This document shows positions 1 to 64,000 of a stretch of DNA of 64,000 bases, piece by piece. The position numbers and the translations under genes are program-made. The notes below the pieces were generated by a model. That model searched no databases, was not told where the DNA came from, and saw nothing but the letters and a program-made list of their open reading frames with translations. The stretch's first letter is position 1. Each line of letters opens with the position of its first letter. The stretch is from Bacillus sp. EAC. GTDB lineage: Bacteria; Bacillota; Bacilli; Bacillales; Bacillaceae_G. The DNA lies in assembly GCF_002156875.1 (NCBI RefSeq), contig NZ_NCSY01000004.1, forward strand, positions 1 to 64,000. Reading direction: 5' to 3'.

Positions 1-24
1 AATATAGTAAGTTCTTTATAGTAT

Positions 25-99
25 TGGGCTATAGCCAAGCGGTAAGGCAACGGATTTTGATTCCGTCATGCCCTGGTTCGAATCCAGGTAGCCCAGCCA
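25..99 (+). tRNA. tRNA-Gln (TTG)
   Basis: Cloverleaf with acceptor stem TGGGCTA/TAGCCCA, anticodon loop TTTTGAT (anticodon TTG), T-loop GGTTCGAATCC and encoded CCA. First complete member of a tRNA block whose order Gln-Gly-Cys-Leu-Leu matches the end of the B. subtilis trnD operon, so the block probably continues to the left of the window. Confidence 0.96.
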
Positions 100-102
100 T
101 TT

Positions 103-177
103 GCGGAAGTAGTTCAGTGGTAGAATACAACCTTGCCAAGGTTGGGGTCGCGGGTTCGAGCCCCGTCTTCCGCTCCA
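103..177 (+). tRNA. tRNA-Gly (GCC)
   Basis: Acceptor stem GCGGAAG/CTTCCGC, anticodon GCC, T-arm GGGTTCGAGCCCC, encoded CCA. Only 3 nt separate it from tRNA-Gln, so both are processed from one transcript. Confidence 0.96.
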
Positions 178-183
178 ATATAC

Positions 184-254
<71 letters not shown>

Positions 255-269
255 TTTAATTTATCCCAT

Positions 270-354
270 GCCGGGGTGGTGGAATGGCAGACACACAGGA
301 CTTAAAATCCTGCGGGTGGTGACACCCGTGCCGGTTCGAGTCCGGCCCTCGGTA
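270..354 (+). tRNA. tRNA-Leu (TAA)
   Basis: Class II tRNA with a long variable arm (about 317-329). Acceptor GCCGGGG pairs with CCTCGGT (one end G-U), anticodon loop CTTAAAA gives TAA. No encoded CCA. Followed directly by a terminator. Confidence 0.95.
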
Positions 355-358
355 TCAC

Positions 359-393
359 AAAATCCTCTTATTTCGATAAGAGGATTTTATTTA
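359..393 (+). terminator. intrinsic terminator of the tRNA block
   Basis: Perfect 13-bp stem AAAATCCTCTTAT / ATAAGAGGATTTT around a TTCG tetraloop, then ATTTATT. Confidence 0.85.
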
Positions 394-454
394 TTATTGA
401 ACTAATAAGTTGGACAAATCTTTAATGATATACTATAATTATTGTATATCTTTT

Positions 455-537
455 GGCGGTGTGGTGGAATGGCAGACACGGTAGACTCAAAATCTATTGT
501 CTTCACGGACGTGCAGGTTCAAGTCCTGTCACCGCTA
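455..537 (+). tRNA. tRNA-Leu (CAA)
   Basis: Class II tRNA: acceptor GGCGGTG/CACCGCT (first pair G-U), conserved U8, anticodon loop CTCAAAA (CAA), T-arm GCAGGTTCAAGTCCTGT. It lies 100 nt after the terminator of the preceding tRNAs and has its own terminator, so it is a separate transcription unit. Confidence 0.93.
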
Positions 538-557
538 TAATTTAACGGAAATAGTGA

Positions 558-590
558 AAAGAGTTTTGCAGAGATGCAAGACTCTTTTTT
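558..590 (+). terminator. terminator of tRNA-Leu(CAA)
   Basis: Stem AAAGAGTTTTGCA / TGCAAGACTCTTT with GAGA loop followed by a T run. Confidence 0.85.
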
Positions 591-637
591 AATTAGATCC
601 TATTTGGTATTAAAATGTTGTTTTTTAGAAATATTGT

Positions 638-800
638 ATAATAGATAACTCAGATCCCTTCTGCGTTAAAAAAGGCTGCCAGCACCCCTCAGAGGGACGA
701 GCGAGGGTCTTGTCTGTTCGTCGGAGGATACGAGAGGTTTTTGGGATCTCTTAGTGTTCTTTTTTCATTAGATGATGCTTTTAAAAAGCTTTTTTAAAGT
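638..800 (+). ncRNA. candidate structured RNA, unidentified
   Basis: A TATAAT box at about 638-643 precedes a stretch that is GC-richer than its surroundings. Its ends can pair (AGATCCC near 652 with GGGATCT near 744), internal hairpins are possible (CCCTC/GAGGG and GACGA/TCGTC), and it ends in a weak hairpin plus T run at 778-796. No reading frame of useful length with a ribosome binding site is seen. The family is not recognised; it could be an uncharacterised small RNA or decayed sequence. The following 800-1210 holds one partial dispersed repeat and nothing else recognisable. Confidence 0.35.
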
Positions 801-860
801 GAACTGTAAATAAAGAAAATGATTTGGAACGTAAGTTGTTAGGACGCAAGTACCTTTTTG

Positions 861-925
861 TTGAGTATGCTCACTGCCTGCCCCACGGAAAGTGAGCATC
901 CTGGAGTGGTAATCTAAAACCACCA
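861..925 (+). repeat. dispersed repeat, partial copy (3' half)
   Basis: Contains CCCCACGGAAAGTGAGCATCC and the following TGGAGTGG, the 3' core shared with copies near 38.5, 57.8, 60.5 and 63.6 kb. Here GCTCACT upstream can pair with AGTGAGC. Confidence 0.6.
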
Positions 926-1209
926 TGTACCTAATGGAATTGGTTATGCTTTATTACTCGGTATTTTTACACTTCCTCATAAAATCGAATGGGAAATATT
1001 ACATAAGCTAAATTTCGACAAAATGTGATTTTCTTCTTGAGTTAATGACATTAGTATGTTAAATTTATTTACAGGTTCACTAATTACTAACTAAATGATA
1101 CAAATTACCTGATGTTATGAAGGTATATTTTAGTTTGAATTTGAAGCCTTAAAAGCGTAGGGTTAGAGTTTGTTTCTTATCTATAGCTTTAGCACTTATA
1201 ACTTGATAA

Positions 1210-1257
1210 CAACGCAGTGTATTGATTCCATTGAAGAACGATACATTGCGTTTTTTT
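1210..1257 (+). terminator. intrinsic terminator upstream of queG
   Basis: Stem AACGCAGTGTAT / ATACATTGCGTT (one G-T wobble) and a seven-T run. No gene is seen immediately before it, so it may end a transcript from the unexplained 600-1200 stretch or act as a leader element of queG. Confidence 0.65.
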
Positions 1258-1393
1258 ATTATTTGCACATTTAGTATGTCTAAAAGTAGATAAATAGTGT
1301 ATTATCTTTTTATTGTTTTTAAATAGTTAATTTCTTGACTAGAATAATAAAAATACATTGTTATTTTGGGTACAAGGCAATAAGGTGATAAGA

Positions 1394-2518
1394 ATGAACA
1401 TAAAAGAATTTAAAAAAGAATTGATTAAATATAGTAAAGAAATTGGAATTGATAAAATAGGATTTACAACAGCTGATCCGTTTTTAACATTGAAGGATCG
1501 CTTATATAGGCAGCAAGAGTTAAACTATCAATCAGGCTTTGAAACAAAGGATATTGAGCGTAGGGCGGATGCAAGAAAAATTATGAATGAGGCACATTCG
1601 ATTATAGCAATTGCTTTGGCATATCCGTCAAAAATGAAAGATTCTCCAAAGAGTAAGAAGGGCTCAACTCGAGGGATTTTTTGTAGAGCTTCATGGGGAG
1701 AAGATTACCATATCGTTGTTAAGAACAAACTACTTCAACTTGAGTCATTTATTTTATTGCACTATCCGAATACAAAAGTACAATCAATGGTTGATACTGG
1801 TGAACTAGTTGATCGAGCAGTAGCGGAACGTGCAGGAATAGGGTGGAGCGCTAAAAACTGTTCAATAATTACGCCTGAATTCGGTTCTTACGTCTATTTA
1901 GGAGAAATGATTACATCATTACCATTTGAACCTGATTCTCCAATTGAAGACCAATGTGGAGAATGTACAAAATGTATAGATGTTTGTCCCACAAGTGCTA
2001 TTGTCGCGCCCGGACAGTTAAATGCTAAAAACTGTATCGCTTTTTTAACTCAATCGAAAGAAATGATCCCTTTAGAATATCGCAAAGAATTCGGTAATCG
2101 TATTTATGGATGTGATACTTGTCAGACAATTTGTCCTAAAAATAAAGGTATTAATTTTACACATCATATAGAGATGGAACCTGATCCAGAGACAGTTAAA
2201 CCATTATTGAGATCAGTTTTGAAGGTAAGTAATAGAGAATTTAAAAATCAATTTGGACAAATGTCAGGTTCTTGGAGAGGGAAAAACCCAATTCAACGAA
2301 ATGCAATAATTGCTTTAGCGCATTTTAAAGATGAGTCCGCAGTTGTTGATTTGATGGAAATGGCAAAAAATGATGCTAGACCTGTTATTCGTGGTACGGC
2401 TATCTGGGCAATTTCCGAAATAGAAGGAAACAAAGGTTTACCGTTTATAAAAGAATGTCTAAAAACTGAATTAGATGCTATTGTAATAGAAGAAATCAAT
2501 ACAGTACTGTCAAAGTAA
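1394..2518 (+). CDS. queG: epoxyqueuosine reductase
   Basis: Cobalamin-dependent iron-sulfur enzyme that reduces epoxyqueuosine to queuosine in GUN-anticodon tRNAs, a cytosolic modification step. The product (374 aa) has the QueG N-terminal cobalamin domain, then two [4Fe-4S] motifs: CGECTKCIDVCP at about residues 195-206 and CDTCQTICP at about 241-249, and a C-terminal HEAT-like stretch with two helical repeats (from about 295). B. subtilis YhbA is of similar size. The chosen ATG follows AAGGTGAT with normal spacing; an upstream TTG at 1358 in the same frame lacks a site. First gene of the conserved queG-yhbB-trmL block. Confidence 0.93.
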   Translation: MNIKEFKKELIKYSKEIGIDKIGFTTADPFLTLKDRLYRQQELNYQSGFETKDIERRADARKIMNEAHSIIAIALAYPSKMKDSPKSKKGSTRGIFCRASWGEDYHIVVKNKLLQLESFILLHYPNTKVQSMVDTGELVDRAVAERAGIGWSAKNCSIITPEFGSYVYLGEMITSLPFEPDSPIEDQCGECTKCIDVCPTSAIVAPGQLNAKNCIAFLTQSKEMIPLEYRKEFGNRIYGCDTCQTICPKNKGINFTHHIEMEPDPETVKPLLRSVLKVSNREFKNQFGQMSGSWRGKNPIQRNAIIALAHFKDESAVVDLMEMAKNDARPVIRGTAIWAISEIEGNKGLPFIKECLKTELDAIVIEEINTVLSK

Positions 2519-2594
2519 TATTGAATGTAAGGTATAATCTCCCACTTCTCAACATCGTATAGAATAAGGCGAATGTTGAAAAGGGGGGATTTTC

Positions 2595-3506
2595 TTGTTA
2601 AATCGGGATCTTATTGAGAACTATGTAAAGGAACGATTGCAACTTTTTTTTGGTGAAGGACAAAGAAGTCGTCTCATACAAGAAAAAGAATTTTTAGCGA
2701 TTCAACGTAAGGTGGATTTGTTTTCGCAACGAAATATTTCTTTAGTGAAAGCATATGGAAATCTAGAAGTTACACATAACTGGGAAGAAAATGATATAAC
2801 GTACTTAAATTATACTTTGCATACGAGATATTTTTTAAAACAAAAGGACTTATATTTTGAAGAAGACCAACAAGAAAGACAGATGGCGATTAGTAATGCG
2901 GAAATACTATATGATATAGAGTTTCCAATAGAGGATGAAGACGAATTTTTTGAAATTGAAGAAGATACAAGTATGGAAGAAGAATTAGAACGTAGTAATA
3001 TATACAATCGGTTTAATGCTGTTAAATATGCAGAGACGTGGTGGGATGGCCATAATAGTGTATACCCTCTTTATGCAAATGACTGTACTAATTTCATTTC
3101 TCAATGTCTTAGAGCTGGTGGATTTCAAATGAAGGGTATGCCGAAAGTAGCAGTTGGCTGGTGGTATAAGAATTATTCTACTAGTAGTTATAGTTGGAGA
3201 GTAGCACATGCGTTAAGAAAGTACCTTCCAGGATCACAAACCGGAATTAAAGCAGAAGAAGTGGCTAATCCGAAGGAACTAACACTAGGAGATATCATTT
3301 TATATGACTTCGAAGGTGATGGAAGATGGAATCATTGTACAATCGTAGTTGCCAAAGATGAAAATGGTGAACCATTAGTGAATGCACATACGCAAAATAG
3401 TAGGAAACGATATTGGTCATACTATGACTCGACTGCCTATACAGATAATATCACGTATAAGTTTTTTCATATAATTGATGGATTAAATAATCCTATTAAC
3501 GATTAA
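2595..3506 (+). CDS. yhbB: YhbB-like protein with amidase_6 domain
   Basis: Product of 303 aa. The C-terminal half (from about residue 140) is the amidase_6 fold: NRFNAVKYAETWW, the nucleophile motif NDCTNFISQCL, and a late NHCTIVV histidine block, suggesting a Cys-His peptidase/amidase-like active site. The N-terminal 130 residues are acidic and unassigned. No signal peptide is visible. The TTG start lies 6 nt after AAGGGGGGA. Position between queG and trmL matches yhbB of B. subtilis, where the function is unknown; a cell-wall or sporulation role is only inference. Confidence 0.8.
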   Translation: MLNRDLIENYVKERLQLFFGEGQRSRLIQEKEFLAIQRKVDLFSQRNISLVKAYGNLEVTHNWEENDITYLNYTLHTRYFLKQKDLYFEEDQQERQMAISNAEILYDIEFPIEDEDEFFEIEEDTSMEEELERSNIYNRFNAVKYAETWWDGHNSVYPLYANDCTNFISQCLRAGGFQMKGMPKVAVGWWYKNYSTSSYSWRVAHALRKYLPGSQTGIKAEEVANPKELTLGDIILYDFEGDGRWNHCTIVVAKDENGEPLVNAHTQNSRKRYWSYYDSTAYTDNITYKFFHIIDGLNNPIND

Positions 3507-3568
3507 TACCAATAATAGTAATGAATTTGGTATAATATAAAGCATTGAAACAATATAGAGGTGAAAAA

Positions 3569-4063
3569 ATGGGAATACATGTTGTATTATATCAACCACA
3601 GATTCCAGCAAATACAGGAAATATCGCACGTACTTGTGCAGGAACAGATACAAGTTTACATTTAATTCGTCCATTAGGTTTTTCTACTGACGATAAAATG
3701 TTAAAAAGAGCAGGCTTAGATTATTGGGAGCATGTAGACATTCATTATCATGACTCTTTAGATGAGTTATTTTCAAAGTATGAAAATGGGAAATTTTATT
3801 TCATAACAAAATTTGGTGAAAAGACATATTCAAATTTTGATTATTCAACTGTGGATGAAGAAATTTTCTTTGTATTTGGAAGAGAAACAACAGGCCTACC
3901 GAAGGAATTAATTGAAAAAAATATGGACACTTGTTTAAGAATTCCAATGACAGATCATATTCGCTCATTAAATTTATCAAATACTGCTGCGATTTTAATA
4001 TACGAAGCTTTAAGACAACAAGATTTTCGTGAGTTATTGAAAGTGAAAGATTATTCTAATTAA
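3569..4063 (+). CDS. trmL: tRNA (cytidine/uridine-34-2'-O)-methyltransferase
   Basis: SPOUT-class methyltransferase, homologue of B. subtilis CspR/TrmL, which methylates the wobble ribose in the two tRNA-Leu isoacceptors (CAA and UAA). Both targets are encoded 3 kb upstream. Motifs: NTGNIARTC near the N-terminus, FGRETTGLP in the knot, and [18 protein letters not shown] near the C-terminus. 164 aa is the usual length. ATG preceded by GAGGTGA. Ends in an intrinsic terminator. Confidence 0.92.
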
Positions 4064-4065
4064 AG

Positions 4066-4096
4066 CAAAAAGTCACCAGTATTGGTGCTTTTTTTG
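4066..4096 (+). terminator. terminator of trmL
   Basis: AAAAAG..CACC / GGTGCTTTTTT hairpin with T run directly after the trmL stop. Confidence 0.7.
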
Positions 4097-4144
4097 TATG
4101 AAAACTTTTAAATAATGAGTAGTATTTAGAAATCGATAAAGTAG

Positions 4145-4312
4145 AGAATCCACTGCTCACCTCGGAATTATAAGCAACTATATCCAGAAAATAATGAAGT
4201 GAGAGAAGGATTGAGGGTTCATCCGAATAAAGTGAGAAACGAATTTTTTGAAAAAAAAGATGCTTCATTAAAACGGATGCGTAAATTTTTAACAAATTCA
4301 GGTCCGAATTAA
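4145..4312 (+). pseudogene. possible gene fragment without start
   Basis: Open frame of 55 codons bounded by an in-frame TAG at 4142. It reads like real protein (charged, helix-forming, including REGLRVHPNKVRNEFF and LKRMRKFLTNSG) but has no ATG with a ribosome binding site near its beginning. Family not recognised. Probably the 3' remnant of a lost gene in the slot where B. subtilis carries yhbD-yhbF; could also be chance. Confidence 0.25.
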
Positions 4313-4329
4313 GAAACATCTTGTACTAA

Positions 4330-4425
4330 TTATTTGTTTTTAAGTCCTGGTCTGTCATTATAGCCGCCAGTGAAAATTGCAACTAAAAATGTAGCTGTAA
4401 CCAATAATATTAGAGCTAATCTCAT
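4330..4425 (-). CDS. 31-aa membrane peptide
   Basis: Reads MRLALILLVTATFLVAIFTG followed by a short polar tail GYNDRPGLKNK. A perfect GGGAGGA site lies 9 nt upstream of the ATG, which makes it a believable gene although short. One transmembrane helix, topology probably N-in. Next to sporulation gene prkA on the opposite strand. Function unknown; such peptides in Bacilli are often sporulation-expressed (inference). Confidence 0.6.
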   Translation of the reverse strand: MRLALILLVTATFLVAIFTGGYNDRPGLKNK

Positions 4426-4626
4426 CAGTATGTATCCTCCCAATTTAAAAAATTGCCATTACCCTAAACTTATTATACAAAAAAAACGTAGAAATATGAA
4501 ATTAAATTTGTGAATTAAGTCTCGATTAAAAAATATTTTCCCACTTAAGATATAGCATTAGTACGGACATCCTCGCATATCCTTTAATAATCTCTCTTAC
4601 AGATGAGAAAAAGGAGGTACTTGTCC

Positions 4627-6522
4627 ATGGATATTTTAAAGAAACTTGAGCAGCATCGGGACATGGAACAAAGATTGAAATGGGAAGGCACTTTTGCTGA
4701 GTATCTTGAAACATTAAAAGAGGAGCCATGGGTTGCCCAAACTGCACATTCTAGAATATATAATATGATAAAAGACGCAGGTATTGAAGAAGTGAATGGT
4801 AAAAAAACCTATAGCTTCTTTAGTAACAACCTATATGGATTAGAAGAAGCCCTAGAGAGACTAGTAGAAGAATATTTCCATCCAGCTGCCAAGAGATTAG
4901 ATGTTAAAAAACGTATTTTATTACTTATGGGTCCAGTAAGTGGTGGTAAGTCAACACTCGTTACAATGTTAAAGAGAGGCTTAGAAGCTTACTCAAGAAC
5001 AGAACAAGGTTCTATCTATGCTATTAAAGGTTGCCCAATGCATGAAGATCCATTACATCTTATCCCTAACCATTTAAGAGATGATTTTTTCAAAGAATAT
5101 GGTATACGAATTGAAGGGAATCTTTCTCCATTAAACTTAATGAGACTTGAACAAGAATATGGTGGAAGAATTGAAGACGTTATGGTTGAGCGTATCTTCT
5201 TATCAGAAGATCGTCGAGTAGGTGTTGGAACATTTAGTCCATCTGATCCTAAATCTCAAGATATCGCTGATTTAACAGGTAGTATCGATTTCTCAACAAT
5301 TGCTCAATTTGGTTCGGAATCCGATCCACGAGCTTATCGCTTTGATGGAGAATTAAACAAGGCAAATCGTGGCATGATGGAATTCCAAGAGATGTTAAAA
5401 TGTGATGAAAAGTTTTTATGGCACTTACTATCCCTGACGCAAGAAGGAAACTTTAAGGCAGGGCGTTTTGCATTGATATCTGCGGATGAATTGATTATAG
5501 CTCATACAAATGAAACAGAGTACAGATCGTTTATTAATAATAAGAAAAATGAAGCTTTACATTCACGTATTATCGTTATGCCAATTCCTTATAATTTAAG
5601 GGTAAGTGAGGAAGAGCGGATCTATCAAAAAATGATTTCAGAAAGTGATGTTTCGAATGTGCATATTGCTCCACATACTTTACGAGTAGCAGCAATGTTC
5701 ACGATTTTAACCCGTTTAAAAGAACCAAAACGTGGCGACATTGATCTAGTTAAAAAAATGCGTTTATATGATGGTGAAATGGTAGAAGGTTATAATACAG
5801 TTGATTTGGAAGAGTTGAAGAAAGAATATTTGGATGAAGGTATGCACGGTATTGATCCGCGTTATGTCATTAACCGAATTTCCTCAACGATTATCCGAAA
5901 AGAAATTCCTTCTATTAATGCATTAGATGTATTACGTTCATTAAAAGACGGATTAGATCAGCATCCTTCTATCTCGAATGAAGATCGAGAGCGTTATATG
6001 AACTTTATTTCGATTGCAAGAAAAGAATATGATGATATCGCCAAACAAGAAGTACAGAAAGCCTTTGTTTACTCGTATGAGGAATCAGCAAAAACGCTTA
6101 TGGATAATTATCTAGATAACGTAGAGGCTTATTGCAATAAGAACAAATTACGCGATCCATTAACTGGTGAAGAAATGAATCCAGATGAAAAATTAATGCG
6201 TTCGATTGAAGAGCAAATTGGTATTTCTGAAAATGCTAAGAAAGCATTCCGTGAAGAAATCTTGATTCGTATTTCTGCTTACGCACGTAAAGGAAAACGA
6301 TTTGATTATAATTCGCATGAACGTTTAAAAGAAGCAATCCAAAAGAAACTTTTTTCGGATCTGAAGGATGTTGTTAAAATTACGACGTCCACTAAAACGC
6401 CTGATGAGCGTCAATTAAAGAAAATCAATGATGTGGTAAGTCGCTTAATTGATGAGTATGGATATAATTCTACATCAGCAAATGAACTTCTACGTTACGT
6501 AGGTTCTTTACTTAACCGTTAA
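4627..6522 (+). CDS. prkA: PrkA serine protein kinase / AAA+ protein
   Basis: 631 aa, exactly the length of B. subtilis PrkA, an AAA+ protein with a kinase-like C-terminal domain that acts early in sporulation in the mother cell. Walker A GPVSGGKST lies at residues 102-110; the AAA domain is followed by the PrkA C-terminal domain (from about residue 400). ATG is preceded by AAAGGAGGT. A weak SigE-like -10 (CATATCCT) occurs near 4577, not decisive. Functional partner is yhbH downstream (this pair, with SpoVR in many genomes, forms a conserved stress/sporulation group). Ends in its own terminator, so an aldo/keto reductase separates it from yhbH here. Confidence 0.95.
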   Translation: MDILKKLEQHRDMEQRLKWEGTFAEYLETLKEEPWVAQTAHSRIYNMIKDAGIEEVNGKKTYSFFSNNLYGLEEALERLVEEYFHPAAKRLDVKKRILLLMGPVSGGKSTLVTMLKRGLEAYSRTEQGSIYAIKGCPMHEDPLHLIPNHLRDDFFKEYGIRIEGNLSPLNLMRLEQEYGGRIEDVMVERIFLSEDRRVGVGTFSPSDPKSQDIADLTGSIDFSTIAQFGSESDPRAYRFDGELNKANRGMMEFQEMLKCDEKFLWHLLSLTQEGNFKAGRFALISADELIIAHTNETEYRSFINNKKNEALHSRIIVMPIPYNLRVSEEERIYQKMISESDVSNVHIAPHTLRVAAMFTILTRLKEPKRGDIDLVKKMRLYDGEMVEGYNTVDLEELKKEYLDEGMHGIDPRYVINRISSTIIRKEIPSINALDVLRSLKDGLDQHPSISNEDRERYMNFISIARKEYDDIAKQEVQKAFVYSYEESAKTLMDNYLDNVEAYCNKNKLRDPLTGEEMNPDEKLMRSIEEQIGISENAKKAFREEILIRISAYARKGKRFDYNSHERLKEAIQKKLFSDLKDVVKITTSTKTPDERQLKKINDVVSRLIDEYGYNSTSANELLRYVGSLLNR

Positions 6523-6528
6523 ATATGT

Positions 6529-6561
6529 AAAACGGCTATCATTTTGATAGCCGTTTTCTTT
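6529..6561 (+). terminator. terminator of prkA
   Basis: AAAACGGCTATC / GATAGCCGTTTT stem with ATTTT loop and following TCTTTT. Confidence 0.9.
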
Positions 6562-6624
6562 TGCAATTAGGATTGTATAATTTATAATAAGATAAAGATT
6601 TAATAAGAAAGGTGGTTGCCTAAA

Positions 6625-7527
6625 TTGAAGAGAATACAGCTAGCTGAAGACTTAGAGTTTTCACAAATTATCCATGGCTTATGGCGCTTATCTGAGTGGA
6701 ATATGACGACCAAGCAATTAGTTACATTTATTGAAGAATGTATAGAATTAGGGATTACAACATTTGATCATGCTGATATTTATGGTGGTTATACATGTGA
6801 GGAGATTTTTGGGAAAGCGTTAGCATTCAAACCAGAGCTTCGTGAAAAAATCCAAATTGTTACTAAGTGTGGAATTAAACTAAAATCAGCAAAATTTCCA
6901 GAACTAAAAATGAATCATTATGATACGAGTAAAGAACATATTTTAATGAGTGTAAATAACTCACTAAAGAATCTTCAAACAGACTATATCGATTTACTCT
7001 TAATACATAGGCCAAATCCTTTTATGGATCCAAAAGAAGTTGCTGAAGCTTTTAATCAACTTCAATCAGAAGGAAAAGTGCGTCATTTTGGAGTATCAAA
7101 CTTTTTACCATCTCAATTCAATATGTTACAAGAACATCTTAATACACCGTTAGTGACAAACCAAATTGAGGTTTCACCAATGCAATTAGAACATTTTGAA
7201 AAAGGCACTGTAGACCTATTGCTTGAAAAAGGTATTGCACCTATGATTTGGTCTCCACTTGCAGGTGGACAAATATTCACAAGCCAAACTGACAAGGCCG
7301 AAAGTATTCGTACGATGCTGGGTGAAATTGCTGCTGAAATAGGGGCAAACTCAATCGATGAAGTAATGTATTCTTGGATACTGGCTCATCCCGCAAATAT
7401 GATGCCGATTGTTGGATCGGGGAAAATTGAACGTGTAAGAACAGCAGTAGAATCGTCTCGATTAAGTATGACTGCAGAGCAATGGTTACGGATTTATGTT
7501 GCTGGAATGGGTCACTCATTACCATAA
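6625..7527 (+). CDS. aldo/keto reductase (YdhF type)
   Basis: NADPH-dependent oxidoreductase of the (beta/alpha)8 AKR family, cytosolic. About 300 aa. Visible catalytic tetrad: FDHADIYGG (Asp, Tyr), ITKCG (Lys, seen as VTKCGIKL) and LLIHRP (His). The C-terminal cofactor region PIVGSGKIERV is present. Start: the TTG at 6616 abuts GGTGG, so the TTG at 6625 with 9-nt spacing is preferred; its N-terminus MKRIQLAEDLEFSQIIHG aligns with E. coli YdhF. Substrate unknown. Interrupts the usual prkA-yhbH neighbourhood. Confidence 0.88.
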   Translation: MKRIQLAEDLEFSQIIHGLWRLSEWNMTTKQLVTFIEECIELGITTFDHADIYGGYTCEEIFGKALAFKPELREKIQIVTKCGIKLKSAKFPELKMNHYDTSKEHILMSVNNSLKNLQTDYIDLLLIHRPNPFMDPKEVAEAFNQLQSEGKVRHFGVSNFLPSQFNMLQEHLNTPLVTNQIEVSPMQLEHFEKGTVDLLLEKGIAPMIWSPLAGGQIFTSQTDKAESIRTMLGEIAAEIGANSIDEVMYSWILAHPANMMPIVGSGKIERVRTAVESSRLSMTAEQWLRIYVAGMGHSLP

Positions 7528-7535
7528 AAAAAAAT

Positions 7536-7578
7536 AAAAAGAAGTGTTTATCCTAAAACGGAAGACACTTCTTTTTTA
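7536..7578 (+). terminator. terminator of aldo/keto reductase gene
   Basis: AAGAAGTGTTT ... GACACTTCTTTTTT hairpin. Confidence 0.85.
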
Positions 7579-7651
7579 TTTCACAAATATATTTTTTATA
7601 GTCTTGTCCTATTTTCTGAAAAAATGGGTGCAAAAAATAGAAGAAACATTG

Positions 7652-7679
7652 TCAATAATTGTGTCCTCTTGCATATGAT
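7652..7679 (+). promoter_or_regulatory. possible SigE-type promoter of yhbH
   Basis: TCAATAA and CATATGAT separated by 13 nt resemble the mother-cell SigE consensus (about 6 of 8 in the -10). Known SigE control of the B. subtilis gene makes it plausible; sequence alone is weak. Confidence 0.3.
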
Positions 7680-7804
7680 AGAGTAATCCATAAAAAAGGG
7701 TAGAATTTCACCTACCGATTTAGTGTATGCATTTGTGTATAAGTGTGTGACGATTTTTTTTATTTTAAAGAATAAATACAACTAGAGTAAGGGAGGGAAA
7801 GAAA

Positions 7805-8992
7805 ATGAGTAATGAAAATATAGAACAAAAGCATAATTTTACCATTTCACAGGAAGACTGGACCCTCCATCGTAAAGGACATGACGATCAACAAAGACAT
7901 CAAGAAAAAGTGCAAGAGGCTATTAAAAAGAATTTAGCCGATTTAATTACAGAAGAAAGTATCATCATGTCAAACGGGCGAGATGTAGTAAAAATCCCTA
8001 TTCGTTCACTAGATGAATACAAGATTAGATATAACTATGATAAAAATAAACACGTTGGTCAAGGGACTGGAGACAGTAAAGTTGGCGATGTAGTAGCAAG
8101 AGATGGATCACAAGGTGGCCAGCCACAAAAAGGTGCTGGTAAAGGGCAAGGTGCTGGTAAGGAATCAGGAGAAGACTATTACGAGGCAGAGGTTTCACTA
8201 ATGGAATTAGAGGAAGCTCTATTTAGTCAGTTAGAATTACCAGATTTAAAAAGAAAAGAACAAGACTTAAATACTGTCGAAAATATTGAGTTTAATGATA
8301 TCCGAAAAACTGGTCTAATGGGTAATATCGATAAAAAACGTACGATGATGTCAGCATTTAAACGAAATGCAATGAGTGGTACACCTTCCTTTTATCCAAT
8401 TTCACCAGAAGACTTAAAATTCCGTACATGGAATGAGATAAGAAAACCTGAATCCAAAGCTGTCGTGCTAGCCATGATGGATACGAGCGGAAGTATGGGC
8501 TTATGGGAAAAGTATATGGCTCGAAGTTTCTTCTTTTGGATGACTAGATTTTTAAGAACGAAATATGAATCTGTTGATATTGAATTTATTGCTCATCATA
8601 CAGAAGCAAAGGTTGTTAGTGAGGAAGAATTTTTCACCAAAGGAGAGAGCGGGGGAACAATCTGTTCATCTGCTTATCGAAAAGCATTAGAAGTGATCGA
8701 GTACAAATATTCACCAGAGCGTTATAATATTTATCCATTCCATTTCTCTGATGGTGATAATTTAACATCAGACAATGCACGATGCGTGAAGTTAGTTCAG
8801 GAATTAATGAAAGTAAGTAATATGTTCGGATATGGAGAAGTAAACCAATACAATCGTCATTCCACTCTAATGTCTGCATATAAAAACTTAAATGATGAAA
8901 AATTCCGCTATTATATCTTAAAGCAGAAATCTGATGTGTTCCATTCGATGAAGAGCTTTTTTAAACAGGAGCATGAGAAAGCTGCGAAATAA
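7805..8992 (+). CDS. yhbH: sporulation protein YhbH (DUF444, vWA-like)
   Basis: 395 aa, close to B. subtilis YhbH (392 aa), a conserved partner of PrkA in sporulation and stress. N-terminal [15 protein letters not shown] block, a Gly/Gln-rich linker (about residues 85-118), and a C-terminal von Willebrand A-like domain with a MIDAS signature DTSGS at residues 226-230. ATG preceded by AGGGAGG. The last 80 nt are duplicated about 960 bp downstream (see 9874-9954). Confidence 0.93.
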
Positions 8993-9041
8993 TGTGTGGG
9001 TATAAAGAGTTAAAAGGAGTGCGGAATTCATAGAAAGTGAG

Positions 9042-9081
9042 AAACCAGAAAAGCCCTAATGAGGGTTTTTCTGGTTTTTTG
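9042..9081 (+). terminator. terminator of yhbH
   Basis: AACCAGAAAAGCCCT / AGGGTTTTTCTGGTT stem and T run. A diverged copy occurs at 9995-10032 after the duplicated yhbH tail. Confidence 0.9.
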
Positions 9082-9273
9082 TCATATATTGATTAAGTAT
9101 AATTGATGAGATAGAATAGGCTATTCCACAAATAGGTAGTCTAACTCACCTTTGATTTTGTATTAATAATTGATACAACTAAATAGTTTAGTTTAACAAA
9201 GAGTCTAAGTACATTACATATACACAGTGCATAGGATAGTTTAATAAGCTATGGCAGTGAAGGGATTGATAAA

Positions 9274-9846
9274 ATGAATTATGCTCCAAATATGTATCCA
9301 TATCAATATCATTATCCTTATTATTATTATGTACCACTGTATAACCATAATAGACAGTTTGGTTACTGGACTAATCCTTTTGGGGTGGAATACGTAAACA
9401 GATATGGCTTTTTTCAACCATCGAGTGGTGATGTCAGCATTATGTTAAAAGATTATGGAGCAAAACCGTTTGTGGTTAATATCAATGAAGCTACTAAACA
9501 AAACAATACGTACCGTACTGCATTATGGACTGGAACGCACTTGCAAGTTACCTTAATGAGTCTCAATGTTGGCGAAGATATAGGTTTGGAAATACACCCC
9601 AATGTTGATCAATTCTTACGTGTTGAACAGGGGCAGGGGATAGTTCAAATGGGAAAGAGTAAAGATAAGTTAGATTTTAAAAGTAATGTCAATGATGATA
9701 CTGCAATAATGGTACCTGCTGGAACATGGCACAATGTAATCAATATAGGGAATACTCCGTTAAAACTTTACTCAATATACGCACCTCCTAATCATCCATT
9801 CGGTACTATTCATGTAACCAAAGCAGATGCAATGACTGAGGAATGA
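9274..9846 (+). CDS. cupin-domain protein, Tyr-rich N-terminus
   Basis: 190 aa. Residues 1-35 are dominated by Tyr, Pro, His and Asn, as in spore coat proteins. Residues about 85-170 form a single cupin: motif 1 GEDIGLEIHPNVDQFLRVEQG (His and Glu ligands; written here from 20 of its residues onward as GEDIGLEIHP...EQG) and motif 2 PAGTWHNVIN (His), so a metal site is likely. RBS is a modest AAGGGAT. A mother-cell coat role is inference from composition. It sits alone between yhbH and a duplicated yhbH 3' end, so it looks like an insertion or duplication product. Confidence 0.75.
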   Translation: MNYAPNMYPYQYHYPYYYYVPLYNHNRQFGYWTNPFGVEYVNRYGFFQPSSGDVSIMLKDYGAKPFVVNINEATKQNNTYRTALWTGTHLQVTLMSLNVGEDIGLEIHPNVDQFLRVEQGQGIVQMGKSKDKLDFKSNVNDDTAIMVPAGTWHNVINIGNTPLKLYSIYAPPNHPFGTIHVTKADAMTEE

Positions 9847-9873
9847 AGTAAAAGTCATTACAAGCTTGGTTTA

Positions 9874-9954
9874 TTACATCTTAAAGCAGAAATCTGATGG
9901 TTCCATTCGATGAAGAGTTTCTTTACACGAGAGCATGAGAAAGCAGCGAAATAG
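9874..9954 (+). pseudogene. duplicated 3' end of yhbH (frameshifted fragment)
   Basis: 81 nt nearly identical to 8911-8992 of yhbH, including TCTTAAAGCAGAAATCTGATG, TTCCATTCGATGAAGAG and GAGCATGAGAAAGC. One base is missing after CTGATG relative to yhbH, so the frame is broken. It is followed by a copy of the yhbH-type terminator. Confidence 0.85.
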
Positions 9955-9994
9955 AAGCATAAAAATGGAAGTACTAAAGTAAATAGATCGTAAG

Positions 9995-10032
9995 GAAACA
10001 GAAAAGCCCAATAGAGGGTTTTTCTGTTTTTA
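9995..10032 (+). terminator. terminator after yhbH fragment
   Basis: AAACAGAAAAGCCC / GAGGGTTTTTCTGTTTTT, similar to the true yhbH terminator. Confidence 0.75.
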
Positions 10033-10139
10033 TTGTCATAAAGAAATTGATGATTAATTATTTTTATAACAAGTGGACAGATGGCTTGATAGTGATGGTA
10101 CGAAATGTGAGGTTAGAAAAAATACATAAAAATCTCTTA

Positions 10140-10176
10140 TTTTCATTTTCCTTTCATAATTATATGGGAATATAAT
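10140..10176 (+). promoter_or_regulatory. direct-repeat operator and -10 of the COG4705 gene
   Basis: TTTTCAT (10140-10146) and CTTTCAT (10151-10157) are spaced 11 bp, with TATAAT at 10171-10176. The same repeat geometry precedes three other envelope genes in this window. Confidence 0.5.
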
Positions 10177-10211
10177 TTTGTAATTTAAATCAAGTTGAAA
10201 GGAATTTAAAT

Positions 10212-11417
10212 ATGGTAACTAACGAAAATAAAATGAAAGTTTTACTTAGTAAGGTTCCAGAAGTTACTATTTTCTTCTGGATAATCAAAGTTTTATGTAC
10301 GACCGTCGGTGAAACATTTGCTGATTTTCTGAATTTTAACCTTGGATTTGGTTTAGGACGCACTACTTTAATTATGGGAATTGCATTTTTAATCGCATTG
10401 TTTTTTCAGTTCAAAGCAACTAAATATGTTTCAAGCATCTATTGGATTACAGTTGTACTGATAAGTGTATTTGGAACACTGGTAACTGATAATTTGACAG
10501 ACGCAATGGGAGTTCCACTCGAGACTAGTACAATAGTTTTCTCAGTGTTACTAGGATTAACTTTTATTCTTTGGTATCTTAGTGAAAAAACACTTTCAAT
10601 ACACTCAATTTTCACAAGAAAAAGGGAAGTTTTTTATTGGCTTGCCATTCTTTTCACATTTGCACTTGGAACGGCAGTCGGAGATTTATATTCAGAACAA
10701 TTAGGTTTTGGCTATTTTAACACGGGAATAACAGTTATTATTATCATACTTTGTGTATTTTTTGCATGGAAATTCTTAAAGCTTGATGGTATTTTAGCTT
10801 TTTGGGTTGCGTATATTCTTACTCGACCACTCGGAGCTTCATTAGGTGACTACCTATCCCAACCAAAGGTTAATGGCGGATTAGGATTAGGGACAACAGT
10901 TACTAGTGCAATTTTTCTTATAGCAATTTTAGCGATAATCGTTTTCCTTGCCGTTACAAAAATTGATATATCAGCTAAAAATGAATCAGCAGATACAAGT
11001 GAAGCAAATAGAAGCAGGAAAAATGTTTTAATACAAACTATTGCAGTACTTTGTATCTTCTTAGTTGCAGGTGTTGGCGGATACGTTTGGCGCAGTAATA
11101 ATCTAGCTTCGCAAACTAATACTTCTCAAACTACATTAGCTGGACAACTAACTGATTTTGTTAAAATTGAAAATGATATGCTAAAAGATGTGAATTCAAA
11201 AGACTTTACTACAGCTAAAAAAGGTGCCGACAATTTAGAACATCAGTGGGATACATCAGAGGCTAAACTTAGAAATACAGATGGTAAAACTTGGACCAAA
11301 ATTGATGGAACTATTGACGTTGTATTAGCTGCGGTTCGTAATTCAAATCCTGATACAAGCAAGTGTAAAACTGCACTAAACAATTCGCTTAGTGTAATAA
11401 ACGGAGCAAATAAATAA
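10212..11417 (+). CDS. COG4705-type membrane-anchored protein with extra C-terminal domain
   Basis: 401 aa. The N-terminal 255 residues are a polytopic membrane protein of the uncharacterised COG4705 family (conserved VPEVTIFFWIIKVLCTTVGE start and repeated G(D/E)xxxD motifs such as TAVGDLYSEQLGFG and ASLGDYLSQP), with two similar halves. After a charged linker (about 255-280) comes one more TM helix and a soluble C-terminal domain of about 105 aa with Gln/Thr/Lys-rich helices (QLTDFVKIENDML...). Function unknown. AAAGGA lies upstream of the ATG. Transcribed alone; ends in a terminator. Confidence 0.75.
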   Translation: MVTNENKMKVLLSKVPEVTIFFWIIKVLCTTVGETFADFLNFNLGFGLGRTTLIMGIAFLIALFFQFKATKYVSSIYWITVVLISVFGTLVTDNLTDAMGVPLETSTIVFSVLLGLTFILWYLSEKTLSIHSIFTRKREVFYWLAILFTFALGTAVGDLYSEQLGFGYFNTGITVIIIILCVFFAWKFLKLDGILAFWVAYILTRPLGASLGDYLSQPKVNGGLGLGTTVTSAIFLIAILAIIVFLAVTKIDISAKNESADTSEANRSRKNVLIQTIAVLCIFLVAGVGGYVWRSNNLASQTNTSQTTLAGQLTDFVKIENDMLKDVNSKDFTTAKKGADNLEHQWDTSEAKLRNTDGKTWTKIDGTIDVVLAAVRNSNPDTSKCKTALNNSLSVINGANK

Positions 11418-11423
11418 TCACTT

Positions 11424-11453
11424 TAGGAATCGCTACTAGCGGTTCCTTTTTGG
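11424..11453 (+). terminator. terminator of COG4705 gene
   Basis: GGAATCGCT / AGCGGTTCC hairpin with TTTTT. Confidence 0.75.
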
Positions 11454-11627
11454 GTATGAGGATAAAGTGCATTTGGAGGGTGGGATTGCTGCATTTGTAT
11501 ATTTTAAAGCAAGTGTAGCAATAAATTATAGATAAATAGACTTAATAAAATCATCCAAATATGATTCTTTAATAACGATATAGATTTAACAATTTAGAAT
11601 AAACTCTTGATCTATTGAACAATAATA

Positions 11628-11653
11628 GGACAAATTCGTTAGCGAATTTGTCC
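11628..11653. other. perfect 11-bp hairpin in a 470-bp gap
   Basis: GGACAAATTCG / CGAATTTGTCC with TTAG loop, followed by TTAAAAT. Could be a terminator for the reverse-strand HxlR gene or a decayed element. The rest of 11454-11920 shows no gene. Confidence 0.4.
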
Positions 11654-11920
11654 TTAAAATACTTAATAATGTAGTATATTTCTTATTTAACTAACAATCA
11701 AACAGGTGTACAAAACCAGATAGAAACAATAACATTGTTGCTATAAATATTGTCAGATGCAGTTAATCTTGATTGAGTTCAATGGTTAGCTACGAAAGAT
11801 AATAGTAATATTCAAGATTTCTTGTAGTATGAATATTATGGAGTAGCTAATCAATTTTATTAAGACGACTAAAGCCAATCCAAGCCAAGATATGGTTCTA
11901 AACTGAATAATGGATAAATA

Positions 11921-12271
11921 TTATTTACTTCTTACTTCTTCCCCATAAAGCTCCTTTAAGTGTACTAGATGAGATGTTCCCCAATGGTGCATTGATTCTA
12001 AAAGAGGCATTAAACCTTTGCCGTATTTAGAAATTGAATATTCAACTTTAGGTGGAATTTGAGCATATACTTTACGATTGATAATATCGTGATATTCTAA
12101 TTCTCTAAGTTGTGTAGTCAGCATCTTTTTTGTAATTTCAGGTACTAATCGTTGTAGTTCACTAAAGCGTAATGTTTCATTTTCAATAATATGAAATAGT
12201 ATGACAGGTTTCCATTTTCCCACAAGTATATCTAAAGCTGTTTCAATCGTTCCCGCACATTCTTTAGCCAT
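11921..12271 (-). CDS. HxlR-family winged-helix regulator
   Basis: 116 aa. Typical HxlR/MarR-like HTH: LVGKWKPVILFHI, LRFSELQRLVPEITKKMLTTQL, and the wing with QIPPKVEYSISKYG. A conserved Cys at position 5 matches the redox-sensing Cys6 of YodB/CatR/HypR, regulators that respond to quinones, diamide or electrophiles. Divergent from an NADPH-FMN reductase, as yodB is linked to azoreductase/nitroreductase genes in Bacillus. It probably represses that gene and the DoxX gene at 13283 through the shared element at 12297 and 13156. Confidence 0.88.
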   Translation of the reverse strand: MAKECAGTIETALDILVGKWKPVILFHIIENETLRFSELQRLVPEITKKMLTTQLRELEYHDIINRKVYAQIPPKVEYSISKYGKGLMPLLESMHHWGTSHLVHLKELYGEEVRSK

Positions 12272-12296
12272 TTAATTACCTCCCGCTAATGGTTTC

Positions 12297-12340
12297 TTTT
12301 TGTATACTATGTCACATTAAAGTGTCTACTTCTAAATTAG
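12297..12340. promoter_or_regulatory. shared operator/promoter element, copy 1
   Basis: TTTTGTATACTATGTCACAT then AAGTGTCTACTTCTAA. Nearly identical to 13156-13200 upstream of doxX (about 38 of 44 positions). Lies between the divergent hxlR and FMN reductase genes. Partial dyads GTATAC and TAGTxxxCTA resemble known HxlR-family operators (TACTATnnnnnnAAGTA style). Confidence 0.7.
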
Positions 12341-12399
12341 TTTCTTTGGGATTATTATAACAGTAGTAATAAATTTTAAACAAGGAGGATGAAGAAACA

Positions 12400-12948
12400 A
12401 TGTCAAATGGAAATCTTACAATTGGAATTATTTTAGGAAGTACGCGACAAGGAAGAGTTAGCCCTCAAGTTGGTGAATGGGTGAAAGGGATTGCTGAACA
12501 ACGTGGTGATGCTAATTATGAAATAGTCGATATTGCTGAATTCAATTTACCATTTCTAGGAACAACTGATGGAACAGAGCCAGGAATTAAAGCTTGGTCT
12601 GAAAAACTAACTAGTTTAGATGGATTTGTTTTTGTAGTCCAAGAGTATAACCATAGTATTTCAGGAGCATTGAAAAATGCGATTGATTTTGCAAGAGATG
12701 AATGGGCGAATAAGGCAGCAGGTATTGTAAGCTACGGTTCAACAGGTGGTGCTCGAGCAGCTGAGCATCTACGTGGCATCCTAGGAGAAGTACAAATTGC
12801 AGACGTAAGGGTTCATCCAACATTTTCTTTATTCACAGATTTTGAGAACTTTACTACGTTTAAACCATCAGATTTACATAAAAAAAATGTCAATGATATG
12901 CTGAAACAAGTTGTGGCTTGGAGTGGAGCATTAAAAACGTTACGATAA
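12400..12948 (+). CDS. NADPH-dependent FMN reductase (azoreductase-like)
   Basis: 182 aa flavodoxin-like reductase. FMN-binding loop GSTRQGRVSPQVGEW near the N-terminus (residues 11-25), and the family motif PEYN is replaced by VQEYNHSISGALKNAIDF (residues about 82-99); GSTGGARAAEHLR at about 111-123 completes the flavin site. Likely a cytosolic quinone/azo reductase protecting against electrophiles. RBS AAGGAGGAT. Regulated by the divergent HxlR protein (inference from operator). Confidence 0.88.
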   Translation: MSNGNLTIGIILGSTRQGRVSPQVGEWVKGIAEQRGDANYEIVDIAEFNLPFLGTTDGTEPGIKAWSEKLTSLDGFVFVVQEYNHSISGALKNAIDFARDEWANKAAGIVSYGSTGGARAAEHLRGILGEVQIADVRVHPTFSLFTDFENFTTFKPSDLHKKNVNDMLKQVVAWSGALKTLR

Positions 12949-12960
12949 AATTGATTTGAA

Positions 12961-12998
12961 GGAAAGAGGGATACATTTTTATCTCTCTTTCTTTTTTA
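12961..12998 (+). terminator. terminator of FMN reductase gene
   Basis: GAAAGAGGGAT / ATCTCTCTTTC then TTTTTT. Confidence 0.8.
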
Positions 12999-13155
12999 GT
13001 TTTCGTAAAAATTTATTGCAGGAGTCTCGTATCTTCAGATCCTATCAATTTCTTTTTGCAGTAACAAAACCTATAACAAATCAACGCTGTATAGGAGAAT
13101 AGCCTTTTATTTATTAAATATTGTATTAATTTCCCCATCATTCCTTAAGGTATCC

Positions 13156-13200
13156 TTTTGTATACTATGACACATTATAGTAACTACTTCTAATAATTAG
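13156..13200 (+). promoter_or_regulatory. shared operator/promoter element, copy 2
   Basis: TTTTGTATACTATGACACAT then TAGTAACTACTTCTAA, matching the element between hxlR and the FMN reductase gene. Lies about 80 nt upstream of doxX. Confidence 0.7.
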
Positions 13201-13282
13201 TTATAGATAATATAATTTCTTTAGGTATTAAAATGAAACCAAAATGATTAAACAAACTCATTTAATAAGGAGGGGTTATTTT

Positions 13283-13636
13283 ATGAATATCGCCTTATGG
13301 ATTGTTCAAATAATTTTAGCATTAATGTTTTTGATGGCTGGGTTAACGAAAGCATTTCAATATGAAAAAGCGAAATCAAGCTTACCTTGGGTAAAAGATT
13401 ATTCAAAGGGTTTTGTTACATTTATCGGCATTTCAGAATTACTTGGAGCAATTGGATTAATTATACCTTTTGCAACAGGAATCGCACCGATATTAACACC
13501 AATTGCTGCTTTAGCACTTGGATTGGTCATGCTTTTTGCTGCTGTGTTTCATGCGAAGAGAAAAGAAAATGCGGCAATAGGAATGAATATTATTCTAATT
13601 GCGTTAGCAATATTTGTGGCAATTGGTCGTTGGTAA
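13283..13636 (+). CDS. DoxX-family membrane protein
   Basis: 117 aa, four transmembrane helices of the DoxX family, with the conserved FLMAGLTKAFQ and GISELLGAIGLIIP segments. In other bacteria DoxX-like proteins act with quinone or thiol redox enzymes. The start at 13283 follows AAGGAGGGG; an upstream in-frame ATG lacks a site. Carries the same upstream element as the FMN reductase gene, so the two probably respond together to electrophile stress. Confidence 0.85.
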   Translation: MNIALWIVQIILALMFLMAGLTKAFQYEKAKSSLPWVKDYSKGFVTFIGISELLGAIGLIIPFATGIAPILTPIAALALGLVMLFAAVFHAKRKENAAIGMNIILIALAIFVAIGRW

Positions 13637-13719
13637 GAGCGGAAATAATTTGGACCCCATCAATAGTTATTGGTTAAGTTTCCCTTTTTAATGGAAAGCA
13701 GTTTGGATGATTCAATAGA

Positions 13720-13752
13720 GAAAAAGGTGCGCAATTTGCTCACCTTTTTTTG
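13720..13752 (+). terminator. terminator of doxX gene
   Basis: AAAAAGGTG / CACCTTTTTT hairpin. Confidence 0.8.
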
Positions 13753-13934
13753 TGTAAAAAACACTGAAAATTAATTAAGTTGAATAATACATACGAAATA
13801 GATAATGCTATATATTAAATGGAAAATATTTGGATTTTACTATGTGGAGTAATTAATATAGTGTGAATGTTGTAGACTTAAATCGATAAGCTAAGATTTT
13901 TGTAACCGGATTAATCATTATTTAGGAGAAAATT

Positions 13935-14501
13935 ATGACATTTGATGATATTGCCCAATTACTGATTACTTATAAAGATTATGCCATTGTATTAAGCATC
14001 TTAATTAATATACTGATCAGCATAATTGGGGTAGTTCCTAGCTGGTTTCTTACAGCAATTAATATTAAACTTTTTGGGATAACAGGTGGTTTTTTAGTAT
14101 CTTATATTGGAGAACTCTCTGGAACGATGGTTGCTTTCTTTTTATATAGATTTGGATTTCAAAATAGATTTAAGAAAAATTCAAGTAAATTTAAGTATTT
14201 ACAAAAGCTTTTAAGTTTAGAAGGTAAAGAGTCTTTTTACGCGGTTCTTTCTTTACGTTTAATTCCATTTATACCATCTAGTTTAATTACTTTATTTGCT
14301 GCGTTTGGAAAAGTTACATTAAAAAATTTCTTTTTGGCCAGTTTGATTGGTAAAATACCAGTTTTAATCCTTGAAACATATTCTGTAAATCAAGTATTAG
14401 AATTCACTTTGTTTGGTAAAATCCTAATCTGCATAATTTTAGCTGGAATAATTATTTATTTTTATAAAAATAGAACTAAAGTATTTGGAAATAGTAATTA
14501 A
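13935..14501 (+). CDS. TVP38/TMEM64 (VTT-domain) membrane protein
   Basis: 188 aa, five to six membrane segments of the VTT superfamily to which DedA also belongs. Signature pieces: VPSWFLTAINIKLFG, YIGELSGTMVAFFLYRFG and LSLRLIPFIPSSLITLFAAFG (R and Pro-rich re-entrant loop, quoted partly). Such proteins are implicated in lipid flipping or scrambling. RBS TAGGAGA. First of three VTT/DedA proteins in 12 kb. Confidence 0.82.
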   Translation: MTFDDIAQLLITYKDYAIVLSILINILISIIGVVPSWFLTAINIKLFGITGGFLVSYIGELSGTMVAFFLYRFGFQNRFKKNSSKFKYLQKLLSLEGKESFYAVLSLRLIPFIPSSLITLFAAFGKVTLKNFFLASLIGKIPVLILETYSVNQVLEFTLFGKILICIILAGIIIYFYKNRTKVFGNSN

Positions 14502-14608
14502 TCCTATTGGGAGATATAAAAAATAAGATTTAATCTGTGTTAATCAACTAACACGGCTTGGGATAATGTGAGTAGATACAAATGTAGTTCTAAATTCGTA
14601 GAAAATGA

Positions 14609-14649
14609 GAAACAGAAAAGCCAAGTAAAGCTATTTCTGTTTTTTTGTT
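14609..14649 (+). terminator. terminator of TVP38-family gene
   Basis: AAACAGAAA ... TTTCTGTTTTTTTG hairpin with AGC/GCT inner pairing. Confidence 0.75.
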
Positions 14650-14750
14650 TGTTTTAAGTTAAAATAGATGTCTTTTGAATAGATCATCCTTTACTTTAAA
14701 CACTTAATGTTCCATAAAGTTACAAATTTGTCCTAATATGTCGTATTAAT

Positions 14751-14784
14751 TTTTCATTGTATTTTCACTTTTCTTTTGTATGTT
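14751..14784 (+). promoter_or_regulatory. direct-repeat operator and -10 of the 4-His membrane gene
   Basis: TTTTCAT (14751-14757) and TTTTCAC (14762-14768) spaced 11 bp, then exactly 10 nt to TATGTT (14779-14784). Confidence 0.5.
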
Positions 14785-14842
14785 ATCTATTAATCGGAAT
14801 TAAGAAAAAAGAAATTCCTTTTTTATAGAAAGGATTGAATTT

Positions 14843-15412
14843 ATGTTAGTAAATTGGATCAGAAATAAAAATGAGAGGAAATTAATCTATTTAGCATTTA
14901 TTGTTTCGTTCATTATTTTCATTGCTGGATGGTGGACAATTGAGCATCGCTCTGCATTGTCAACTAATGTTCAATCTCACCTTCAAAATGGATATAATCA
15001 TTTGAAAGAATTTAATCCCTTGAAATCTTATGCCAAGAGCAAGGGCTCTCTCGGTCGACTTGGCGTTTTTACAGCATTTGCAATTTTCCCTATTTATTTT
15101 TTATTAAGAGTAAATAAATTAAATAATAAAAAAGAGTTAAAAAAATCACTTGCAAAGGTGTTGAAATGGGTTAAGTTACTCCATGTACCAATTTCATTGA
15201 TCACATTTGCATTAATCACAGTGCACTCGATTGTAATGACTTTTTATGAATGGAAGACAAATGCAGTTTATATATCAGGTGTAATCGCATATTTGCTTTT
15301 ACTTCCACTAGGTATATTTGGATTCTTACGATACAAAAGAAAAGATAAAAACTGGCACTACTATCTATCATTTGCAGTTGTTATCTCCATGTTAATCCAT
15401 ACTTTTATTTAA
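14843..15412 (+). CDS. polytopic membrane protein, possible b-type haem protein
   Basis: 189 aa. One N-terminal TM helix (about 14-32), an extracytoplasmic loop, then about five helices. The last four carry single histidines placed inside or at helix ends: LLHVP, TVHSI, WHYYL and LIHTFI, the pattern of bis-His haem ligation in ferric-reductase-like or DUF4405-like four-helix cytochromes. No close family was recognised, so haem binding is inference. RBS AAAGGAT. Single-gene transcript with its own terminator and a two-repeat operator upstream. Confidence 0.6.
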   Translation: MLVNWIRNKNERKLIYLAFIVSFIIFIAGWWTIEHRSALSTNVQSHLQNGYNHLKEFNPLKSYAKSKGSLGRLGVFTAFAIFPIYFLLRVNKLNNKKELKKSLAKVLKWVKLLHVPISLITFALITVHSIVMTFYEWKTNAVYISGVIAYLLLLPLGIFGFLRYKRKDKNWHYYLSFAVVISMLIHTFI

Positions 15413-15476
15413 AAAAGAAGTATTTTTTATTGGTGAAAAAATGAATTTACCTATTCAATAAATTATCATCCTAAAA

Positions 15477-15528
15477 AGATAAAAACAGAAAACCCAAATT
15501 GATGGCGTTTCTGCTTTTATCTTTTTTA
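15477..15528 (+). terminator. terminator
   Basis: GATAAAAACAGAAA ... TTTCTGCTTTTATC stem and T run. Confidence 0.8.
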
Positions 15529-15709
15529 TATTTAATTCGTTTATATTCTTATAAACTACTTTAGCTTTTCAACTAAGTTAAAAAGATTGTTGTTTTACTA
15601 ATAGGTTTTGGTTAAGTAAACTACTTTAATAAAATATGAAGAATAAAGCAAGAATAGATAGAAAATAATACTTAATTGGTGAGGAGTTTTCAAAATTAGG
15701 GGGGATACT

Positions 15710-16201
15710 TTGTACAATCAAATAGTAAAAGCTATACCCAATTTATTAACAATAGGAAATTTAGTTTGTGGTGTGCTTTCAATAACTTTAAATATGAATA
15801 GCTTATTAAAAGAAGCCTGCATTTTTATTTTTATTTCAGCCTTTTTTGATCTTTTAGACGGAAGAGTAGCTAGGAAATTAAAAGTTAATAGTGAATTTGG
15901 AGTAGAATTGGATTCCTTAGCTGATATTGTTAGTTTCGGAGTTGCTCCTGCACTTATATTCTATTCGATAGCTACTCCATCAATTTTGACTTCATTGGCA
16001 TTTATCCTTTTTCCTACGATGGGTGCGTTAAGATTAGCTAAATTTAGTGTTAAACCAACCATTGGGTATTTTAAAGGTTTACCTATTCCAGCTGCTGGAT
16101 TACCATTGGCTTTTATGGGATTGTTTTTATATAGCAATGCGTGGATTACCTTAATCCTAGCTATCTTAATGGTTAGTCCAATCAGAATAAAAAAACTTTA
16201 A
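15710..16201 (+). CDS. pssA: CDP-diacylglycerol-serine O-phosphatidyltransferase
   Basis: Makes phosphatidylserine, the precursor of phosphatidylethanolamine, at the membrane. 163 aa. The CDP-alcohol phosphotransferase signature D-G-x2-A-R-x8-G-x3-D-x3-D is complete in FDLLDGRVARKL plus GVELDSLAD (residues about 45-70). TTG start after AGGGGGGAT. In B. subtilis pssA is followed by ybfM (DedA) and psd; here the DedA gene is downstream but convergent and psd is absent from the window. Confidence 0.93.
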   Translation: MYNQIVKAIPNLLTIGNLVCGVLSITLNMNSLLKEACIFIFISAFFDLLDGRVARKLKVNSEFGVELDSLADIVSFGVAPALIFYSIATPSILTSLAFILFPTMGALRLAKFSVKPTIGYFKGLPIPAAGLPLAFMGLFLYSNAWITLILAILMVSPIRIKKL

Positions 16202-16244
16202 GTAGTTTATTAATCAAAATAAAGCTAGTATCCTTATCGTGAAA

Positions 16245-16289
16245 TACCCCGTAAATGGTTAGCACCAACTAACATTACGGGGTGTTTTT
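16245..16289. terminator. bidirectional terminator between pssA and the DedA-PAP2 gene
   Basis: ACCCCGTAAATGGTTAG / CTAACATTACGGGGT stem with T run on the + strand. Confidence 0.85.
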
Positions 16290-16328
16290 ATGACCAAATG
16301 TACATAGGATGAAAAGCTGCAACATCAC

Positions 16329-17630
16329 TTAAGATATTTTCTCTAGACGAATGCCCTCTTTTATAAGAGACAAGAAGCGAAACATTTCCATTGATAAAAT
16401 TGATCCACTCACCAAAACAGCACTGAAAACAAAACCGATCATTATATCGCTTGGTGTGAAATGGAAAAGGTACACAGCACTTATTGAATAGCCCGTTAAA
16501 ATGCTAATAAAAAAGATAAACATTCCAACGGCAAAGAGTAAGTTCGAACGGTGGCGAATCAGCATAACGTAAAATAACCCATACACAGAAAATAACAGCA
16601 TTGATTGTTCAAATGGAATAGAAGCAGCGATCTTAATACTGCTAAACATAAAATTGAAGAACCAATGAATTCCTTTTGAAAATAGAATGGTTGCGATCAC
16701 GATTGAAACATAAAAAGTAAGCTCTAACCATTTATTTTTCCTATTCAATAAAATTGCAGCAACTGTAATAAGTGTAATTGTTAGTAACAAGCTCCAAGAA
16801 GAAAAGAAATATACGAATTTAATAAGACCTTTATAGTTTACATTTATCAATGAGAATACAATTGTTTTAAAGATTGAATTGAACTTACCAAACTCATTAC
16901 TTACTAAATCCTGAATGATGCCAATCATTAAGGTAAAGAAAGTAATAAATATGATTAGAAAGGTTAATAATACAAACTTTATTTTTAAAAGGCTATTGTA
17001 TTTATGAAAAACCGATTGAAATATAAGGAACATAGACTCTTTTATAAAGACCCTGTTAGTTCTTACAATAAAATAAATAAGTGCAACAAAAGCAAAAACT
17101 ATACTACCTAGCACCAACCATTTTGTTATTACACTTTCGTATTGATGATATTTTGGACCCAGAACATTTCCTAACCAAATAAAGGTGCTTATCCATAGAA
17201 GGACACCTATATTTGCAAAAATGGAAAAAGAGCGGAAGGGAAGTTTAATCACGCCAGATATAATACTTGCAATATGTCTAACGCCAGGAATAAAGTAAGA
17301 AAATATCAATAAAATTTTTCCGTATTTTTGATACCAAATCTCCATTTTCTCCATTTTCTCAGGTCCCATATGAATGAAATGACCGTATTTACGGAAAAAA
17401 GGGGCACCAAGCTTATACCCTATCCAATAGGAAACTGTTACACCAATCATTCCACCAAATCCTGCAGAAATAATGGAGAGGATAAGATTCATCTTACCTT
17501 GATAACAAAGGACACCGACATAACTCATTAAAGCTTCATTTGGAATAGGTAAAATGATTAGTTCCAACATCAAGGATAAAAATAGAATAATATATCCATA
17601 CTCATTTAATAAATGAATGATTGCATTCAT
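16329..17630 (-). CDS. DedA-family protein fused to a degenerate PAP2 domain
   Basis: 433 aa membrane protein. Residues 1-190: DedA/VTT domain with the essential acidic residue in LELIILPIPNEALM and the arginine in YFIPGVRHIASIISG, so a lipid (undecaprenyl phosphate or PE) flippase activity is plausible. Residues about 220-430: PAP2-like topology, but the phosphatase motifs are gone: SIPFEQSMLLFSVYGL stands where FPSGHAMLSF-type is expected, and SAVYLFHFTPSDIMIGF where SRxYLGVHYPSD is expected (the Arg is lost). ATG at 17630 follows AGGAG with 8-nt spacing; an upstream TTG has no site. Next to pssA, as ybfM is in B. subtilis. Confidence 0.82.
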   Translation of the reverse strand: MNAIIHLLNEYGYIILFLSLMLELIILPIPNEALMSYVGVLCYQGKMNLILSIISAGFGGMIGVTVSYWIGYKLGAPFFRKYGHFIHMGPEKMEKMEIWYQKYGKILLIFSYFIPGVRHIASIISGVIKLPFRSFSIFANIGVLLWISTFIWLGNVLGPKYHQYESVITKWLVLGSIVFAFVALIYFIVRTNRVFIKESMFLIFQSVFHKYNSLLKIKFVLLTFLIIFITFFTLMIGIIQDLVSNEFGKFNSIFKTIVFSLINVNYKGLIKFVYFFSSWSLLLTITLITVAAILLNRKNKWLELTFYVSIVIATILFSKGIHWFFNFMFSSIKIAASIPFEQSMLLFSVYGLFYVMLIRHRSNLLFAVGMFIFFISILTGYSISAVYLFHFTPSDIMIGFVFSAVLVSGSILSMEMFRFLSLIKEGIRLEKIS

Positions 17631-17792
17631 TACTTCAGCTCCTAAAACACTCAAATAAAAGTAAATTTAAATTTATTTAATTCATCGTATCAAAATATAA
17701 AATAAAAAACATAGTAATATGATTAGGATTTCTGAAAAATTGGTATTTTTAGTATAAAAGTTAAGTGTACAAATTTCTCTCATAATATGTAA

Positions 17793-17835
17793 AACGAGCC
17801 TTAAGAATCGATTCTAGAGGCTCATTTTTATTTTT
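17793..17835 (+). terminator. hairpin with T tract in a gene-free gap
   Basis: GAGCCTTAAGAATC / GATTCTAGAGGCTC followed by ATTTTTATTTTT. No + strand gene is visible immediately upstream, so it may be a relic. Confidence 0.5.
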
Positions 17836-18003
17836 AGTTGTTCAGTTCTTAATTGTGATGTACTGATTTTTCAATAGTTTACATTGATCCTGGAAAATAT
17901 TTTAAGCTAGTATTGTGAACGTGTACCGGAATTGTCATAAGGTAATAACTTAAAGTATTACCTTCATTATTATTAAATGATATGCTGTGTAATATACTGT
18001 TAA

Positions 18004-18108
18004 TATTACAAAACGGATATAGAAGAAGGTACCGGCATAATCCCACATGAAATTATATTTATGGATTGTGGAAATCAATTATCTTTTATAGCAGAGCCTT
18101 TTAAATAG
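18004..18108 (+). pseudogene. possible C-terminal gene fragment
   Basis: Frame open from the TAA at 18001 to TAG at 18106, reading YYKTDIEEGTGIIPHEIIFM then DCGNQLSFIAEPFK. No start codon with a site. The composition looks like a conserved protein C-terminus, but I cannot name the family. The surrounding 17655-18150 otherwise holds only hairpins (for example GGTAATA / TATTACC at about 17941-17963). Confidence 0.3.
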
Positions 18109-18150
18109 TAAATGTTTTTGAAAAAATATAACTTATTAATACTTTTATCA

Positions 18151-18180
18151 TTGACAGATTAGTTATGCTACCTCTATAAT
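18151..18180 (+). promoter_or_regulatory. SigA promoter of T-box transcript
   Basis: Perfect TTGACA (18151-18156) and TATAAT (18175-18180) with 18-nt spacer. Confidence 0.8.
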
Positions 18181-18186
18181 ACAAAA

Positions 18187-18473
18187 CATACTTACTGCAG
18201 TAAGAAATGATTATATTAACATATTAAGCAATGATGGGAATTTCAGTAGTGCTTATCTCACTGTTTTAGAGAGCTGATGGAAGGTGGAAATCAGTACAAA
18301 GATAAGGATGAATTACAACCCCTGAGCATTTTTTTCGAAATAAAGATTATCTTTATAGAGGGAAAAACGGTCAAAAACGATCGTTAACAAATTCGAGAGG
18401 CAGACTTGGTCTGCAACTAGGGTGGTACCGCGAACTTTTCGTCCCTACTGATACAATCAGTAGGGGCTTTTTT
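18187..18473 (+). promoter_or_regulatory. T-box riboswitch 1 (Tyr UAC or Leu UUA specifier)
   Basis: Contains AGAGAGCTGATGGAAGGTG (distal stem I), the loop-E pair AGTA ... GAA, the specifier strand GAATTACAA (18310-18318), the T-box AGGGTGGTACCGCG (18419-18432) and terminator CCCTACTGAT / ATCAGTAGGG with T run (18443-18473). The antiterminator uses GGTGGTACCGCG plus CGTCCC. Reading TAC (followed by the usual purine) gives Tyr; reading the triplet right after GAA gives TTA (Leu). Confidence 0.93.
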
Positions 18474-18499
18474 ATTTTATGAAAAACTTAATATCGGAT

Positions 18500-18756
18500 A
18501 TGCAATGAAAGGAACACAGTAATGCTAGTTTCCCTGTTTTAGAGAACTGATGGAAGGTGCGAATCAGTACATAAACAAGCATGAATTACAGTCCTGGAGC
18601 AATCTTTTTCGAAGTAAAGGGTGACTTTTAGAACGGGAAAGACGGTCATTTGATCGTTAATCAAAATCAAGAGACAGACATTTATTTAAGTCTGTAATTA
18701 GGGTGGTAACACGGTGTAAATCGTCCCTGTCGTAAATGACAGGGACGATTTTTTTA
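18500..18756 (+). promoter_or_regulatory. T-box riboswitch 2, in tandem
   Basis: AGAGAACTGATGGAAGGTGCG, specifier strand GAATTACAG (18583-18591), T-box AGGGTGGTAACACGG (18700-18714) and terminator GTCCCTGTC / GACAGGGAC with T run (18723-18755). Same specifier context as T-box 1. No separate promoter is evident between the two, so both probably act in series on one transcript. Confidence 0.93.
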
Positions 18757-18784
18757 TATTAAATCTTATTGAGGAGAAAAAAAT

Positions 18785-20119
18785 ATGGAATTACAAAAGA
18801 AATTATTACCAAGACATATCCGTTTAATGGCACTCGGGGGAGCCATCGGAACAGGTATTTTTAAAGGAACTTCTGAAACAGTATCGATAGCGGGGCCAGC
18901 AGTTATATTTTCTTATCTGTTTGCTGGTTTATTACTTCTAGTTGTAATGAGTGCAATTGCCGAGATGGCTATCGCTTTCCCTGGGTTGAATATGAAAGGG
19001 TTTATTCGAAAAGCGTTTGGGACTAAGGTGTCCTTTGTAATCGGGTGGCTTTACTGTTTTATGTGGATCGTAGTTTGTGTCATTGAAGTTATAGCTGCTG
19101 GAAGCTTTCTACAGTATTGGTTTCCTTCTATGTCTTTATGGTCATTAAGTTTTATTAGTGCTATTTTTATTGTTGCCATTAATTTTATGAATGTGAAACG
19201 TTACGGTGAAATCGAATTTTGGTTTGCCGGAATAAAAATTACGATGATTGTTTTATTTATTGTTTTAGGGGCATGTATACTATTTGGAATCATCCCAAGT
19301 AATGACAGTAACTATATTCAAAATTACGTACAACACCAAGGCTTCTTCCCGCACGGTTGGTCGGGAGTGTTTTCGGCACTATTAATTGTAATTTTTTCTT
19401 ACGGTGGATCTGAACTGATCGGATTGACCTTAACTGAAACGAAGGATGCAGAGAAGGTATTGCCTAAAGTGATAAAAGGAGTAATTTGGAGAATTGTGAT
19501 ATTCTATACGCTCCCAATCCTTATCATTTGTGGTTTAATTCCATGGAATGAAATTGGAAATCAAGCTAGTCCGTTTGTACAAGTATTATCTACAGTTGGA
19601 TTTAAAGGAGCGGCTCATATAATGAATTTCGTCCTTATTACAGCTGTTCTGTCTGCAGCAAACTCTGGTATTTATGGTTGTACACGGATGATGTACTCTT
19701 TAGCCGCGGAAGGTGAAGCACCAAAGCTGTTTTCATATGTTTCTAAAAACGGTGTGCCTATTTATACTGTTATTTTAAGTGCAATTATTCTTGTTGGTGG
19801 TACATTTGTTGCGTACTTTTCACCTGATCGTGTTTTTGGCTATTTGATGGCAATACCAGGATTTACAGTTTCATTAGTTTGGATTAGCATATGTTTAGCT
19901 CAATTGAAGCTTCGTAAAACATATAAAGACATTCCACATTTTAAAGTATGGGGATTTCCATATGCCACTTCTTTTACTGTAATAGCGCTAAGTATTAGTT
20001 GTGTGGCATTTGCATTTAGCGAACAGAATAGATTGAGTATGTTTGTTTGTCTAAGTATGTTAATTATTTTAATTATATGTTCACTTTTAAGAGACAAAAA
20101 AAGTAAAAAAAATAAGTAA
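18785..20119 (+). CDS. amino acid permease (APC superfamily, AAT type)
   Basis: 444 aa, twelve predicted TM helices. Begins with the family hallmark LLPRHIRLMALGGAIGTGIF (substrate backbone-binding GGAIGTGIF in TM1) and has the TM6 region FSYGGSELIGLTLTETKDAEK. ATG after GAGGAGA. Controlled by two tandem T-boxes, so uptake is switched on by uncharged tRNA; the substrate is the cognate amino acid of the specifier (Tyr or Leu). The B. subtilis T-box-controlled permease YvbW is the nearest parallel by design. Confidence 0.88.
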   Translation: MELQKKLLPRHIRLMALGGAIGTGIFKGTSETVSIAGPAVIFSYLFAGLLLLVVMSAIAEMAIAFPGLNMKGFIRKAFGTKVSFVIGWLYCFMWIVVCVIEVIAAGSFLQYWFPSMSLWSLSFISAIFIVAINFMNVKRYGEIEFWFAGIKITMIVLFIVLGACILFGIIPSNDSNYIQNYVQHQGFFPHGWSGVFSALLIVIFSYGGSELIGLTLTETKDAEKVLPKVIKGVIWRIVIFYTLPILIICGLIPWNEIGNQASPFVQVLSTVGFKGAAHIMNFVLITAVLSAANSGIYGCTRMMYSLAAEGEAPKLFSYVSKNGVPIYTVILSAIILVGGTFVAYFSPDRVFGYLMAIPGFTVSLVWISICLAQLKLRKTYKDIPHFKVWGFPYATSFTVIALSISCVAFAFSEQNRLSMFVCLSMLIILIICSLLRDKKSKKNK

Positions 20120-20143
20120 ATACCCAGTAAGAATCGGATTTTT

Positions 20144-20186
20144 AAAAAACAGAGAAACCCAAGTGACGGGTTTTTCTGTTTTTTTG
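20144..20186 (+). terminator. terminator of permease gene
   Basis: AAAACAGAGAAACCC / GGGTTTTTCTGTTTTTTT. Confidence 0.85.
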
Positions 20187-20311
20187 CTCTGTAAATATAA
20201 ATTGCTGATATTTAAATAAAGGCTAGTCAAGAGAGTATGTGGCCGGTAATACGGAAACCAAGTAGTTTAGCAGTTGTTTTTTAGAAGTTATATTTAGACC
20301 TAGTATCAAGA

Positions 20312-20345
20312 TTTTCATCATTTTTTCATAAACCATCGTTATAAT
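20312..20345 (+). promoter_or_regulatory. direct-repeat operator and -10 of bcrC-like gene
   Basis: TTTTCAT (20312-20318) and TTTTCAT (20323-20329), spacing 11 bp, then 10 nt to TATAAT (20340-20345). Confidence 0.6.
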
Positions 20346-20379
20346 GATTCGGGACTTACCTAAATTGGAGGAGAAATTA

Positions 20380-20970
20380 ATGAATTACTCATTATTTAAA
20401 TTGATAAATGGTTTCGCAGGAAAATCCGAAGTATTAGATCAAGCAATGATTATCTTGTCTAAATCCGCAATCATTATCGCGATTGGTCTTGTAATGTATT
20501 TATGGTTTCTAAATAAAAATGAACGTAAGTATACAGCCTTTTATATCGGATTAACACTTATTTTAGCATTAGGAAGTAATTACATTATCCACGCATTTTA
20601 TTACCATCCACGACCATTTATTTCACATCATGTTGTAAAACTTATTAGTCATTCATCGGACTCTTCATTTGTAAGTGATCACGGAACATTAGTATTTTCG
20701 ATTGCTTTTATCTTATTAATGAGAAAAGATCGATTAGCGAAATTTACTTTACTATGGGCAATTTTAGTTGGTCTATCTCGTATTTATGTTGGAGTGCACT
20801 ATCCTTTAGATATAATCGGTGCAATTATTTTGTCAGGGATTACTTCACTTGTTGTTATTAAAACGGCCTCTTTAACAAACCCTATAATGAAAATATTAAT
20901 GAAACTAAACGAATTTATAGTAAGGAAAGTTCCATTTTTAAATAATAAAGAGCTTAAATCCTTAGATTAA
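20380..20970 (+). CDS. bcrC: undecaprenyl-diphosphatase, BcrC-like PAP2 protein
   Basis: Recycles undecaprenyl pyrophosphate to the monophosphate carrier on the outer membrane face; homologues give bacitracin resistance. 196 aa (B. subtilis BcrC 193). Motifs: YYHPRPF (motif 1), SFVSDHGTLVFSIA (motif 2; Val replaces the Pro of the usual FPSDHG), LSRIYVGVHYPLDIIGA (motif 3 with catalytic Arg and His). ATG at 20380 follows GGAGGAGA; an upstream in-frame ATG at 20344 has no site. Carries the two-repeat operator shared with three other genes, rather than an obvious ECF promoter. Confidence 0.87.
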   Translation: MNYSLFKLINGFAGKSEVLDQAMIILSKSAIIIAIGLVMYLWFLNKNERKYTAFYIGLTLILALGSNYIIHAFYYHPRPFISHHVVKLISHSSDSSFVSDHGTLVFSIAFILLMRKDRLAKFTLLWAILVGLSRIYVGVHYPLDIIGAIILSGITSLVVIKTASLTNPIMKILMKLNEFIVRKVPFLNNKELKSLD

Positions 20971-21091
20971 AAAAACAAAATTGATGTAAGAAAATGGAAA
21001 TGTTAATGATAGAGTTGAAGAGATAAAAGCTGGAGAAGATAATATTAATACTACTCCAAGAAATATAAAAAAAATTTAAAAAATTTACAGA

Positions 21092-21125
21092 TTTTCATTG
21101 GATTTTCATTATTCTCATGTACATT
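21092..21125 (+). promoter_or_regulatory. direct-repeat operator and -10 of the glycosyltransferase unit
   Basis: TTTTCAT (21092-21098) and TTTTCAT (21103-21109), spacing 11 bp, then 10 nt to TACATT (21120-21125). Confidence 0.55.
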
Positions 21126-21152
21126 GTAAATGAAATAAAAAGGAGGACAAAT

Positions 21153-21302
21153 ATGGAGCAATTAGTTTCATAAGTGTTTGACATACGTTATAAACTAATT
21201 CAACTTCCATATTGGTTTAAAAATAAAAATTATGATGAATTTTCAATCATTGGCTTATCGGGACCTTTGAAAATTACTTGGAATATAAGTAAAAAGTGGT
21301 AG
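21153..21302 (+). pseudogene. small ORF split by an in-frame stop
   Basis: ATG follows a strong AAGGAGGA site, but codon 7 is TAA (21171-21173). The same frame then continues open for 42 codons: VFDIRYKLIQLPYWFKNKNY ... LSGPLKITWNISKKW. The downstream part is protein-like (aromatic and basic), and GTG follows the stop directly. Either a small gene inactivated by a nonsense mutation, a hexapeptide leader before a GTG-initiated 42-aa peptide, or chance. It sits 14 nt before the glycosyltransferase gene. Confidence 0.4.
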
Positions 21303-21316
21303 AAGGTGGATAGATT

Positions 21317-22423
21317 ATGGAAAAGCAATCTAAAGTACTTGTGGTAACTTCAAGTTTTGGAAGTGGGCATAAACAAGTTTCCAAAGCATTAAAAAGTGAA
21401 TTTGAACATTGTAATTTTAAGAATGTAACGATCATTGACTTATATGATGAAGCGTATCCTACTTTAAATACTTTCGCCAAAAGTTTACATTTACAATTGT
21501 TTCAACATGCCCAAACAATGTACAAATGGTTTTTTTATGGATCAGAAAAAATTTGTAACACAGCTATCTTTGACTGGCTTTTAGAAAGAAGCGGTAAAAA
21601 AATAAAAAGTATTCTTGAAAATGAAAAACCAGATATTATTGTAACAACGTTTCCGGTTGGTACAGTGGCTAAATGGAAAAAAAAATCTGTACACCCATTC
21701 AAATTATATACAGTTATAACTGACTACTATATACACCGTTCATGGATTCATGAAGAAATTGATCGTTATTATATTGCAACTGAAGAATTAAAATATCAAA
21801 TGGTGGATTTAGGAGTATCTTTGTCAAAAATTTATGTAAGTGGTATACCTCTTCGTAAAGAGTTTAGAGAAATAATGCCGATCATAAATGAAAAGAGTAA
21901 TAAATCAGTGTTAAATTATCAGATTTTAATTGTTGCTGGTGCGTTCGGGATTTTAAAAGATGTAGAAAAAATAGCCAAGCAATTACTTACTGATGAAAAG
22001 TTGAATGTAATGGTTGTGTGTGGAAATAATAGGATTTTATATAAAAAACTAATTAATTTAGAAGAAGAATACAAGGGTAGAATTCATGTGTATGGTTACG
22101 TGAATGATATACAAAATCTATATCGAAAAGCAGATTTATTAATTACAAAACCTGGTGGTATAACATTAACAGAATGTATTGCATGTAGTTTACCAACTAT
22201 TCTTTATCGTCCAACTCCAGGTCAAGAGATTGAGAATTCACGCGTATTTGAAAATGTTGGAGCATCGGTTACAGTTAAGACTATAAAAGAGTTAATTGAA
22301 TTTATAGATCAAATTCTTGCGAAGCCTAATGCTTTAGATCAAATGAAATCTTCATTGCGAATGCTCTATAAAGGATTTAGTTCACAATTAATTGTGAATG
22401 ATATTTTTAGTTCCACTTCTTAG
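21317..22423 (+). CDS. UgtP-like processive diacylglycerol glucosyltransferase
   Basis: GT28 (MurG-like) enzyme transferring glucose from UDP-glucose to diacylglycerol at the inner membrane face, giving glycolipid and the lipoteichoic acid anchor. 368 aa (UgtP 382). N-terminal MGDG-synthase domain: TSSFGSGHKQVSKAL; nucleotide-sugar site: VYGYVNDIQNLYRKADLLIT and KPGGITLTECIA. RBS AGAAGGTGG. As the window does not show the chromosomal ugtP locus, this may be a second paralogue. Downstream of the two-repeat operator at 21092. Confidence 0.85.
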   Translation: MEKQSKVLVVTSSFGSGHKQVSKALKSEFEHCNFKNVTIIDLYDEAYPTLNTFAKSLHLQLFQHAQTMYKWFFYGSEKICNTAIFDWLLERSGKKIKSILENEKPDIIVTTFPVGTVAKWKKKSVHPFKLYTVITDYYIHRSWIHEEIDRYYIATEELKYQMVDLGVSLSKIYVSGIPLRKEFREIMPIINEKSNKSVLNYQILIVAGAFGILKDVEKIAKQLLTDEKLNVMVVCGNNRILYKKLINLEEEYKGRIHVYGYVNDIQNLYRKADLLITKPGGITLTECIACSLPTILYRPTPGQEIENSRVFENVGASVTVKTIKELIEFIDQILAKPNALDQMKSSLRMLYKGFSSQLIVNDIFSSTS

Positions 22424-22424
22424 T

Positions 22425-22457
22425 AAAAAAAGAGAGTAACTGAAACTCTCTTTTTTG
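22425..22457. terminator. bidirectional terminator
   Basis: AAAAAAAGAGAGT / ACTCTCTTTTTT between two convergent genes. Confidence 0.9.
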
Positions 22458-22469
22458 TATTTCTTCTTA

Positions 22470-23171
22470 TTAACTTTTAAATTCATCAACCCTTACAAAC
22501 TGATATTGTTTTTCTTGGCAATAAGTAATGAAGCTTTCTAAAGCCTCAATTGTATTGAGCGGTGCATTTTCATCTGCTCCAAGAGTCTTACCATTATCAT
22601 GTAGTAAAATGATGGAACCTGGTTTGGTATTTTTTACTAGTCGATCTAAAATACCTTTGCTTCCTTGTTTACTATTCCAATCATAAGCCATAACTGTCCA
22701 CAATATCGTATTGTATTTTCTTTGAAAGAAAATAGGAAGTGATACTAAGCCCCACGGTGGGCGGTAAAAATTAGGTTCAGCTTTTGTAAGTTCTTTAATA
22801 ATCTTACCAGTTTTTTCTATTTGTTTATGTAATACCTTTGGACTTAAGAACCAACTGCATGTATGGAAATAATTATGAATACCAATTAGATGACCTTCTT
22901 CATGAATTCGTTTAATGATTGTTGGATTATTTTCAGCTTCAGATCCTAACACAAAAAACGTAGCTTTTATCGAATGACTTTTAAGTAAATCTAAAATAAT
23001 TGGTGTATAAGTTGGATTTGGGCCATCGTCAAATGTTAAAGCAATACTAGAATGACTCTTTAAACGATTAGTCGAACGAATCTCAAACACACGTGTTAAA
23101 AAACTAGGAATAAGAGCGTAAATAACAAAAAATACTAAAAAAATACAGCCGATTATCAAGAAAAAAAACAA
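22470..23171 (-). CDS. membrane-anchored polysaccharide deacetylase
   Basis: 233 aa, NodB domain after one N-terminal TM helix. NodB motifs: LTFDDGPNP (motif 1, Asp pair), HNYFHTCSW (motif 2; metal His), RPPWG (motif 3), ILLHDNG (motif 5). Probably removes N-acetyl groups from peptidoglycan or a surface polymer outside the cell. TTG start 9 nt after GAGGAG. Convergent with the glycosyltransferase gene. A second NodB protein lies at 27332. Confidence 0.87.
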   Translation of the reverse strand: MFFFLIIGCIFLVFFVIYALIPSFLTRVFEIRSTNRLKSHSSIALTFDDGPNPTYTPIILDLLKSHSIKATFFVLGSEAENNPTIIKRIHEEGHLIGIHNYFHTCSWFLSPKVLHKQIEKTGKIIKELTKAEPNFYRPPWGLVSLPIFFQRKYNTILWTVMAYDWNSKQGSKGILDRLVKNTKPGSIILLHDNGKTLGADENAPLNTIEALESFITYCQEKQYQFVRVDEFKS

Positions 23172-23334
23172 TTTTAATTTCTCCTCACGAACATTTACTT
23201 AGAAGATTAACATAACATTTTAAATATCCTAATACAATATTTCTTGCTTAGAAGAGGGATAGTAAAATTTAACGAAAACTAATTATGGAAACAATGGACA
23301 CAGGAAAGAGAAATAAAAGTAAGAGGGGATATTA

Positions 23335-24009
23335 TTGAGAATATTATTTGCTGAAGACGATCATAAATTAGGAAAATTAACTACTCATCTATTAAAAGCG
23401 CAAACACCTTTTCAAATTGAGTGGTGCACGAATGGAAGAGAAGCATTAGAACTTGCGTCACATACTAACTTTGACTTAATTATTTTAGATTGGATGTTGC
23501 CTGAAGTCAGTGGTTTAAACATTTGCAAAAAACTTCGAGGGGATGGGTTTAAAGGTCCAATACTTATGTTGACAGCAAAAGACAGTATTAATCATCGAGT
23601 AGAAGGTTTAGAAGCTGGAGCGGATGATTATTTGATAAAGCCATTTAATTTTAGTGAACTTATTGCAAGAATTAAAGTGTTAAATAGACGAAATTTTGCT
23701 CCTTTACAAGAAGAAGTAATGACATTAGAAGATTTAACCTATAATCGGACAAGCTATAGCCTTAATAGAGGAGATCATCAAATAGTATTAACTCAAAGAG
23801 AGTTCCAATTATTTGATTTACTAGTAAAAAATCGGGGCATTGTTCTAACAAGAGAAGTTATATTTGAACGAGTGTGGGGAAATGATTCAGAAGTAACAAG
23901 TAATACAGTAGATGCGTATGTCAAAAATCTAAGGAAAAAAATAGATTTGCCCAATCAGCAGACTTATATAAAAAGTATTAGAGGTGTTGGATATACAATC
24001 GAAAAATGA
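23335..24009 (+). CDS. OmpR-family response regulator
   Basis: 224 aa. Receiver with acidic pocket EDD (residues 7-9), phospho-acceptor Asp52 in LIILDWMLP and Lys in YLIKPF; C-terminal winged helix ending in RGVGYTIEK. TTG start after AGAGGGGAT. Stop overlaps the kinase start by 26 nt, so the pair is translationally coupled. Candidate regulator of the four TTTTCAT-repeat promoters in this region (inference). Confidence 0.92.
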   Translation: MRILFAEDDHKLGKLTTHLLKAQTPFQIEWCTNGREALELASHTNFDLIILDWMLPEVSGLNICKKLRGDGFKGPILMLTAKDSINHRVEGLEAGADDYLIKPFNFSELIARIKVLNRRNFAPLQEEVMTLEDLTYNRTSYSLNRGDHQIVLTQREFQLFDLLVKNRGIVLTREVIFERVWGNDSEVTSNTVDAYVKNLRKKIDLPNQQTYIKSIRGVGYTIEK

Positions 24010-25312
24010 GCTTTCAATCTTTCAACAAATTAGCAAACGCCTAACTTTCTTTAATCTTAGAATATTAATGATTTTCATTATTTTGTTTAATATTACGGTG
24101 GGTGTTGTATTCACATTTTATATTTACTTGGATCAAAAAGGTGACGTACTCTCTGTTATGAAGCAAGAAATGAAGGAAGTTAAGGTAAATACAGATTCTT
24201 CAAATACAGAAGAAATTATTCATAAGGGAAAGCGAAAAAAGGTTTATATAAATTATTTTCTTAAAAAAAATGGTGACTTTGAAATTTACGATGAAATCGG
24301 ACCTGGTTATGATAAGGATATCAAAAAAGTATTGAGACAATTAAATCCAGATCCACACAAAGTAACAATTAAACAAATTGCACCAGATAAAAAAGAAGAG
24401 TTATATTTAATGATTGCAGTAGAAAACGTATATGATTCATCAAATCATTTCATCGGTACGATTTATAGTGGGAAGGATCTATCCTTAGTTATTTATATAA
24501 TAAAACAATTTTTTAGTATTTCATTTTTATTATCTGTAATCTTTTGTTTAATGGCTTTTTATTTTGGGAAGAAAATAACGAATCAAGCAATGGAACCAAT
24601 TATCGCATCTTATACTGAGCAAAAAGAATTTATAGAAAATGCGTCACATGAATTAAGGACACCTTTATCAGTCTTGCAAGCTGGTATTGAAGTAATAAGT
24701 ATTGAAGAAGACCGACTTTCAGATTTCGGAAAAGAAACATTATCAGATTTAAAAAAGGAATTAAGTGATACTCGTAACTTAGTTCATAATTTACTTTTTC
24801 TTGCTAGATTCGATCATCAACAAATACAAAATGATAGTTTAGAGGAATTTCGGCTAGATATTTTTACAATACAAATTCAAAAGACTTGGCAATTTAAAGC
24901 ATCTGAAAAAAACCAGCAAATTAAACTAAAAACAAATGATAAATTAGTAGTAAAAACAAATCAAGAAAGTTTTAAGCAATTAATTTATATCTTTATTGAT
25001 AATGCAATTAAATACTCTAAATCAGGAGATAAGATCACACTTAATTACTTTGTACGAGCTGAAAAGAAAAAGCCTTATTTATATTTTGAAGTAATTGATA
25101 ATGGTATTGGTATCGCACCAGAATTACAAGAGAAAATATTTAATCGTTTTTATCGTATTGAAGAACATAGATCTCGTGAAGAGGGGAACACAGGACTAGG
25201 ACTATCAATTGCAAAATCAATAATTGAGACGTTAAATGGGAAAATTTTTGTTGAAAGTGAACTTGGAAGAGGTAGCACTTTTACAATTAAAATACCTTTA
25301 AAAGTATCATAG
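23984..25312 (+). CDS. sensor histidine kinase
   Basis: About 442 aa. TM helix at about 26-48, extracytoplasmic sensor of about 120 aa, second TM at about 170-192, no clear HAMP, HisKA with His222 in ENASHELRTPL, HATPase with N box FIDNAIKYS, G boxes DNGIGIAPELQ and GNTGLGLSIAKS. The TTG start inside the regulator gene has a close GAGGTG; the true start is uncertain, as no ATG in this frame occurs before the first TM helix. Third gene of the unit is a DedA protein. Confidence 0.9.
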   Translation: MLDIQSKNELSIFQQISKRLTFFNLRILMIFIILFNITVGVVFTFYIYLDQKGDVLSVMKQEMKEVKVNTDSSNTEEIIHKGKRKKVYINYFLKKNGDFEIYDEIGPGYDKDIKKVLRQLNPDPHKVTIKQIAPDKKEELYLMIAVENVYDSSNHFIGTIYSGKDLSLVIYIIKQFFSISFLLSVIFCLMAFYFGKKITNQAMEPIIASYTEQKEFIENASHELRTPLSVLQAGIEVISIEEDRLSDFGKETLSDLKKELSDTRNLVHNLLFLARFDHQQIQNDSLEEFRLDIFTIQIQKTWQFKASEKNQQIKLKTNDKLVVKTNQESFKQLIYIFIDNAIKYSKSGDKITLNYFVRAEKKKPYLYFEVIDNGIGIAPELQEKIFNRFYRIEEHRSREEGNTGLGLSIAKSIIETLNGKIFVESELGRGSTFTIKIPLKVS

Positions 25313-25339
25313 AAACTAGCACCATTTTTTGGGGAAAAC

Positions 25340-25996
25340 ATGGCACTATTGGAGAGTTTTATTGATATCATTTTGCACTTAGATCATCATTTATTATCTT
25401 TTGTGCATCAGTACGGAGCACTAACATATATGATTTTATTTATCATTATTTTACTTGAGACAGGAGTTGTCGTAACACCATTTTTACCTGGAGATTCATT
25501 AATATTTACTGCAGGAGCAATCGCTGCGCAAGGTTCTTTAAATATTTATGTTTTACTTGTGCTTTTAATTATTGCGGCTAGTTTGGGAGATACACTAAAT
25601 TATTTTATTGGTAGAACAATTGGTTTAAAAGTACTAAATAATAAAAAAATGAAATTAATAAATGTAAAATACATTCAAGATACACAGGAGTTTTATAACC
25701 GTAAGGGATCTAAATTTATTGTATTGGCAAGGTTTATACCAATAATAAGAACGTTTGCGCCATTTGTGGCTGGAATTGGAAAAATGAATTACTCCAAGTT
25801 TATTACGTATAATATCCTTGGTGCGACACTTTGGGTTAGTTTAATGGTTTTAATTGGATTTTTCTTTGGTAATATTTCATTAGTCAAAAATCATTTTGGA
25901 CTGTTAACAATCGGTATAATTATTGTTTCAGTTGTTCCAATCGTTAAAGATGTGATTATAAGTTTTATGAAAAAAAGTAAAAATAGACAAATTTAA
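25340..25996 (+). CDS. DedA-family membrane protein
   Basis: 218 aa, full-length DedA/VTT protein with the acidic LLETGVVVTPFLPGDSLIF loop and ARFIPIIRTFAPFVAGIGKM (catalytically important Arg). DedA members such as UptA translocate undecaprenyl phosphate across the membrane; others move PE. ATG 28 nt after the kinase stop with a GGGG site, so co-transcribed with the two-component system; suggests a sensed envelope stress answered by lipid-carrier flipping. Confidence 0.88.
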   Translation: MALLESFIDIILHLDHHLLSFVHQYGALTYMILFIIILLETGVVVTPFLPGDSLIFTAGAIAAQGSLNIYVLLVLLIIAASLGDTLNYFIGRTIGLKVLNNKKMKLINVKYIQDTQEFYNRKGSKFIVLARFIPIIRTFAPFVAGIGKMNYSKFITYNILGATLWVSLMVLIGFFFGNISLVKNHFGLLTIGIIIVSVVPIVKDVIISFMKKSKNRQI

Positions 25997-26162
25997 AATT
26001 ATATTTTTTTCCGAGGAATAATGTAAAAAAGGTTTGTTATATTACTAGATTGTAATTTTGTAGACTAATAGAATTATTAGCATGGATGCTTAAGAGACCT
26101 TCAAAATTTATCTTAAGCAATTTATTATAGTTTGGAATTTGTTTATTCCAATAAATTTTTTT

Positions 26163-26190
26163 AAAAGGTTGCTTCGCCAACCTTTTTTTA
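26163..26190 (+). terminator. terminator of the two-component/DedA operon
   Basis: AAAAGGTTG CTTCG CCAACCTTTTTTT. Confidence 0.88.
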
Positions 26191-26310
26191 TAATTCAGTA
26201 AAGTCATGTGTAGTCCTTTTTTTACGGTTAGTTTTTCTTAATGCAGGGATATTTTTGTGTAAAGTGAATAGTACATAAATAGGACACTATTAATGAATGG
26301 AGTGACTGAT

Positions 26311-27174
26311 ATGCAATCACCTAAAACTAGGTTTGAAGTAATTAATGGGATGGAAGTTCATTTTACTGAATGGGGAGACCGACAGAATCCAACTGTAGTA
26401 TGCTGGCATGGTTTAACTAGGAATGGACGAGATTTTGATATTTTGGCCAGCCATTTGGCTGATAAATATCATATTCTTTGCCCGGATACAATCGGACGTG
26501 GATTAAGCCAGTGGAGTACTAGTCCAGAAACAGACTATTGTTTTGAAAATTATGTTAACCTTGCAATCGGATTATTAGATCATCTAGAAATAAAACAAGC
26601 TCGTTGGGTTGGAACATCAATGGGAGGTGCAATTGGTATTCGATTAGCTGGTACAACTGAGCATAAAAATAGAATTTCACATTTAATTTTAAATGATATC
26701 GGAGCAGGTGCTATTGAAAATAATACGCAAGATATAGAAGGGATTAAACGTATTATTAGTTATGTTGGGACCCAACCTAGATTCAATACAGTAACTGAAC
26801 TAAAAAATTACTATAAGATGGTATACTCTGCATTCGGACTTTCTGAAGAGCAGGAGTGGAATGATTTTACTCAAAATTCGTGTAGACGGACCGATGATGG
26901 GAGCATTTGCCCTAATTATGATCCGAAAATTAGTTTGCAGTTCCAGCATACAGAGGATCTAAACTTATGGGATTATTGGGAGTCCATTGAAGCTAAAATA
27001 CTACTCATCCGAGGGGAAATATCAGACGTTTTTCCATTAGATGTGGCAGAAAAAATGCAGCAATCTCAAAATTGCAAAATGGTTACAATTCCAAAACTTG
27101 GTCACGCTCCAGCTTTAAATACAGAAGATCAAATTCTAGTTATAGAGAATTTTATAAGATATAAAAAAGAATAA
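26311..27174 (+). CDS. alpha/beta hydrolase
   Basis: 287 aa. HG oxyanion region in CWHGLTRNGRDFD, nucleophile elbow GTSMGG (Ser103), and late GHAPALN with the catalytic His; an acidic residue in GEISDVFPLD fits the triad. Substrate unknown. The ATG at 26311 has GGAGTG 7 nt upstream; the ATG at 26293 does not. Ends in a terminator that starts within the last codons. Confidence 0.85.
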   Translation: MQSPKTRFEVINGMEVHFTEWGDRQNPTVVCWHGLTRNGRDFDILASHLADKYHILCPDTIGRGLSQWSTSPETDYCFENYVNLAIGLLDHLEIKQARWVGTSMGGAIGIRLAGTTEHKNRISHLILNDIGAGAIENNTQDIEGIKRIISYVGTQPRFNTVTELKNYYKMVYSAFGLSEEQEWNDFTQNSCRRTDDGSICPNYDPKISLQFQHTEDLNLWDYWESIEAKILLIRGEISDVFPLDVAEKMQQSQNCKMVTIPKLGHAPALNTEDQILVIENFIRYKKE

Positions 27175-27199
27175 CTCCAATGCGGGTTATTCTTTTTTA
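27164..27199 (+). terminator. terminator of hydrolase gene
   Basis: AAAAAGAATAACTCC ... GGGTTATTCTTTTTT, overlapping the stop codon. Confidence 0.8.
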
Positions 27200-27331
27200 T
27201 AGCCATATTCTTCATCGTCATAATTTTTATAAGCCCAAATGATAAGTAGTAGAATGTAAAACGAAAAAATAAGAATGTGATAAAATATTTATCAATGAAC
27301 GATTAAATAGTAGAAAGTTAGGTATTGTTTA

Positions 27332-28039
27332 ATGAAAAAGAAATTAACAAAAATCGGAATAAGTATTTTAATTGTTTTCCTTATTTTATTTGCGTTATAT
27401 AAATTAATGAATGTGAGATCATTTCAATTATTTGGTGGTTTAACAGATCAAGTCAACACTGACAAAAAAGTAGTGGCATTAACATTTGATGATGGTCCTA
27501 CGAAAAACGTAGATGAAATTCTGCCATTGTTAGATAGATACAATGCAAAGGCAACATTTTTTCTGATCGGTAATGAGATTGAAAAGAATCCAGACGAAGC
27601 TAAAAAAATTGTACAAGCAGGTCATCAAGTTGGAAATCATACGTATTCTCATAATCGAATGGTTTTAAAATCACCTACTTTTATTAAAGAGGAAATCAAA
27701 AAAACAGATAAGTTGATTCGAAAAGTAGGATATAAAGGTGAAATAGATTTTAGACCGCCTAACGGAAAGAAACTCGTTGGTTTACCTTATTACTTGCATA
27801 AATATCATAAGGATACGATTACGTGGAATATTGAACCAGATACATTTTACACAACTGAATATAGTAAAATTGATTATGTAAATAAAAATGTTAAGCCAGG
27901 TTCCATTATATTATTACATCCAATGTATGATGGAACTGGTAGTGAATTAAAAACTATTGAAGGTATTTTGAAAGATTTATCTAAAAAAGGGTATAAGTTT
28001 ATAACAGTAAATGAGTTACAAGAACTTAAAAAAACTTGA
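27332..28039 (+). CDS. polysaccharide deacetylase family protein
   Basis: 235 aa with an N-terminal TM anchor (about 7-27) and NodB domain: LTFDDGPTKN, GNHTYSHNR (metal His), FRPPNGK, IILLHPMYD (Asp of the usual LHD replaced by Pro). Likely acts on peptidoglycan or surface glycan outside the membrane. RBS weak (AAGTTAGG). Converges on mntH. Confidence 0.85.
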   Translation: MKKKLTKIGISILIVFLILFALYKLMNVRSFQLFGGLTDQVNTDKKVVALTFDDGPTKNVDEILPLLDRYNAKATFFLIGNEIEKNPDEAKKIVQAGHQVGNHTYSHNRMVLKSPTFIKEEIKKTDKLIRKVGYKGEIDFRPPNGKKLVGLPYYLHKYHKDTITWNIEPDTFYTTEYSKIDYVNKNVKPGSIILLHPMYDGTGSELKTIEGILKDLSKKGYKFITVNELQELKKT

Positions 28040-28102
28040 GGAGATTACCGTAAGTTTTTTCATTAAGTTTTAAGAACTACTGTACAAGCAGTCTGTCAAA
28101 AT

Positions 28103-28149
28103 AAAAAAGATTGAACAAATGTTTAAAAACATTCGTTCAATCTTTTTTG
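28103..28149. terminator. bidirectional terminator
   Basis: AAAAAAGATTGAAC(A)AATGTTT ... AAACATT(C)GTTCAATCTTTTTT. Confidence 0.9.
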
Positions 28150-28173
28150 TTTAGTGACTATATTTATAAACAA

Positions 28174-29526
28174 TTATTTAAAAAATGTTGCCCAAAGCAA
28201 GTATGCATTTAATACCGCAATGGCAGAAGCAATCGTCCAAGCAACTGACTTTAGCCATGTCTTATTTACAAACTTACCCATTTTCTTTGGATCACTAGTA
28301 AACATGACCAATGGAATAACTGCAAAAGATAGCTGTAATGATAGAATAACTTGGCTCAAAATCAGTAAATCCGTAGTTCCTTTTGCTCCGTATAGATAGG
28401 TTATGATTAATGCTGGTGTAACTGCAATTAATCGAGTAATTAATCTTCTTATCCAAGGCGATAATTTAATATTTAAAAAACCTTCCATTACAATCTGACC
28501 TGCTAAAGTACCAGTCAATGTAGAGTTTTGGCCTGATGCTAATAAAGCCAATCCGAAAAATGTACTAGCGAGAGTCGTACCTAATAATGGTGTAAGTAGT
28601 TTGAATGCATCTTCAATTGAAGCAACTGATGTATGACCTGTTTTATAAAATGTAGATGCAGCTAATATTAAGATAGCAGCATTTACAAATAAGGCGATCA
28701 TTAATGCAACTGTTGAATCAATCGTTGCAAACTTAATTGCTTCTTTTTTCCCCTCATCAGATACCTCAAATTTTCTAGTTTGAACAATTGAGGAATGAAG
28801 ATATAAATTATGTGGCATAACAGTTGCCCCTAAAATACCTAATGAAATATATAGCATTGTTGGGTCAGTTATAATTTGAGTGCTTGGTATAAATCCACTA
28901 AAAACAGCTTTAATGTCAGGCTGTGACATCGTTAATTCAAAAATAAAACTTCCTGTAATTAAGACAATTAATGAAATAACAAGCGCTTCAATATAGCGAA
29001 ATCCTTTATTTTGTAGCATTAACACAAGCAATACATCGAAAGTAGTTAGACAGATTCCATAAAAAAGTGGAATTCCAAATAGTAAATTTAACGCGATGGC
29101 TGAACCTATTAATTCGGCTAGGTCGCAGGCTGCGATTGCCGCTTCGCAAAGTACCCATAAAACAAAAGAAACAGGTTTACTAAAATGATCTCGACAAGCT
29201 TGAGCTAAATCTCTACCTGTAACGATACCTAGCTTAGCAGATAAAGACTGCAAAATGATTGCCATTAAATTTGAAATAAGAATAACAGATAAAAGTGTAT
29301 AGTTATACGCTGAACCGCCAGCGAGTGATGTTGCCCAGTTTCCAGGATCCATATATCCAACAGCAACTAAGTAACCTGGTCCGGCGAATGCCATAAATTT
29401 TCTAAACGAACTACCTTTTTTCGGAATTGGTAATGAACGATGTACTTCTTGTAAACTAGGTTGTGATTTTTGTTGTTTCCAACCAGTTTCGTCGTAGATA
29501 GCCTTTTCCTGAGACTCTTGTGACAT
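28174..29526 (-). CDS. mntH: Nramp-family Mn2+ transporter
   Basis: Proton-coupled divalent metal importer in the cytoplasmic membrane. 450 aa, eleven TM helices, signature DPGNW in TM1 and MPHNLYLHS in TM6 forming the metal site. ATG at 29526 follows AGGTGGTGGG; the longer frame upstream has no site. A dyad operator just upstream fits MntR repression by manganese. Confidence 0.94.
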
Positions 29527-29561
29527 GTTTCCCACCACCTGTTTTATTGTACACATCAAAT

Positions 29562-29585
29562 AGTTTTTCCCTAGGGAAAGTTTTT
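29562..29585 (-). promoter_or_regulatory. MntR-like operator
   Basis: Dyad AGTTTTTCCCTAGGGAAAGT, similar in layout to the B. subtilis MntR box (A/T arms around a CCTxAGG-like core), 35 nt upstream of mntH. Confidence 0.55.
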
Positions 29586-29923
29586 AAATTATATGCTGAT
29601 TTTATCATAATAGTTCTTATTTGTAATAAAAAAAAATTAAGATTTATTATTTTATTTGAATAGTAGAGCAATTTTATACCTTTTATTGGATTTGAATTTA
29701 AAAAAAGTTTGAAAATTTGGGAGTAAGATGGAAGAATATTTATCATTTTTAAAAGATTAGTTTGTTGTCAGTGCAATCTATTTTAAAAGATAAGAATAAA
29801 ATTTCTATGAGGATAATTAAGAGGATTAGTTAATTTATTCCAAAAAAAAATAATAGAAGAAGTATAAAAGTCGTCCAAAATTCCATCTTATAACTTTAAC
29901 GAAGAAAAAATATTCAGCGGACA

Positions 29924-29964
29924 AAATTAGAACCACCGTATACGAAAGCGAATAGCGGTGGTTA
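29924..29964 (-). terminator. hairpin after reverse-strand fragment
   Basis: AACCACCG ... CGGTGGTT stem; on the reverse strand followed by CTAATTTTG. The 29600-29920 stretch shows no gene. Confidence 0.45.
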
Positions 29965-30001
29965 GTTGTTTAAGTAGTAAGTTTCCCTTACTGCTTATTT
30001 A

Positions 30002-30118
30002 TTATTCTGCAGGAACTCCAAGAGCATCGTAAGCAGCAATTACTACTTGAGTTTCAGTCAAAGGTTGACCAGCATTGTCAGTGGAACCAATTATGTTAGT
30101 GCAAGTTGGAAATGATAC
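30002..30118 (-). pseudogene. possible C-terminal gene fragment
   Basis: Reverse-strand frame from a TAA to a stop, 38 codons, ending TDNAGQPLTETQVVIAAYDA then LGVPAE, with no start codon or site. Followed on that strand by a hairpin terminator, as a real gene end would be. Family not identified. Confidence 0.3.
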
Positions 30119-30150
30119 TTTTTAGTTTTTTTACATCTGGAAAAAACATG

Positions 30151-30315
30151 CATAAACTAACTTTGGACAGTGAAACGCTTAATGCTCTAGATCAAACTGG
30201 AAAGCTTTTAAATAATTTTGGATTTGAGTATTTTCGAAAAACTAAAATGTATGGGGGACAAACTATATTTTTTAATGAATGCTTTAGGTTTTCTTCTACT
30301 GGTTCAAGAATGTAG
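30151..30315 (+). CDS. hypothetical short ORF, doubtful
   Basis: ATG frame reading MHKLTLDSETLNALDQTGKL onward, 54 aa (an earlier in-frame ATG at 30106 would give 69 aa). Neither start has a convincing ribosome binding site. No family recognised. Could be spurious or a gene remnant in this decayed gap before hssR. Confidence 0.25.
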   Translation, partial: HKLTLDSETLNALDQTGKLLNNFGFEYFRKTKMYGGQTIFFNECFRFSSTGSRM

Positions 30316-30384
30316 AGGGTATTAAAACTAAATATATGATATGATTTTTGGAAATAAATACAAGTTTTGTAGGGGATGGAAAGT

Positions 30385-31062
30385 ATGATTCGTATATTAA
30401 TTGTAGATGATGATTCAAATATAAGGGAACTATTAAAGCTATATCTTCAATCAGAAGGTTTTGTTACTTTCGAAGCATCGAGTGGTGAAGAGGCATCAAA
30501 CTTACTTTTAAACCAACAAGTCAACTTAGCGATTGTAGATGTAATGATGCCAGGTATTGATGGATATCAACTTTGTGAGGAAATAAGAAAGTATTATGAT
30601 TTTCCTGTTATTTTATTAACAGCAAAAAGTGAGCTTACTGATAAGGAAAAGGGATTTTCAGTCGGTACGGATGATTACTTAACGAAACCGTTTGAACCCA
30701 AAGAATTATTATTCCGTATCAAGGCACTACTAAGGCGTTTTAATATGGTAAGTGCTCAAAAAATAACGCTAAACGAAACGATTATCGATCGTAAAAGCTA
30801 CGAAGTTTATTGTAATGGGAAATTACTTATGTTACCGATGAAAGAGTTCGAATTATTATCTCAATTAGCAAGTTATCCAGATCGGATTTTTACGCGTGAG
30901 GAGTTAATACAGTTGATTTGGGGGGCAGATTTTGAAGGTGATGATCGAACGATTAATGTTCATATCAAGCGTTTACGTGAACGGTTTTCCACTTTAACGG
31001 AGGATTTTAACATAAAAACAGTTCGCGGTGTAGGGTATAAACTGGAGGTCAATAAGAAGTGA
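30385..31062 (+). CDS. hssR: haem-responsive response regulator HssR
   Basis: 225 aa OmpR-family regulator, Asp52 in AIVDVMMPG. Stretches TDDYLTKPFEPKELLFRI and DRTINVHIKRLRERF closely resemble Staphylococcus aureus HssR. Activates the haem exporter hrtBA when haem is in excess. ATG at 30385 has GGGGA 9 nt upstream; the ATG at 30376 is too close to it. Overlaps hssS by 4 nt (GTGA), so coupled. Confidence 0.9.
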   Translation: MIRILIVDDDSNIRELLKLYLQSEGFVTFEASSGEEASNLLLNQQVNLAIVDVMMPGIDGYQLCEEIRKYYDFPVILLTAKSELTDKEKGFSVGTDDYLTKPFEPKELLFRIKALLRRFNMVSAQKITLNETIIDRKSYEVYCNGKLLMLPMKEFELLSQLASYPDRIFTREELIQLIWGADFEGDDRTINVHIKRLRERFSTLTEDFNIKTVRGVGYKLEVNKK

Positions 31063-32438
31063 AAACTTTATATTTAAGGATCGTAATTACAATCATCTTC
31101 GTAATGATTTTTAGTAGTCTAATGTCTTTCTTTATTTCAAATGTATTTTACCACTACACTTTAAAACCTTACAATGATAAAAAATTAACTAAAATGGCTT
31201 TAACAATTCAGGATTTTTATGAAAAAAATAATGGCATCAATATAGATGAATATTTAAATCATATTGGGAAATTAGGTTATCAAATTTATGTAGTCGATGA
31301 TAAAGGAAATAGATCGTTTTATGGAGGCCGCTATAGAGAAAAGAAGTTAAATGATTCCGTTATTGAATCTGTATTAAGTGGGGATGTATATCATGGTATT
31401 GCTCAATTTCCTACATCATTATTAGTTACAGGATTTTTTGATAATACCTTAGAAAATACAATTGGTGTTCCGATTGTTACGAATAACAAACAATATGCAC
31501 TATTTATTCGCCCTAATGTGGAGCTTCAATTTGGCGAATTACGCATATTATTTTCAATTATATTAATGATGACCATTATATTAAGTATTCTATTTGTATT
31601 AATAAGCACAAGGTATATTGTCAAACCAATCATTAAGTTAACGGAAGCAACTAAAAGAATTGCTGAAGGAAAATATAATGTTCAACTACAAATTAAACGA
31701 CAAGACGAAATTGGAAAACTTGCAAATTATTTTTCTCGAATGACAAAACAATTGGAACAAATTGAGGAAATGAGACAAGAATTTGTTTCGAATGTTTCAC
31801 ACGAAATTCAGTCACCCCTTGCCTCGATTAAAGGGTTTTCTCAAACACTAAAATCAAATGAATTAACTGAAGAACAAAGACATTCGTATTTATCTATTAT
31901 AGAGGCAGAAAGCAGTCGATTATCTTTATTAAGTAAACAGTTATTAACCTTAGCTTCTTTAGATAAGGAAGAAAACATTTTACAAAAAACTAATTTTGAT
32001 ATTGCTGAGCAAATAAAACTTGTCATACGTACAACTGAATGGAGTTGGCGTACGAAAGAACTTGCAATTGATATGGAACTGCCATCAACGATCATCAACG
32101 CCGATAAAAATATGCTACATCAAGTTTGGACAAACTTAATTACAAATAGTATTAAATTTAATCATCAGGGTGGTTCGATTTCGATAAAAATTCGAAATGA
32201 TGGACATGTAGTTGAAGTCGAGATTCAAGACACCGGAATTGGGATCAAAGAAGAAGATTTACATCAAATTTTTAATCGTTTTTTTATAGTAGATAAAGCA
32301 AGAATTCGAAAAGAATCAAGTAGTGGACTAGGTTTAGCAATTGTAAAACAAATTATTGAGCTACATAATGGGCAGATTCATGTAACAAGTATATTAGGAA
32401 AAGGAACGAGTTTTATACTATCGATTCCTAAAATGTAA
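31059..32438 (+). CDS. hssS: haem sensor histidine kinase HssS
   Basis: 459 aa membrane kinase. TM1 about 7-28, extracytoplasmic domain containing YHGIAQ and LLVTGFFDNTLENTIGVPI as in S. aureus HssS, TM2 about 165-187, HAMP (about 188-240), His248 in FVSNVSHEIQSPL (Gln replaces the common Lys/Arg), HATPase with N box and GLGLAIVKQ. GTG start overlapping the hssR stop. Confidence 0.9.
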   Translation: MKTLYLRIVITIIFVMIFSSLMSFFISNVFYHYTLKPYNDKKLTKMALTIQDFYEKNNGINIDEYLNHIGKLGYQIYVVDDKGNRSFYGGRYREKKLNDSVIESVLSGDVYHGIAQFPTSLLVTGFFDNTLENTIGVPIVTNNKQYALFIRPNVELQFGELRILFSIILMMTIILSILFVLISTRYIVKPIIKLTEATKRIAEGKYNVQLQIKRQDEIGKLANYFSRMTKQLEQIEEMRQEFVSNVSHEIQSPLASIKGFSQTLKSNELTEEQRHSYLSIIEAESSRLSLLSKQLLTLASLDKEENILQKTNFDIAEQIKLVIRTTEWSWRTKELAIDMELPSTIINADKNMLHQVWTNLITNSIKFNHQGGSISIKIRNDGHVVEVEIQDTGIGIKEEDLHQIFNRFFIVDKARIRKESSSGLGLAIVKQIIELHNGQIHVTSILGKGTSFILSIPKM

Positions 32439-32443
32439 TTAAT

Positions 32444-32477
32444 TGTTCACCTAATGTTCATCTTCCATTTCTATAAT
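32444..32477 (+). promoter_or_regulatory. HssR box and promoter of hrtBA
   Basis: Direct repeat TGTTCACCTAA TGTTCATCTTC (TGTTCA at 32444 and 32455, 11-bp period) and TATAAT at 32472-32477, 10 nt after the second repeat. Agrees with the known S. aureus HssR direct repeat of GTTCATATT units. Confidence 0.75.
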
Positions 32478-32555
32478 TTATTTTGTAAAGAGTGATTAAG
32501 GTTTGAATTAAACTTTTTATCGCTCTTTTTTTAAATAGAAAAGGAGTTGATCAGG

Positions 32556-33641
32556 ATGTTTCTTGCAATCAGAGAATTTAAACATGCTAAACTACGATTT
32601 TTATTAATAAGTTTAATTATGATTCTTATATCTTTACTTGTCCTATTTGTTTCAGGCTTGGCAAAAGGTTTGTCTTTTGATAATGCATCCTCTATCGAAA
32701 GTATGAATACAGACTATTTAGTTTTACAAAAAGGATCTAATCAACAAATTAATCATTCAATGTTATTGGAAAACCAAATTAATGATGTTCAACAATACGT
32801 GACCGATAAAAATAATGCTACTCTAGGTGTTCAAATGACTACTTTTATAAAAAATGGTACGTCAAAAAAAATTGATTCCACATTATTTGGAATAAATACA
32901 GATGGCATAATTTCGCCCGAAGTGATTGAGGGTAAAATGATTGATAATTCTACAACAGATGAAGTTGTTGGTGATCCATCCCTAAAAGATGAAGGAGTTA
33001 AAATAGGTGATAAGATCGTCGATCAAATGTCAGGTAAAGAATTTACTATTATAGGGTTTACTAAGCATCAATCATATAGTCATACACCAGTAATTCATAT
33101 GAATAATAAAGAATGGTCAATGATTAAAAGAAGTCCTTCCTACAATGTAATTGCATTGAAGACTGATTCAAGTACGATAAACAAAATAAAGAAGAATGTT
33201 TCTGGAATTGAAGTGATTAGTAAAAAACAATCACTAAAAGGTGTACCAGGGTTTAAAGAAGAACAAGGCTCTTTATTAATGATGATAACATTTCTATTCT
33301 TTATCGGAGCCGTTGTTTTAGCAGTATTTTTCTATGTACTAACAATTCAAAAAATAAATCAATTTGGCGTATTAAAAGCAATAGGCTCAAAAACAAGTTA
33401 TTTAGCTAAAAATATAATTTTCCAAGTAGTAACACTTACTTCTGTGAGTCTCTTTATTAGCATTTCAATCACTTTCGGATTTTCAAAAATAATATCAACA
33501 AAATTACCTTTTGTATTTGATTTAAAGTTGGTATTAGGAAGTTCGATACTATTCCTTTTAGTTGCTCTTGTTGGTTCATTATTATCCTTAACTCGAATAT
33601 TGAAAATTGATCCTGTAGAAGCAATTGGGAGGGCATTTTAA
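32556..33641 (+). CDS. hrtB: haem exporter permease HrtB
   Basis: 361 aa FtsX/MacB-type permease. TM helix 1 (about 14-36), large extracytoplasmic domain with SIESMNTDYLVLQKG and VIEGK, three C-terminal helices ending in LLSLTRILKIDPVEAIG. Order and sequence agree with S. aureus HrtB. ATG at 32556 has AAAGGAG at proper distance. Its TAA overlaps the hrtA ATG by one base. Confidence 0.9.
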   Translation: MFLAIREFKHAKLRFLLISLIMILISLLVLFVSGLAKGLSFDNASSIESMNTDYLVLQKGSNQQINHSMLLENQINDVQQYVTDKNNATLGVQMTTFIKNGTSKKIDSTLFGINTDGIISPEVIEGKMIDNSTTDEVVGDPSLKDEGVKIGDKIVDQMSGKEFTIIGFTKHQSYSHTPVIHMNNKEWSMIKRSPSYNVIALKTDSSTINKIKKNVSGIEVISKKQSLKGVPGFKEEQGSLLMMITFLFFIGAVVLAVFFYVLTIQKINQFGVLKAIGSKTSYLAKNIIFQVVTLTSVSLFISISITFGFSKIISTKLPFVFDLKLVLGSSILFLLVALVGSLLSLTRILKIDPVEAIGRAF

Positions 33642-34321
33642 TGAATAACCATAAACTAGTGTTAGAGAATATAAGTAAAATTTATAATGATGGAGATTCT
33701 TCTGTAAAAGTTCTTGACCAAATATCGCTTCAAGTAAAAGCTGGTGAACTTGTTGCAGTTGTTGGTCCGTCAGGTTCTGGGAAAAGTACTTTCTTATCAA
33801 TTGCTGGTGCACTTCTATCACCAACTAGTGGAAGGGTCCTTCTTGATAATATTGAACTTAATAAGTTGCCGACTCATAAGCTTAATGATTTTCGGTTATC
33901 CAAAATCGGTTTTATTTTTCAAATGTCGAATTTAATACCCTACTTAACAGTGAAAGATCAATTAATTCTTATATCCGAATTAGCTGGAATTGAAAGCAAA
34001 ATTGCAAATAAAAAAGCCAATCAACTCCTTGAAAAATTAGGACTATCAAAACGGAAAATGAATTATCCTGAAAAATTATCAGGTGGTGAAAGGCAACGAG
34101 TAGCAATTGCTAGAGCACTAATGAATGATCCAGAGATAATTTTTGCAGATGAACCAACCGCAAGCCTGGATGCTGAACGTGGTAGAACAGTTGTTGAAAT
34201 GTTATCTAAAGAAGTAAAACAAAGTCAAAAAGCTGCGATAATGGTAACTCATGATAAGAGAATGTTAGATTTGTGTGATCGAGTTGTTTATATAGAAAAT
34301 GGGAAACTCACTGAGATGTAA
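33641..34321 (+). CDS. hrtA: haem exporter ATPase HrtA
   Basis: 226 aa ABC ATPase. Walker [11 protein letters not shown]-loop [11 protein letters not shown], signature [15 protein letters not shown], Walker [14 protein letters not shown]-loop VTHD. Works with HrtB to relieve haem toxicity. Ends before a strong terminator. Confidence 0.92.
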
Positions 34322-34420
34322 AAATCAAATCCATCCATCAAATGGGAAGAAGTACATCTGTAAATCAATTACTTGATTAAGTATTAAAAATACTAGTTGA
34401 AAGAAATTAAAATAAAACAA

Positions 34421-34460
34421 ACAAAACCCGTTCGCCTATTGTGCTGAACGGGTTTTATTT
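34421..34460 (+). terminator. terminator of hrtBA
   Basis: AAAACCCGTTC / GAACGGGTTTTATTT. Confidence 0.9.
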
Positions 34461-34743
34461 ACATTTCACATGTCTGTTAACTTCTATTAAAAGATGAAAT
34501 TTAACCATTAATTAGACAAATGTTGCGAGTACAATAAATAAGAAATATTGCCAATTAATAATTAGGGATATTGTCCTATTTATAGAGGAGGATACGCAAC
34601 GATATTATTAATAGAAGGAAAAATATGTTAAATTTTTGCAAAATTAAAATATGTAAGAATAATCAATCTTTAGACTGTATTACTATTATTTTGTAAGAAA
34701 TACGTTGTTTAAGATAATTGAAGATTAGGGAGAAGATAGGATA

Positions 34744-36312
34744 ATGAAACAGTACAAAAATCGTACAATGCTAATTGTGACATTTTGTGTTTTTATTTTG
34801 ATGGCAATTGTACATGTAATTGGAAGACAATTTAAACTGCTAGATCATATGACTTCTATGGGGCATGCTGCAATGGGGCACGGAACATTGTCGATAGATA
34901 TGATCAGTCAAGATTATGGATGGGTTTTAAATTTATTATTAATTGTTCCTTTAGTTTTATTATTAACTTCATTTATACTTTACCGATTTAACAATGACCA
35001 TAAGCTCATTCCCATCTTAATCACATTGGCTCTAACTTTTTGTAGTATTTCAATAATTGCTGGTGGAGGTGGGCATGTAGAATTCCATTTTTCAATTTTT
35101 ATGGTTGTAGCAATTATGTGCTACTACGAGAATATAAAATTAATCGCAGTTATGACAATTCTGTTTGCTTTACAACATATTTTAGGATTTTTTCTATTTC
35201 CAGAAATCGTGTTCGGCGTAGCTAAATATGACTTTACTATGCTACTTATTCATGCAATCTTTTTAATACTAACATCGTCGGCAATTACTCTTCAAATACT
35301 ATCGAATAACAAAATTATGAAACAAGTCAGAGATGAAATGGAAGAAAAAGAGAAGGTAATTGTGAAAGATATTGTAAATAAACTTTCTGAGACTTCTGAT
35401 GAAATTGTAAAAAATACAAAAGACCTATCTATCAGTGCAAATGAAACGATTCGTTCAGGCGAAATAATCGTAGAGAATATCAATCAGGTTTCTAACGGTT
35501 CTGAAATTCAAACTAAAATAGCAAATCAAGCTGTATCTTCGATGGAGAAAGTAGATCATGACATATTGAAAATTGTGAATGCAACATCTGTTGTTTCAGA
35601 CCTGTCGTTAGCGACATCAAACTATGCTGATAAAGGTAATGAAAATCTTGTTATGTTAATGGATAGCATGAATTCACTTCAACAATCAATACATGATTGC
35701 GAAACGCAAATTCGTAATTTACACAATCATTCAACAGAGATTGGAACGATTATTGGTGCGATTCAGGCAATTGCAAATCAAACTAAATTATTAGCTTTAA
35801 ACGCTTCAATTGAGTCAGCGAGAGCTGGAGAAGCTGGGAAAGGATTTTCTGTAGTAGCAGTTGAAATCCGTAAGTTAGCTGAACAATCTGATGTGTCAGC
35901 TAAACGAATTACTGGATTAGTTACTGAAATTGACGATGGTATGCGATTATCAGTTGAGTCGATGGAACGAGTTACGAGCTCGTTGAAAAATGGTGTAAAA
36001 GTAGCGAATCAAACGGAAGGATCATTTAATCAAATAATGGTATCTACGAAGGATGTGTCTACAAAGATTCGAGATATCGTAAAATCCACTGATGAAATTA
36101 TGAATTCGTCTCAAGAAGCAGTATCAAAAGTAATGGAGATTTCAAATATAGCTGGGGATTTTGCTAATACGTTTAAAGATACAAATAAACTAGTTAACAA
36201 GCAATTAACAGATAATCAAGATATATTCCATGTTGTTAACCGATTAAATGATGCAGTAAATGGACTACAAACAGTCATTGAAAAATTAACAAGTAATAGT
36301 CAAATTGATTAA
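34744..36312 (+). CDS. methyl-accepting chemotaxis-like protein with His/Met-rich membrane sensor
   Basis: 522 aa. Residues 1-195 form about six TM helices with His/Met-rich loops ([13 protein letters not shown] at about 40-52; [13 protein letters not shown] at about 108-120), without a periplasmic Cache domain. No HAMP is visible; a short coiled coil leads to the MCP signalling domain (about 215-515) with hairpin tip [22 protein letters not shown] (quoted in two parts). Probably signals to CheA. The ligand may be a metal, haem or redox state (inference from His/Met). No RBS better than GGGAGA. Stands alone between terminators. Confidence 0.85.
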
Positions 36313-36333
36313 CATAAGATGAAATAAAGTTAA

Positions 36334-36374
36334 AAAAACCCGTTCAAACATAGCTTTGAACGGGTTTAACTTTT
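36334..36374. terminator. bidirectional terminator
   Basis: AAACCCGTTCAAA / TTTGAACGGGTTTAACTTTT between convergent genes; stem sequence similar to the one after hrtA. Confidence 0.85.
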
Positions 36375-36405
36375 CTATTTAAAAAAGTGATTTAAAACTG
36401 AAAAC

Positions 36406-38139
36406 TTACAGATGAAATTTATCCATTAAATTTGTTCTCGCAAGATCAATCACGTCATCTGCATGTCCATTCAATATTGCTTTTAAGGTCCACAGAGTAA
36501 ATCCTTGAGCCTGTTCTAAATAAATTTTTGGAGGCATCGCTAGTTCTTGTCTATTTACGACTACATCAAGTAATACTGGCCCGTTATGCTGTAACGCTTG
36601 TTGAACAGCAGACTCTAATTCGGATGGGTCTTCTACTCTTATACCTTCAATTCCTATTGCTTGTGCTACATTTGCAAAATTGGGATTATCAAGACTAGTC
36701 CCAGTTTCTAAAAAGCCTGCAGCCTTCATTTCCAATTCTACGAAACTGTATGCACTGTTGTTATAAACAATCACTTTGACAGGTAGATTATGTTGGCGGA
36801 TTGTTAATAAATCACCCATTAGCATAGCTAATCCACCATCTCCGCATAATGCGATAACTTGGCGATTAGGTTTGGATTTTTGAGCACCAATGGCTTGCGG
36901 CATTGCATTAGCCATCGTTCCATGATTAAAGGAACCGAGTAATCTTCTTTTGCCATTCATACGTAAATAACGAGCAGCCCATAATGTTGGCGTACCTACA
37001 TCGCAAGTAAATACAGCATCTTCACTTGCAAAGTCACTTACTAACTTGGTTAAATACTGTGGATGAATTGGCTTACGTCCGGGTATTCCAACAGCGTAGC
37101 TATCCAAATTCTCACGCACTTTTTCGTGGGCAGTTACGAATTTATCTAGATGACTGGAATCTTCCTTTTCTACCAATAGAGGTAACAAATTAATAATTGT
37201 ATCTTTTACATCACCGCAAAGTCCATATGTAACATTTGCACGTCTTCCTAGATGTTCGGCTCTAATATCTACTTGCAAAATAATAGAATCTTTCGGTATA
37301 AACTGTCGATATGGAAAGTCTGTGCCAAGCATTAATAACACATCACAATCCATTAAAGCATGGTAACCTGAAGAATAACCTATTAGGCCAGTTAATCCTG
37401 CATAGTATGGATTGTCATATTCAAGATGTTCTTTTCCTCGAAGTGCAACAACCATTGGAGACTTTAGTTTTTCACAAAGCTGCATTAAATCAGAATGTGC
37501 TCCTTCACATCCAGCACCACAAAGTAAGGAAATTTGATTTCCATTATTTAGATATTCTGCAAGTCGATATAGCTCATCCTTAGATGGGGTTACTGTCGGA
37601 TGCGTAATGTGAACCACATGTTCAGGAACAGTTTGATGATCTTCAAGCATTGCAATATCTCCAGGTAAAACGAGAACGGATACACCTTTACGTGAAATAG
37701 CATGCTGCATAGCGATTGTAACTAGACGTGGCATGTGTTCTGGTCTAGTTACTGTCTCACAATAGTGGCTACATTCTTTAAATAATTGTTCTGGACGGGT
37801 ATGTTGAAAATACTCACCACCAGTTTCTACACTAGGTATATGTGCAGCAATTGCAAGAACAGGTATACGGCTTCGATGACAATCATATAAGCCATTAATA
37901 AGATGGAGATTACCTGGTCCACTACTTCCGGCACATACGGCGATACTATCGCTTAATACAGAATCTGATCCTGCAGCAAAAGCCGCTACTTCCTCATGGC
38001 GAACACCAATCCACTCTATTTTTTCAGATCTTCTAATCGAATCTAATACAGCATTTAAGGAATCTCCAACAATTCCATAAATCCTTTTAACGCCTGCTTG
38101 AAGCAATGATTCAATTAGTAAGTCAGCTATTGTTTTCAT
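36406..38139 (-). CDS. poxB: pyruvate dehydrogenase (quinone) / pyruvate oxidase
   Basis: ThDP- and FAD-dependent peripheral membrane enzyme converting pyruvate to acetate and CO2, feeding electrons to quinone. 577 aa (E. coli PoxB 572). Domains: PYR with RHEEVAAFAAG (catalytic Glu), central FAD domain, PP domain with GDGGLAMLMGDLLTIRQHN and the Mg motif ending VIYNN-like (VIVYNN). The C-terminal segment after LEQAQGF resembles the lipid-binding, autoinhibitory tail of PoxB. ATG after GAAGGAGA. Acts in overflow or stationary metabolism. Confidence 0.9.
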   Translation of the reverse strand: MKTIADLLIESLLQAGVKRIYGIVGDSLNAVLDSIRRSEKIEWIGVRHEEVAAFAAGSDSVLSDSIAVCAGSSGPGNLHLINGLYDCHRSRIPVLAIAAHIPSVETGGEYFQHTRPEQLFKECSHYCETVTRPEHMPRLVTIAMQHAISRKGVSVLVLPGDIAMLEDHQTVPEHVVHITHPTVTPSKDELYRLAEYLNNGNQISLLCGAGCEGAHSDLMQLCEKLKSPMVVALRGKEHLEYDNPYYAGLTGLIGYSSGYHALMDCDVLLMLGTDFPYRQFIPKDSIILQVDIRAEHLGRRANVTYGLCGDVKDTIINLLPLLVEKEDSSHLDKFVTAHEKVRENLDSYAVGIPGRKPIHPQYLTKLVSDFASEDAVFTCDVGTPTLWAARYLRMNGKRRLLGSFNHGTMANAMPQAIGAQKSKPNRQVIALCGDGGLAMLMGDLLTIRQHNLPVKVIVYNNSAYSFVELEMKAAGFLETGTSLDNPNFANVAQAIGIEGIRVEDPSELESAVQQALQHNGPVLLDVVVNRQELAMPPKIYLEQAQGFTLWTLKAILNGHADDVIDLARTNLMDKFHL

Positions 38140-38384
38140 CTTTGAATTCTCCTTCTTAATTGATCTGTTAAAAGATAGTCCATATTCACTTTTAATTGTA
38201 GGTATTGGATTTCTAATAATATATATCTAGCTAAATGTATGCTTTGCAGAATATGAAATGGTTATACCATTTTTTTACATTTTTCATGTAGTTTATATAT
38301 CAGATGGCTAATTAACTAGAAACTATTCTCTAAAAGATTGTTGTTTTATAAATTTCTTTAAATGCATACTGAAAATAAGTTGAA

Positions 38385-38574
38385 TGGAACGGATATGCGA
38401 GACTCCTGTGAGAGTAGTGGGACAGGTGATACCCCGCAGTGGTCAAAAAGGTAGGCATACTAATACCACAACATCCTGTCGTAACGCATGCATGACCTAC
38501 AATCGTGTGGGCTAAAGGAGGCTAAAGCAGCCCACCCCACAGAAAGCGAGTATCCTGGAATGGAGATCAACTTA
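38385..38574 (+). repeat. dispersed repeat, copy with internal insertion
   Basis: Starts GGAACGGATATGCGAGACTC and ends CCCCACAGAAAGCGAGTATC then CTGGAATGGAGATCAAC as in the 60.5-kb copy, but about 65 extra nt lie in the middle. The 38140-38640 gap has no gene. Confidence 0.75.
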
Positions 38575-38656
38575 GAACCTTCAAAGAAAACAGCATTTAG
38601 AAAAAAGTACTCCTAGTAAAAAGGTTAAATCATGCTATTTGTCGAAAGATTCTATC

Positions 38657-38687
38657 TTGAAACTTACGTTAACGTAACATTTATAAT
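38657..38687 (+). promoter_or_regulatory. MerR-type promoter with palindromic operator
   Basis: TTGAAA (38657-38662) and TATAAT (38682-38687) with a 19-nt spacer that holds the perfect palindrome TTACGTTAACGTAA (38664-38677). Long spacer with central operator is the hallmark of MerR control; the palindrome resembles the LiuR consensus TTTACGTTTACGTAA. Confidence 0.8.
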
Positions 38688-38716
38688 AAAAGCAAAGCTG
38701 GAAAGGGGAGGGGATT

Positions 38717-39097
38717 TTGGAATTTTTTTCGATTGGTGAGATGACTCAAGAGTTTAATATGACTCATAGAACATTAAGGTATTATGAGGAAATTGGATTG
38801 TTACAACCTACGTATTCGGAAAGTGGTAGAAGAAAATACTCCCAAAAGGATCGTACTAGACTTTATTTGATTCAAAGGGGTAAGAGTTTAGGATTTAATT
38901 TACAAGAGATCAAAGATATGATTGATCTTTTTACAATTGACCGTACTGGTGAAAAGCAATTGAAAAAAACAATTGAATATGGAAATCAAAAGATTGAGGA
39001 AATAGAAAATAAAATTAGTGAACTTCACCTATTAAAAGATGAAATCATAAAAATGAAAAATAAGCTTGAACAAATATTAATTGAAATTGAGGTGTAG
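38717..39097 (+). CDS. MerR-family regulator (LiuR-like)
   Basis: 126 aa. N-terminal HTH FSIGEMTQEFNMTHRTLRYYEE, wing GRRKYSQKDRTRL, C-terminal coiled coil (about 75-125). No Cys effector site, so not a metal sensor. Start TTG after GGGGAGGGG. First gene of an operon with an acyl-CoA synthetase and an acyl-CoA dehydrogenase; LiuR-type regulators control branched-chain or fatty acid breakdown. Binds the palindrome in its own promoter (inference). Confidence 0.85.
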   Translation: MEFFSIGEMTQEFNMTHRTLRYYEEIGLLQPTYSESGRRKYSQKDRTRLYLIQRGKSLGFNLQEIKDMIDLFTIDRTGEKQLKKTIEYGNQKIEEIENKISELHLLKDEIIKMKNKLEQILIEIEV

Positions 39098-39098
39098 T

Positions 39099-40601
39099 AT
39101 GAATCTTTCAAGTCTATTACAAGTAAATAGTAGAAAGTATAAAAATAAAGAAGCCTTAGTATTTGGAGAAAAGCGATTATCATTTCAACAATGGAATGAA
39201 GAGGTCAACAAACTTGGACATTCATTATTAAGTCTTGGCATAAATAAGGGTGACCGTGTAGTTCTTTATATGCCAAATACAATTGAATTCGTGATTGCCT
39301 ACTTTGCAACAATTCGTATCGGAGCGATTATCGTACCAATCAATGCAAAATTAACAAAAATGGAAGTTTCCTATATTGTAAATCACTGTGATGCAAAGGC
39401 AATAATTGTTCACGAATTGTTACACCCTCAAATTGACAAATGGGAAAATGAGCAAGTTATTTGTATAAAAACAGGCCATCGAAATGATGGGTGGCATTCG
39501 TTTGAACAGTTAGTCTCAAATGGTTCATCTGAAGAAATTATTAACGCTAGTGCTCAGGAAGATGAGGTGTCGATTCTTTATACTTCAGGAACGACGGGAA
39601 GTCCAAAAGGTGTTCTTTTTACTCATAAGAATATCTTGACTGTCGCAACAATGATTTGTATTGAAATGAATGTTAATCTAAATAGTCGTTTACTTCATAT
39701 GATGCCATTAAGCCACTCTGCACCTTTGCATTTAATCTTTATGAGTGGACTGATAACAGGGTCAACCCATGTATTGTTACCAATATTTGTACCTGAGAAA
39801 TTTTTAACAACTGTTCAAGATGAAAAAATAACGCACTTCTTTGGTGCGCCTGTTGTTTATACATTAACGGCGAAAACTCTTCCTATAAATAAGTATGACC
39901 TATCTTCAATTCAACGCTGGATTTATGGCGGATCACCTTTTTCTTCAAATGACTACAAATTTATTGAAGAAGCTTTCCAGTCCTCGAATTTTACTTGCGT
40001 ATACGGGTTAACAGAAGCAGGACCTAGCGGAACACTATTAGTTGGTGAAGATCATTACCAAAAAGCTGGAAGCATCGGAAATCGTGGAGCATTGTATTGC
40101 GAAATAAAAGTAGTTGATGAACATGGCAACGATGTAGGAATTGGTGAAGTTGGTGAAATAGTCTTAAAAGGTGAAGGTACGATGAAATGTTATTACCGAG
40201 ATGATGAAAAGACGAAAGAAACATTTATAGGTGAGTGGCTAAAAACAGGAGATTTAGCAATGGTTGATCAAGAGGGCTATTACTGGATAGTTGATCGAAA
40301 AAAGGATGTCATCATTTCAGGTGGCGTTAATATTTATCCAAAAGAAGTAGAAGATTTACTTCAAACAATACCTATGGTTAGAGAAGCTGCAGTTGTTGGG
40401 ACCCATCATGAAATATGGGGAGAAACGGTTAAAGCATTCCTTGTAGTTGATGACGAAACAGCTAATTATGAAGAATTGTGTAAGCGCTTTTTAGATGGGA
40501 AATTAGCCAGTTATAAGATTCCTAGATTGTATGAAATTGTTAACGAACTTCCTAGAAATGCAACAGGGAAGATCCTGAAAACGCTATTAAAAACAAAATA
40601 G
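39099..40601 (+). CDS. acyl-CoA synthetase (AMP-forming)
   Basis: 500 aa ANL-superfamily enzyme that activates fatty or other carboxylic acids to CoA thioesters through an acyl-AMP. Motifs: ILYTSGTTGSPKGVLFTH (P-loop), YGLTEAGPSG, WLKTGDLAMVDQEGYYWIVD and the catalytic Lys in LPRNATGKILK. ATG at 39099 one base after the merR stop, with GAGGTG inside merR. Chain-length specificity cannot be read from the sequence. Confidence 0.9.
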   Translation: MNLSSLLQVNSRKYKNKEALVFGEKRLSFQQWNEEVNKLGHSLLSLGINKGDRVVLYMPNTIEFVIAYFATIRIGAIIVPINAKLTKMEVSYIVNHCDAKAIIVHELLHPQIDKWENEQVICIKTGHRNDGWHSFEQLVSNGSSEEIINASAQEDEVSILYTSGTTGSPKGVLFTHKNILTVATMICIEMNVNLNSRLLHMMPLSHSAPLHLIFMSGLITGSTHVLLPIFVPEKFLTTVQDEKITHFFGAPVVYTLTAKTLPINKYDLSSIQRWIYGGSPFSSNDYKFIEEAFQSSNFTCVYGLTEAGPSGTLLVGEDHYQKAGSIGNRGALYCEIKVVDEHGNDVGIGEVGEIVLKGEGTMKCYYRDDEKTKETFIGEWLKTGDLAMVDQEGYYWIVDRKKDVIISGGVNIYPKEVEDLLQTIPMVREAAVVGTHHEIWGETVKAFLVVDDETANYEELCKRFLDGKLASYKIPRLYEIVNELPRNATGKILKTLLKTK

Positions 40602-40613
40602 GATGGTGTAACG

Positions 40614-42278
40614 ATGAATTTTTATTTAGATGATCAGAATCTACAAGACATATTAGCTAAATATTTAAGTAAAGAGTTTATGGCTTGGGCAAATAATGAA
40701 CTAGAGGAATTCGGGGAGCTTTGCGCCAATGAGATTGATAAACGTGCAATTCACACTGATCGAGAAGGGCAACCACGATTAATAAAATATGATTCGTATG
40801 GAAACGATATTTCGCATGTTTGGGTAAATGAGGGGTATAAACAAACAGTAAAAGATACCTATAATAGGGGAATTGTTGCATATATTCATAAACAGATTCC
40901 AGGGTTAGGTGTAAAAGGGAATTATATCTATTCATACGCACAAGGCTATTTATTATCCCAAACTGAAGCTGGCTTCTATTGTCCCGTAACTTTATCAATG
41001 GCAGCTACTTTTTTAGTCGAAAGATATGCGGATGAGTCTTTAAAAGAGAAATATCTTCCTCACTTACTTTCAACTGGTGAAACTGATTTATATGAAGGTG
41101 CAACCTTTTTAACTGAAAGACAAGGTGGCTCAGACGTTGGAGCAAATGTAGTGAAGGCAGTTAAAGATGGTGACTATTATAGAATTTATGGAGAAAAGTA
41201 TTTTGCTAGTAATGCTGGCCAATGTGGCATTACTACTATTCTAGCAAGAATAGAAGGAGCTCCGATTGGAAGTAAAGGATTAAGTCTATTTCTAGTACCT
41301 TGGAAGAACGATGATGGATCCAACAATGGATTTACGATTCGTCGATTAAAGGATAAGTTAGGTGTTAGAGCTGTACCATCTGGTGAAATAGAATTCGATG
41401 GAGCGAAAGCATTTTTAATAGGGGATGCAAGTCGAGGCATCAACTATATGATGGAAGCATTGAATTTATCTAGAATTTGTAATGCAGTTGCTTCAGTTGG
41501 AATAATGAGAAGAGCATATGTTGAAGCAAAAAACTATGCAAAAAATAGACCAGCATTTGGACACCCTTTAACAAACTATCCTATGATTCAAGAGACACTT
41601 TCAAAACTTGCCTCAATACAAGAAGTACAAACTAGCGCAGTATTTAATTTAATTGCTTTGTATGATCGTGTAATCGGAAACGAAAGTGGCGCAACGGAAG
41701 AACAAGCTTTAGTTCGATTACTGATTGCCATTTTAAAAATGCGTACAGCGGAAGAAGCCATCCATTTCTCGCACGAGGCAATAGAAATGCATGGAGGTAA
41801 CGGTTATATAGAAGATTTTGTTACACCTCGTTTATTGAGAGATGCTCAAGTATTAACGGTTTGGGAAGGAACTGCAAATATTTTAGGATTAGAAGTATTA
41901 CGATTATTTCATAAAATGAATGCATTCCCAGTGTTTAAGTCATTTATCCAATCAAAATTAGTAAATGTTCAATCATCTCTAGAGATTGAAACGAATTTAG
42001 TTAATCAAAAAATGGAAGAATTAGAGGACGTCGTACGATATGCCTCTACATTAGATTCAAATCTTCAGACATTTTATGCTAAAAAGCTAGCGAATAAAAT
42101 GGCAGACCTCTGCGAAGCGGTAATTGCAATTGATGATGCAAAAGATAATGTCCGAAAAGAATATGTCGCTAAAGTAGTAATTCAAGAAAGATTTCAAAAA
42201 GATGAACTTATAAAGGAACATGTTACCTTAAAGTATTACGATGAAATTGTTAATTACAAAGTTTCCATAAAAAAATAA
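40614..42278 (+). CDS. acyl-CoA dehydrogenase, AidB-like
   Basis: 554 aa, longer than classical acyl-CoA dehydrogenases (about 380) and close to AidB (541). FAD-dependent domain: EGATFLTERQGGSDVGAN, KYFASNAGQC, HGGNGYIEDFVTPRLLRD and VWEGTANILGLEVLR. An extra helical C-terminal part (from about 430) as in AidB. Probably oxidises the acyl-CoA made by the upstream synthetase; a role in alkylation protection is possible for AidB relatives. RBS GGATGGTG; co-transcribed. Confidence 0.88.
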   Translation: MNFYLDDQNLQDILAKYLSKEFMAWANNELEEFGELCANEIDKRAIHTDREGQPRLIKYDSYGNDISHVWVNEGYKQTVKDTYNRGIVAYIHKQIPGLGVKGNYIYSYAQGYLLSQTEAGFYCPVTLSMAATFLVERYADESLKEKYLPHLLSTGETDLYEGATFLTERQGGSDVGANVVKAVKDGDYYRIYGEKYFASNAGQCGITTILARIEGAPIGSKGLSLFLVPWKNDDGSNNGFTIRRLKDKLGVRAVPSGEIEFDGAKAFLIGDASRGINYMMEALNLSRICNAVASVGIMRRAYVEAKNYAKNRPAFGHPLTNYPMIQETLSKLASIQEVQTSAVFNLIALYDRVIGNESGATEEQALVRLLIAILKMRTAEEAIHFSHEAIEMHGGNGYIEDFVTPRLLRDAQVLTVWEGTANILGLEVLRLFHKMNAFPVFKSFIQSKLVNVQSSLEIETNLVNQKMEELEDVVRYASTLDSNLQTFYAKKLANKMADLCEAVIAIDDAKDNVRKEYVAKVVIQERFQKDELIKEHVTLKYYDEIVNYKVSIKK

Positions 42279-42286
42279 CTTTAACA

Positions 42287-42316
42287 AAAAAAGACACCGT
42301 AAATGGTGTCTTTTTA
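42287..42316 (+). terminator. terminator of merR-acs-acd operon
   Basis: AAAAAGACACC / GGTGTCTTTTT. Confidence 0.9.
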
Positions 42317-42386
42317 TTAGGCTCTTTTCTAAAAGATTGTTGTTTTTAAGTAAATGAGCAACAATTTATATGAAAATAGCCTTTTA

Positions 42387-42932
42387 TTATGAATGTGGTG
42401 TTTGTATTTCAACCGATATACGTTGATTTTCGAAATGAGTAAATGAATAATACACAGTTGCAATCAGTAATAGGCTAGAAATAAAAATAGCTGGAAAGAA
42501 TGAGGATAATAGCTTCGGAAATCGATCATTTAAAATGATGACCGTACAAAATAAAGAAGTACAAGTTAATAGCAATAAACAAATTAATAAAAGTGTGTTT
42601 GCTTCTGAAATAGAAAGCATAACGACAATCATACTTCCCATCATACTAGACATGATGGCTGTAAAGATCCCTTCAAGTAAAGCAAGAAAGTCTAGCCTTA
42701 TACCGATACATAATCCGATAAATGCAGAAAGACCCATCGAAAAGATTAACGAATAGAAGAAGTGTTCATGAAAGCTTAATGTAATTAATATGCCAATCGT
42801 TAAACCAGTTGTCATACTAATCATCATCATATACATCATTTGATTCATCCGATCATCTTTAGTTGGCCTCAAATAGATAGATACGAATGTCATAATAATA
42901 CTTGCACTAATGCAAATCCAACCGGTAAACAT
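42387..42932 (-). CDS. membrane protein next to copper operon
   Basis: 181 aa, about five TM helices, with Met clusters (RMNQMMYMMMISMTTG, MSSMMGSMIVVML) and His residues (SFHEHFFYS). Family not recognised. ATG after AGGGGGT. Divergent from csoR, with a CsoR-like operator in the shared 116-bp gap, so copper regulation and possibly copper handling are suggested. Confidence 0.6.
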   Translation of the reverse strand: MFTGWICISASIIMTFVSIYLRPTKDDRMNQMMYMMMISMTTGLTIGILITLSFHEHFFYSLIFSMGLSAFIGLCIGIRLDFLALLEGIFTAIMSSMMGSMIVVMLSISEANTLLLICLLLLTCTSLFCTVIILNDRFPKLLSSFFPAIFISSLLLIATVYYSFTHFENQRISVEIQTPHS

Positions 42933-43000
42933 ATTTGGTACCCCCTAAATATTCGCTTTATATCATCATATGGACATCTTAAAATAAATAGAATAAAAAT

Positions 43001-43031
43001 TTGACACCTATACCCCCTATGAGTATATAAT
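43001..43031 (+). promoter_or_regulatory. csoR-copAZ promoter with CsoR operator
   Basis: TTGACA (43001-43006) and TATAAT (43026-43031), with ATACCCCCTATGAGTAT (43010-43026) between them, matching the G/C-tract, A/T-flanked pseudo-dyad of CsoR sites. Confidence 0.7.
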
Positions 43032-43048
43032 GATATCGAGGTGATGAA

Positions 43049-43348
43049 ATGGAAAATTGTCATGATGATCAAATGGTCCCTAGAAGTGAAGAAGAAATAA
43101 CTGATTTAACGAAACGTCTTCGTAGAATAGAAGGTCAGGTACGAGGAATTCAAAAAATGGTTGAAGAAGATCGATATTGTATAGATATATTAACTCAAAT
43201 TATGGCCGTTGAAGCTGCGATGAAAAAAGTAAGCTTTTCATTAATTGAACGACACGCGAATCATTGTATGTTAAAAGCAGTCAAAGATAATAATGGTCAA
43301 GAGTCTGTAAGTGAATTAATGGATGTAATTAAGCGGTATGTAAAATAA
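43049..43348 (+). CDS. csoR: copper-sensing repressor CsoR
   Basis: 99 aa, all-helical CsoR/RcnR family. Cu(I) ligands in Cys-His-Cys order: YCIDIL (Cys about 44), RHANHCML (His about 69, Cys about 73). Released from DNA by Cu(I), derepressing copA and copZ. ATG after GAGGTGATGAA. Confidence 0.93.
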
Positions 43349-43362
43349 AGGGGTTGGAAAAG

Positions 43363-45756
43363 ATGAATGATGCAAGGCAGTTAACACTGGGTATCGAGGG
43401 TATGACCTGTGCTGCATGTGCAACCCGAATTGAAAAAAGTTTGAATCGAATGGATGGCATCAATGCGAATGTGAATCTTGCATTGGAAAGAGCCACTGTG
43501 ATATATGATAAAAAAAAATATCAGACGACTGATTTAATAGATAAAATCCAAACGATCGGATATGAGGTTGCTGTAGAAAAGGTATCTTTAAATATTGAAG
43601 GAATGACTTGTGCTGCTTGCTCTGCAAGAATTGAAAAAGTGATTGGAAAAATGGATGGAATCGTTCATGTGAATGTTAACCTTGCTATGAATACTGCAAC
43701 AATTTCTTATTTACCTGAAGTTCTTCCGATTCAAACGATTTTGGACAAAATTGAACAGATAGGATATAAAGGGTCGATAAAAAGTGAAGAAGTTCGTAGT
43801 CTGAAGGATTCAACAAAGAAAAAACAACTTCAGTTAATCATTTCCATTGTCCTTTCTTTACCCTTACTATATTCAATGGTGGCTCATATCCCATTTCGTA
43901 CCAATATATGGATGCCGCATATATTAATGAATCCCTGGTTCCAGATCATTTTTGCTACACCAGTACAATTCATTATTGGATGGCACTTTTATGTAGGAGC
44001 ATATCGAGCTGTAAGGAACAAAAGTGCAAATATGGATGTTCTTGTAGTGATAGGAACATCAGCCGCCTATTTTTATAGTTTTATAGAAGCAATTAAGACA
44101 ATATCTAACGAATGGTATACACCACATCTTTATTTTGAAACAAGTGCAATCTTAATTACTTTAGTTTTACTTGGTAAGTATTTTGAACATATTGCCAAGG
44201 GTAAAACAACTGAGGCAATATCTAAATTATTGGAGCTTCAAGCAAAAGAAGCAATAATTCTAAAAAATGGGGAAGAAAAAAGTGTTTCTTTGGAAGAAGT
44301 GAGGGTAGGAGATATCCTACTTGTTAAACCAGGAGAAAAGATACCAGTAGATGGAATAGTCTTATCAGGTATTTCTACTGTTGATGAATCAATGATTACT
44401 GGTGAGTCATTACCAGTAGATAAAAAGAGAGATGATAAGGTCGTTGGAGCTACCGTAAATGGGAATAGTGTTCTCACAATACGTGCAGAAAAGGTTGGAA
44501 AAGATACTGCTTTAGCAAATATTGTGAAAATTGTTGAAGAAGCCCAAGGATCAAAAGCGCCTATTCAACGATTAGCCGATCGCATTTCAACTATCTTTGT
44601 ACCAATTGTCATTGGAATTGCCGTTTTAACTTTTATTCTATGGTATTTTGTAATTGACACACAAAATCTACCGAGAGCAATTGAAATAGGAATTTCTGTT
44701 TTAGTTATAGCATGTCCTTGTGCGCTAGGTTTGGCTACTCCAACTTCGATTATGGTTGGAAGTGGTAAAGGTGCAGAACAAGGCATCCTTTATAAAGGTG
44801 GAGAATATTTAGAAACCACTAACAAGATTAATGCAGTTATTCTTGATAAAACTGGTACAGTGACAAATGGAAAACCTGAAGTGACTGATATCATCAATCT
44901 AAATTTACGAGATGATTTTTTATTGATGGTTGCAAGTATTGAAAAAATGTCTGAACATCCTTTAGCTCATGCGATTGTTCAATATGCTAAAAAACAAGAG
45001 CTCAAATTAAAGGAAGTAACCAACTATGTGACAATCCCTGGGTATGGAGTAGAGGGAATGATAGATAATAGTAAGATTTATATAGGTACACGTAAATTAA
45101 TGGATGAAAAGAATATTGATACATCATTAATCGAAGAAAAATTAATTACATTCGAGTCAAATGGAAAAACAGGTATGATTGTTGCAATTAACGAGAATGT
45201 AGAAGGAATTGTAGCTGTTGCAGATACGATTAAAGATTCTTCCAAAAATGCGATTAAAGCCTTAAAAGATTTAAAAATTGATGTATTTATGGTAACGGGA
45301 GATAACAAGCGGACTGCAAATGCTATCGCTAAACAAGTAGGGATTGAAAATGTCTATGCTGAAGTCTTACCCGAGAAGAAAGCTGAAATTGTAGAAGAAC
45401 TTCAAAAGCAAGGAAAGATCGTAGCTATGGTAGGCGATGGTATCAACGATGCGCCAGCTCTTGCAAAAGCAAATATAGGAATGGCAATCGGTACTGGTGC
45501 TGATGTAGCAATTGAAACAGCGGATGTTACTTTAGTTGGTGGTGATTTGGCACATATTCCAAAAGCAATTGATTTGAGTAAAAAAACAATGAAAAATATT
45601 CGTCAAAACTTGTTTTGGGCACTATTTTACAATAGTTTAGGTATACCGATTGCTGCTATTGGGTTACTTCAACCTTGGATAGCAGGTGCTGCAATGGCAT
45701 TTAGCTCAGTGTCGGTTGTCTTAAATGCACTTCGATTAAAACGAATTAAACTTTAG
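43363..45756 (+). CDS. copA: copper-exporting P1B-type ATPase
   Basis: 797 aa (B. subtilis CopA 802). Two N-terminal heavy-metal domains with [12 protein letters not shown] and [12 protein letters not shown], eight TM helices, transport motif CPC at residues 451-453, phosphorylation site DKTGT (Asp495), SEHPLAHA and [10 protein letters not shown]. Exports Cu(I). ATG at 43363 follows AAAGGGG; the in-frame TTG at 43354 is too close to it. Confidence 0.96.
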
Positions 45757-45768
45757 GAGGATTTTATA

Positions 45769-45969
45769 ATGGAAACAATGTTAAAAGTAAATGGTATGAC
45801 ATGTGGGCACTGCAAAGCTGCAGTAACAAAAGCTGTTGAAAGTGTGTCTGATACAAATAATGTCATAGTCAATCTAGAGAATAAAGAAGTAATATTCAAC
45901 TACTCAAACTCTGAAACTGTTGATAAAGTGAAAGAAGCGATTGAAGATCAAGGATACGATATTGTATAA
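45769..45969 (+). CDS. copZ: copper chaperone CopZ
   Basis: 66 aa single heavy-metal domain with Cu site MTCGHC (residues 10-15) and a C-terminal EDQGYDI. Hands Cu(I) to CopA. ATG after AGGAGGA, 12 nt after copA. Confidence 0.95.
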   Translation: METMLKVNGMTCGHCKAAVTKAVESVSDTNNVIVNLENKEVIFNYSNSETVDKVKEAIEDQGYDIV

Positions 45970-45970
45970 A

Positions 45971-45999
45971 CAAAAGGCGAACCATGGTTCGCTTTTTCA
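45971..45999 (+). terminator. terminator of csoR-copAZ
   Basis: AAAAGGCGAACC / GGTTCGCTTTTT. Confidence 0.85.
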
Positions 46000-46040
46000 T
46001 TGATAACAAAATTTATCATAATGTTGAGGAGAAATAAAAG

Positions 46041-46850
46041 ATGATGAAAAACCTATTATTATTACTTAGTTTAGTAACAATTATTGGTTTAAGCGGTTGT
46101 GGAAACAAAACACATACAGGATCGAATCATCACAATATGAACCATGAAGAAAAAGAGAAAAAAATTCGGACTCAAGTAAGTTTTTCATTTGAAAGAAGTC
46201 CAGAGAGTGGAAAGAATCAGGAATTAACGATTCGAGTTAAGAATGAATCCGGAAAACCAATAAATCAATTTAAACTAGAGCATGAGAAATTAATGCATTT
46301 AATCGTTGTAAGTAAAGACTTGTCTTTTTTCGAACATTTACATCCTCGATATAAAGGCAAAGGATTATTTACAGTATCAACAAATTTTCCAACTGGTGGA
46401 GAGTATAAATTATTTGCAGATTTTGTACCAAAAGGATCTTCTAAAATTGTAAAAACAAAATCAATAGAGGTATCGGGTAAAAAGGCAGAACCAAGCTCTC
46501 TCGTTGAAGATAAAGTATTATCAAAAACTGTTGATGGAAAAGAAGTTACTTTAAAATTTGATCAATTAATGATAAATAAGGAAATTAAAATGACATTTTC
46601 AATGAAAGATGCTAAATCAAAGGAGGCTATTTCAGATTTGCAGCCTTATTTGGGAGCGATTGGACATGTTGTTGTGATAAGTGGTGACACAGAGACATAC
46701 TTGCATGTTCATCCTATGAATGAAACAGCAAGCGGGCCAGATGCTGAATTTATGACAAGCTTTCCTAAAAAAGGAACATATAAAATTTGGGGACAGTTTA
46801 AACAAAAGGGAAAGGTATTTATTGTACCATTCGTAGTGAATGTTCCATAG
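46041..46850 (+). CDS. His-rich lipoprotein, probable copper-binding
   Basis: 269 aa lipoprotein: signal peptide and lipobox GLSGC (Cys at 20), then His/Met-rich NHHNMNHEE. Two similar beta domains: MHLIVVSKDLSFFEHLHP (about 86-103) and GHVVVISGDTETYLHVHP (about 212-229), each ending in HxHP; likely an internal duplication. Located outside the membrane. RBS GAGGAGA. Behind the copper operon, so a periplasm-side metal role is inferred. Family resembles YtkA/FixH-like secreted proteins. Confidence 0.72.
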   Translation: MMKNLLLLLSLVTIIGLSGCGNKTHTGSNHHNMNHEEKEKKIRTQVSFSFERSPESGKNQELTIRVKNESGKPINQFKLEHEKLMHLIVVSKDLSFFEHLHPRYKGKGLFTVSTNFPTGGEYKLFADFVPKGSSKIVKTKSIEVSGKKAEPSSLVEDKVLSKTVDGKEVTLKFDQLMINKEIKMTFSMKDAKSKEAISDLQPYLGAIGHVVVISGDTETYLHVHPMNETASGPDAEFMTSFPKKGTYKIWGQFKQKGKVFIVPFVVNVP

Positions 46851-46855
46851 TGAAA

Positions 46856-47235
46856 ACATGGAAACTTTAAATAAGTTTTCATGTCAGATTGTTGAGCAAC
46901 GCTCGCTTTCTTCGTTGCTTCGCCTTCTTGCGGTGCTAAAATACCGTCACTGGTAACTCCGCTCCTCATCAGGCTTCGCGCCTCGAAAGGCAAGCGTTTT
47001 CAATCAATCTGACTATCAGGTTTTTGGGACTTTGTCTACTCACGAACATGAAAACCTTAAATAAGTTTTCATGTCAGATTGTTGAGAAACGCGCGCTTTC
47101 TTCGTTGCTTCGCCTTCTTGCGGTGCTGAAATACCGTCATTAGTAACTCCGCTCCTCATCAGGCTTCGCGCCTCGAAAGGCAAGCGTTTTCAATCAATCT
47201 GACTATCAGGTTTTTGGGACTTTGTTTACACACTG
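46856..47235. repeat. two tandem 190-bp repeats bounded by palindromes
   Basis: Units at about 46856-47045 and 47046-47235, over 95% identical (ATGTCAGATTG at 46881 recurs at 47071). Each begins with a palindrome around CATGxAAAC ... GTTTTCATG and contains an inner pair GTCAGATTG / CAATCTGAC about 130 nt apart. The inner part is GC-richer than the neighbourhood and has no open frame of note. Confidence 0.9.
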
Positions 47236-47270
47236 ACATGAAAACCTTACTAAGTTTTCATGTTTTTTAA
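47236..47270 (+). terminator. terminator after repeats
   Basis: Third copy of the boundary palindrome, ACATGAAAAC ... GTTTTCATGT (with CTTA/TAAG), here followed by TTTTTT, so it works as a terminator of the lipoprotein transcript. Confidence 0.75.
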
Positions 47271-47271
47271 T

Positions 47272-48279
47272 TTAGCCGAAGATTTTGTTGTATATATCTT
47301 TGGCAATAGTAGGTTCCTTAGTACCATGAACTATGGCTCGACCATCTTTAAACAATACAACTCGATGGCTTTCATACGTACATGATAGTAAGTAGGGATT
47401 TACAATTAAGTCATTTACATAGCCTACTAATCTTTGAGCTAAGTCTTTTAGTGAGATGTTTTTTGGGGATGTTACTCGCAATTGGATGGCATCTCTCCCA
47501 CATAAAATATCTGTTTTCATTTGACCATCATTTTTTAAAAATGGGAAGATCCGTTCTGGACCACATGTTGGGCAATTTATATTTTTTAATTGACTAATGT
47601 TTATTTCTGATTTTTCATTTTTCCAAATATCAAATGACTGCAAGCTAGGTGATAGCTCATAATTAGTAATAAGTTGCAAGGCATAAGTTACCTGATAAGC
47701 AGTAATTAGTTGAACAATTGGACTGATTACTCCAACCGTATCACATGTCATGTTTAGTGTTGGTATATGATTTAAAAGACAATGTAGACATGGTGTTTTA
47801 TCGGGAATGATAGGGAAAGTAAGACCGTAACTTGCCACGCAAGCCCCAAAAATAAAAGGAATACCATGTTTAATTGCAGCATCATTCACGACCATTCTTG
47901 TTTCAAAATTATCAGTTGCATCGAGAATAACTGTTTTATCTTTTATTAATTCTTCAATATTAAAATTCGTAACGTCTGTTATAAATCTATTAATTTTAAC
48001 CTTACTATTAATCTGTTGAAGTCGATTTTTTGCAGCAATAGCTTTCGGTAATTTTTTTATAGCATCTTCTTCAGTATAAAGAATCTGCCTTTGTAAATTA
48101 CTCCATTCAACATAATCACGGTCAACAATCGTTATATTGCCTATTCCAGCTCTTACAAGCATTTCAGCAACCGATGATCCAAGTGCACCTAACCCAATAA
48201 TAATGGCATGAGCTTTTTGTATTTTTAATTGACCAGCTGTACCAATAAATAATTCTTGTTTTACATAACGGTTTGTCAA
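47272..48279 (-). CDS. thiF: ThiF adenylyltransferase
   Basis: 335 aa E1-like enzyme that adenylates the C-terminus of ThiS for sulfur transfer. [20 protein letters not shown] loop, [14 protein letters not shown], and Zn ligands CLHC and CPTC. Compared with B. subtilis ThiF the C-terminal stretch (about 240-335) is present. TTG start overlaps the thiG stop by 4 nt. Confidence 0.92.
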
Positions 48280-49043
48280 GAATTCACCAACCCCGTAAAA
48301 GGACTACTTGCTACACCAAAGTTTTTTTCTTCTATTCTACCAGCTTCATAGCCAAGTCTCCCTGCTTCGATCGCCATCTTCATCGCAATCGCCATTTTTA
48401 TAGGATCTTTTGCATTTGAAACAGCCGTATTTAATAACACACCATCGGCGCCAAGTTCCATCGCATAAGCAGCATCTTTTGGCGAGCCAATACCTGCATC
48501 AACTATAACAGGAATGTTTGATTGCTCTATTATGAATTTGAGGTTTAATGGGTTTATAATACCTCTCCCTGAACCAATCGGAGATGCACCAGGCATTATA
48601 GCGTGAACCCCTAATATTTCGAGACGTTTTGCTAAAACGACATCATCTGATGTGTAAGGTAACACAATAAAGCCTTCGTTTAATAATATTTCGGAAGCTT
48701 TCAAAGTTTCGATTGGGTCAGGTAGCAGAGACTTAACACATCCAATCACTTCAACTTTTATCATGTCACATAAGCCTGATGCTTTTGCTAATTTAGCTAT
48801 TCGTACTGCTTCTTCTGCAGTTTTTGCACCAGCTGTGTTCGGTAACAGCTTATATTTAGTTAAGTCTAATTGTTCCAGGAAATTTGGTTGTGAATCCTCA
48901 AAAATGTTCATTCTTCTTACAGCAAAAGTAAGAATCTCAGCACTTGATACCTCAACAGCCTTTTTCTGAATTTCAAAAGTTGGATATTTGCCAGTCCCTA
49001 GTAATAATCTTGAATGAAATGTTTGGTTGCCTATTTTTAACAT
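48276..49043 (-). CDS. thiG: thiazole synthase
   Basis: 255 aa. Condenses 1-deoxyxylulose 5-phosphate, dehydroglycine and ThiS thiocarboxylate to the thiazole phosphate. Motifs: [16 protein letters not shown]-like [16 protein letters not shown], catalytic Lys in KVEVIG, and [20 protein letters not shown]. Ribosome binding site lies in the end of thiS. Confidence 0.96.
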
Positions 49044-49045
49044 AA

Positions 49046-49249
49046 TTAACCTCCGCCAACAAAATGAATTAATTCTACACTGTCCTCGTTCGAGAGAACT
49101 GTAAATGCATATTGGTCTTTATATATAATTTGTTTATTTAACTCGACTACCACAATTCGATTTTCTAACTGATAGTTTAAAAGTAAATCCTGTATTGTAG
49201 CTATGTAATCGGGAAGCTGTAAGACCTTTCCATTTAATTTAATATTCAA
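49046..49249 (-). CDS. thiS: sulfur carrier protein ThiS
   Basis: 67 aa ubiquitin-like protein ending VGGG, i.e. the diglycine tail carries one extra Gly before it. TTG start after GAGGTG. Receives sulfur as a C-terminal thiocarboxylate. Confidence 0.93.
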
Positions 49250-49279
49250 ATGTTAATCACCTCGCTAAATCGTATTATG

Positions 49280-50371
49280 CTATCGATTAATTTTAAAAGC
49301 TTCTACCCAATCAGTTTTTACATTCTTTTGTATAATCAAATCTTTAATCAGTCTTCCAGTTGCTGGAGCTAGAAGGATTCCATTGCGGAAATGGCCAGTT
49401 GCAAATAAAATATTGTCATCCTCAGGATGAATCCCAATAAATGGATTGTGATCAAAGGTACTTGGACGTAACCCTGCCCAAAATGCTTCTATTTTTAAAT
49501 CAGAAATTGCGGGAAGCATCCTTTTTGCTTTTTGGATTAAGAATTCAATGCCACCTAAACTTGGTTTCTCATTCCAATTGTTCTCAATCATCGTTGCACC
49601 AATAACAAGTTTTCCGTTATTTCGAGGAACGATATAATTTTGTTCATGGAAGAGGGTGTGTTTTAAAATTACTTTTTCAGTTGTTACTGAAAGACATTCA
49701 CCTTTAACAGGAAAAAGTTGATGATTTAGCCCAAGTTGTTTAAAAAATGAATTGCTCCAAACGCCACTTGCAATTACTACAGTCCTTGCTTCAAAATGAC
49801 CATTAGTTGTTTGTATAGTGAAATATTTTTCTTTTTTTTGAATTCCAAGAACATGAGTAAATTCTAAAATAGTAGCACCGTGTACTTGAGCACCTTTGCT
49901 AAAAGCTTGGCAAGCAACATAAGGTACAACATTTACATCATCTTCAATATAAGCTGCCCCTATTATGTCTCGATGAATGTCAGGTATTTGATTTGCAACC
50001 TCTTTTCGCTCATACCATTTGGCAGAAGTTTGTGTAATAAGGGAATCCAATTGATATTTTTCAACGTCTGTATAGGCAAGTTTGAAAATTCCTCCTTTCT
50101 TAAGTTCTAGATCAATTCCAGTTAGCTCTTTTAATTCTTCGTGGAGTTGAAAATACGACTGCTGACTGTCTCGGGCAAAAGTATAGAATGATTTAGAGTG
50201 ACTCCATTCCGAATGTGCGCCAAGCATTCCTGCCGCAGCTTTTGTTGCTTTCTGCCCAACTTGCTGACCCTCTAAAACTGCAACGTCTATTTTTTCTTCT
50301 GCTAAATAGTAGGCAATGGAACATCCTATAATTCCGCCACCAATAACGACTACATCAAATTTCTTTTTCAT
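49280..50371 (-). CDS. thiO: glycine oxidase
   Basis: 363 aa FAD enzyme producing dehydroglycine for ThiG. Rossmann VVVIGGGIIGCSIAYYLAEE at residues 7-26, AAGMLGAHSE near 47, and C-terminal ATGHFRNGILLAP typical for ThiO. ATG overlaps the tenI stop (TTATGA). Confidence 0.93.
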   Translation of the reverse strand: MKKKFDVVVIGGGIIGCSIAYYLAEEKIDVAVLEGQQVGQKATKAAAGMLGAHSEWSHSKSFYTFARDSQQSYFQLHEELKELTGIDLELKKGGIFKLAYTDVEKYQLDSLITQTSAKWYERKEVANQIPDIHRDIIGAAYIEDDVNVVPYVACQAFSKGAQVHGATILEFTHVLGIQKKEKYFTIQTTNGHFEARTVVIASGVWSNSFFKQLGLNHQLFPVKGECLSVTTEKVILKHTLFHEQNYIVPRNNGKLVIGATMIENNWNEKPSLGGIEFLIQKAKRMLPAISDLKIEAFWAGLRPSTFDHNPFIGIHPEDDNILFATGHFRNGILLAPATGRLIKDLIIQKNVKTDWVEAFKINR

Positions 50372-50970
50372 AAGTGATCCTGTACCTTTTCGTAAAATTG
50401 TAGAGCTGATTTATATGGGTCTGAAGAAGAAAAAATTCCTGACATGACGGCAATTCCCGCTACTTGTATCTCTTTTAAAAGTTGGATATGATCTAGCGTT
50501 ATTCCACCTATCGCATAGATTGGTATATTCAGAGATTTTTTTATTTTAATTAGTTGGTTGACTCCATTCGGTGGTATTCCATCCTTGCATTTTGTTTCAA
50601 AACAATGACCATATAGGACGTAATCTGCTTGATTAGATTGAGCTTTTTTTGCTTCAGAAAGTGTATGGACAGATTGACCAACTCGTAAATTAGGAAAATA
50701 TTCTTTTACTGATTCAATCGGGAGTCCTTGACTGGGTAAATGAAAATTAGATAAATTCGATAAGGTTGCAATATCCAATCTGTCATTAATGACTATTTTC
50801 TCCATAGACACTTTGTTGATTTTCAAAAGGTTTATAAGTGAAATTACTTCGCCTGCTTTTTTCGATTTTTCACGAATATGTACAAAATCAACAACGTCTA
50901 TAATTTGAATAATTTTTGAAGCAAGATCATCGATTGAGTGCTTATCATCCGTAATTGCAAAGAGTTCCAT
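50368..50970 (-). CDS. tenI: thiazole tautomerase TenI
   Basis: 200 aa (beta/alpha)8 protein of the ThiE/TenI family. In Bacillus TenI aromatises the ThiG product. Operon position first before thiO fits TenI rather than ThiE. Motifs: VHIREK, GQSVHTLSEAKKA, DYVLYGHCFETKCK, PIYAIGGI. RBS AGAGGCG. Confidence 0.88.
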   Translation of the reverse strand: MELFAITDDKHSIDDLASKIIQIIDVVDFVHIREKSKKAGEVISLINLLKINKVSMEKIVINDRLDIATLSNLSNFHLPSQGLPIESVKEYFPNLRVGQSVHTLSEAKKAQSNQADYVLYGHCFETKCKDGIPPNGVNQLIKIKKSLNIPIYAIGGITLDHIQLLKEIQVAGIAVMSGIFSSSDPYKSALQFYEKVQDHL

Positions 50971-51002
50971 TCGATCGCCTCTTTCATTTGGGATACCGTA
51001 TT

Positions 51003-51043
51003 TTTTTCAAAAGAAAAACCACTTTCCTAATATGGAAAGTGGT
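51003..51043 (-). terminator. expression-platform terminator of TPP riboswitch (tenI operon)
   Basis: On the reverse strand CCACTTTCC / GGAAAGTGG with T run; GGAAAGTGG is also part of the riboswitch 3' end, giving the alternative pairing. Confidence 0.8.
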
Positions 51044-51069
51044 TAATTTGCACAAAAAAAGCACAAATA

Positions 51070-51168
51070 GATGCGCCACTTTCCTACGCAGGTACTAGCC
51101 TGTTCAGGTTTTGAGGGTTTAAAAGTAGCTACTTTATTCTCAGCCCTTATCAAGGGATCCCCTAGTGA
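51070..51168 (-). promoter_or_regulatory. TPP riboswitch of tenI-thiOSGF
   Basis: THI-box on the reverse strand: ACTAGGGG, GGGCTGAGA, ACCCTC, ACCTGAACAGG, GTACCTGCGTAGGAAAGT. Switches off the operon when thiamine pyrophosphate binds. Confidence 0.95.
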
Positions 51169-51192
51169 TGAATATCTATGAAAATTAATCTT

Positions 51193-51220
51193 AGCATAGC
51201 ATATAAAAAATTTAATTCAA
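51193..51220 (-). promoter_or_regulatory. promoter of tenI operon
   Basis: Reverse strand TTGAAT (51220-51215) and TATGCT (51198-51193), 16-nt spacer, just before the riboswitch. Confidence 0.55.
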
Positions 51221-51468
51221 TATAAAATTAATTTAGTAAATTAAAAGCAACATATAAAAACAGAGTTAAATACTTAAGAGATATAGAATTATTAAGGCTA
51301 TAAAATATTTTTTTTATGCTCTTTTCTGAAGAAGTATTGCTTTTTTGTAAAATAACTTTTAAGACACTTTTTAACAAGATTAACTTTTTTTGTAAAAATT
51401 TAGGTAAATAAAATGATTTACAAATTTGAAAAGTGGGTTTATATTAAGGCTGTACATTTTAATAGTTT

Positions 51469-51568
51469 GACTAGGGGTGTCCAATTAGTTGGGCTGAGAG
51501 AGAAACACGTTAAAGTTTCTTAACCCTCAGGACCTGATCTGGTTCATACCAGCGTGGGGAAGTTAGAA
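51469..51568 (+). promoter_or_regulatory. TPP riboswitch of thiC
   Basis: THI-box: ACTAGGGGTGTCC, GGGCTGAGA, AACCCTC, GACCTGATCTGGTTCATACC, AGCGTGGGGAAGT. Confidence 0.96.
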
Positions 51569-51615
51569 TCTACTCTTTAATGATTATTTATCATTATTGT
51601 AGTCTACTAACCATC

Positions 51616-51648
51616 AGCCGGGTCTTAATTATAAGATTCGGCTTTTTT
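51616..51648 (+). terminator. expression-platform terminator of thiC leader
   Basis: GCCGGGTCTT / AAGATTCGGC with TTTTTT. Confidence 0.88.
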
Positions 51649-51706
51649 CATGCTTAAAATGGATTAGATTTCGTCCTTTTTAATTCATTTAAAAGGGAGA
51701 ATGTAA

Positions 51707-53488
<1,782 letters not shown>

Positions 53489-53502
53489 GGGTGAGGATAC
53501 CT

Positions 53503-53676
53503 TTGGCAAATCGTGTGAATCAAATTACGGAAGAAATTAAACAATTAGAAGCTAATTTAAAGCTGCTAATAAAAGAACTGAATCATATACAAAAAAAGTG
53601 TAAGCATGATTTTCAAAAAGAGAATTACATCCAAAAATGTAAAAAATGTTATTTGATTGAAAGTCTATATTGGTAA
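53503..53676 (+). CDS. 57-aa coiled-coil peptide with Cys motif
   Basis: Starts at TTG 53503 after GGTGAGG (the GTG at 53491 is part of that site). Helical N-terminus ANRVNQITEEIKQLEANLKL followed by C-x-H and CKKC (KKCKHDF ... QKCKKCYL), a possible zinc knuckle. Follows thiC by 14 nt and shares its terminator, so likely co-transcribed. Function unknown. Confidence 0.6.
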   Translation: MANRVNQITEEIKQLEANLKLLIKELNHIQKKCKHDFQKENYIQKCKKCYLIESLYW

Positions 53677-53714
53677 CATAAACTAATATGATTAAACGAT
53701 CAGTTTCATATGTA

Positions 53715-53754
53715 AAAAAAACTCCTGTAAAATACAGGAGTTTTATGTTTTTTA
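53715..53754. terminator. bidirectional terminator
   Basis: AAACTCCTGTA / TACAGGAGTTT with T-rich ends on both strands. Confidence 0.85.
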
Positions 53755-53758
53755 GTTT

Positions 53759-53890
53759 TTACCAGTGGTGTCCATAGCCTCCGTAACCGTCATTACATGA
53801 GAAACAAGCTGCACCTACGATGATCAATAGGATAAATAATACAACGATTAGAGCGAAGCTATGATGATGAAAATGATGTCCAGTACTCAT
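53759..53890 (-). CDS. YjcZ-family sporulation peptide
   Basis: 43 aa: His-rich start (MSTGHHFHHH), hydrophobic helix SFALIVVLFILLIIVGAACF, Gly/Tyr tail GYGGYGHHW. The FALIVVLFILLIIVG core is the hallmark of YjcZ/YhcO-like small sporulation proteins. AAGGAGGT upstream of the ATG. Confidence 0.85.
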   Translation of the reverse strand: MSTGHHFHHHSFALIVVLFILLIIVGAACFSCNDGYGGYGHHW

Positions 53891-54070
53891 ACATTATTAC
53901 CTCCTTCCCTCAAAAATTTAGGGTTTTTAGTCCCTTTAAGGGTAATGTAGCTAATTGTGAAAATATTACAAAATAGGAGAGGTGGATAATGTATCGTATG
54001 TAATTTTAAGAACTATGAAACTAGTCTATTTATCAATTAGGCTATAACCTAATTGAAATTGATGAGAGCA

Positions 54071-54334
54071 CTAATTTTTTTCTTTTGGTATTGAGATTGC
54101 TGATTCAACAACATATCCATTAGAGAACTTTAGCGCGATTGTCCCTAAATAAGTATCAGAAGGCTGAAGTGATTCTGTGCATGTAAAATAGCGGATATGA
54201 ACAACTTCTTTCGTATCCTTACTAATTTTTTGACATGCAAGTAAGTTACTTAATCGCTTTAAAGCGACATCTCTTTTTAAACCTATGATGTCCTTTTTTA
54301 TAAACGATTCATAGTAATTCTTTAAAGGAAACAT
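54071..54334 (-). CDS. hypothetical protein, 87 aa
   Basis: Soluble, mixed alpha/beta sequence (MFPLKNYYESFIKKDIIGLK ... SNGYVVESAISIPKEKN). A GGAGTTGGAG site precedes the ATG. No family recognised. A hairpin AATTAGG / CCTAATT lies just downstream near 54038-54056. Confidence 0.55.
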   Translation of the reverse strand: MFPLKNYYESFIKKDIIGLKRDVALKRLSNLLACQKISKDTKEVVHIRYFTCTESLQPSDTYLGTIALKFSNGYVVESAISIPKEKN

Positions 54335-54494
54335 TTCTCCAACTCCTTATTACATAATAAATAGATTTCGTATATCGATTCTTTCGCACTAATTTATCTA
54401 ATCGCTTAAATTAATTAATTGTTTGTTGGACATATTTTACTATAAAAATAACTAAAGCGATATTCTGTTTTCGTTAGCATTTTTGCCATTAAAC

Positions 54495-54526
54495 TAAAAA
54501 AAATCTCCCATGATGGGAGATTTCTT
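54495..54526 (-). terminator. terminator of the APC permease gene
   Basis: Reverse strand AAATCTCCCATCATGGGAGATTTTTTTT. Confidence 0.88.
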
Positions 54527-54528
54527 GT

Positions 54529-55935
54529 TTATGCAGATTGATTTGAATCTTTATCTATTGAATTTGCTGGGTTTAGTCGGCTATTTTTATAACCGTAAGC
54601 TACATAAATAACTAGTCCGATTACTAACCAAACTACAAAACCTTTCCAAGTAAACGCTGATAGACGAGACATTAAAAATCCACAGAAGAGAATAGCTAAT
54701 ATAGGAATCACAGGAACCCATGGTGTTTTAAATCCACGTTTTAAATTTGGTTGTGTTCTTCTCAATACTAGGATACCTAACGATACAGCAGAGAAAGCAA
54801 ATAAAGTACCGATATTCGTTAATTCTGCTAATTTATTAAGTGGAATTAAGCCAGCAAACGCAGCAACTAGGCCACCAGTTACCCAAGTACTTACAGTAGG
54901 AACTTGAGTTTTTGTATTAACTTTTGATAATTTCTTTGGTAGTAATCCATCTCTACTAATAGAGAAGAATAGACGAGTTTGTCCAAACATCATTACGATT
55001 AATACTGTTGTAATACCGATGATTGCACCTAGAGAAATGAATCCAGCTGCCCAATCTTGATGTATAAAGCTTAATGCAAAAGCAACAGGGTCTTTTACAC
55101 CTAGTTTATCAAATGGAACGATACCAGTAAGAATTAATGAAACTACAATATAAAGTATAGTACAAATTGCTAAAGCCGAGATAATTCCGATTGGTAAGTT
55201 ACGTTGTGGGTTTTTAACTTCTTCAGCAGCAGTAGATACTGCATCAAAACCAAAGTAAGCAAATACTACAACAGCAGCTCCAGCAGTTACACCAGAGAAT
55301 CCCTTTGGCATAAATGGTGTCCAGTTACCTGGCTCAACATACCAAACGCCGATTGCGATGAAAAGTAATACGACCGCTAATTTAACTATTACCATGATTG
55401 TATTTAATTTTGCAGATTCTTTTACGCCTCTAGTAAGGATAAAAGTTACTAATAAAACAATTATAACCGCCGGTAAATCAATGAAAGTACCGTTAGAAGG
55501 ATCAAATGCACTTGTTAATGCTGTTGGAAAATGAATTCCGAATCCTGAGAGTAAGCTTTGGAAATATCCAGACCATCCACTAGCAACAGCAGAAGATGCT
55601 AGTCCATATTCCAGTACCATATCCCAACCTAAAATCCATGCAACGATTTCCCCGAAAGCAACATAGCTATAAGTATAAGCACTACCAGCCTCTGGAATCA
55701 TTGAAGCAAATTCAGAATAACATAACGCCGCAAATGTACAGGCTAAACCTGCGATAATAAATGATAGAATAAGTGCTGGACCAGCATAGTCAGCAGCTGC
55801 TACACCAGTTAAAACGAAGATACCAGTACCAATGATTGCCCCAATTCCTAGCATAGTAAGATCAAATGCACCTAGTACTTTTTTGAGTGAATTAGATGAT
55901 TCACTCGCGACAGATTTTTTGCGAAATAAATTCAT
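54529..55935 (-). CDS. amino acid permease, cationic amino acid transporter type
   Basis: 468 aa, twelve TM helices, APC superfamily close to B. subtilis YfnA/bacterial CAT transporters: GIGAIIGTGIFVLTGVAA in TM1, FAYFGFDAVSTAAEE in TM6 and the cytoplasmic NPQRNLP. ATG after AAGGAGG. Leader contains an 11-bp inverted repeat (55966-56015). Substrate unknown. Confidence 0.88.
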   Translation of the reverse strand: MNLFRKKSVASESSNSLKKVLGAFDLTMLGIGAIIGTGIFVLTGVAAADYAGPALILSFIIAGLACTFAALCYSEFASMIPEAGSAYTYSYVAFGEIVAWILGWDMVLEYGLASSAVASGWSGYFQSLLSGFGIHFPTALTSAFDPSNGTFIDLPAVIIVLLVTFILTRGVKESAKLNTIMVIVKLAVVLLFIAIGVWYVEPGNWTPFMPKGFSGVTAGAAVVVFAYFGFDAVSTAAEEVKNPQRNLPIGIISALAICTILYIVVSLILTGIVPFDKLGVKDPVAFALSFIHQDWAAGFISLGAIIGITTVLIVMMFGQTRLFFSISRDGLLPKKLSKVNTKTQVPTVSTWVTGGLVAAFAGLIPLNKLAELTNIGTLFAFSAVSLGILVLRRTQPNLKRGFKTPWVPVIPILAILFCGFLMSRLSAFTWKGFVVWLVIGLVIYVAYGYKNSRLNPANSIDKDSNQSA

Positions 55936-55965
55936 AAGAACCTCCTTGGGAATCTTGTTGATAGT

Positions 55966-56015
55966 TTTCTGTTTTTTAGATTACTATTTTCATAGTTTTG
56001 TAATAAAAACAGAAA
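55966..56015 (-). promoter_or_regulatory. inverted repeat in permease leader
   Basis: TTTCTGTTTTT (55966-55976) and AAAAACAGAAA (56005-56015) form a perfect 11-bp dyad about 30 nt upstream of the permease start; a second dyad CTAACA / TTGTTAG lies farther upstream (56028-56055). Role unknown. Confidence 0.4.
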
Positions 56016-56157
56016 TTTCTGACAATTACTAACAGAAATAATTTATTTGTTAGTTTTAAGTGATTTTTATAATAACATATGATTTTGGATAATTCAAAGA
56101 ATTTTTCGACTATTTTTTTAAAAAAACGTGCCAAAAAATGGTAAAAAAGTCATGAGA

Positions 56158-56189
56158 ACAAAAAAATAAACCTCTTAAAAAGAGGTTTC
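56158..56189 (-). terminator. terminator of sspH
   Basis: Reverse strand AAACCTCTTTTTAAGAGGTTT followed by ATTTTTTTG. Confidence 0.8.
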
Positions 56190-56237
56190 GGTGTGTAGTC
56201 AAAGTCAAAGAAATATGAGATTCAGAACGTTGATTTT

Positions 56238-56417
56238 TTAGTGTTCCTTTAAATGACTTAATGAGACTTCTTTATCATTTTGAGGTTCATCAAGTGGATA
56301 AATTCTAGCCGTTCCTTCATTTTTATTAACATGTTGAATATAAATTGGTACACCTTCACATGTTACTTCAATCATATTAGGTGAAGAAACAATTTCTAAT
56401 GCTCTTTCTGTATCCAT
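56238..56417 (-). CDS. sspH: H-type small acid-soluble spore protein
   Basis: 59 aa. MDTERALEIVSSPNMIEVTC then EGVPIYIQHVN and ARIYPLDEP match the SspH family (ESPQMINVTYEGIPVYIQ and IYPLDxP in B. subtilis). Minor spore core protein made in the forespore. ATG after AAAGGAGG. Confidence 0.92.
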   Translation of the reverse strand: MDTERALEIVSSPNMIEVTCEGVPIYIQHVNKNEGTARIYPLDEPQNDKEVSLSHLKEH

Positions 56418-56503
56418 TTTTTTGCCTCCTTTACTTTATAACCGATACTATTATTAACTTAGTGTTGAAAACCTATTCATATTAAATCGATAAAGTAGTT
56501 CGA

Positions 56504-56623
56504 TTATTTCTTGGATGCTTTCTTAACTCGCTTCTTTTCTTGTTGTATGATAGCAAAATAAGAAAAAAACAATATTGAGCTACACATGAAAATTAAACAA
56601 AATAATCCCAATAGAACATTCAT
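56504..56623 (-). CDS. 39-aa membrane peptide
   Basis: MNVLLGLFCLIFMCSSILFF then SYFAIIQQEKKRVKKASKK: one TM helix and a basic cytoplasmic tail. AAAGGAGGA 7 nt before the ATG. Upstream of sspH on the same strand, 86 nt away. Function unknown. Confidence 0.65.
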   Translation of the reverse strand: MNVLLGLFCLIFMCSSILFFSYFAIIQQEKKRVKKASKK

Positions 56624-56707
56624 ATAAGTTCCTCCTTTATAATTTAATGTCATCGTAAAGTATGGAACTAGTTTCAGAGCAAGAAAAAATTTAGAAAAGG
56701 TGAGGTT

Positions 56708-57667
56708 ATGTCTAATATTAGAGATATTGCGAGGATGGCTGGTGTTTCGGTTACAACTGTCTCAAGAGTATTGAATGATGAACCATATGTAAGTGAGGAT
56801 AAGAAAAAAGCAGTTTTACACGCAATTGAAGTTACAAATTATCACAGAAATTTTAATGCTGTAAATTTAAGCAAAGGAAAAACTAATCTCATGGGGATTG
56901 TCATTCCATTTTCAAATCATCCATATTTTGGATTAATTGTTGAGGGAATTGCTAATGAAGCCATAAAAAATAATATTAAATTAATGTTATTTCAATCGAA
57001 TTATGATGAAAATAGAGAAATTGAAGCTTTAGAAATGTTGAAACATAAACAAATTGATTCCCTAATAATTTGTTCAAGAATTTGTCGATTCGAAATTATA
57101 CAAGAATATCTAAAATATGGTCAAATAATCTTAAGTGAGGATACAAGGAAGACAAGCGTTTCTTCAACTTTTATTGATCATTACAAGGCTTTTAAAATTG
57201 GTCTCAACTATTTATATGAAAAGGGACATCGGAAAATTGGTTATTGTATTGGGAGAAGTACGGGTACGAATAGTTTACAAAGAGAAATGGCTTATAAAGA
57301 TTTTCTGAAAAAATATAATCTGCCTTTTATAAATAATTATATATTTAATAATTGTTTCCATTTCGAGGATGGTGAACGTGTTGTCCAATCATTTATACAT
57401 TTAGAAAATCACCCAACAGCTTTGTTAGTAACGAGTGATCAAGTGGCTGCAGGTATTCTCACTTGTTGTAGGGATCAGGGTATAATAATTCCAGATGATC
57501 TATCTATAATTGGTTTTGATAATCAACCAATCTCCAAGGCGATGAAAATTACGACAGTTGAAATCCCATTAGTTGAGGTAGGTAAAAAACTTTTTAATCA
57601 GGCAATTAAGGAGGACGTAACACAAGAAGAGGTTTTAGTAAAAATGATAGAACGTGGATCAGTTTAA
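56708..57667 (+). CDS. LacI-family transcriptional regulator
   Basis: 319 aa. HTH NIRDIARMAGVSVTTVSRVL and hinge at about 50-60, then periplasmic-binding-protein-like domain (MGIVIPFSNHPYF, SDQVAAGILT, IIGFDNQPISKAM). Effector probably a sugar or related compound. No target operon next to it. RBS AAAGGTGAGG. Confidence 0.9.
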   Translation: MSNIRDIARMAGVSVTTVSRVLNDEPYVSEDKKKAVLHAIEVTNYHRNFNAVNLSKGKTNLMGIVIPFSNHPYFGLIVEGIANEAIKNNIKLMLFQSNYDENREIEALEMLKHKQIDSLIICSRICRFEIIQEYLKYGQIILSEDTRKTSVSSTFIDHYKAFKIGLNYLYEKGHRKIGYCIGRSTGTNSLQREMAYKDFLKKYNLPFINNYIFNNCFHFEDGERVVQSFIHLENHPTALLVTSDQVAAGILTCCRDQGIIIPDDLSIIGFDNQPISKAMKITTVEIPLVEVGKKLFNQAIKEDVTQEEVLVKMIERGSV

Positions 57668-57740
57668 TGGTTCGATAATAGATAAAATGCTGTTTTCATA
57701 AAAATTGTTGTTATTTAATTTAATAATTGGTTAGTTTTAC

Positions 57741-57845
57741 ATCAGGATGCTCGTTTTTAAGTGTGACGGTTGGTGAGTCTCCTTTAATTTCATCCCGCCT
57801 GCGGAGTCTCACCTTTTACGTTACTCCCAGAGGAATCTTACACAT
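57741..57845 (-). repeat. dispersed repeat, diverged reverse copy
   Basis: Read on the reverse strand it shows CTCTGGGAGTAACG, GGTGAGACTCCGCAGGCGGG, GGAGACTCACC and GAGCATCCTGATG, matching blocks of the 60.5-kb copy. Confidence 0.6.
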
Positions 57846-57925
57846 TTACTTCAACTATCTTTACACAGTTAGATTACTTTAATAAGTCCTTTTTTTTGAA
57901 TTATCTTTTAGTCGAGAGTCAAAAA

Positions 57926-58011
57926 AAGCACAAACTAGTGTAATATTTAACAGCAACTTAATTGATAGTTTTAACTACTAATTAAGTTGCTGTTCAACTA
58001 GTTGTGCTTAT
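57926..58011. terminator. large bidirectional hairpin
   Basis: Nested dyads: GCACAAACTAGT / ACTAGTTGTGC outside and AACAGCAACTTAATT / AATTAAGTTGCTGTT inside. Lies between convergent lacI and lysR genes. Confidence 0.75.
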
Positions 58012-58012
58012 T

Positions 58013-58906
58013 TTATTTTTGTCTCCATATTTTTGCACGTTCTTCTACAATCTCTATAAATTTTCTTGTAGCATGAGATTGCCATCTATTTTTATGCCAT
58101 GCCATGATTGTAAATACACTCCCTAAGTTAGTATCCCATTCAATTGAGCGCATTTTTTGTTGTTCGATTTCATTATTTACTGTCATCAGCGGTAGCATTG
58201 AAATACCAAGTCCACACATGACACATTGTTTTATTGCTTCGACACTCCAAAATTCGATTCCAGATTCAGTGGCAATCCCTTTACTTCTTAAGAATGCCTC
58301 AAAATAGTCTCGATAGCTTCCTTGTTCAGTCAGTAGTATATTTTCGTTTTCATATAACGAAAACTGAGTCAGAGTTCGATTTGTTTCCGAATCTGGAGGT
58401 AACAAGATGACAAGTTTTTCTTCAACAAGAGTTTCCATATGCAAATCTGGATCTGATAATGGTGCTTGCAAGAAGAATGCGATATCTAAATCACCTCTTC
58501 TAAGCTCATCCTGTAATTCCCAGCATAACCCTGATTTCATAATGATATTTACGGTTGGATAAAGCTTCCGAAAGGACTGAATGATAAATGGTAGGCGATA
58601 AATTGTAAGGGACTCTGGCGCGCCAATCCGAAGAGTCGTGGGTTCTTCTTTATCCATTCGAAACACGTCTTTTGCTTTTGTATAGAGTTGAATCATATCA
58701 ATTGCATGGGTAAGAAAATGACCACCAACTTCGGTTAATTGAACCTTTTTACCGATTCGATCAAATAATGGGACACCTAATTCTTGTTCAAGTGCTTGGA
58801 TATGTGCTGTAACGGTAGACTGAGCATACCCTAAATGGACTGCAGCTTTTGAAAAACCACCCAAGTCTACGATTGATTTAAATGTAATCAGATGGCGTAT
58901 TTCCAT
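58013..58906 (-). CDS. LysR-family regulator
   Basis: 297 aa. N-terminal HTH LVDLGGFSKAAVHLGYAQST-like (seen as SIVDLGGFSKAAVHLGYAQS) and C-terminal substrate-binding domain. ATG after AAGGAGG. Divergent from an amino acid permease 129 bp away, which it probably controls; dyads in the gap fit LysR sites. Confidence 0.9.
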   Translation of the reverse strand: MEIRHLITFKSIVDLGGFSKAAVHLGYAQSTVTAHIQALEQELGVPLFDRIGKKVQLTEVGGHFLTHAIDMIQLYTKAKDVFRMDKEEPTTLRIGAPESLTIYRLPFIIQSFRKLYPTVNIIMKSGLCWELQDELRRGDLDIAFFLQAPLSDPDLHMETLVEEKLVILLPPDSETNRTLTQFSLYENENILLTEQGSYRDYFEAFLRSKGIATESGIEFWSVEAIKQCVMCGLGISMLPLMTVNNEIEQQKMRSIEWDTNLGSVFTIMAWHKNRWQSHATRKFIEIVEERAKIWRQK

Positions 58907-58920
58907 AAATACCTCCTTCT

Positions 58921-58986
58921 ATCGAAAATTTCGATTGATAATATCGTATATATTCATTTTACCGATTATATGTCATTACATATAAT
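58921..58986. promoter_or_regulatory. dyads between lysR and permease genes
   Basis: Perfect palindrome ATCGAAAATTTCGAT (58921-58935) and inverted repeat ATTATATG / CATATAAT (58965-58986). Candidate LysR binding and activation sites. Confidence 0.5.
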
Positions 58987-59035
58987 TAAATTATACGAGA
59001 TTACTATTTCTTTCAATAAATTTTGAGGTGATTTT

Positions 59036-60307
59036 ATGGAGAATCGGAAAATAGGGTATATATTGCTAAGTGGGCTAATGATCGGTCCAATATTGGGTTC
59101 AGGAATTATCATATTACCTCCTGCTGTATTTGAAATTGCTGGAAATTATGCAATTTTTGCTTGGATACTTATGCTTGGTTTAAGTAGGTTATTTGCAAAT
59201 ATGTTCGGGAAATTAAGTTTGATGATTCCGGGTGATTCAGGTGTACCTTTAGCAGTAGAGCGTGCATTTGGAACTCAAATTAAAAATCTTTCAGCTATAT
59301 TCTTTTTACTAGCAGTTTGTTTTGGTCCTATTGCAGTGTTAGGGACAGCGGGACATTATTTACAATTATTAACAACCCAAACTCTCTTTAATGAAAAATG
59401 GCTAACAATCGGCTTACTATGTTTTGTGTATTTGATCTTAACTAGGAATATTGCAGATATAGGGAAATTTGCATTTTTTATGTCGAGTTTTATAGTAGTA
59501 ACTCTACTTGTAGGTAGCTTTCATACATTATTTACAGTTGATGGCACTATATCTTTATCCAATTCAATTACTGTGAAAGATTTTGGTCAAAGCTTATTAT
59601 TGCTGTTTTGGGCATTGATTGGGTGGGAAGTAATTGGAAGTTACTCATTAGAAGTAAAGTCTCCTGAAAAGACAATACCAAAAGCTGTAGCATTAAGTTT
59701 TTCAGTGATTGCTCTTGTAAGTCTGACGGTAGCTCTGGCATTCCAGTGGGTTCATTCAAAAGAATCGATTGCATCAGATCAATCCTTAGCTCCATTACTT
59801 CAAAGTTTATTTGGTCGATGGGCAACTCCGATTATATCGACCATTACAATTGCTTTATGTATTAGTACAGTTCTGTTAGTAATTGGAGCAGTTTCTAGGC
59901 TAATATCAGATCAAGCAAAAAACGGATTATTACCAACATGGTTATCATATAAAAATAAAAATAATGTCGCGTCACGTGCATTGCTAAGTTTGTTTTGTAT
60001 ACACACAGTCGGATTCATTCTTTTCTTTATGGATATCGTTAGTATTCAGCAATTAGTATCAATTGCTAATGCCTTCTTCTTATGTAATGCACTATTAGGC
60101 GTATTAGCATGTATGCGTTTATTTAAGTCAATTTATTTAAAAATAGGCTCAGGAATTCTTGCAATTTGTTTTCTAGGAATTTTATTATTTTCTTCACCAA
60201 TCATATTAATTTTAATTGTAGTTGTTACTGTTTATTTTATTTGGCTACAAAGAAAAGAAAATATAAAAGAACAAGTAGTAATCGTAAAAGCTGGAAGTGA
60301 TTTATAA
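59036..60307 (+). CDS. amino acid permease (APC superfamily, YjeH-like)
   Basis: 423 aa, twelve TM helices. TM1 GPILGSGIIILPPAVFE and TM6 region LLFWALIGWEVIGSYSLEVK resemble YjeH, an exporter of neutral and branched amino acids in E. coli; with a LysR regulator next to it an efflux role is plausible (inference). ATG after GAGGTGA. Confidence 0.85.
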   Translation: MENRKIGYILLSGLMIGPILGSGIIILPPAVFEIAGNYAIFAWILMLGLSRLFANMFGKLSLMIPGDSGVPLAVERAFGTQIKNLSAIFFLLAVCFGPIAVLGTAGHYLQLLTTQTLFNEKWLTIGLLCFVYLILTRNIADIGKFAFFMSSFIVVTLLVGSFHTLFTVDGTISLSNSITVKDFGQSLLLLFWALIGWEVIGSYSLEVKSPEKTIPKAVALSFSVIALVSLTVALAFQWVHSKESIASDQSLAPLLQSLFGRWATPIISTITIALCISTVLLVIGAVSRLISDQAKNGLLPTWLSYKNKNNVASRALLSLFCIHTVGFILFFMDIVSIQQLVSIANAFFLCNALLGVLACMRLFKSIYLKIGSGILAICFLGILLFSSPIILILIVVVTVYFIWLQRKENIKEQVVIVKAGSDL

Positions 60308-60334
60308 CAAACTATGAATTCAAACTAAGCATTG

Positions 60335-60372
60335 TAAAAGAAACCTTTTGTTCAAGAGGTTTCTTTTTTTAT
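60335..60372 (+). terminator. terminator of permease gene
   Basis: AAAGAAACCTTTTG ... CAAGAGGTTTCTTTTTTT. Confidence 0.85.
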
Positions 60373-60470
60373 ATTTTTGCTCAGATAATGTTTATTGTTG
60401 ATATTAAACAAAACGCGTTGTTCTGAAAGGTTTAACAGGATTTAAAGCAAAGAGTGTATAAGAGATTTGA

Positions 60471-60590
60471 TTGGAACGGATATGCGAGACTCCTGTGGGA
60501 GTAGCGAGAAGGTTGAAACCCCGCAGGCTTGCCGAGGAGGCTCATCTCACGCCCCACGGAAAGGGAGCATCCTGTAACGGAAATCAACAA
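60471..60590 (+). repeat. dispersed repeat, most complete copy
   Basis: Blocks GGAACGGATATGCGAGACTC, CTGTGGGAGTAGCGAG, CCCCGCAGGCTTGCCGAGG, CCCCACGGAAAGGGAGCATC and AACGGAAATCAACAA. GC-rich against an AT-rich background; family of intergenic repeats common in Bacillaceae. Confidence 0.8.
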
Positions 60591-60642
60591 TATTTTTTAA
60601 CAGAGCCTATATTTTAATAATCACAATTTCCAGGTTTATTTC

Positions 60643-60671
60643 TTTACAATAATATTTTTGCTAGTTATAAT
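60643..60671 (+). promoter_or_regulatory. SigA promoter of rib operon
   Basis: TTTACA (60643-60648) and TATAAT (60666-60671), 17-nt spacer, 20 nt before the FMN riboswitch. Confidence 0.7.
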
Positions 60672-60691
60672 AAAACAAATTTGATAAATAG

Positions 60692-60838
60692 TGTCCTTCG
60701 GGGTCGGGTGAAAGTCCCAACCGGCGGTGATGTTTAGTTTTACTATACTAAGCCCGTGAGCTTCATATGAAATTTGTATGTTGCTGATCTAGTTAGAATC
60801 TAGAGCCGACAGTATAGTCTGGATGGGAGAAGGATGGA
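60692..60838 (+). promoter_or_regulatory. FMN riboswitch (RFN element)
   Basis: Canonical blocks CTTCGGGGTCGGGTGAAAGT, CCCAACCGGCGGTGAT, AGCCCGTGAGC, GAATCTAGAGCCGACAGT and CTGGATGGGAGAAGGATG. Controls the riboflavin genes downstream. Confidence 0.97.
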
Positions 60839-61008
60839 GTGCATATACTAATTGGCATTTGAATTTTTTCAATACGATTAGTGTAGGCTTAGTTTGTTAT
60901 GCCATTTATCTAAGTGGTACAGCAAGAAACGCGTTGATTATTTTGTATATTGATATTTGCAAATAATGATAGCGTTTATTTAAGTTTGCTTCCTTTCTTA
61001 AACATCTA

Positions 61009-61045
61009 AAGCCCCTTAGGATTTTTTCTAAGGGGCTTTTTCACT
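61009..61045 (+). terminator. FMN riboswitch terminator
   Basis: AAAGCCCCTTAG / CTAAGGGGCTTTTT. Confidence 0.92.
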
Positions 61046-61080
61046 TTTTCAAATTAAATTGAATTAGAGGGTGTGATAAG

Positions 61081-61215
61081 TTGGATCAACTATTTATGAA
61101 TTTAGGGAACTTTGAGTGTATTGAATTTATGGAGGATGCAATAACTTTAAATTTAGTATCAATTGAGACCTATGTAAACGATATTCATATGCATCTCCGA
61201 AATGAGGTGAATTAA
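61081..61215 (+). pseudogene. collapsed ribD (N- and C-terminal ends only)
   Basis: 44-codon frame at the position where ribD normally starts the operon. TTG start after GAGGGTGTGATAAG. It opens MDQLFMNLG, like RibD N-termini (MDExYMxLA), and then continues as FECIEFMEDAITLNLVSIE and a NDIHMHL end, like the last strand region of RibD reductase domains. The zinc deaminase motifs (HAE, PCxxxxxxPPC) and NADPH site are all missing, so about 315 codons appear deleted in frame. The remnant is still translated into ribE: stop and start are adjacent. Confidence 0.6.
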
Positions 61216-61863
61216 TTGTTTACAGGTATTGTTGAAGAAATAGGTTCTGTAAAAAACATTGTAAAAAAAGGAAATACTTTACTAATAACAATTCAAGCGA
61301 CAACTATTTTAGATGATATTCATTTGGGAGATAGTATTTCAGTAAATGGAGTTTGTTTAACCGTTACTCAATTTACAAAGGAGCAATTTTCTGTTGATGT
61401 TATGCCGGAGACCTATCAAGCTACTAATTTAAAAAATTTATCACCTAATCATAAAGTAAATTTGGAAAGGGCGATGTCCGCAAACGGTCGATTCGGTGGA
61501 CATATTGTATCTGGTCATATTGATGGAATTGGAGAAATACTCTCAATTAAGTCGATGGAAAATGCAGTCGTTTATAAGCTTAAAATATCAAGTCGATTTT
61601 CGAAATATTGCATAAACAAAGGTAGTATTACGATCGACGGCACAAGTTTAACACTTTTTGAAGCAGGGAATGATTTCGTCACTGTATCTTTAATTCCACA
61701 TACTCGCTCACATACAATTCTCGGATTTAAAAATGTAGGCGATGTAGTAAATATCGAATTTGATTTACTAGCTAAGTATGTTGAAAAAATGATTGGTATG
61801 AATCAACCGAAAAACGAGTCCAAAATTACAGCTGCATTTCTATCTCAGAATGGCTATGTATAA
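61216..61863 (+). CDS. ribE: riboflavin synthase alpha chain
   Basis: 215 aa, as in B. subtilis. Two homologous lumazine-binding barrels: MFTGIVEEIGSV ... SVNGVCLTV and GHIVSGHIDGIG ... TIDGTSLTLF. Dismutates two 6,7-dimethyl-8-ribityllumazine to riboflavin. TTG start directly after the ribD-remnant stop with GAGGTG upstream. Confidence 0.96.
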   Translation: MFTGIVEEIGSVKNIVKKGNTLLITIQATTILDDIHLGDSISVNGVCLTVTQFTKEQFSVDVMPETYQATNLKNLSPNHKVNLERAMSANGRFGGHIVSGHIDGIGEILSIKSMENAVVYKLKISSRFSKYCINKGSITIDGTSLTLFEAGNDFVTVSLIPHTRSHTILGFKNVGDVVNIEFDLLAKYVEKMIGMNQPKNESKITAAFLSQNGYV

Positions 61864-61875
61864 AGGAGTAAGCAA

Positions 61876-63069
61876 ATGTTTTCTACAATAGAAGAAGCAA
61901 TTGAAGATTTAAAAAAAGGAAAAGTAATTATCGTTTGTGACGATGAGGATCGTGAAAATGAAGGTGACTTTGTCGTAAGTGGAGAATTTGCTACACCAGA
62001 AAATATAAATTTTATGGCAACATTTGGACGTGGACTAATTTGTGTTCCAGTATCCGAAGAAATTGCAAAACATTTAGATTTACATGATATGGTATCGGAT
62101 AACACTGATTCTCATGGAACAGCTTTTACTGTCAGTATTGATCATATGGATTCAACTACAGGTATCTCTGCGTTTGAACGCTCACATACTGTTTTGCAAA
62201 TGCTAAAAACAGAATCAAAAGGTACCGATTTTAAAAGACCAGGGCATATTTTTCCTTTAATCGCTAAAAAAGGTGGAGTTATTAAGCGACCAGGTCATAC
62301 TGAGGCAGCGGTTGATTTAGCTAGAATGTCTGGATCAAAAGAAGTCGGTGTTATTTGTGAAATAATGAATGATGATGGAACAATGGCTAGAGTACCTGAA
62401 CTTAAAAAAGTTGCAGAAAAATTCAATTTAAAAATGATTACAATAAAGGATTTAATTGCGTTTCGAAATCAATCAGAAAAACTTATTACGAGAGAAGTAG
62501 AAATTAATTTACCAACTGATTTTGGTGATTTTAAGATGATAGGTTATACAAATAAATTAGATGATAAGGAGCATTTGGCATTAGTAAAAGGGCAAATAGA
62601 CGATGGGAAACCTGTTTTAATACGAGTTCATTCGGAATGCTTAACAGGTGATGTGTTTGGATCTTGTCGATGTGATTGTGGCCATCAATTACAGTCCTCG
62701 CTCTCAATGATTGAAAAAGAAGGTAATGGTGCAATTATTTACATGCGTCAAGAAGGAAGAGGGATTGGGTTAGTTAATAAATTAAAAGCATATAAGTTGC
62801 AGGAAGAAGGACTTGATACAGTTGAGGCTAACTTAGATTTAGGCTTTGAAGCAGATTTAAGAGATTATGTATTAAGTGCCCAAATTATAAAGGATTTAGG
62901 AATTTCAAAGATAAAATTACTTACAAATAATCCATTAAAAATAGATGAATTAAAAGAATATGGAATAGAAATTACCGAACGAGTTCCATTACAAGGTGAA
63001 TTGAAAGAAGCGAACAAGACATATTTAACGACCAAAATTGAAAAAATGGGACACTTACTAAACTATTAA
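61876..63069 (+). CDS. ribBA: bifunctional DHBP synthase / GTP cyclohydrolase II
   Basis: 397 aa. N-terminal RibB part with [12 protein letters not shown] (residues 22-33) and [15 protein letters not shown]-terminal RibA with zinc site [15 protein letters not shown] (about 255-269) and [10 protein letters not shown]. Supplies both precursors of riboflavin. ATG after AAAGGAG. Confidence 0.97.
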
Positions 63070-63084
63070 ATAGGAGAGATTAAT

Positions 63085-63546
63085 ATGAAATTTGAAGGAA
63101 ATTTACTAGGATCAGGATTAAAGGTTGCAGTAGTTGTAGGACGATTCAATGAATTTATTACATCAAAATTACTTGGTGGAGCACAGGATGCTTTAATTCG
63201 TCATGGGGTAGAGGAAAAGGATGTTGATGTGATTTGGGTTCCAGGCGCATTCGAAATTCCATTAGTGGCTAAAAAACTTGCAGATACAAAAAAATACGAT
63301 GCAATTATTACACTAGGTACAGTAATTCGTGGAGCTACAACTCATTACGACTATGTATGTAATGAAGTAGCGAAAGGGGTAGCTGCAATTTCCCTTCAAA
63401 CTGGCGTACCAGTTATTTTTGGGGTACTGACAACAGAAAATATAGAGCAAGCAATTGAAAGAGCTGGAACAAAAGCAGGTAATAAAGGTTGGGACGCTGG
63501 AATGTCTGCAATCGAAATGGCAAACTTATTAAGAACGATTAACTAA
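63085..63546 (+). CDS. ribH: 6,7-dimethyl-8-ribityllumazine synthase
   Basis: 153 aa, forms the icosahedral lumazine synthase shell. [50 protein letters not shown] (catalytic His) and [22 protein letters not shown] after AGGAGAG. Confidence 0.97.
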
Positions 63547-63559
63547 TGTAACTTTATAT

Positions 63560-63624
63560 CGTGTGGGCCCAGGAGGCTCAGCACCAGACCAACGGAAAGC
63601 GAGCATCCTGGAGTGGAATCAACT
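63560..63624 (+). repeat. dispersed repeat, 3' half
   Basis: GTGGGCCCAGGAGGCTCAGC and ACGGAAAGCGAGCATCCTGG then AGTGGAATCAAC, as at 38.5 and 60.5 kb. Confidence 0.75.
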
Positions 63625-63669
63625 AATCGCATTTCTTAAACGTAAGAAAGTTTAAGAAACAGCAAAACT

Positions 63670-63713
63670 AAAAAACACCTTTTATGAATCCAATCATAAA
63701 AGGTGTTTTTTAT
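63670..63713 (+). terminator. terminator of rib operon
   Basis: AAAAAACACCTTTTATGA / TCATAAAAGGTGTTTTTTAT. Confidence 0.9.
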
Positions 63714-63843
63714 ATAACAAATTAAACAATTACTCTATTCCTAAAATTTGTTTACTTGTTAATTTGTATGTTAGTGTTAAGAAAATATCAGCAAAACAAC
63801 GAATAAATAGATTTGTTAAGGGGATTATGGAGGTATTAAAAAA

Positions 63844-64000
63844 ATGCTTTTTTTATTAATATTAGCGATATTGGTAGTAATAATTATCATATTTTTAAAC
63901 ACATATCCACACTTTGGAAAGAAGTATTCTAAAGCAAGGATGGAAAGTTATCGAGCGCTCGAAAATTATTCAAATGGAAAATTCGTGAACCAAATACCAA
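63844..64000 (+). CDS. metallo-beta-lactamase-fold hydrolase, N-terminal part (cut by window end)
   Basis: 52 codons visible: TM segment FLLILAILVVIIIIFLNTYP, then HFGKKYSKARMESY and YSNGKFVNQIP. This N-terminus (FGGKxxxxxxxRYxxSxNYxxGKFVNxIPT pattern) is typical of membrane-anchored MBL-fold proteins related to NAPE-hydrolysing phospholipase D. The metal motif HxHxDH lies beyond the window. GGAGGT upstream of the ATG. Confidence 0.6.
   Translation, partial: MLFLLILAILVVIIIIFLNTYPHFGKKYSKARMESYRALENYSNGKFVNQIP

Follow-up and report, generated by a model that had tools for sequence, protein, structure and literature searches.

Direct repeats of TTTTCAT lie upstream of several envelope genes in one stretch of the Bacillus sp. 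EAC genome, which raises the question of whether they are the operators of a common regulator and, if so, of which one. The window, i.e., the whole stretch analysed here, comprises 64,000 nt (assembly GCF_002156875.1, contig NZ_NCSY01000004.1, positions 1 to 64,000, forward strand). Two patterns were scored: the core, consisting of the two repeats alone, and the full 34 bp pattern, TTTTCAY-N4-TTTTCAY-N10-TANNNT. The sites in the window were as follows:

10140..10157, plus strand: box 1, TTTTCAT-N4-CTTTCAT, upstream of a DUF347/COG4705 gene
14751..14768, plus strand: box 2, TTTTCAT-N4-TTTTCAC, no mismatches to the Y pattern
14779..14784, plus strand: −10 of box 2, TATGTT, exactly 10 nt downstream of the box
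20312..20329, plus strand: box 3, perfect TTTTCAT-N4-TTTTCAT
20340..20345, plus strand: −10 of box 3, TATAAT, exactly 10 nt downstream of the box
21092..21109, plus strand: box 4, perfect TTTTCAT-N4-TTTTCAT, the ugtP-like gene's own box
21120..21125, plus strand: −10 of box 4, TACATT, exactly 10 nt downstream of the box

A sequence-only reading had placed TTTTCAT pairs at 10140/10151, 14751/14762, 20312/20323, and 21092/21103 with an 11-bp period, and every coordinate and the period proved right. The 10 nt that it gave between the second repeat and TATGTT, TATAAT, and TACATT was likewise exact at the 14751, 20312, and 21092 sites. The hexamer of box 2 reads TACATT in sister genomes. Box 1 deviates in spacing, the −10 candidates being GAATAT (10168-10173) at N10 and TATAAT (10171-10176) at N13. 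The boxes span about −40 to −23, and the −35 hexamers found at 16-18 nt spacing in the box promoters match TTGACA at three of six positions at most. All four sites have the form of an OmpR/PhoB-type tandem-repeat operator, i.e., two direct repeats of about 7 bp with a period of 10-11 bp near −35. The distance of 10 nt to the −10 element is also the spacing of E. coli pho promoters. Two reports describe the pho box of PhoB/PhoP as a pair of 7-bp direct repeats separated by 4 bp, forming 11-bp units (PMC4415409, PMC4832192). The boxes share this 7+4+7 layout, in line with the suggested OmpR-family site. The latter report gives the E. coli pho box as CTGTCAT(A/T)4CTGTCAT and states that the M. 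tuberculosis PhoP tandem dimer requires the 7+4+7 geometry (PMC4832192).

With a G+C content of 33%, the repeats might have arisen by chance in AT-rich DNA or simply be part of normal sigma-A promoters; loose matches are frequent (6.9 expected in the window at two mismatches), and several genome matches with one mismatch are intragenic. Against this, three perfect full patterns occurred in the 64-kb window versus none in 12 Mb of simulated second-order Markov sequence, and cores with up to two mismatches numbered 21 in the window versus 6.87 ± 2.51 expected, a count reached in 0 of 100 shuffles. Throughout the genome, cores with at most one mismatch numbered 71, compared with 36 for the reversed pattern; among the first 30 loci from this genome, many single-mismatch core matches were intragenic and were not taken as targets. 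Five cores were perfect, two of them in the window, versus 0.7 per genome expected from the Markov simulation. A genome scan of this kind had been proposed in the sequence-only reading with TTTTCAT repeats; run with the full Y pattern, it gave 10 sites with at most one mismatch versus 2 for the reversed pattern. Four of the genome's sites were perfect (14751, 20312, 21092, and one upstream of a DUF347 gene on contig 13). Genus-wide, 131 sites were found versus 38 in the reversed control. Eight genomes of other genera, picked via their previously examined response regulator (RR) loci, yielded 21 perfect sites versus 0 reversed; 8 of the 21 were at an RR gene, its operon, or a divergent promoter, 2 were in regions examined before, and 11 were new. 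The boxes are also better conserved than their flanks, as detailed below. Since shuffles, reversed-pattern controls, Markov simulation, and the other-genera scan all speak against it, a chance origin was rejected: for the sites at 14751, 20312, and 21092 it is very unlikely, and the probability that the repeats as a set are chance or ordinary promoter sequence is negligible.

The genes around the boxes were as follows:

10212..11417, plus strand: DUF347 (COG4705) membrane protein, putative target (Pfam DUF347, 199 bits)
14843..15412, plus strand: mem4His, a small membrane protein with invariant histidines, putative target
20380..20970, plus strand: bcrC-like PAP2 phosphatase (Pfam PAP2)
21317..22423, plus strand: UgtP-like diglucosyl-diacylglycerol synthase, putative target (Pfam MGDG_synth)
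22470..23171, minus strand: polysaccharide deacetylase (Pfam), without a box
23335..24009, plus strand: OmpR/PhoB-family RR (Pfam), candidate box binder
23984..25312, plus strand: cognate sensor histidine kinase (HK; Pfam HisKA and HATPase_c)
25340..25996, plus strand: DedA-family membrane protein, encoded last in the RR operon (Pfam VTT_dom)

The bcrC-like product is a probable undecaprenyl-diphosphatase, scoring 95.8 bits against NCBIfam PRK11837, below the cut-off of 229. Its start is most likely 20380, since the upstream ATG at 20344 shares bases with the −10 element; comparison with sister genomes also favors 20380. The UgtP-like and DedA proteins reached 380.9 bits against PRK13609 (cut-off 500) and 233 bits against PRK10847 (cut-off 236), respectively. 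mem4His matched no Pfam or NCBIfam model, and its H114, H128, H172, and H186 were invariant in an alignment of seven relatives including Paenibacillus periandrae. The RR belongs to the OmpR/PhoB family, with PF00072 (Response_reg, 96 bits) and PF00486 (Trans_reg_C, 85 bits) both above cut-off. It had been called an orphan, which does not hold, as its kinase partner lies at 23984-25312. No box was found 5′ of the RR gene, where the best core had four mismatches.

Orthologous promoters were compared in 13 genomes of the genus, eight of which are RR-positive (ortholog of at least 83% identity, Bacillus sp. EAC included). In 7/7 sister genomes with such an ortholog, the locus order is box-bcrC-RR-HK-dedA, followed by box-mem4His-ugtP-like, with the ugtP-like gene directly downstream of mem4His and without its own box; the polysaccharide deacetylase gene adjoins the ugtP-like gene in 7/7 sister loci. 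In Bacillus sp. EAC these operons are split, and bcrC, mem4His, and the ugtP-like gene each retain a box, leaving the RR operon without one. The expectation that box and spacing would be kept in orthologous promoters was borne out: with the window's genome included, the bcrC promoter box has no mismatches and the mem4His promoter carries a perfect pattern in 8/8 RR-positive genomes. The small DUF347 promoter has a box in all eight, and the core is retained at 8/9 large DUF347 loci across these genomes; a scan of the entire ninth locus (L229) found no core. In the box 1 alignment, 14/14 repeat columns were invariant versus 41/166 flank columns, and in that of box 3 the invariant columns were 14/14 in the repeats, 6/6 in the −10 element, and 25/166 in the flanks (one RR-positive genome, G012, is omitted from the bcrC and mem4His promoter alignments). 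Conservation of the box above its flanks is as expected of a coherent regulon.

Perfect full sites numbered 29 in the eight RR-positive genomes (3.6 each) versus 6 in the other five (1.2 each). The mem4His site of G004, a genome with an RR of 64% identity, is TTTTAAT-N4-TTTTAAA. Boxes were nevertheless present in three genomes without a close RR ortholog: in G010 upstream of a small DUF347 gene, a mem4His paralog, and at one more site, in G003 upstream of a small DUF347 gene, and in G008 at one site. These boxes must therefore be either targets of a second regulator with the same specificity or relics.

We next consider which regulator the boxes belong to. In a tree of 71 RRs, a box was present at the RR gene or operon in 20/27 rows of one clade versus 0/44 others, a contrast rendered favorable by looser scoring of clade members, for which operon promoters at distances of up to about 2.5 kb counted, whereas outside the clade scoring covered only the 450 nt before the RR gene. 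The box labels had been assigned by hand to 21 rows, wrongly including the window RR; 20/27 is the true count, and the label shuffle (3 changes versus 18.3) was computed with the 21 labels. When all RRs were scored evenly over a fixed span of 450 nt before the RR gene, a box was found at 6/29 RRs of at least 44% identity versus 1/114 below, and the reversed pattern at 0/143. One of these six (L291) is a match inside bcrC on the opposite strand, which looks like chance, and the sole case below 44% (L147, 39% identity, absent from the 71-row tree) is a divergent one-mismatch match. In seven of the 27 clade rows, the window RR included, neither the RR gene nor its operon had a box with at most one mismatch. 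Three of them (L110, L111, and L273) had a two-mismatch box near the RR or a divergent neighbor, and L102 had one downstream of its HK; at L109, L281, and the window RR no box was found even at two mismatches. The box clade extends to Geobacillus and Paenibacillus. In Geobacillus, Paenibacillus periandrae, G030, G018, and G027, the RR gene begins 35-67 nt downstream of the box start. A scan of 108 whole, partly overlapping loci with up to two mismatches gave 55 forward versus 14 reversed matches.

From the boxes, their spacing and conservation, the operon layout in relatives, and the link to one RR clade, all read from the DNA itself, we infer binding by this RR, activation rather than repression, phosphorylation, and a signal. 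It appears likely that the boxes are sites of the RR at 23335-24009, which under the kinase at 23984-25312 would switch on envelope genes. The sequence-only reading had named the same regulator as the natural candidate, a choice strengthened by the box-driven operon that it shares with bcrC and dedA in 7/7 sister genomes and by its relatives in other genera, whose genes or operons bear the box themselves. The kinase would phosphorylate the RR upon an envelope or membrane-redox signal, and two RR molecules would bind head-to-tail, one per 7-bp repeat and about one helical turn apart. Given the box position at about −40 to −23, the dimer could substitute for the poor −35 element and recruit sigma-A RNA polymerase. 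Transcription of bcrC, mem4His, the ugtP-like glucosyltransferase gene, and genes for DUF347 membrane proteins would thereby be turned on. In sister genomes, the box-driven RR operon would constitute feedback; in Bacillus sp. EAC, with its divided operon and an RR promoter lacking the box, this feedback has probably been lost.

The same RR could instead be a repressor that blocks the promoters until its phosphorylation state changes. Lying at about −40 to −23, the box covers the −35 region together with some of the spacer, a placement that would suit a repressor as well. However, no usable −35 hexamer is present (three of six matches at most), and weak promoters would be expected if no activator assisted them. 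The distance of 10 nt from box to −10 also recurs across many genes and genera, as expected for polymerase contact, although this argument is weaker than it appears because the distance was preset in the search patterns. Overall, repression seems quite improbable.

Alternatively, the boxes may be real and chiefly the sites of another OmpR-family protein, such as an RR paralog or a regulator of secretion stress of the CssR type, with the 23335 RR binding some or none of them. The boxes retained in G010, G003, and G008 without a close RR ortholog favor this, as does a paralogous two-component system (about 52% identity, in seven sister genomes) that has its own similar box together with a PspA/LiaH-type gene. 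In Paenibacillus periandrae, moreover, a second, different RR gene adjoins the FMN-binding box gene. However, the Bacillus sp. EAC genome yielded no such 52% paralog, its second-best RR being 45% identical. Of the 32 RR-type matches in G010, 30 were examined as loci, with 1.5 kb of flank in both directions unless the contig ended sooner, and none of these contained a full-pattern site with at most one mismatch. CssR of B. subtilis is an OmpR-family protein that we take to differ from the window RR. Its canonical half-site, published as the octamer TTTTCACA (PMC6749698), resembles the TTTTCAY half-site. As a trait shared with the secretion-stress system CssR/CssS, an HtrA-type protease is linked to the box in G018, where it has its own, and in Geobacillus, where it lies downstream of a box gene. 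In contrast, the genus's own RR-HK-HtrA operon, the likely CssRS counterpart, had no core with at most one mismatch in the three regions examined, and CssR was rejected as the genus regulator. In 13 HtrA loci, taken with about 1.5 kb of flanking sequence in either direction, only two cores with at most one mismatch were found, on the opposite strand inside the upstream gene. Another main regulator is unlikely, and the 23335 RR remains our preferred candidate.

Tandem-box regulons of the PhoB type are a known kind, of which this envelope two-component system would be a putative new example; among the matches listed in literature searches, none described this regulon or two-component system. It differs from PhoB/PhoP in its repeat (TTTTCAY) and in having envelope targets instead of phosphate uptake, and the window RR scored 189.1 bits against TIGR02154 PhoB, below the cut-off of 296.2. 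Among named models, RppA/RppB (NCBIfam NF041734/NF041735) ranked first for the window RR and HK and also for the RRs from Geobacillus and Paenibacillus. The window proteins did not reach the equivalog cut-offs (RR, 209.2 of 250 bits; HK, 184 of 400 bits), and the three cyanobacterial tree rows fell outside the box clade. At the level of the box, the CiaR-type BAS0540 of Bacilli is similar in being an OmpR-family protein with a direct-repeat site and in having its own gene among the predicted regulon members (PMC4938410); it differs in repeat sequence and spacing (TTTAAG-N5-TTTAAG). In B. subtilis, bcrC is a SigM gene. A study of SigM in that species reports that recycling of the lipid carrier is boosted upon carrier shortage (PMC11081497). 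Undecaprenyl-phosphate homeostasis would be a similar end here, reached through a two-component system rather than an ECF sigma factor.

The target set supports the proposed envelope and lipid-carrier regulon, with conserved bcrC and mem4His boxes, but not its description as local, since a different contig holds a further perfect site and many sites occur in relatives. Further box genes include DUF347 paralogs and, in relatives, genes for FMN-binding/ApbE/RnfD, DUF2231, and HtrA proteins, as well as a PspA/LiaH-RR-HK operon. These targets would unite lipid-carrier recycling (bcrC, dedA) and glycolipid synthesis (ugtP-like) with small redox-type membrane proteins (mem4His, DUF347, DUF2231), providing testable predictions for unannotated families. 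Motif, regulator clade, and target set are thereby linked, and the motif lends itself to scans of Bacilli genomes in general. The locus also resembles a natural experiment, in which genes united in box operons in sister species are separated, three of the resulting units each having a box. A more tentative and rather doubtful extension is a widespread Bacilli stress regulon, in which the RppA-like clade would tie lipid-carrier recycling and glycolipids to membrane redox proteins (FMN-binding/ApbE/RnfD, DUF2231, and ferric-reductase- and DUF4405-like small membrane proteins) and the kinase would read the state of electron transfer or lipid oxidation. If so, that membrane state would serve as an envelope-damage signal.

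Two further sites were recorded. The box at the gtaB-like gene was present at 1/30 loci, that of Bacillus sp. EAC itself; it was rejected as a general feature of UGPase genes, and gtaB is thus merely a species-specific candidate. A ATTTCATNTTATTTTCAT-N10-TACACT site, with no same-strand gene downstream at the two loci examined, occurred in 10/13 genomes of the genus, including 4/5 without a close RR ortholog.

The sequence-only reading had placed four TTTTCAT direct repeats with an 11-bp period in front of envelope genes, and every coordinate was confirmed in the sequence. The 10-nt gap that it had claimed for the last three boxes, between the second repeat and a -10-like hexamer, was exact in all three (TANNNT at 14779, 20340, and 21120), as listed here:

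14751, box with -10 at 14779, upstream of mem4His (small membrane protein with invariant histidines, 14843)
20312, perfect box with -10 at 20340, upstream of bcrC (PAP2 phosphatase, 20380)
21092, perfect box with -10 at 21120, upstream of a ugtP-like glycosyltransferase gene (21317)

In the box at 10140, the hexamer at N10 was GAATAT and a TATAAT lay at N13; because aligned orthologs of this promoter keep GA(A/T)TATA at that place, we regard the box as a spacing variant. The window promoter of the OmpR/PhoB-family response regulator (RR, 23335-24009) carried no box, its best core having four mismatches. Between the box at 21092 and the ugtP-like gene, positions 21153-21302 hold a ribosome-site-like stretch, a very short stop-ended frame, and then a 42-codon open frame. 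The encoded product had no match among loci taken from outside the window genome, and the stretch is possibly a decayed gene or leader.

Cores (the repeat pair alone) with at most two mismatches numbered 21 in the window against 6.87 ± 2.51 expected. A genome-wide scan, proposed earlier as a check, likewise gave an excess over the reversed pattern. In the window genome (4,330,675 bases, 28 contigs), the core at up to one mismatch had 71 matches versus 36 reversed, and the full 34-bp pattern (TTTTCAY-N4-TTTTCAY-N10-TANNNT) at up to one mismatch had 10 versus 2; summed over 13 genus genomes, the full pattern had 131 versus 38. Five perfect cores occurred in the genome, two of them in the window. 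The perfect full pattern was found four times, each upstream of a gene (14751, 20312, 21092, and a small gene for a DUF347 membrane protein on contig 13), and was absent from 12 Mb of simulated second-order Markov sequence.

RR orthologs were present in eight of 12 other genus genomes, seven at 83% identity or more and one at 64% (G004), while the best match in G001, G003, G008, and G010 was just 39-41% identical. The comparison of orthologous promoters, also set as a check, found the box kept: the perfect pattern stood at bcrC (8/8), mem4His (8/8), and small DUF347 genes (8/8) in the RR-positive genomes, meaning the seven at 83% or more plus the window's. The core was found at eight of nine large DUF347 loci, with all eight genomes represented, and at 5/5 loci of a third DUF347 group. 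Invariant alignment columns numbered 14/14 in the repeats, 6/6 in the -10, and 25/166 in the flanks for bcrC (seven rows); 14/14, 5/6, and 41/166 for large DUF347 (seven rows); and 11/14, 3/6, and 21/166 for mem4His (eight rows, divergent G004 included). All seven sister loci had a first unit of perfect box, N10, TATAAT, and bcrC-RR-HK-dedA, and a second of TTTTCAT-N4-TTTTCAC, N10, TACATT, and mem4His-ugtP-like, with a convergent polysaccharide deacetylase gene. In the window these genes are dispersed (mem4His 14843, bcrC 20380, ugtP-like 21317, RR-HK-dedA 23335-25996); bcrC and mem4His each retain a box, and the perfect box at 21092 serves the ugtP-like gene, for which the sister loci show no separate box.

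In G004, the sequence upstream of mem4His was TTTTAAT-N4-TTTTAAA-N10-TATAAT, and no box was found upstream of the bcrC-like and DUF347 genes; this single case would fit an altered RR specificity. At G004 locus L265 (9422-12941), a bcrC-like gene (41%) and apparent UgtP-like and deacetylase-like genes adjoin a different RR-HK pair, and the box is absent.

In other genera, RR relatives about 45-54% identical carry the box at their own gene or operon. It lay directly upstream of the RR in Geobacillus proteiniphilus, Paenibacillus periandrae, and compared genomes G030, G018, and G027, beginning 35-67 nt 5' of the RR start, with a second, divergent box in three of the five; in G034 and G057 it preceded the RR operon. 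A second two-component system (about 52% identity) in seven sister genomes had TTTTCAC-N4-ATTTCAC-N10-TAGAAT, followed in the two loci examined by genes for a protein of 136 aa, one of PspA/LiaH type (112 bits to NCBIfam LiaH, whose cut-off is 380), RR, and HK. When 71 RRs were placed in a maximum-likelihood tree, a box was scored at the RR gene or operon in 20 of 27 rows of one supported clade (99/91) and found in none of the other 44, the scoring rules being laxer for clade members. The window's own RR, with its box-free operon, is not among the 20. When the same 450-nt stretch was scored for all 143 distinct RRs, the box stood at 6/29 with at least 44% identity versus 1/114 below, and the reversed pattern at 0/143. 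We consider it probable from these patterns that the 23335 RR, controlled by its kinase (23984-25312), binds the boxes and activates the envelope genes.

An alternative, that the boxes are real regulator sites but read mainly by another OmpR-family protein, with the 23335 RR acting at some sites or none, is unlikely. This alternative draws on G010 and G003, which have no close RR ortholog and nevertheless carry near-identical boxes ahead of small DUF347 genes; on further G010 boxes at a mem4His paralog and at one more site common to G008; and on a different RR gene adjoining the FMN_bind box gene of P. periandrae. None of 30 RR loci of G010 had a full-pattern site; either another protein reads the boxes there, or they are relics.

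For the favored regulator, the 23335 RR, the box spans about -40 to -23 at a fixed distance to the -10, and the -35 regions match TTGACA at no more than 3/6 positions. PMC4832192 and PMC4415409 describe OmpR/PhoB-type regulators as tandem dimers on 7-bp repeats with 4-bp spacers. A box-bound RR would thus stand in for the -35 element; activation through polymerase recruitment by the phosphorylated RR is the likeliest reading, in which we infer activation, phosphorylation, and signal. Lipid-carrier recycling is suggested by the predicted bcrC-like and DedA proteins, and a glycolipid function by the ugtP-like enzyme; the SigM pathway of B. subtilis has a comparable role (PMC11081497). The pho box has the same layout. 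The CssR octamer TTTTCACA (PMC6749698) resembles the half-site; the repeat of CiaR-type BAS0540 (PMC4938410) differs. RppA/RppB are nearest to the RR and HK, both scoring below cut-offs. Searches of open-licence papers found no published description of the regulon.

Eight genomes of other genera contained 21 perfect-pattern sites versus 0 reversed: eight were RR, operon, or divergent promoters and 11 lay outside previously examined regions, several of the 21 having no readable gene downstream within the loci. By Pfam, the box genes of G018 include those for an HtrA-type protease (Trypsin_2 and PDZ), for a membrane protein with DUF4405, and for a membrane-fusion protein of HlyD type accompanied by a MacB-like ABC transporter. 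P. periandrae has boxes at an FMN_bind gene accompanied by ApbE and at a homolog of mem4His, which likewise has no Pfam family, and Paenibacillus sp. RC67 has one at an FMN_bind gene. The divergent Geobacillus box precedes a PepSY_TM protein gene and then an HtrA-family protease gene. Genus boxes also lie upstream of FMN_bind-ApbE-RnfD and DUF2231 genes and of a mem4His paralog, the window genome being covered for all of these by pattern searches only; a gtaB-like box occurs in the window genome only, which counts against the favored reading. mem4His itself matched no Pfam family, and its four histidines, invariant from the window to Paenibacillus, are compatible with a haem-binding membrane protein.

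A further box, seen at L259 (near 9491) and at L270 (near 9302), precedes a short frame whose neighbors encode a CsoR-type repressor and a rhodanese; it is perfect in G007, G008, G010, and G012, has one mismatch in G003, G005, G006, G009, and G011, and may possibly be linked to sulfur or persulfide stress. ATTTCATNTTATTTTCAT-N10-TACACT occurs in 10 of 13 genus genomes, including four of five without a close RR ortholog, and the two loci examined had no downstream gene on that strand. Its positions include G000:C21:542093, G005:C1:532224, and G011:C1:1557272, with the corresponding site in other genus genomes.

The window also holds two tandem T-box leaders (18222-18449, 141.6 bits; 18496-18731, 136.6 bits) ahead of an amino-acid permease-like gene (18785), and a divergent pair of TPP riboswitches separated by about 290 bp (51064-51173, minus strand; 51463-51577, plus strand). 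An FMN riboswitch (60690-60838, 113 bits) is of interest because box targets in relatives include flavin-dependent genes.
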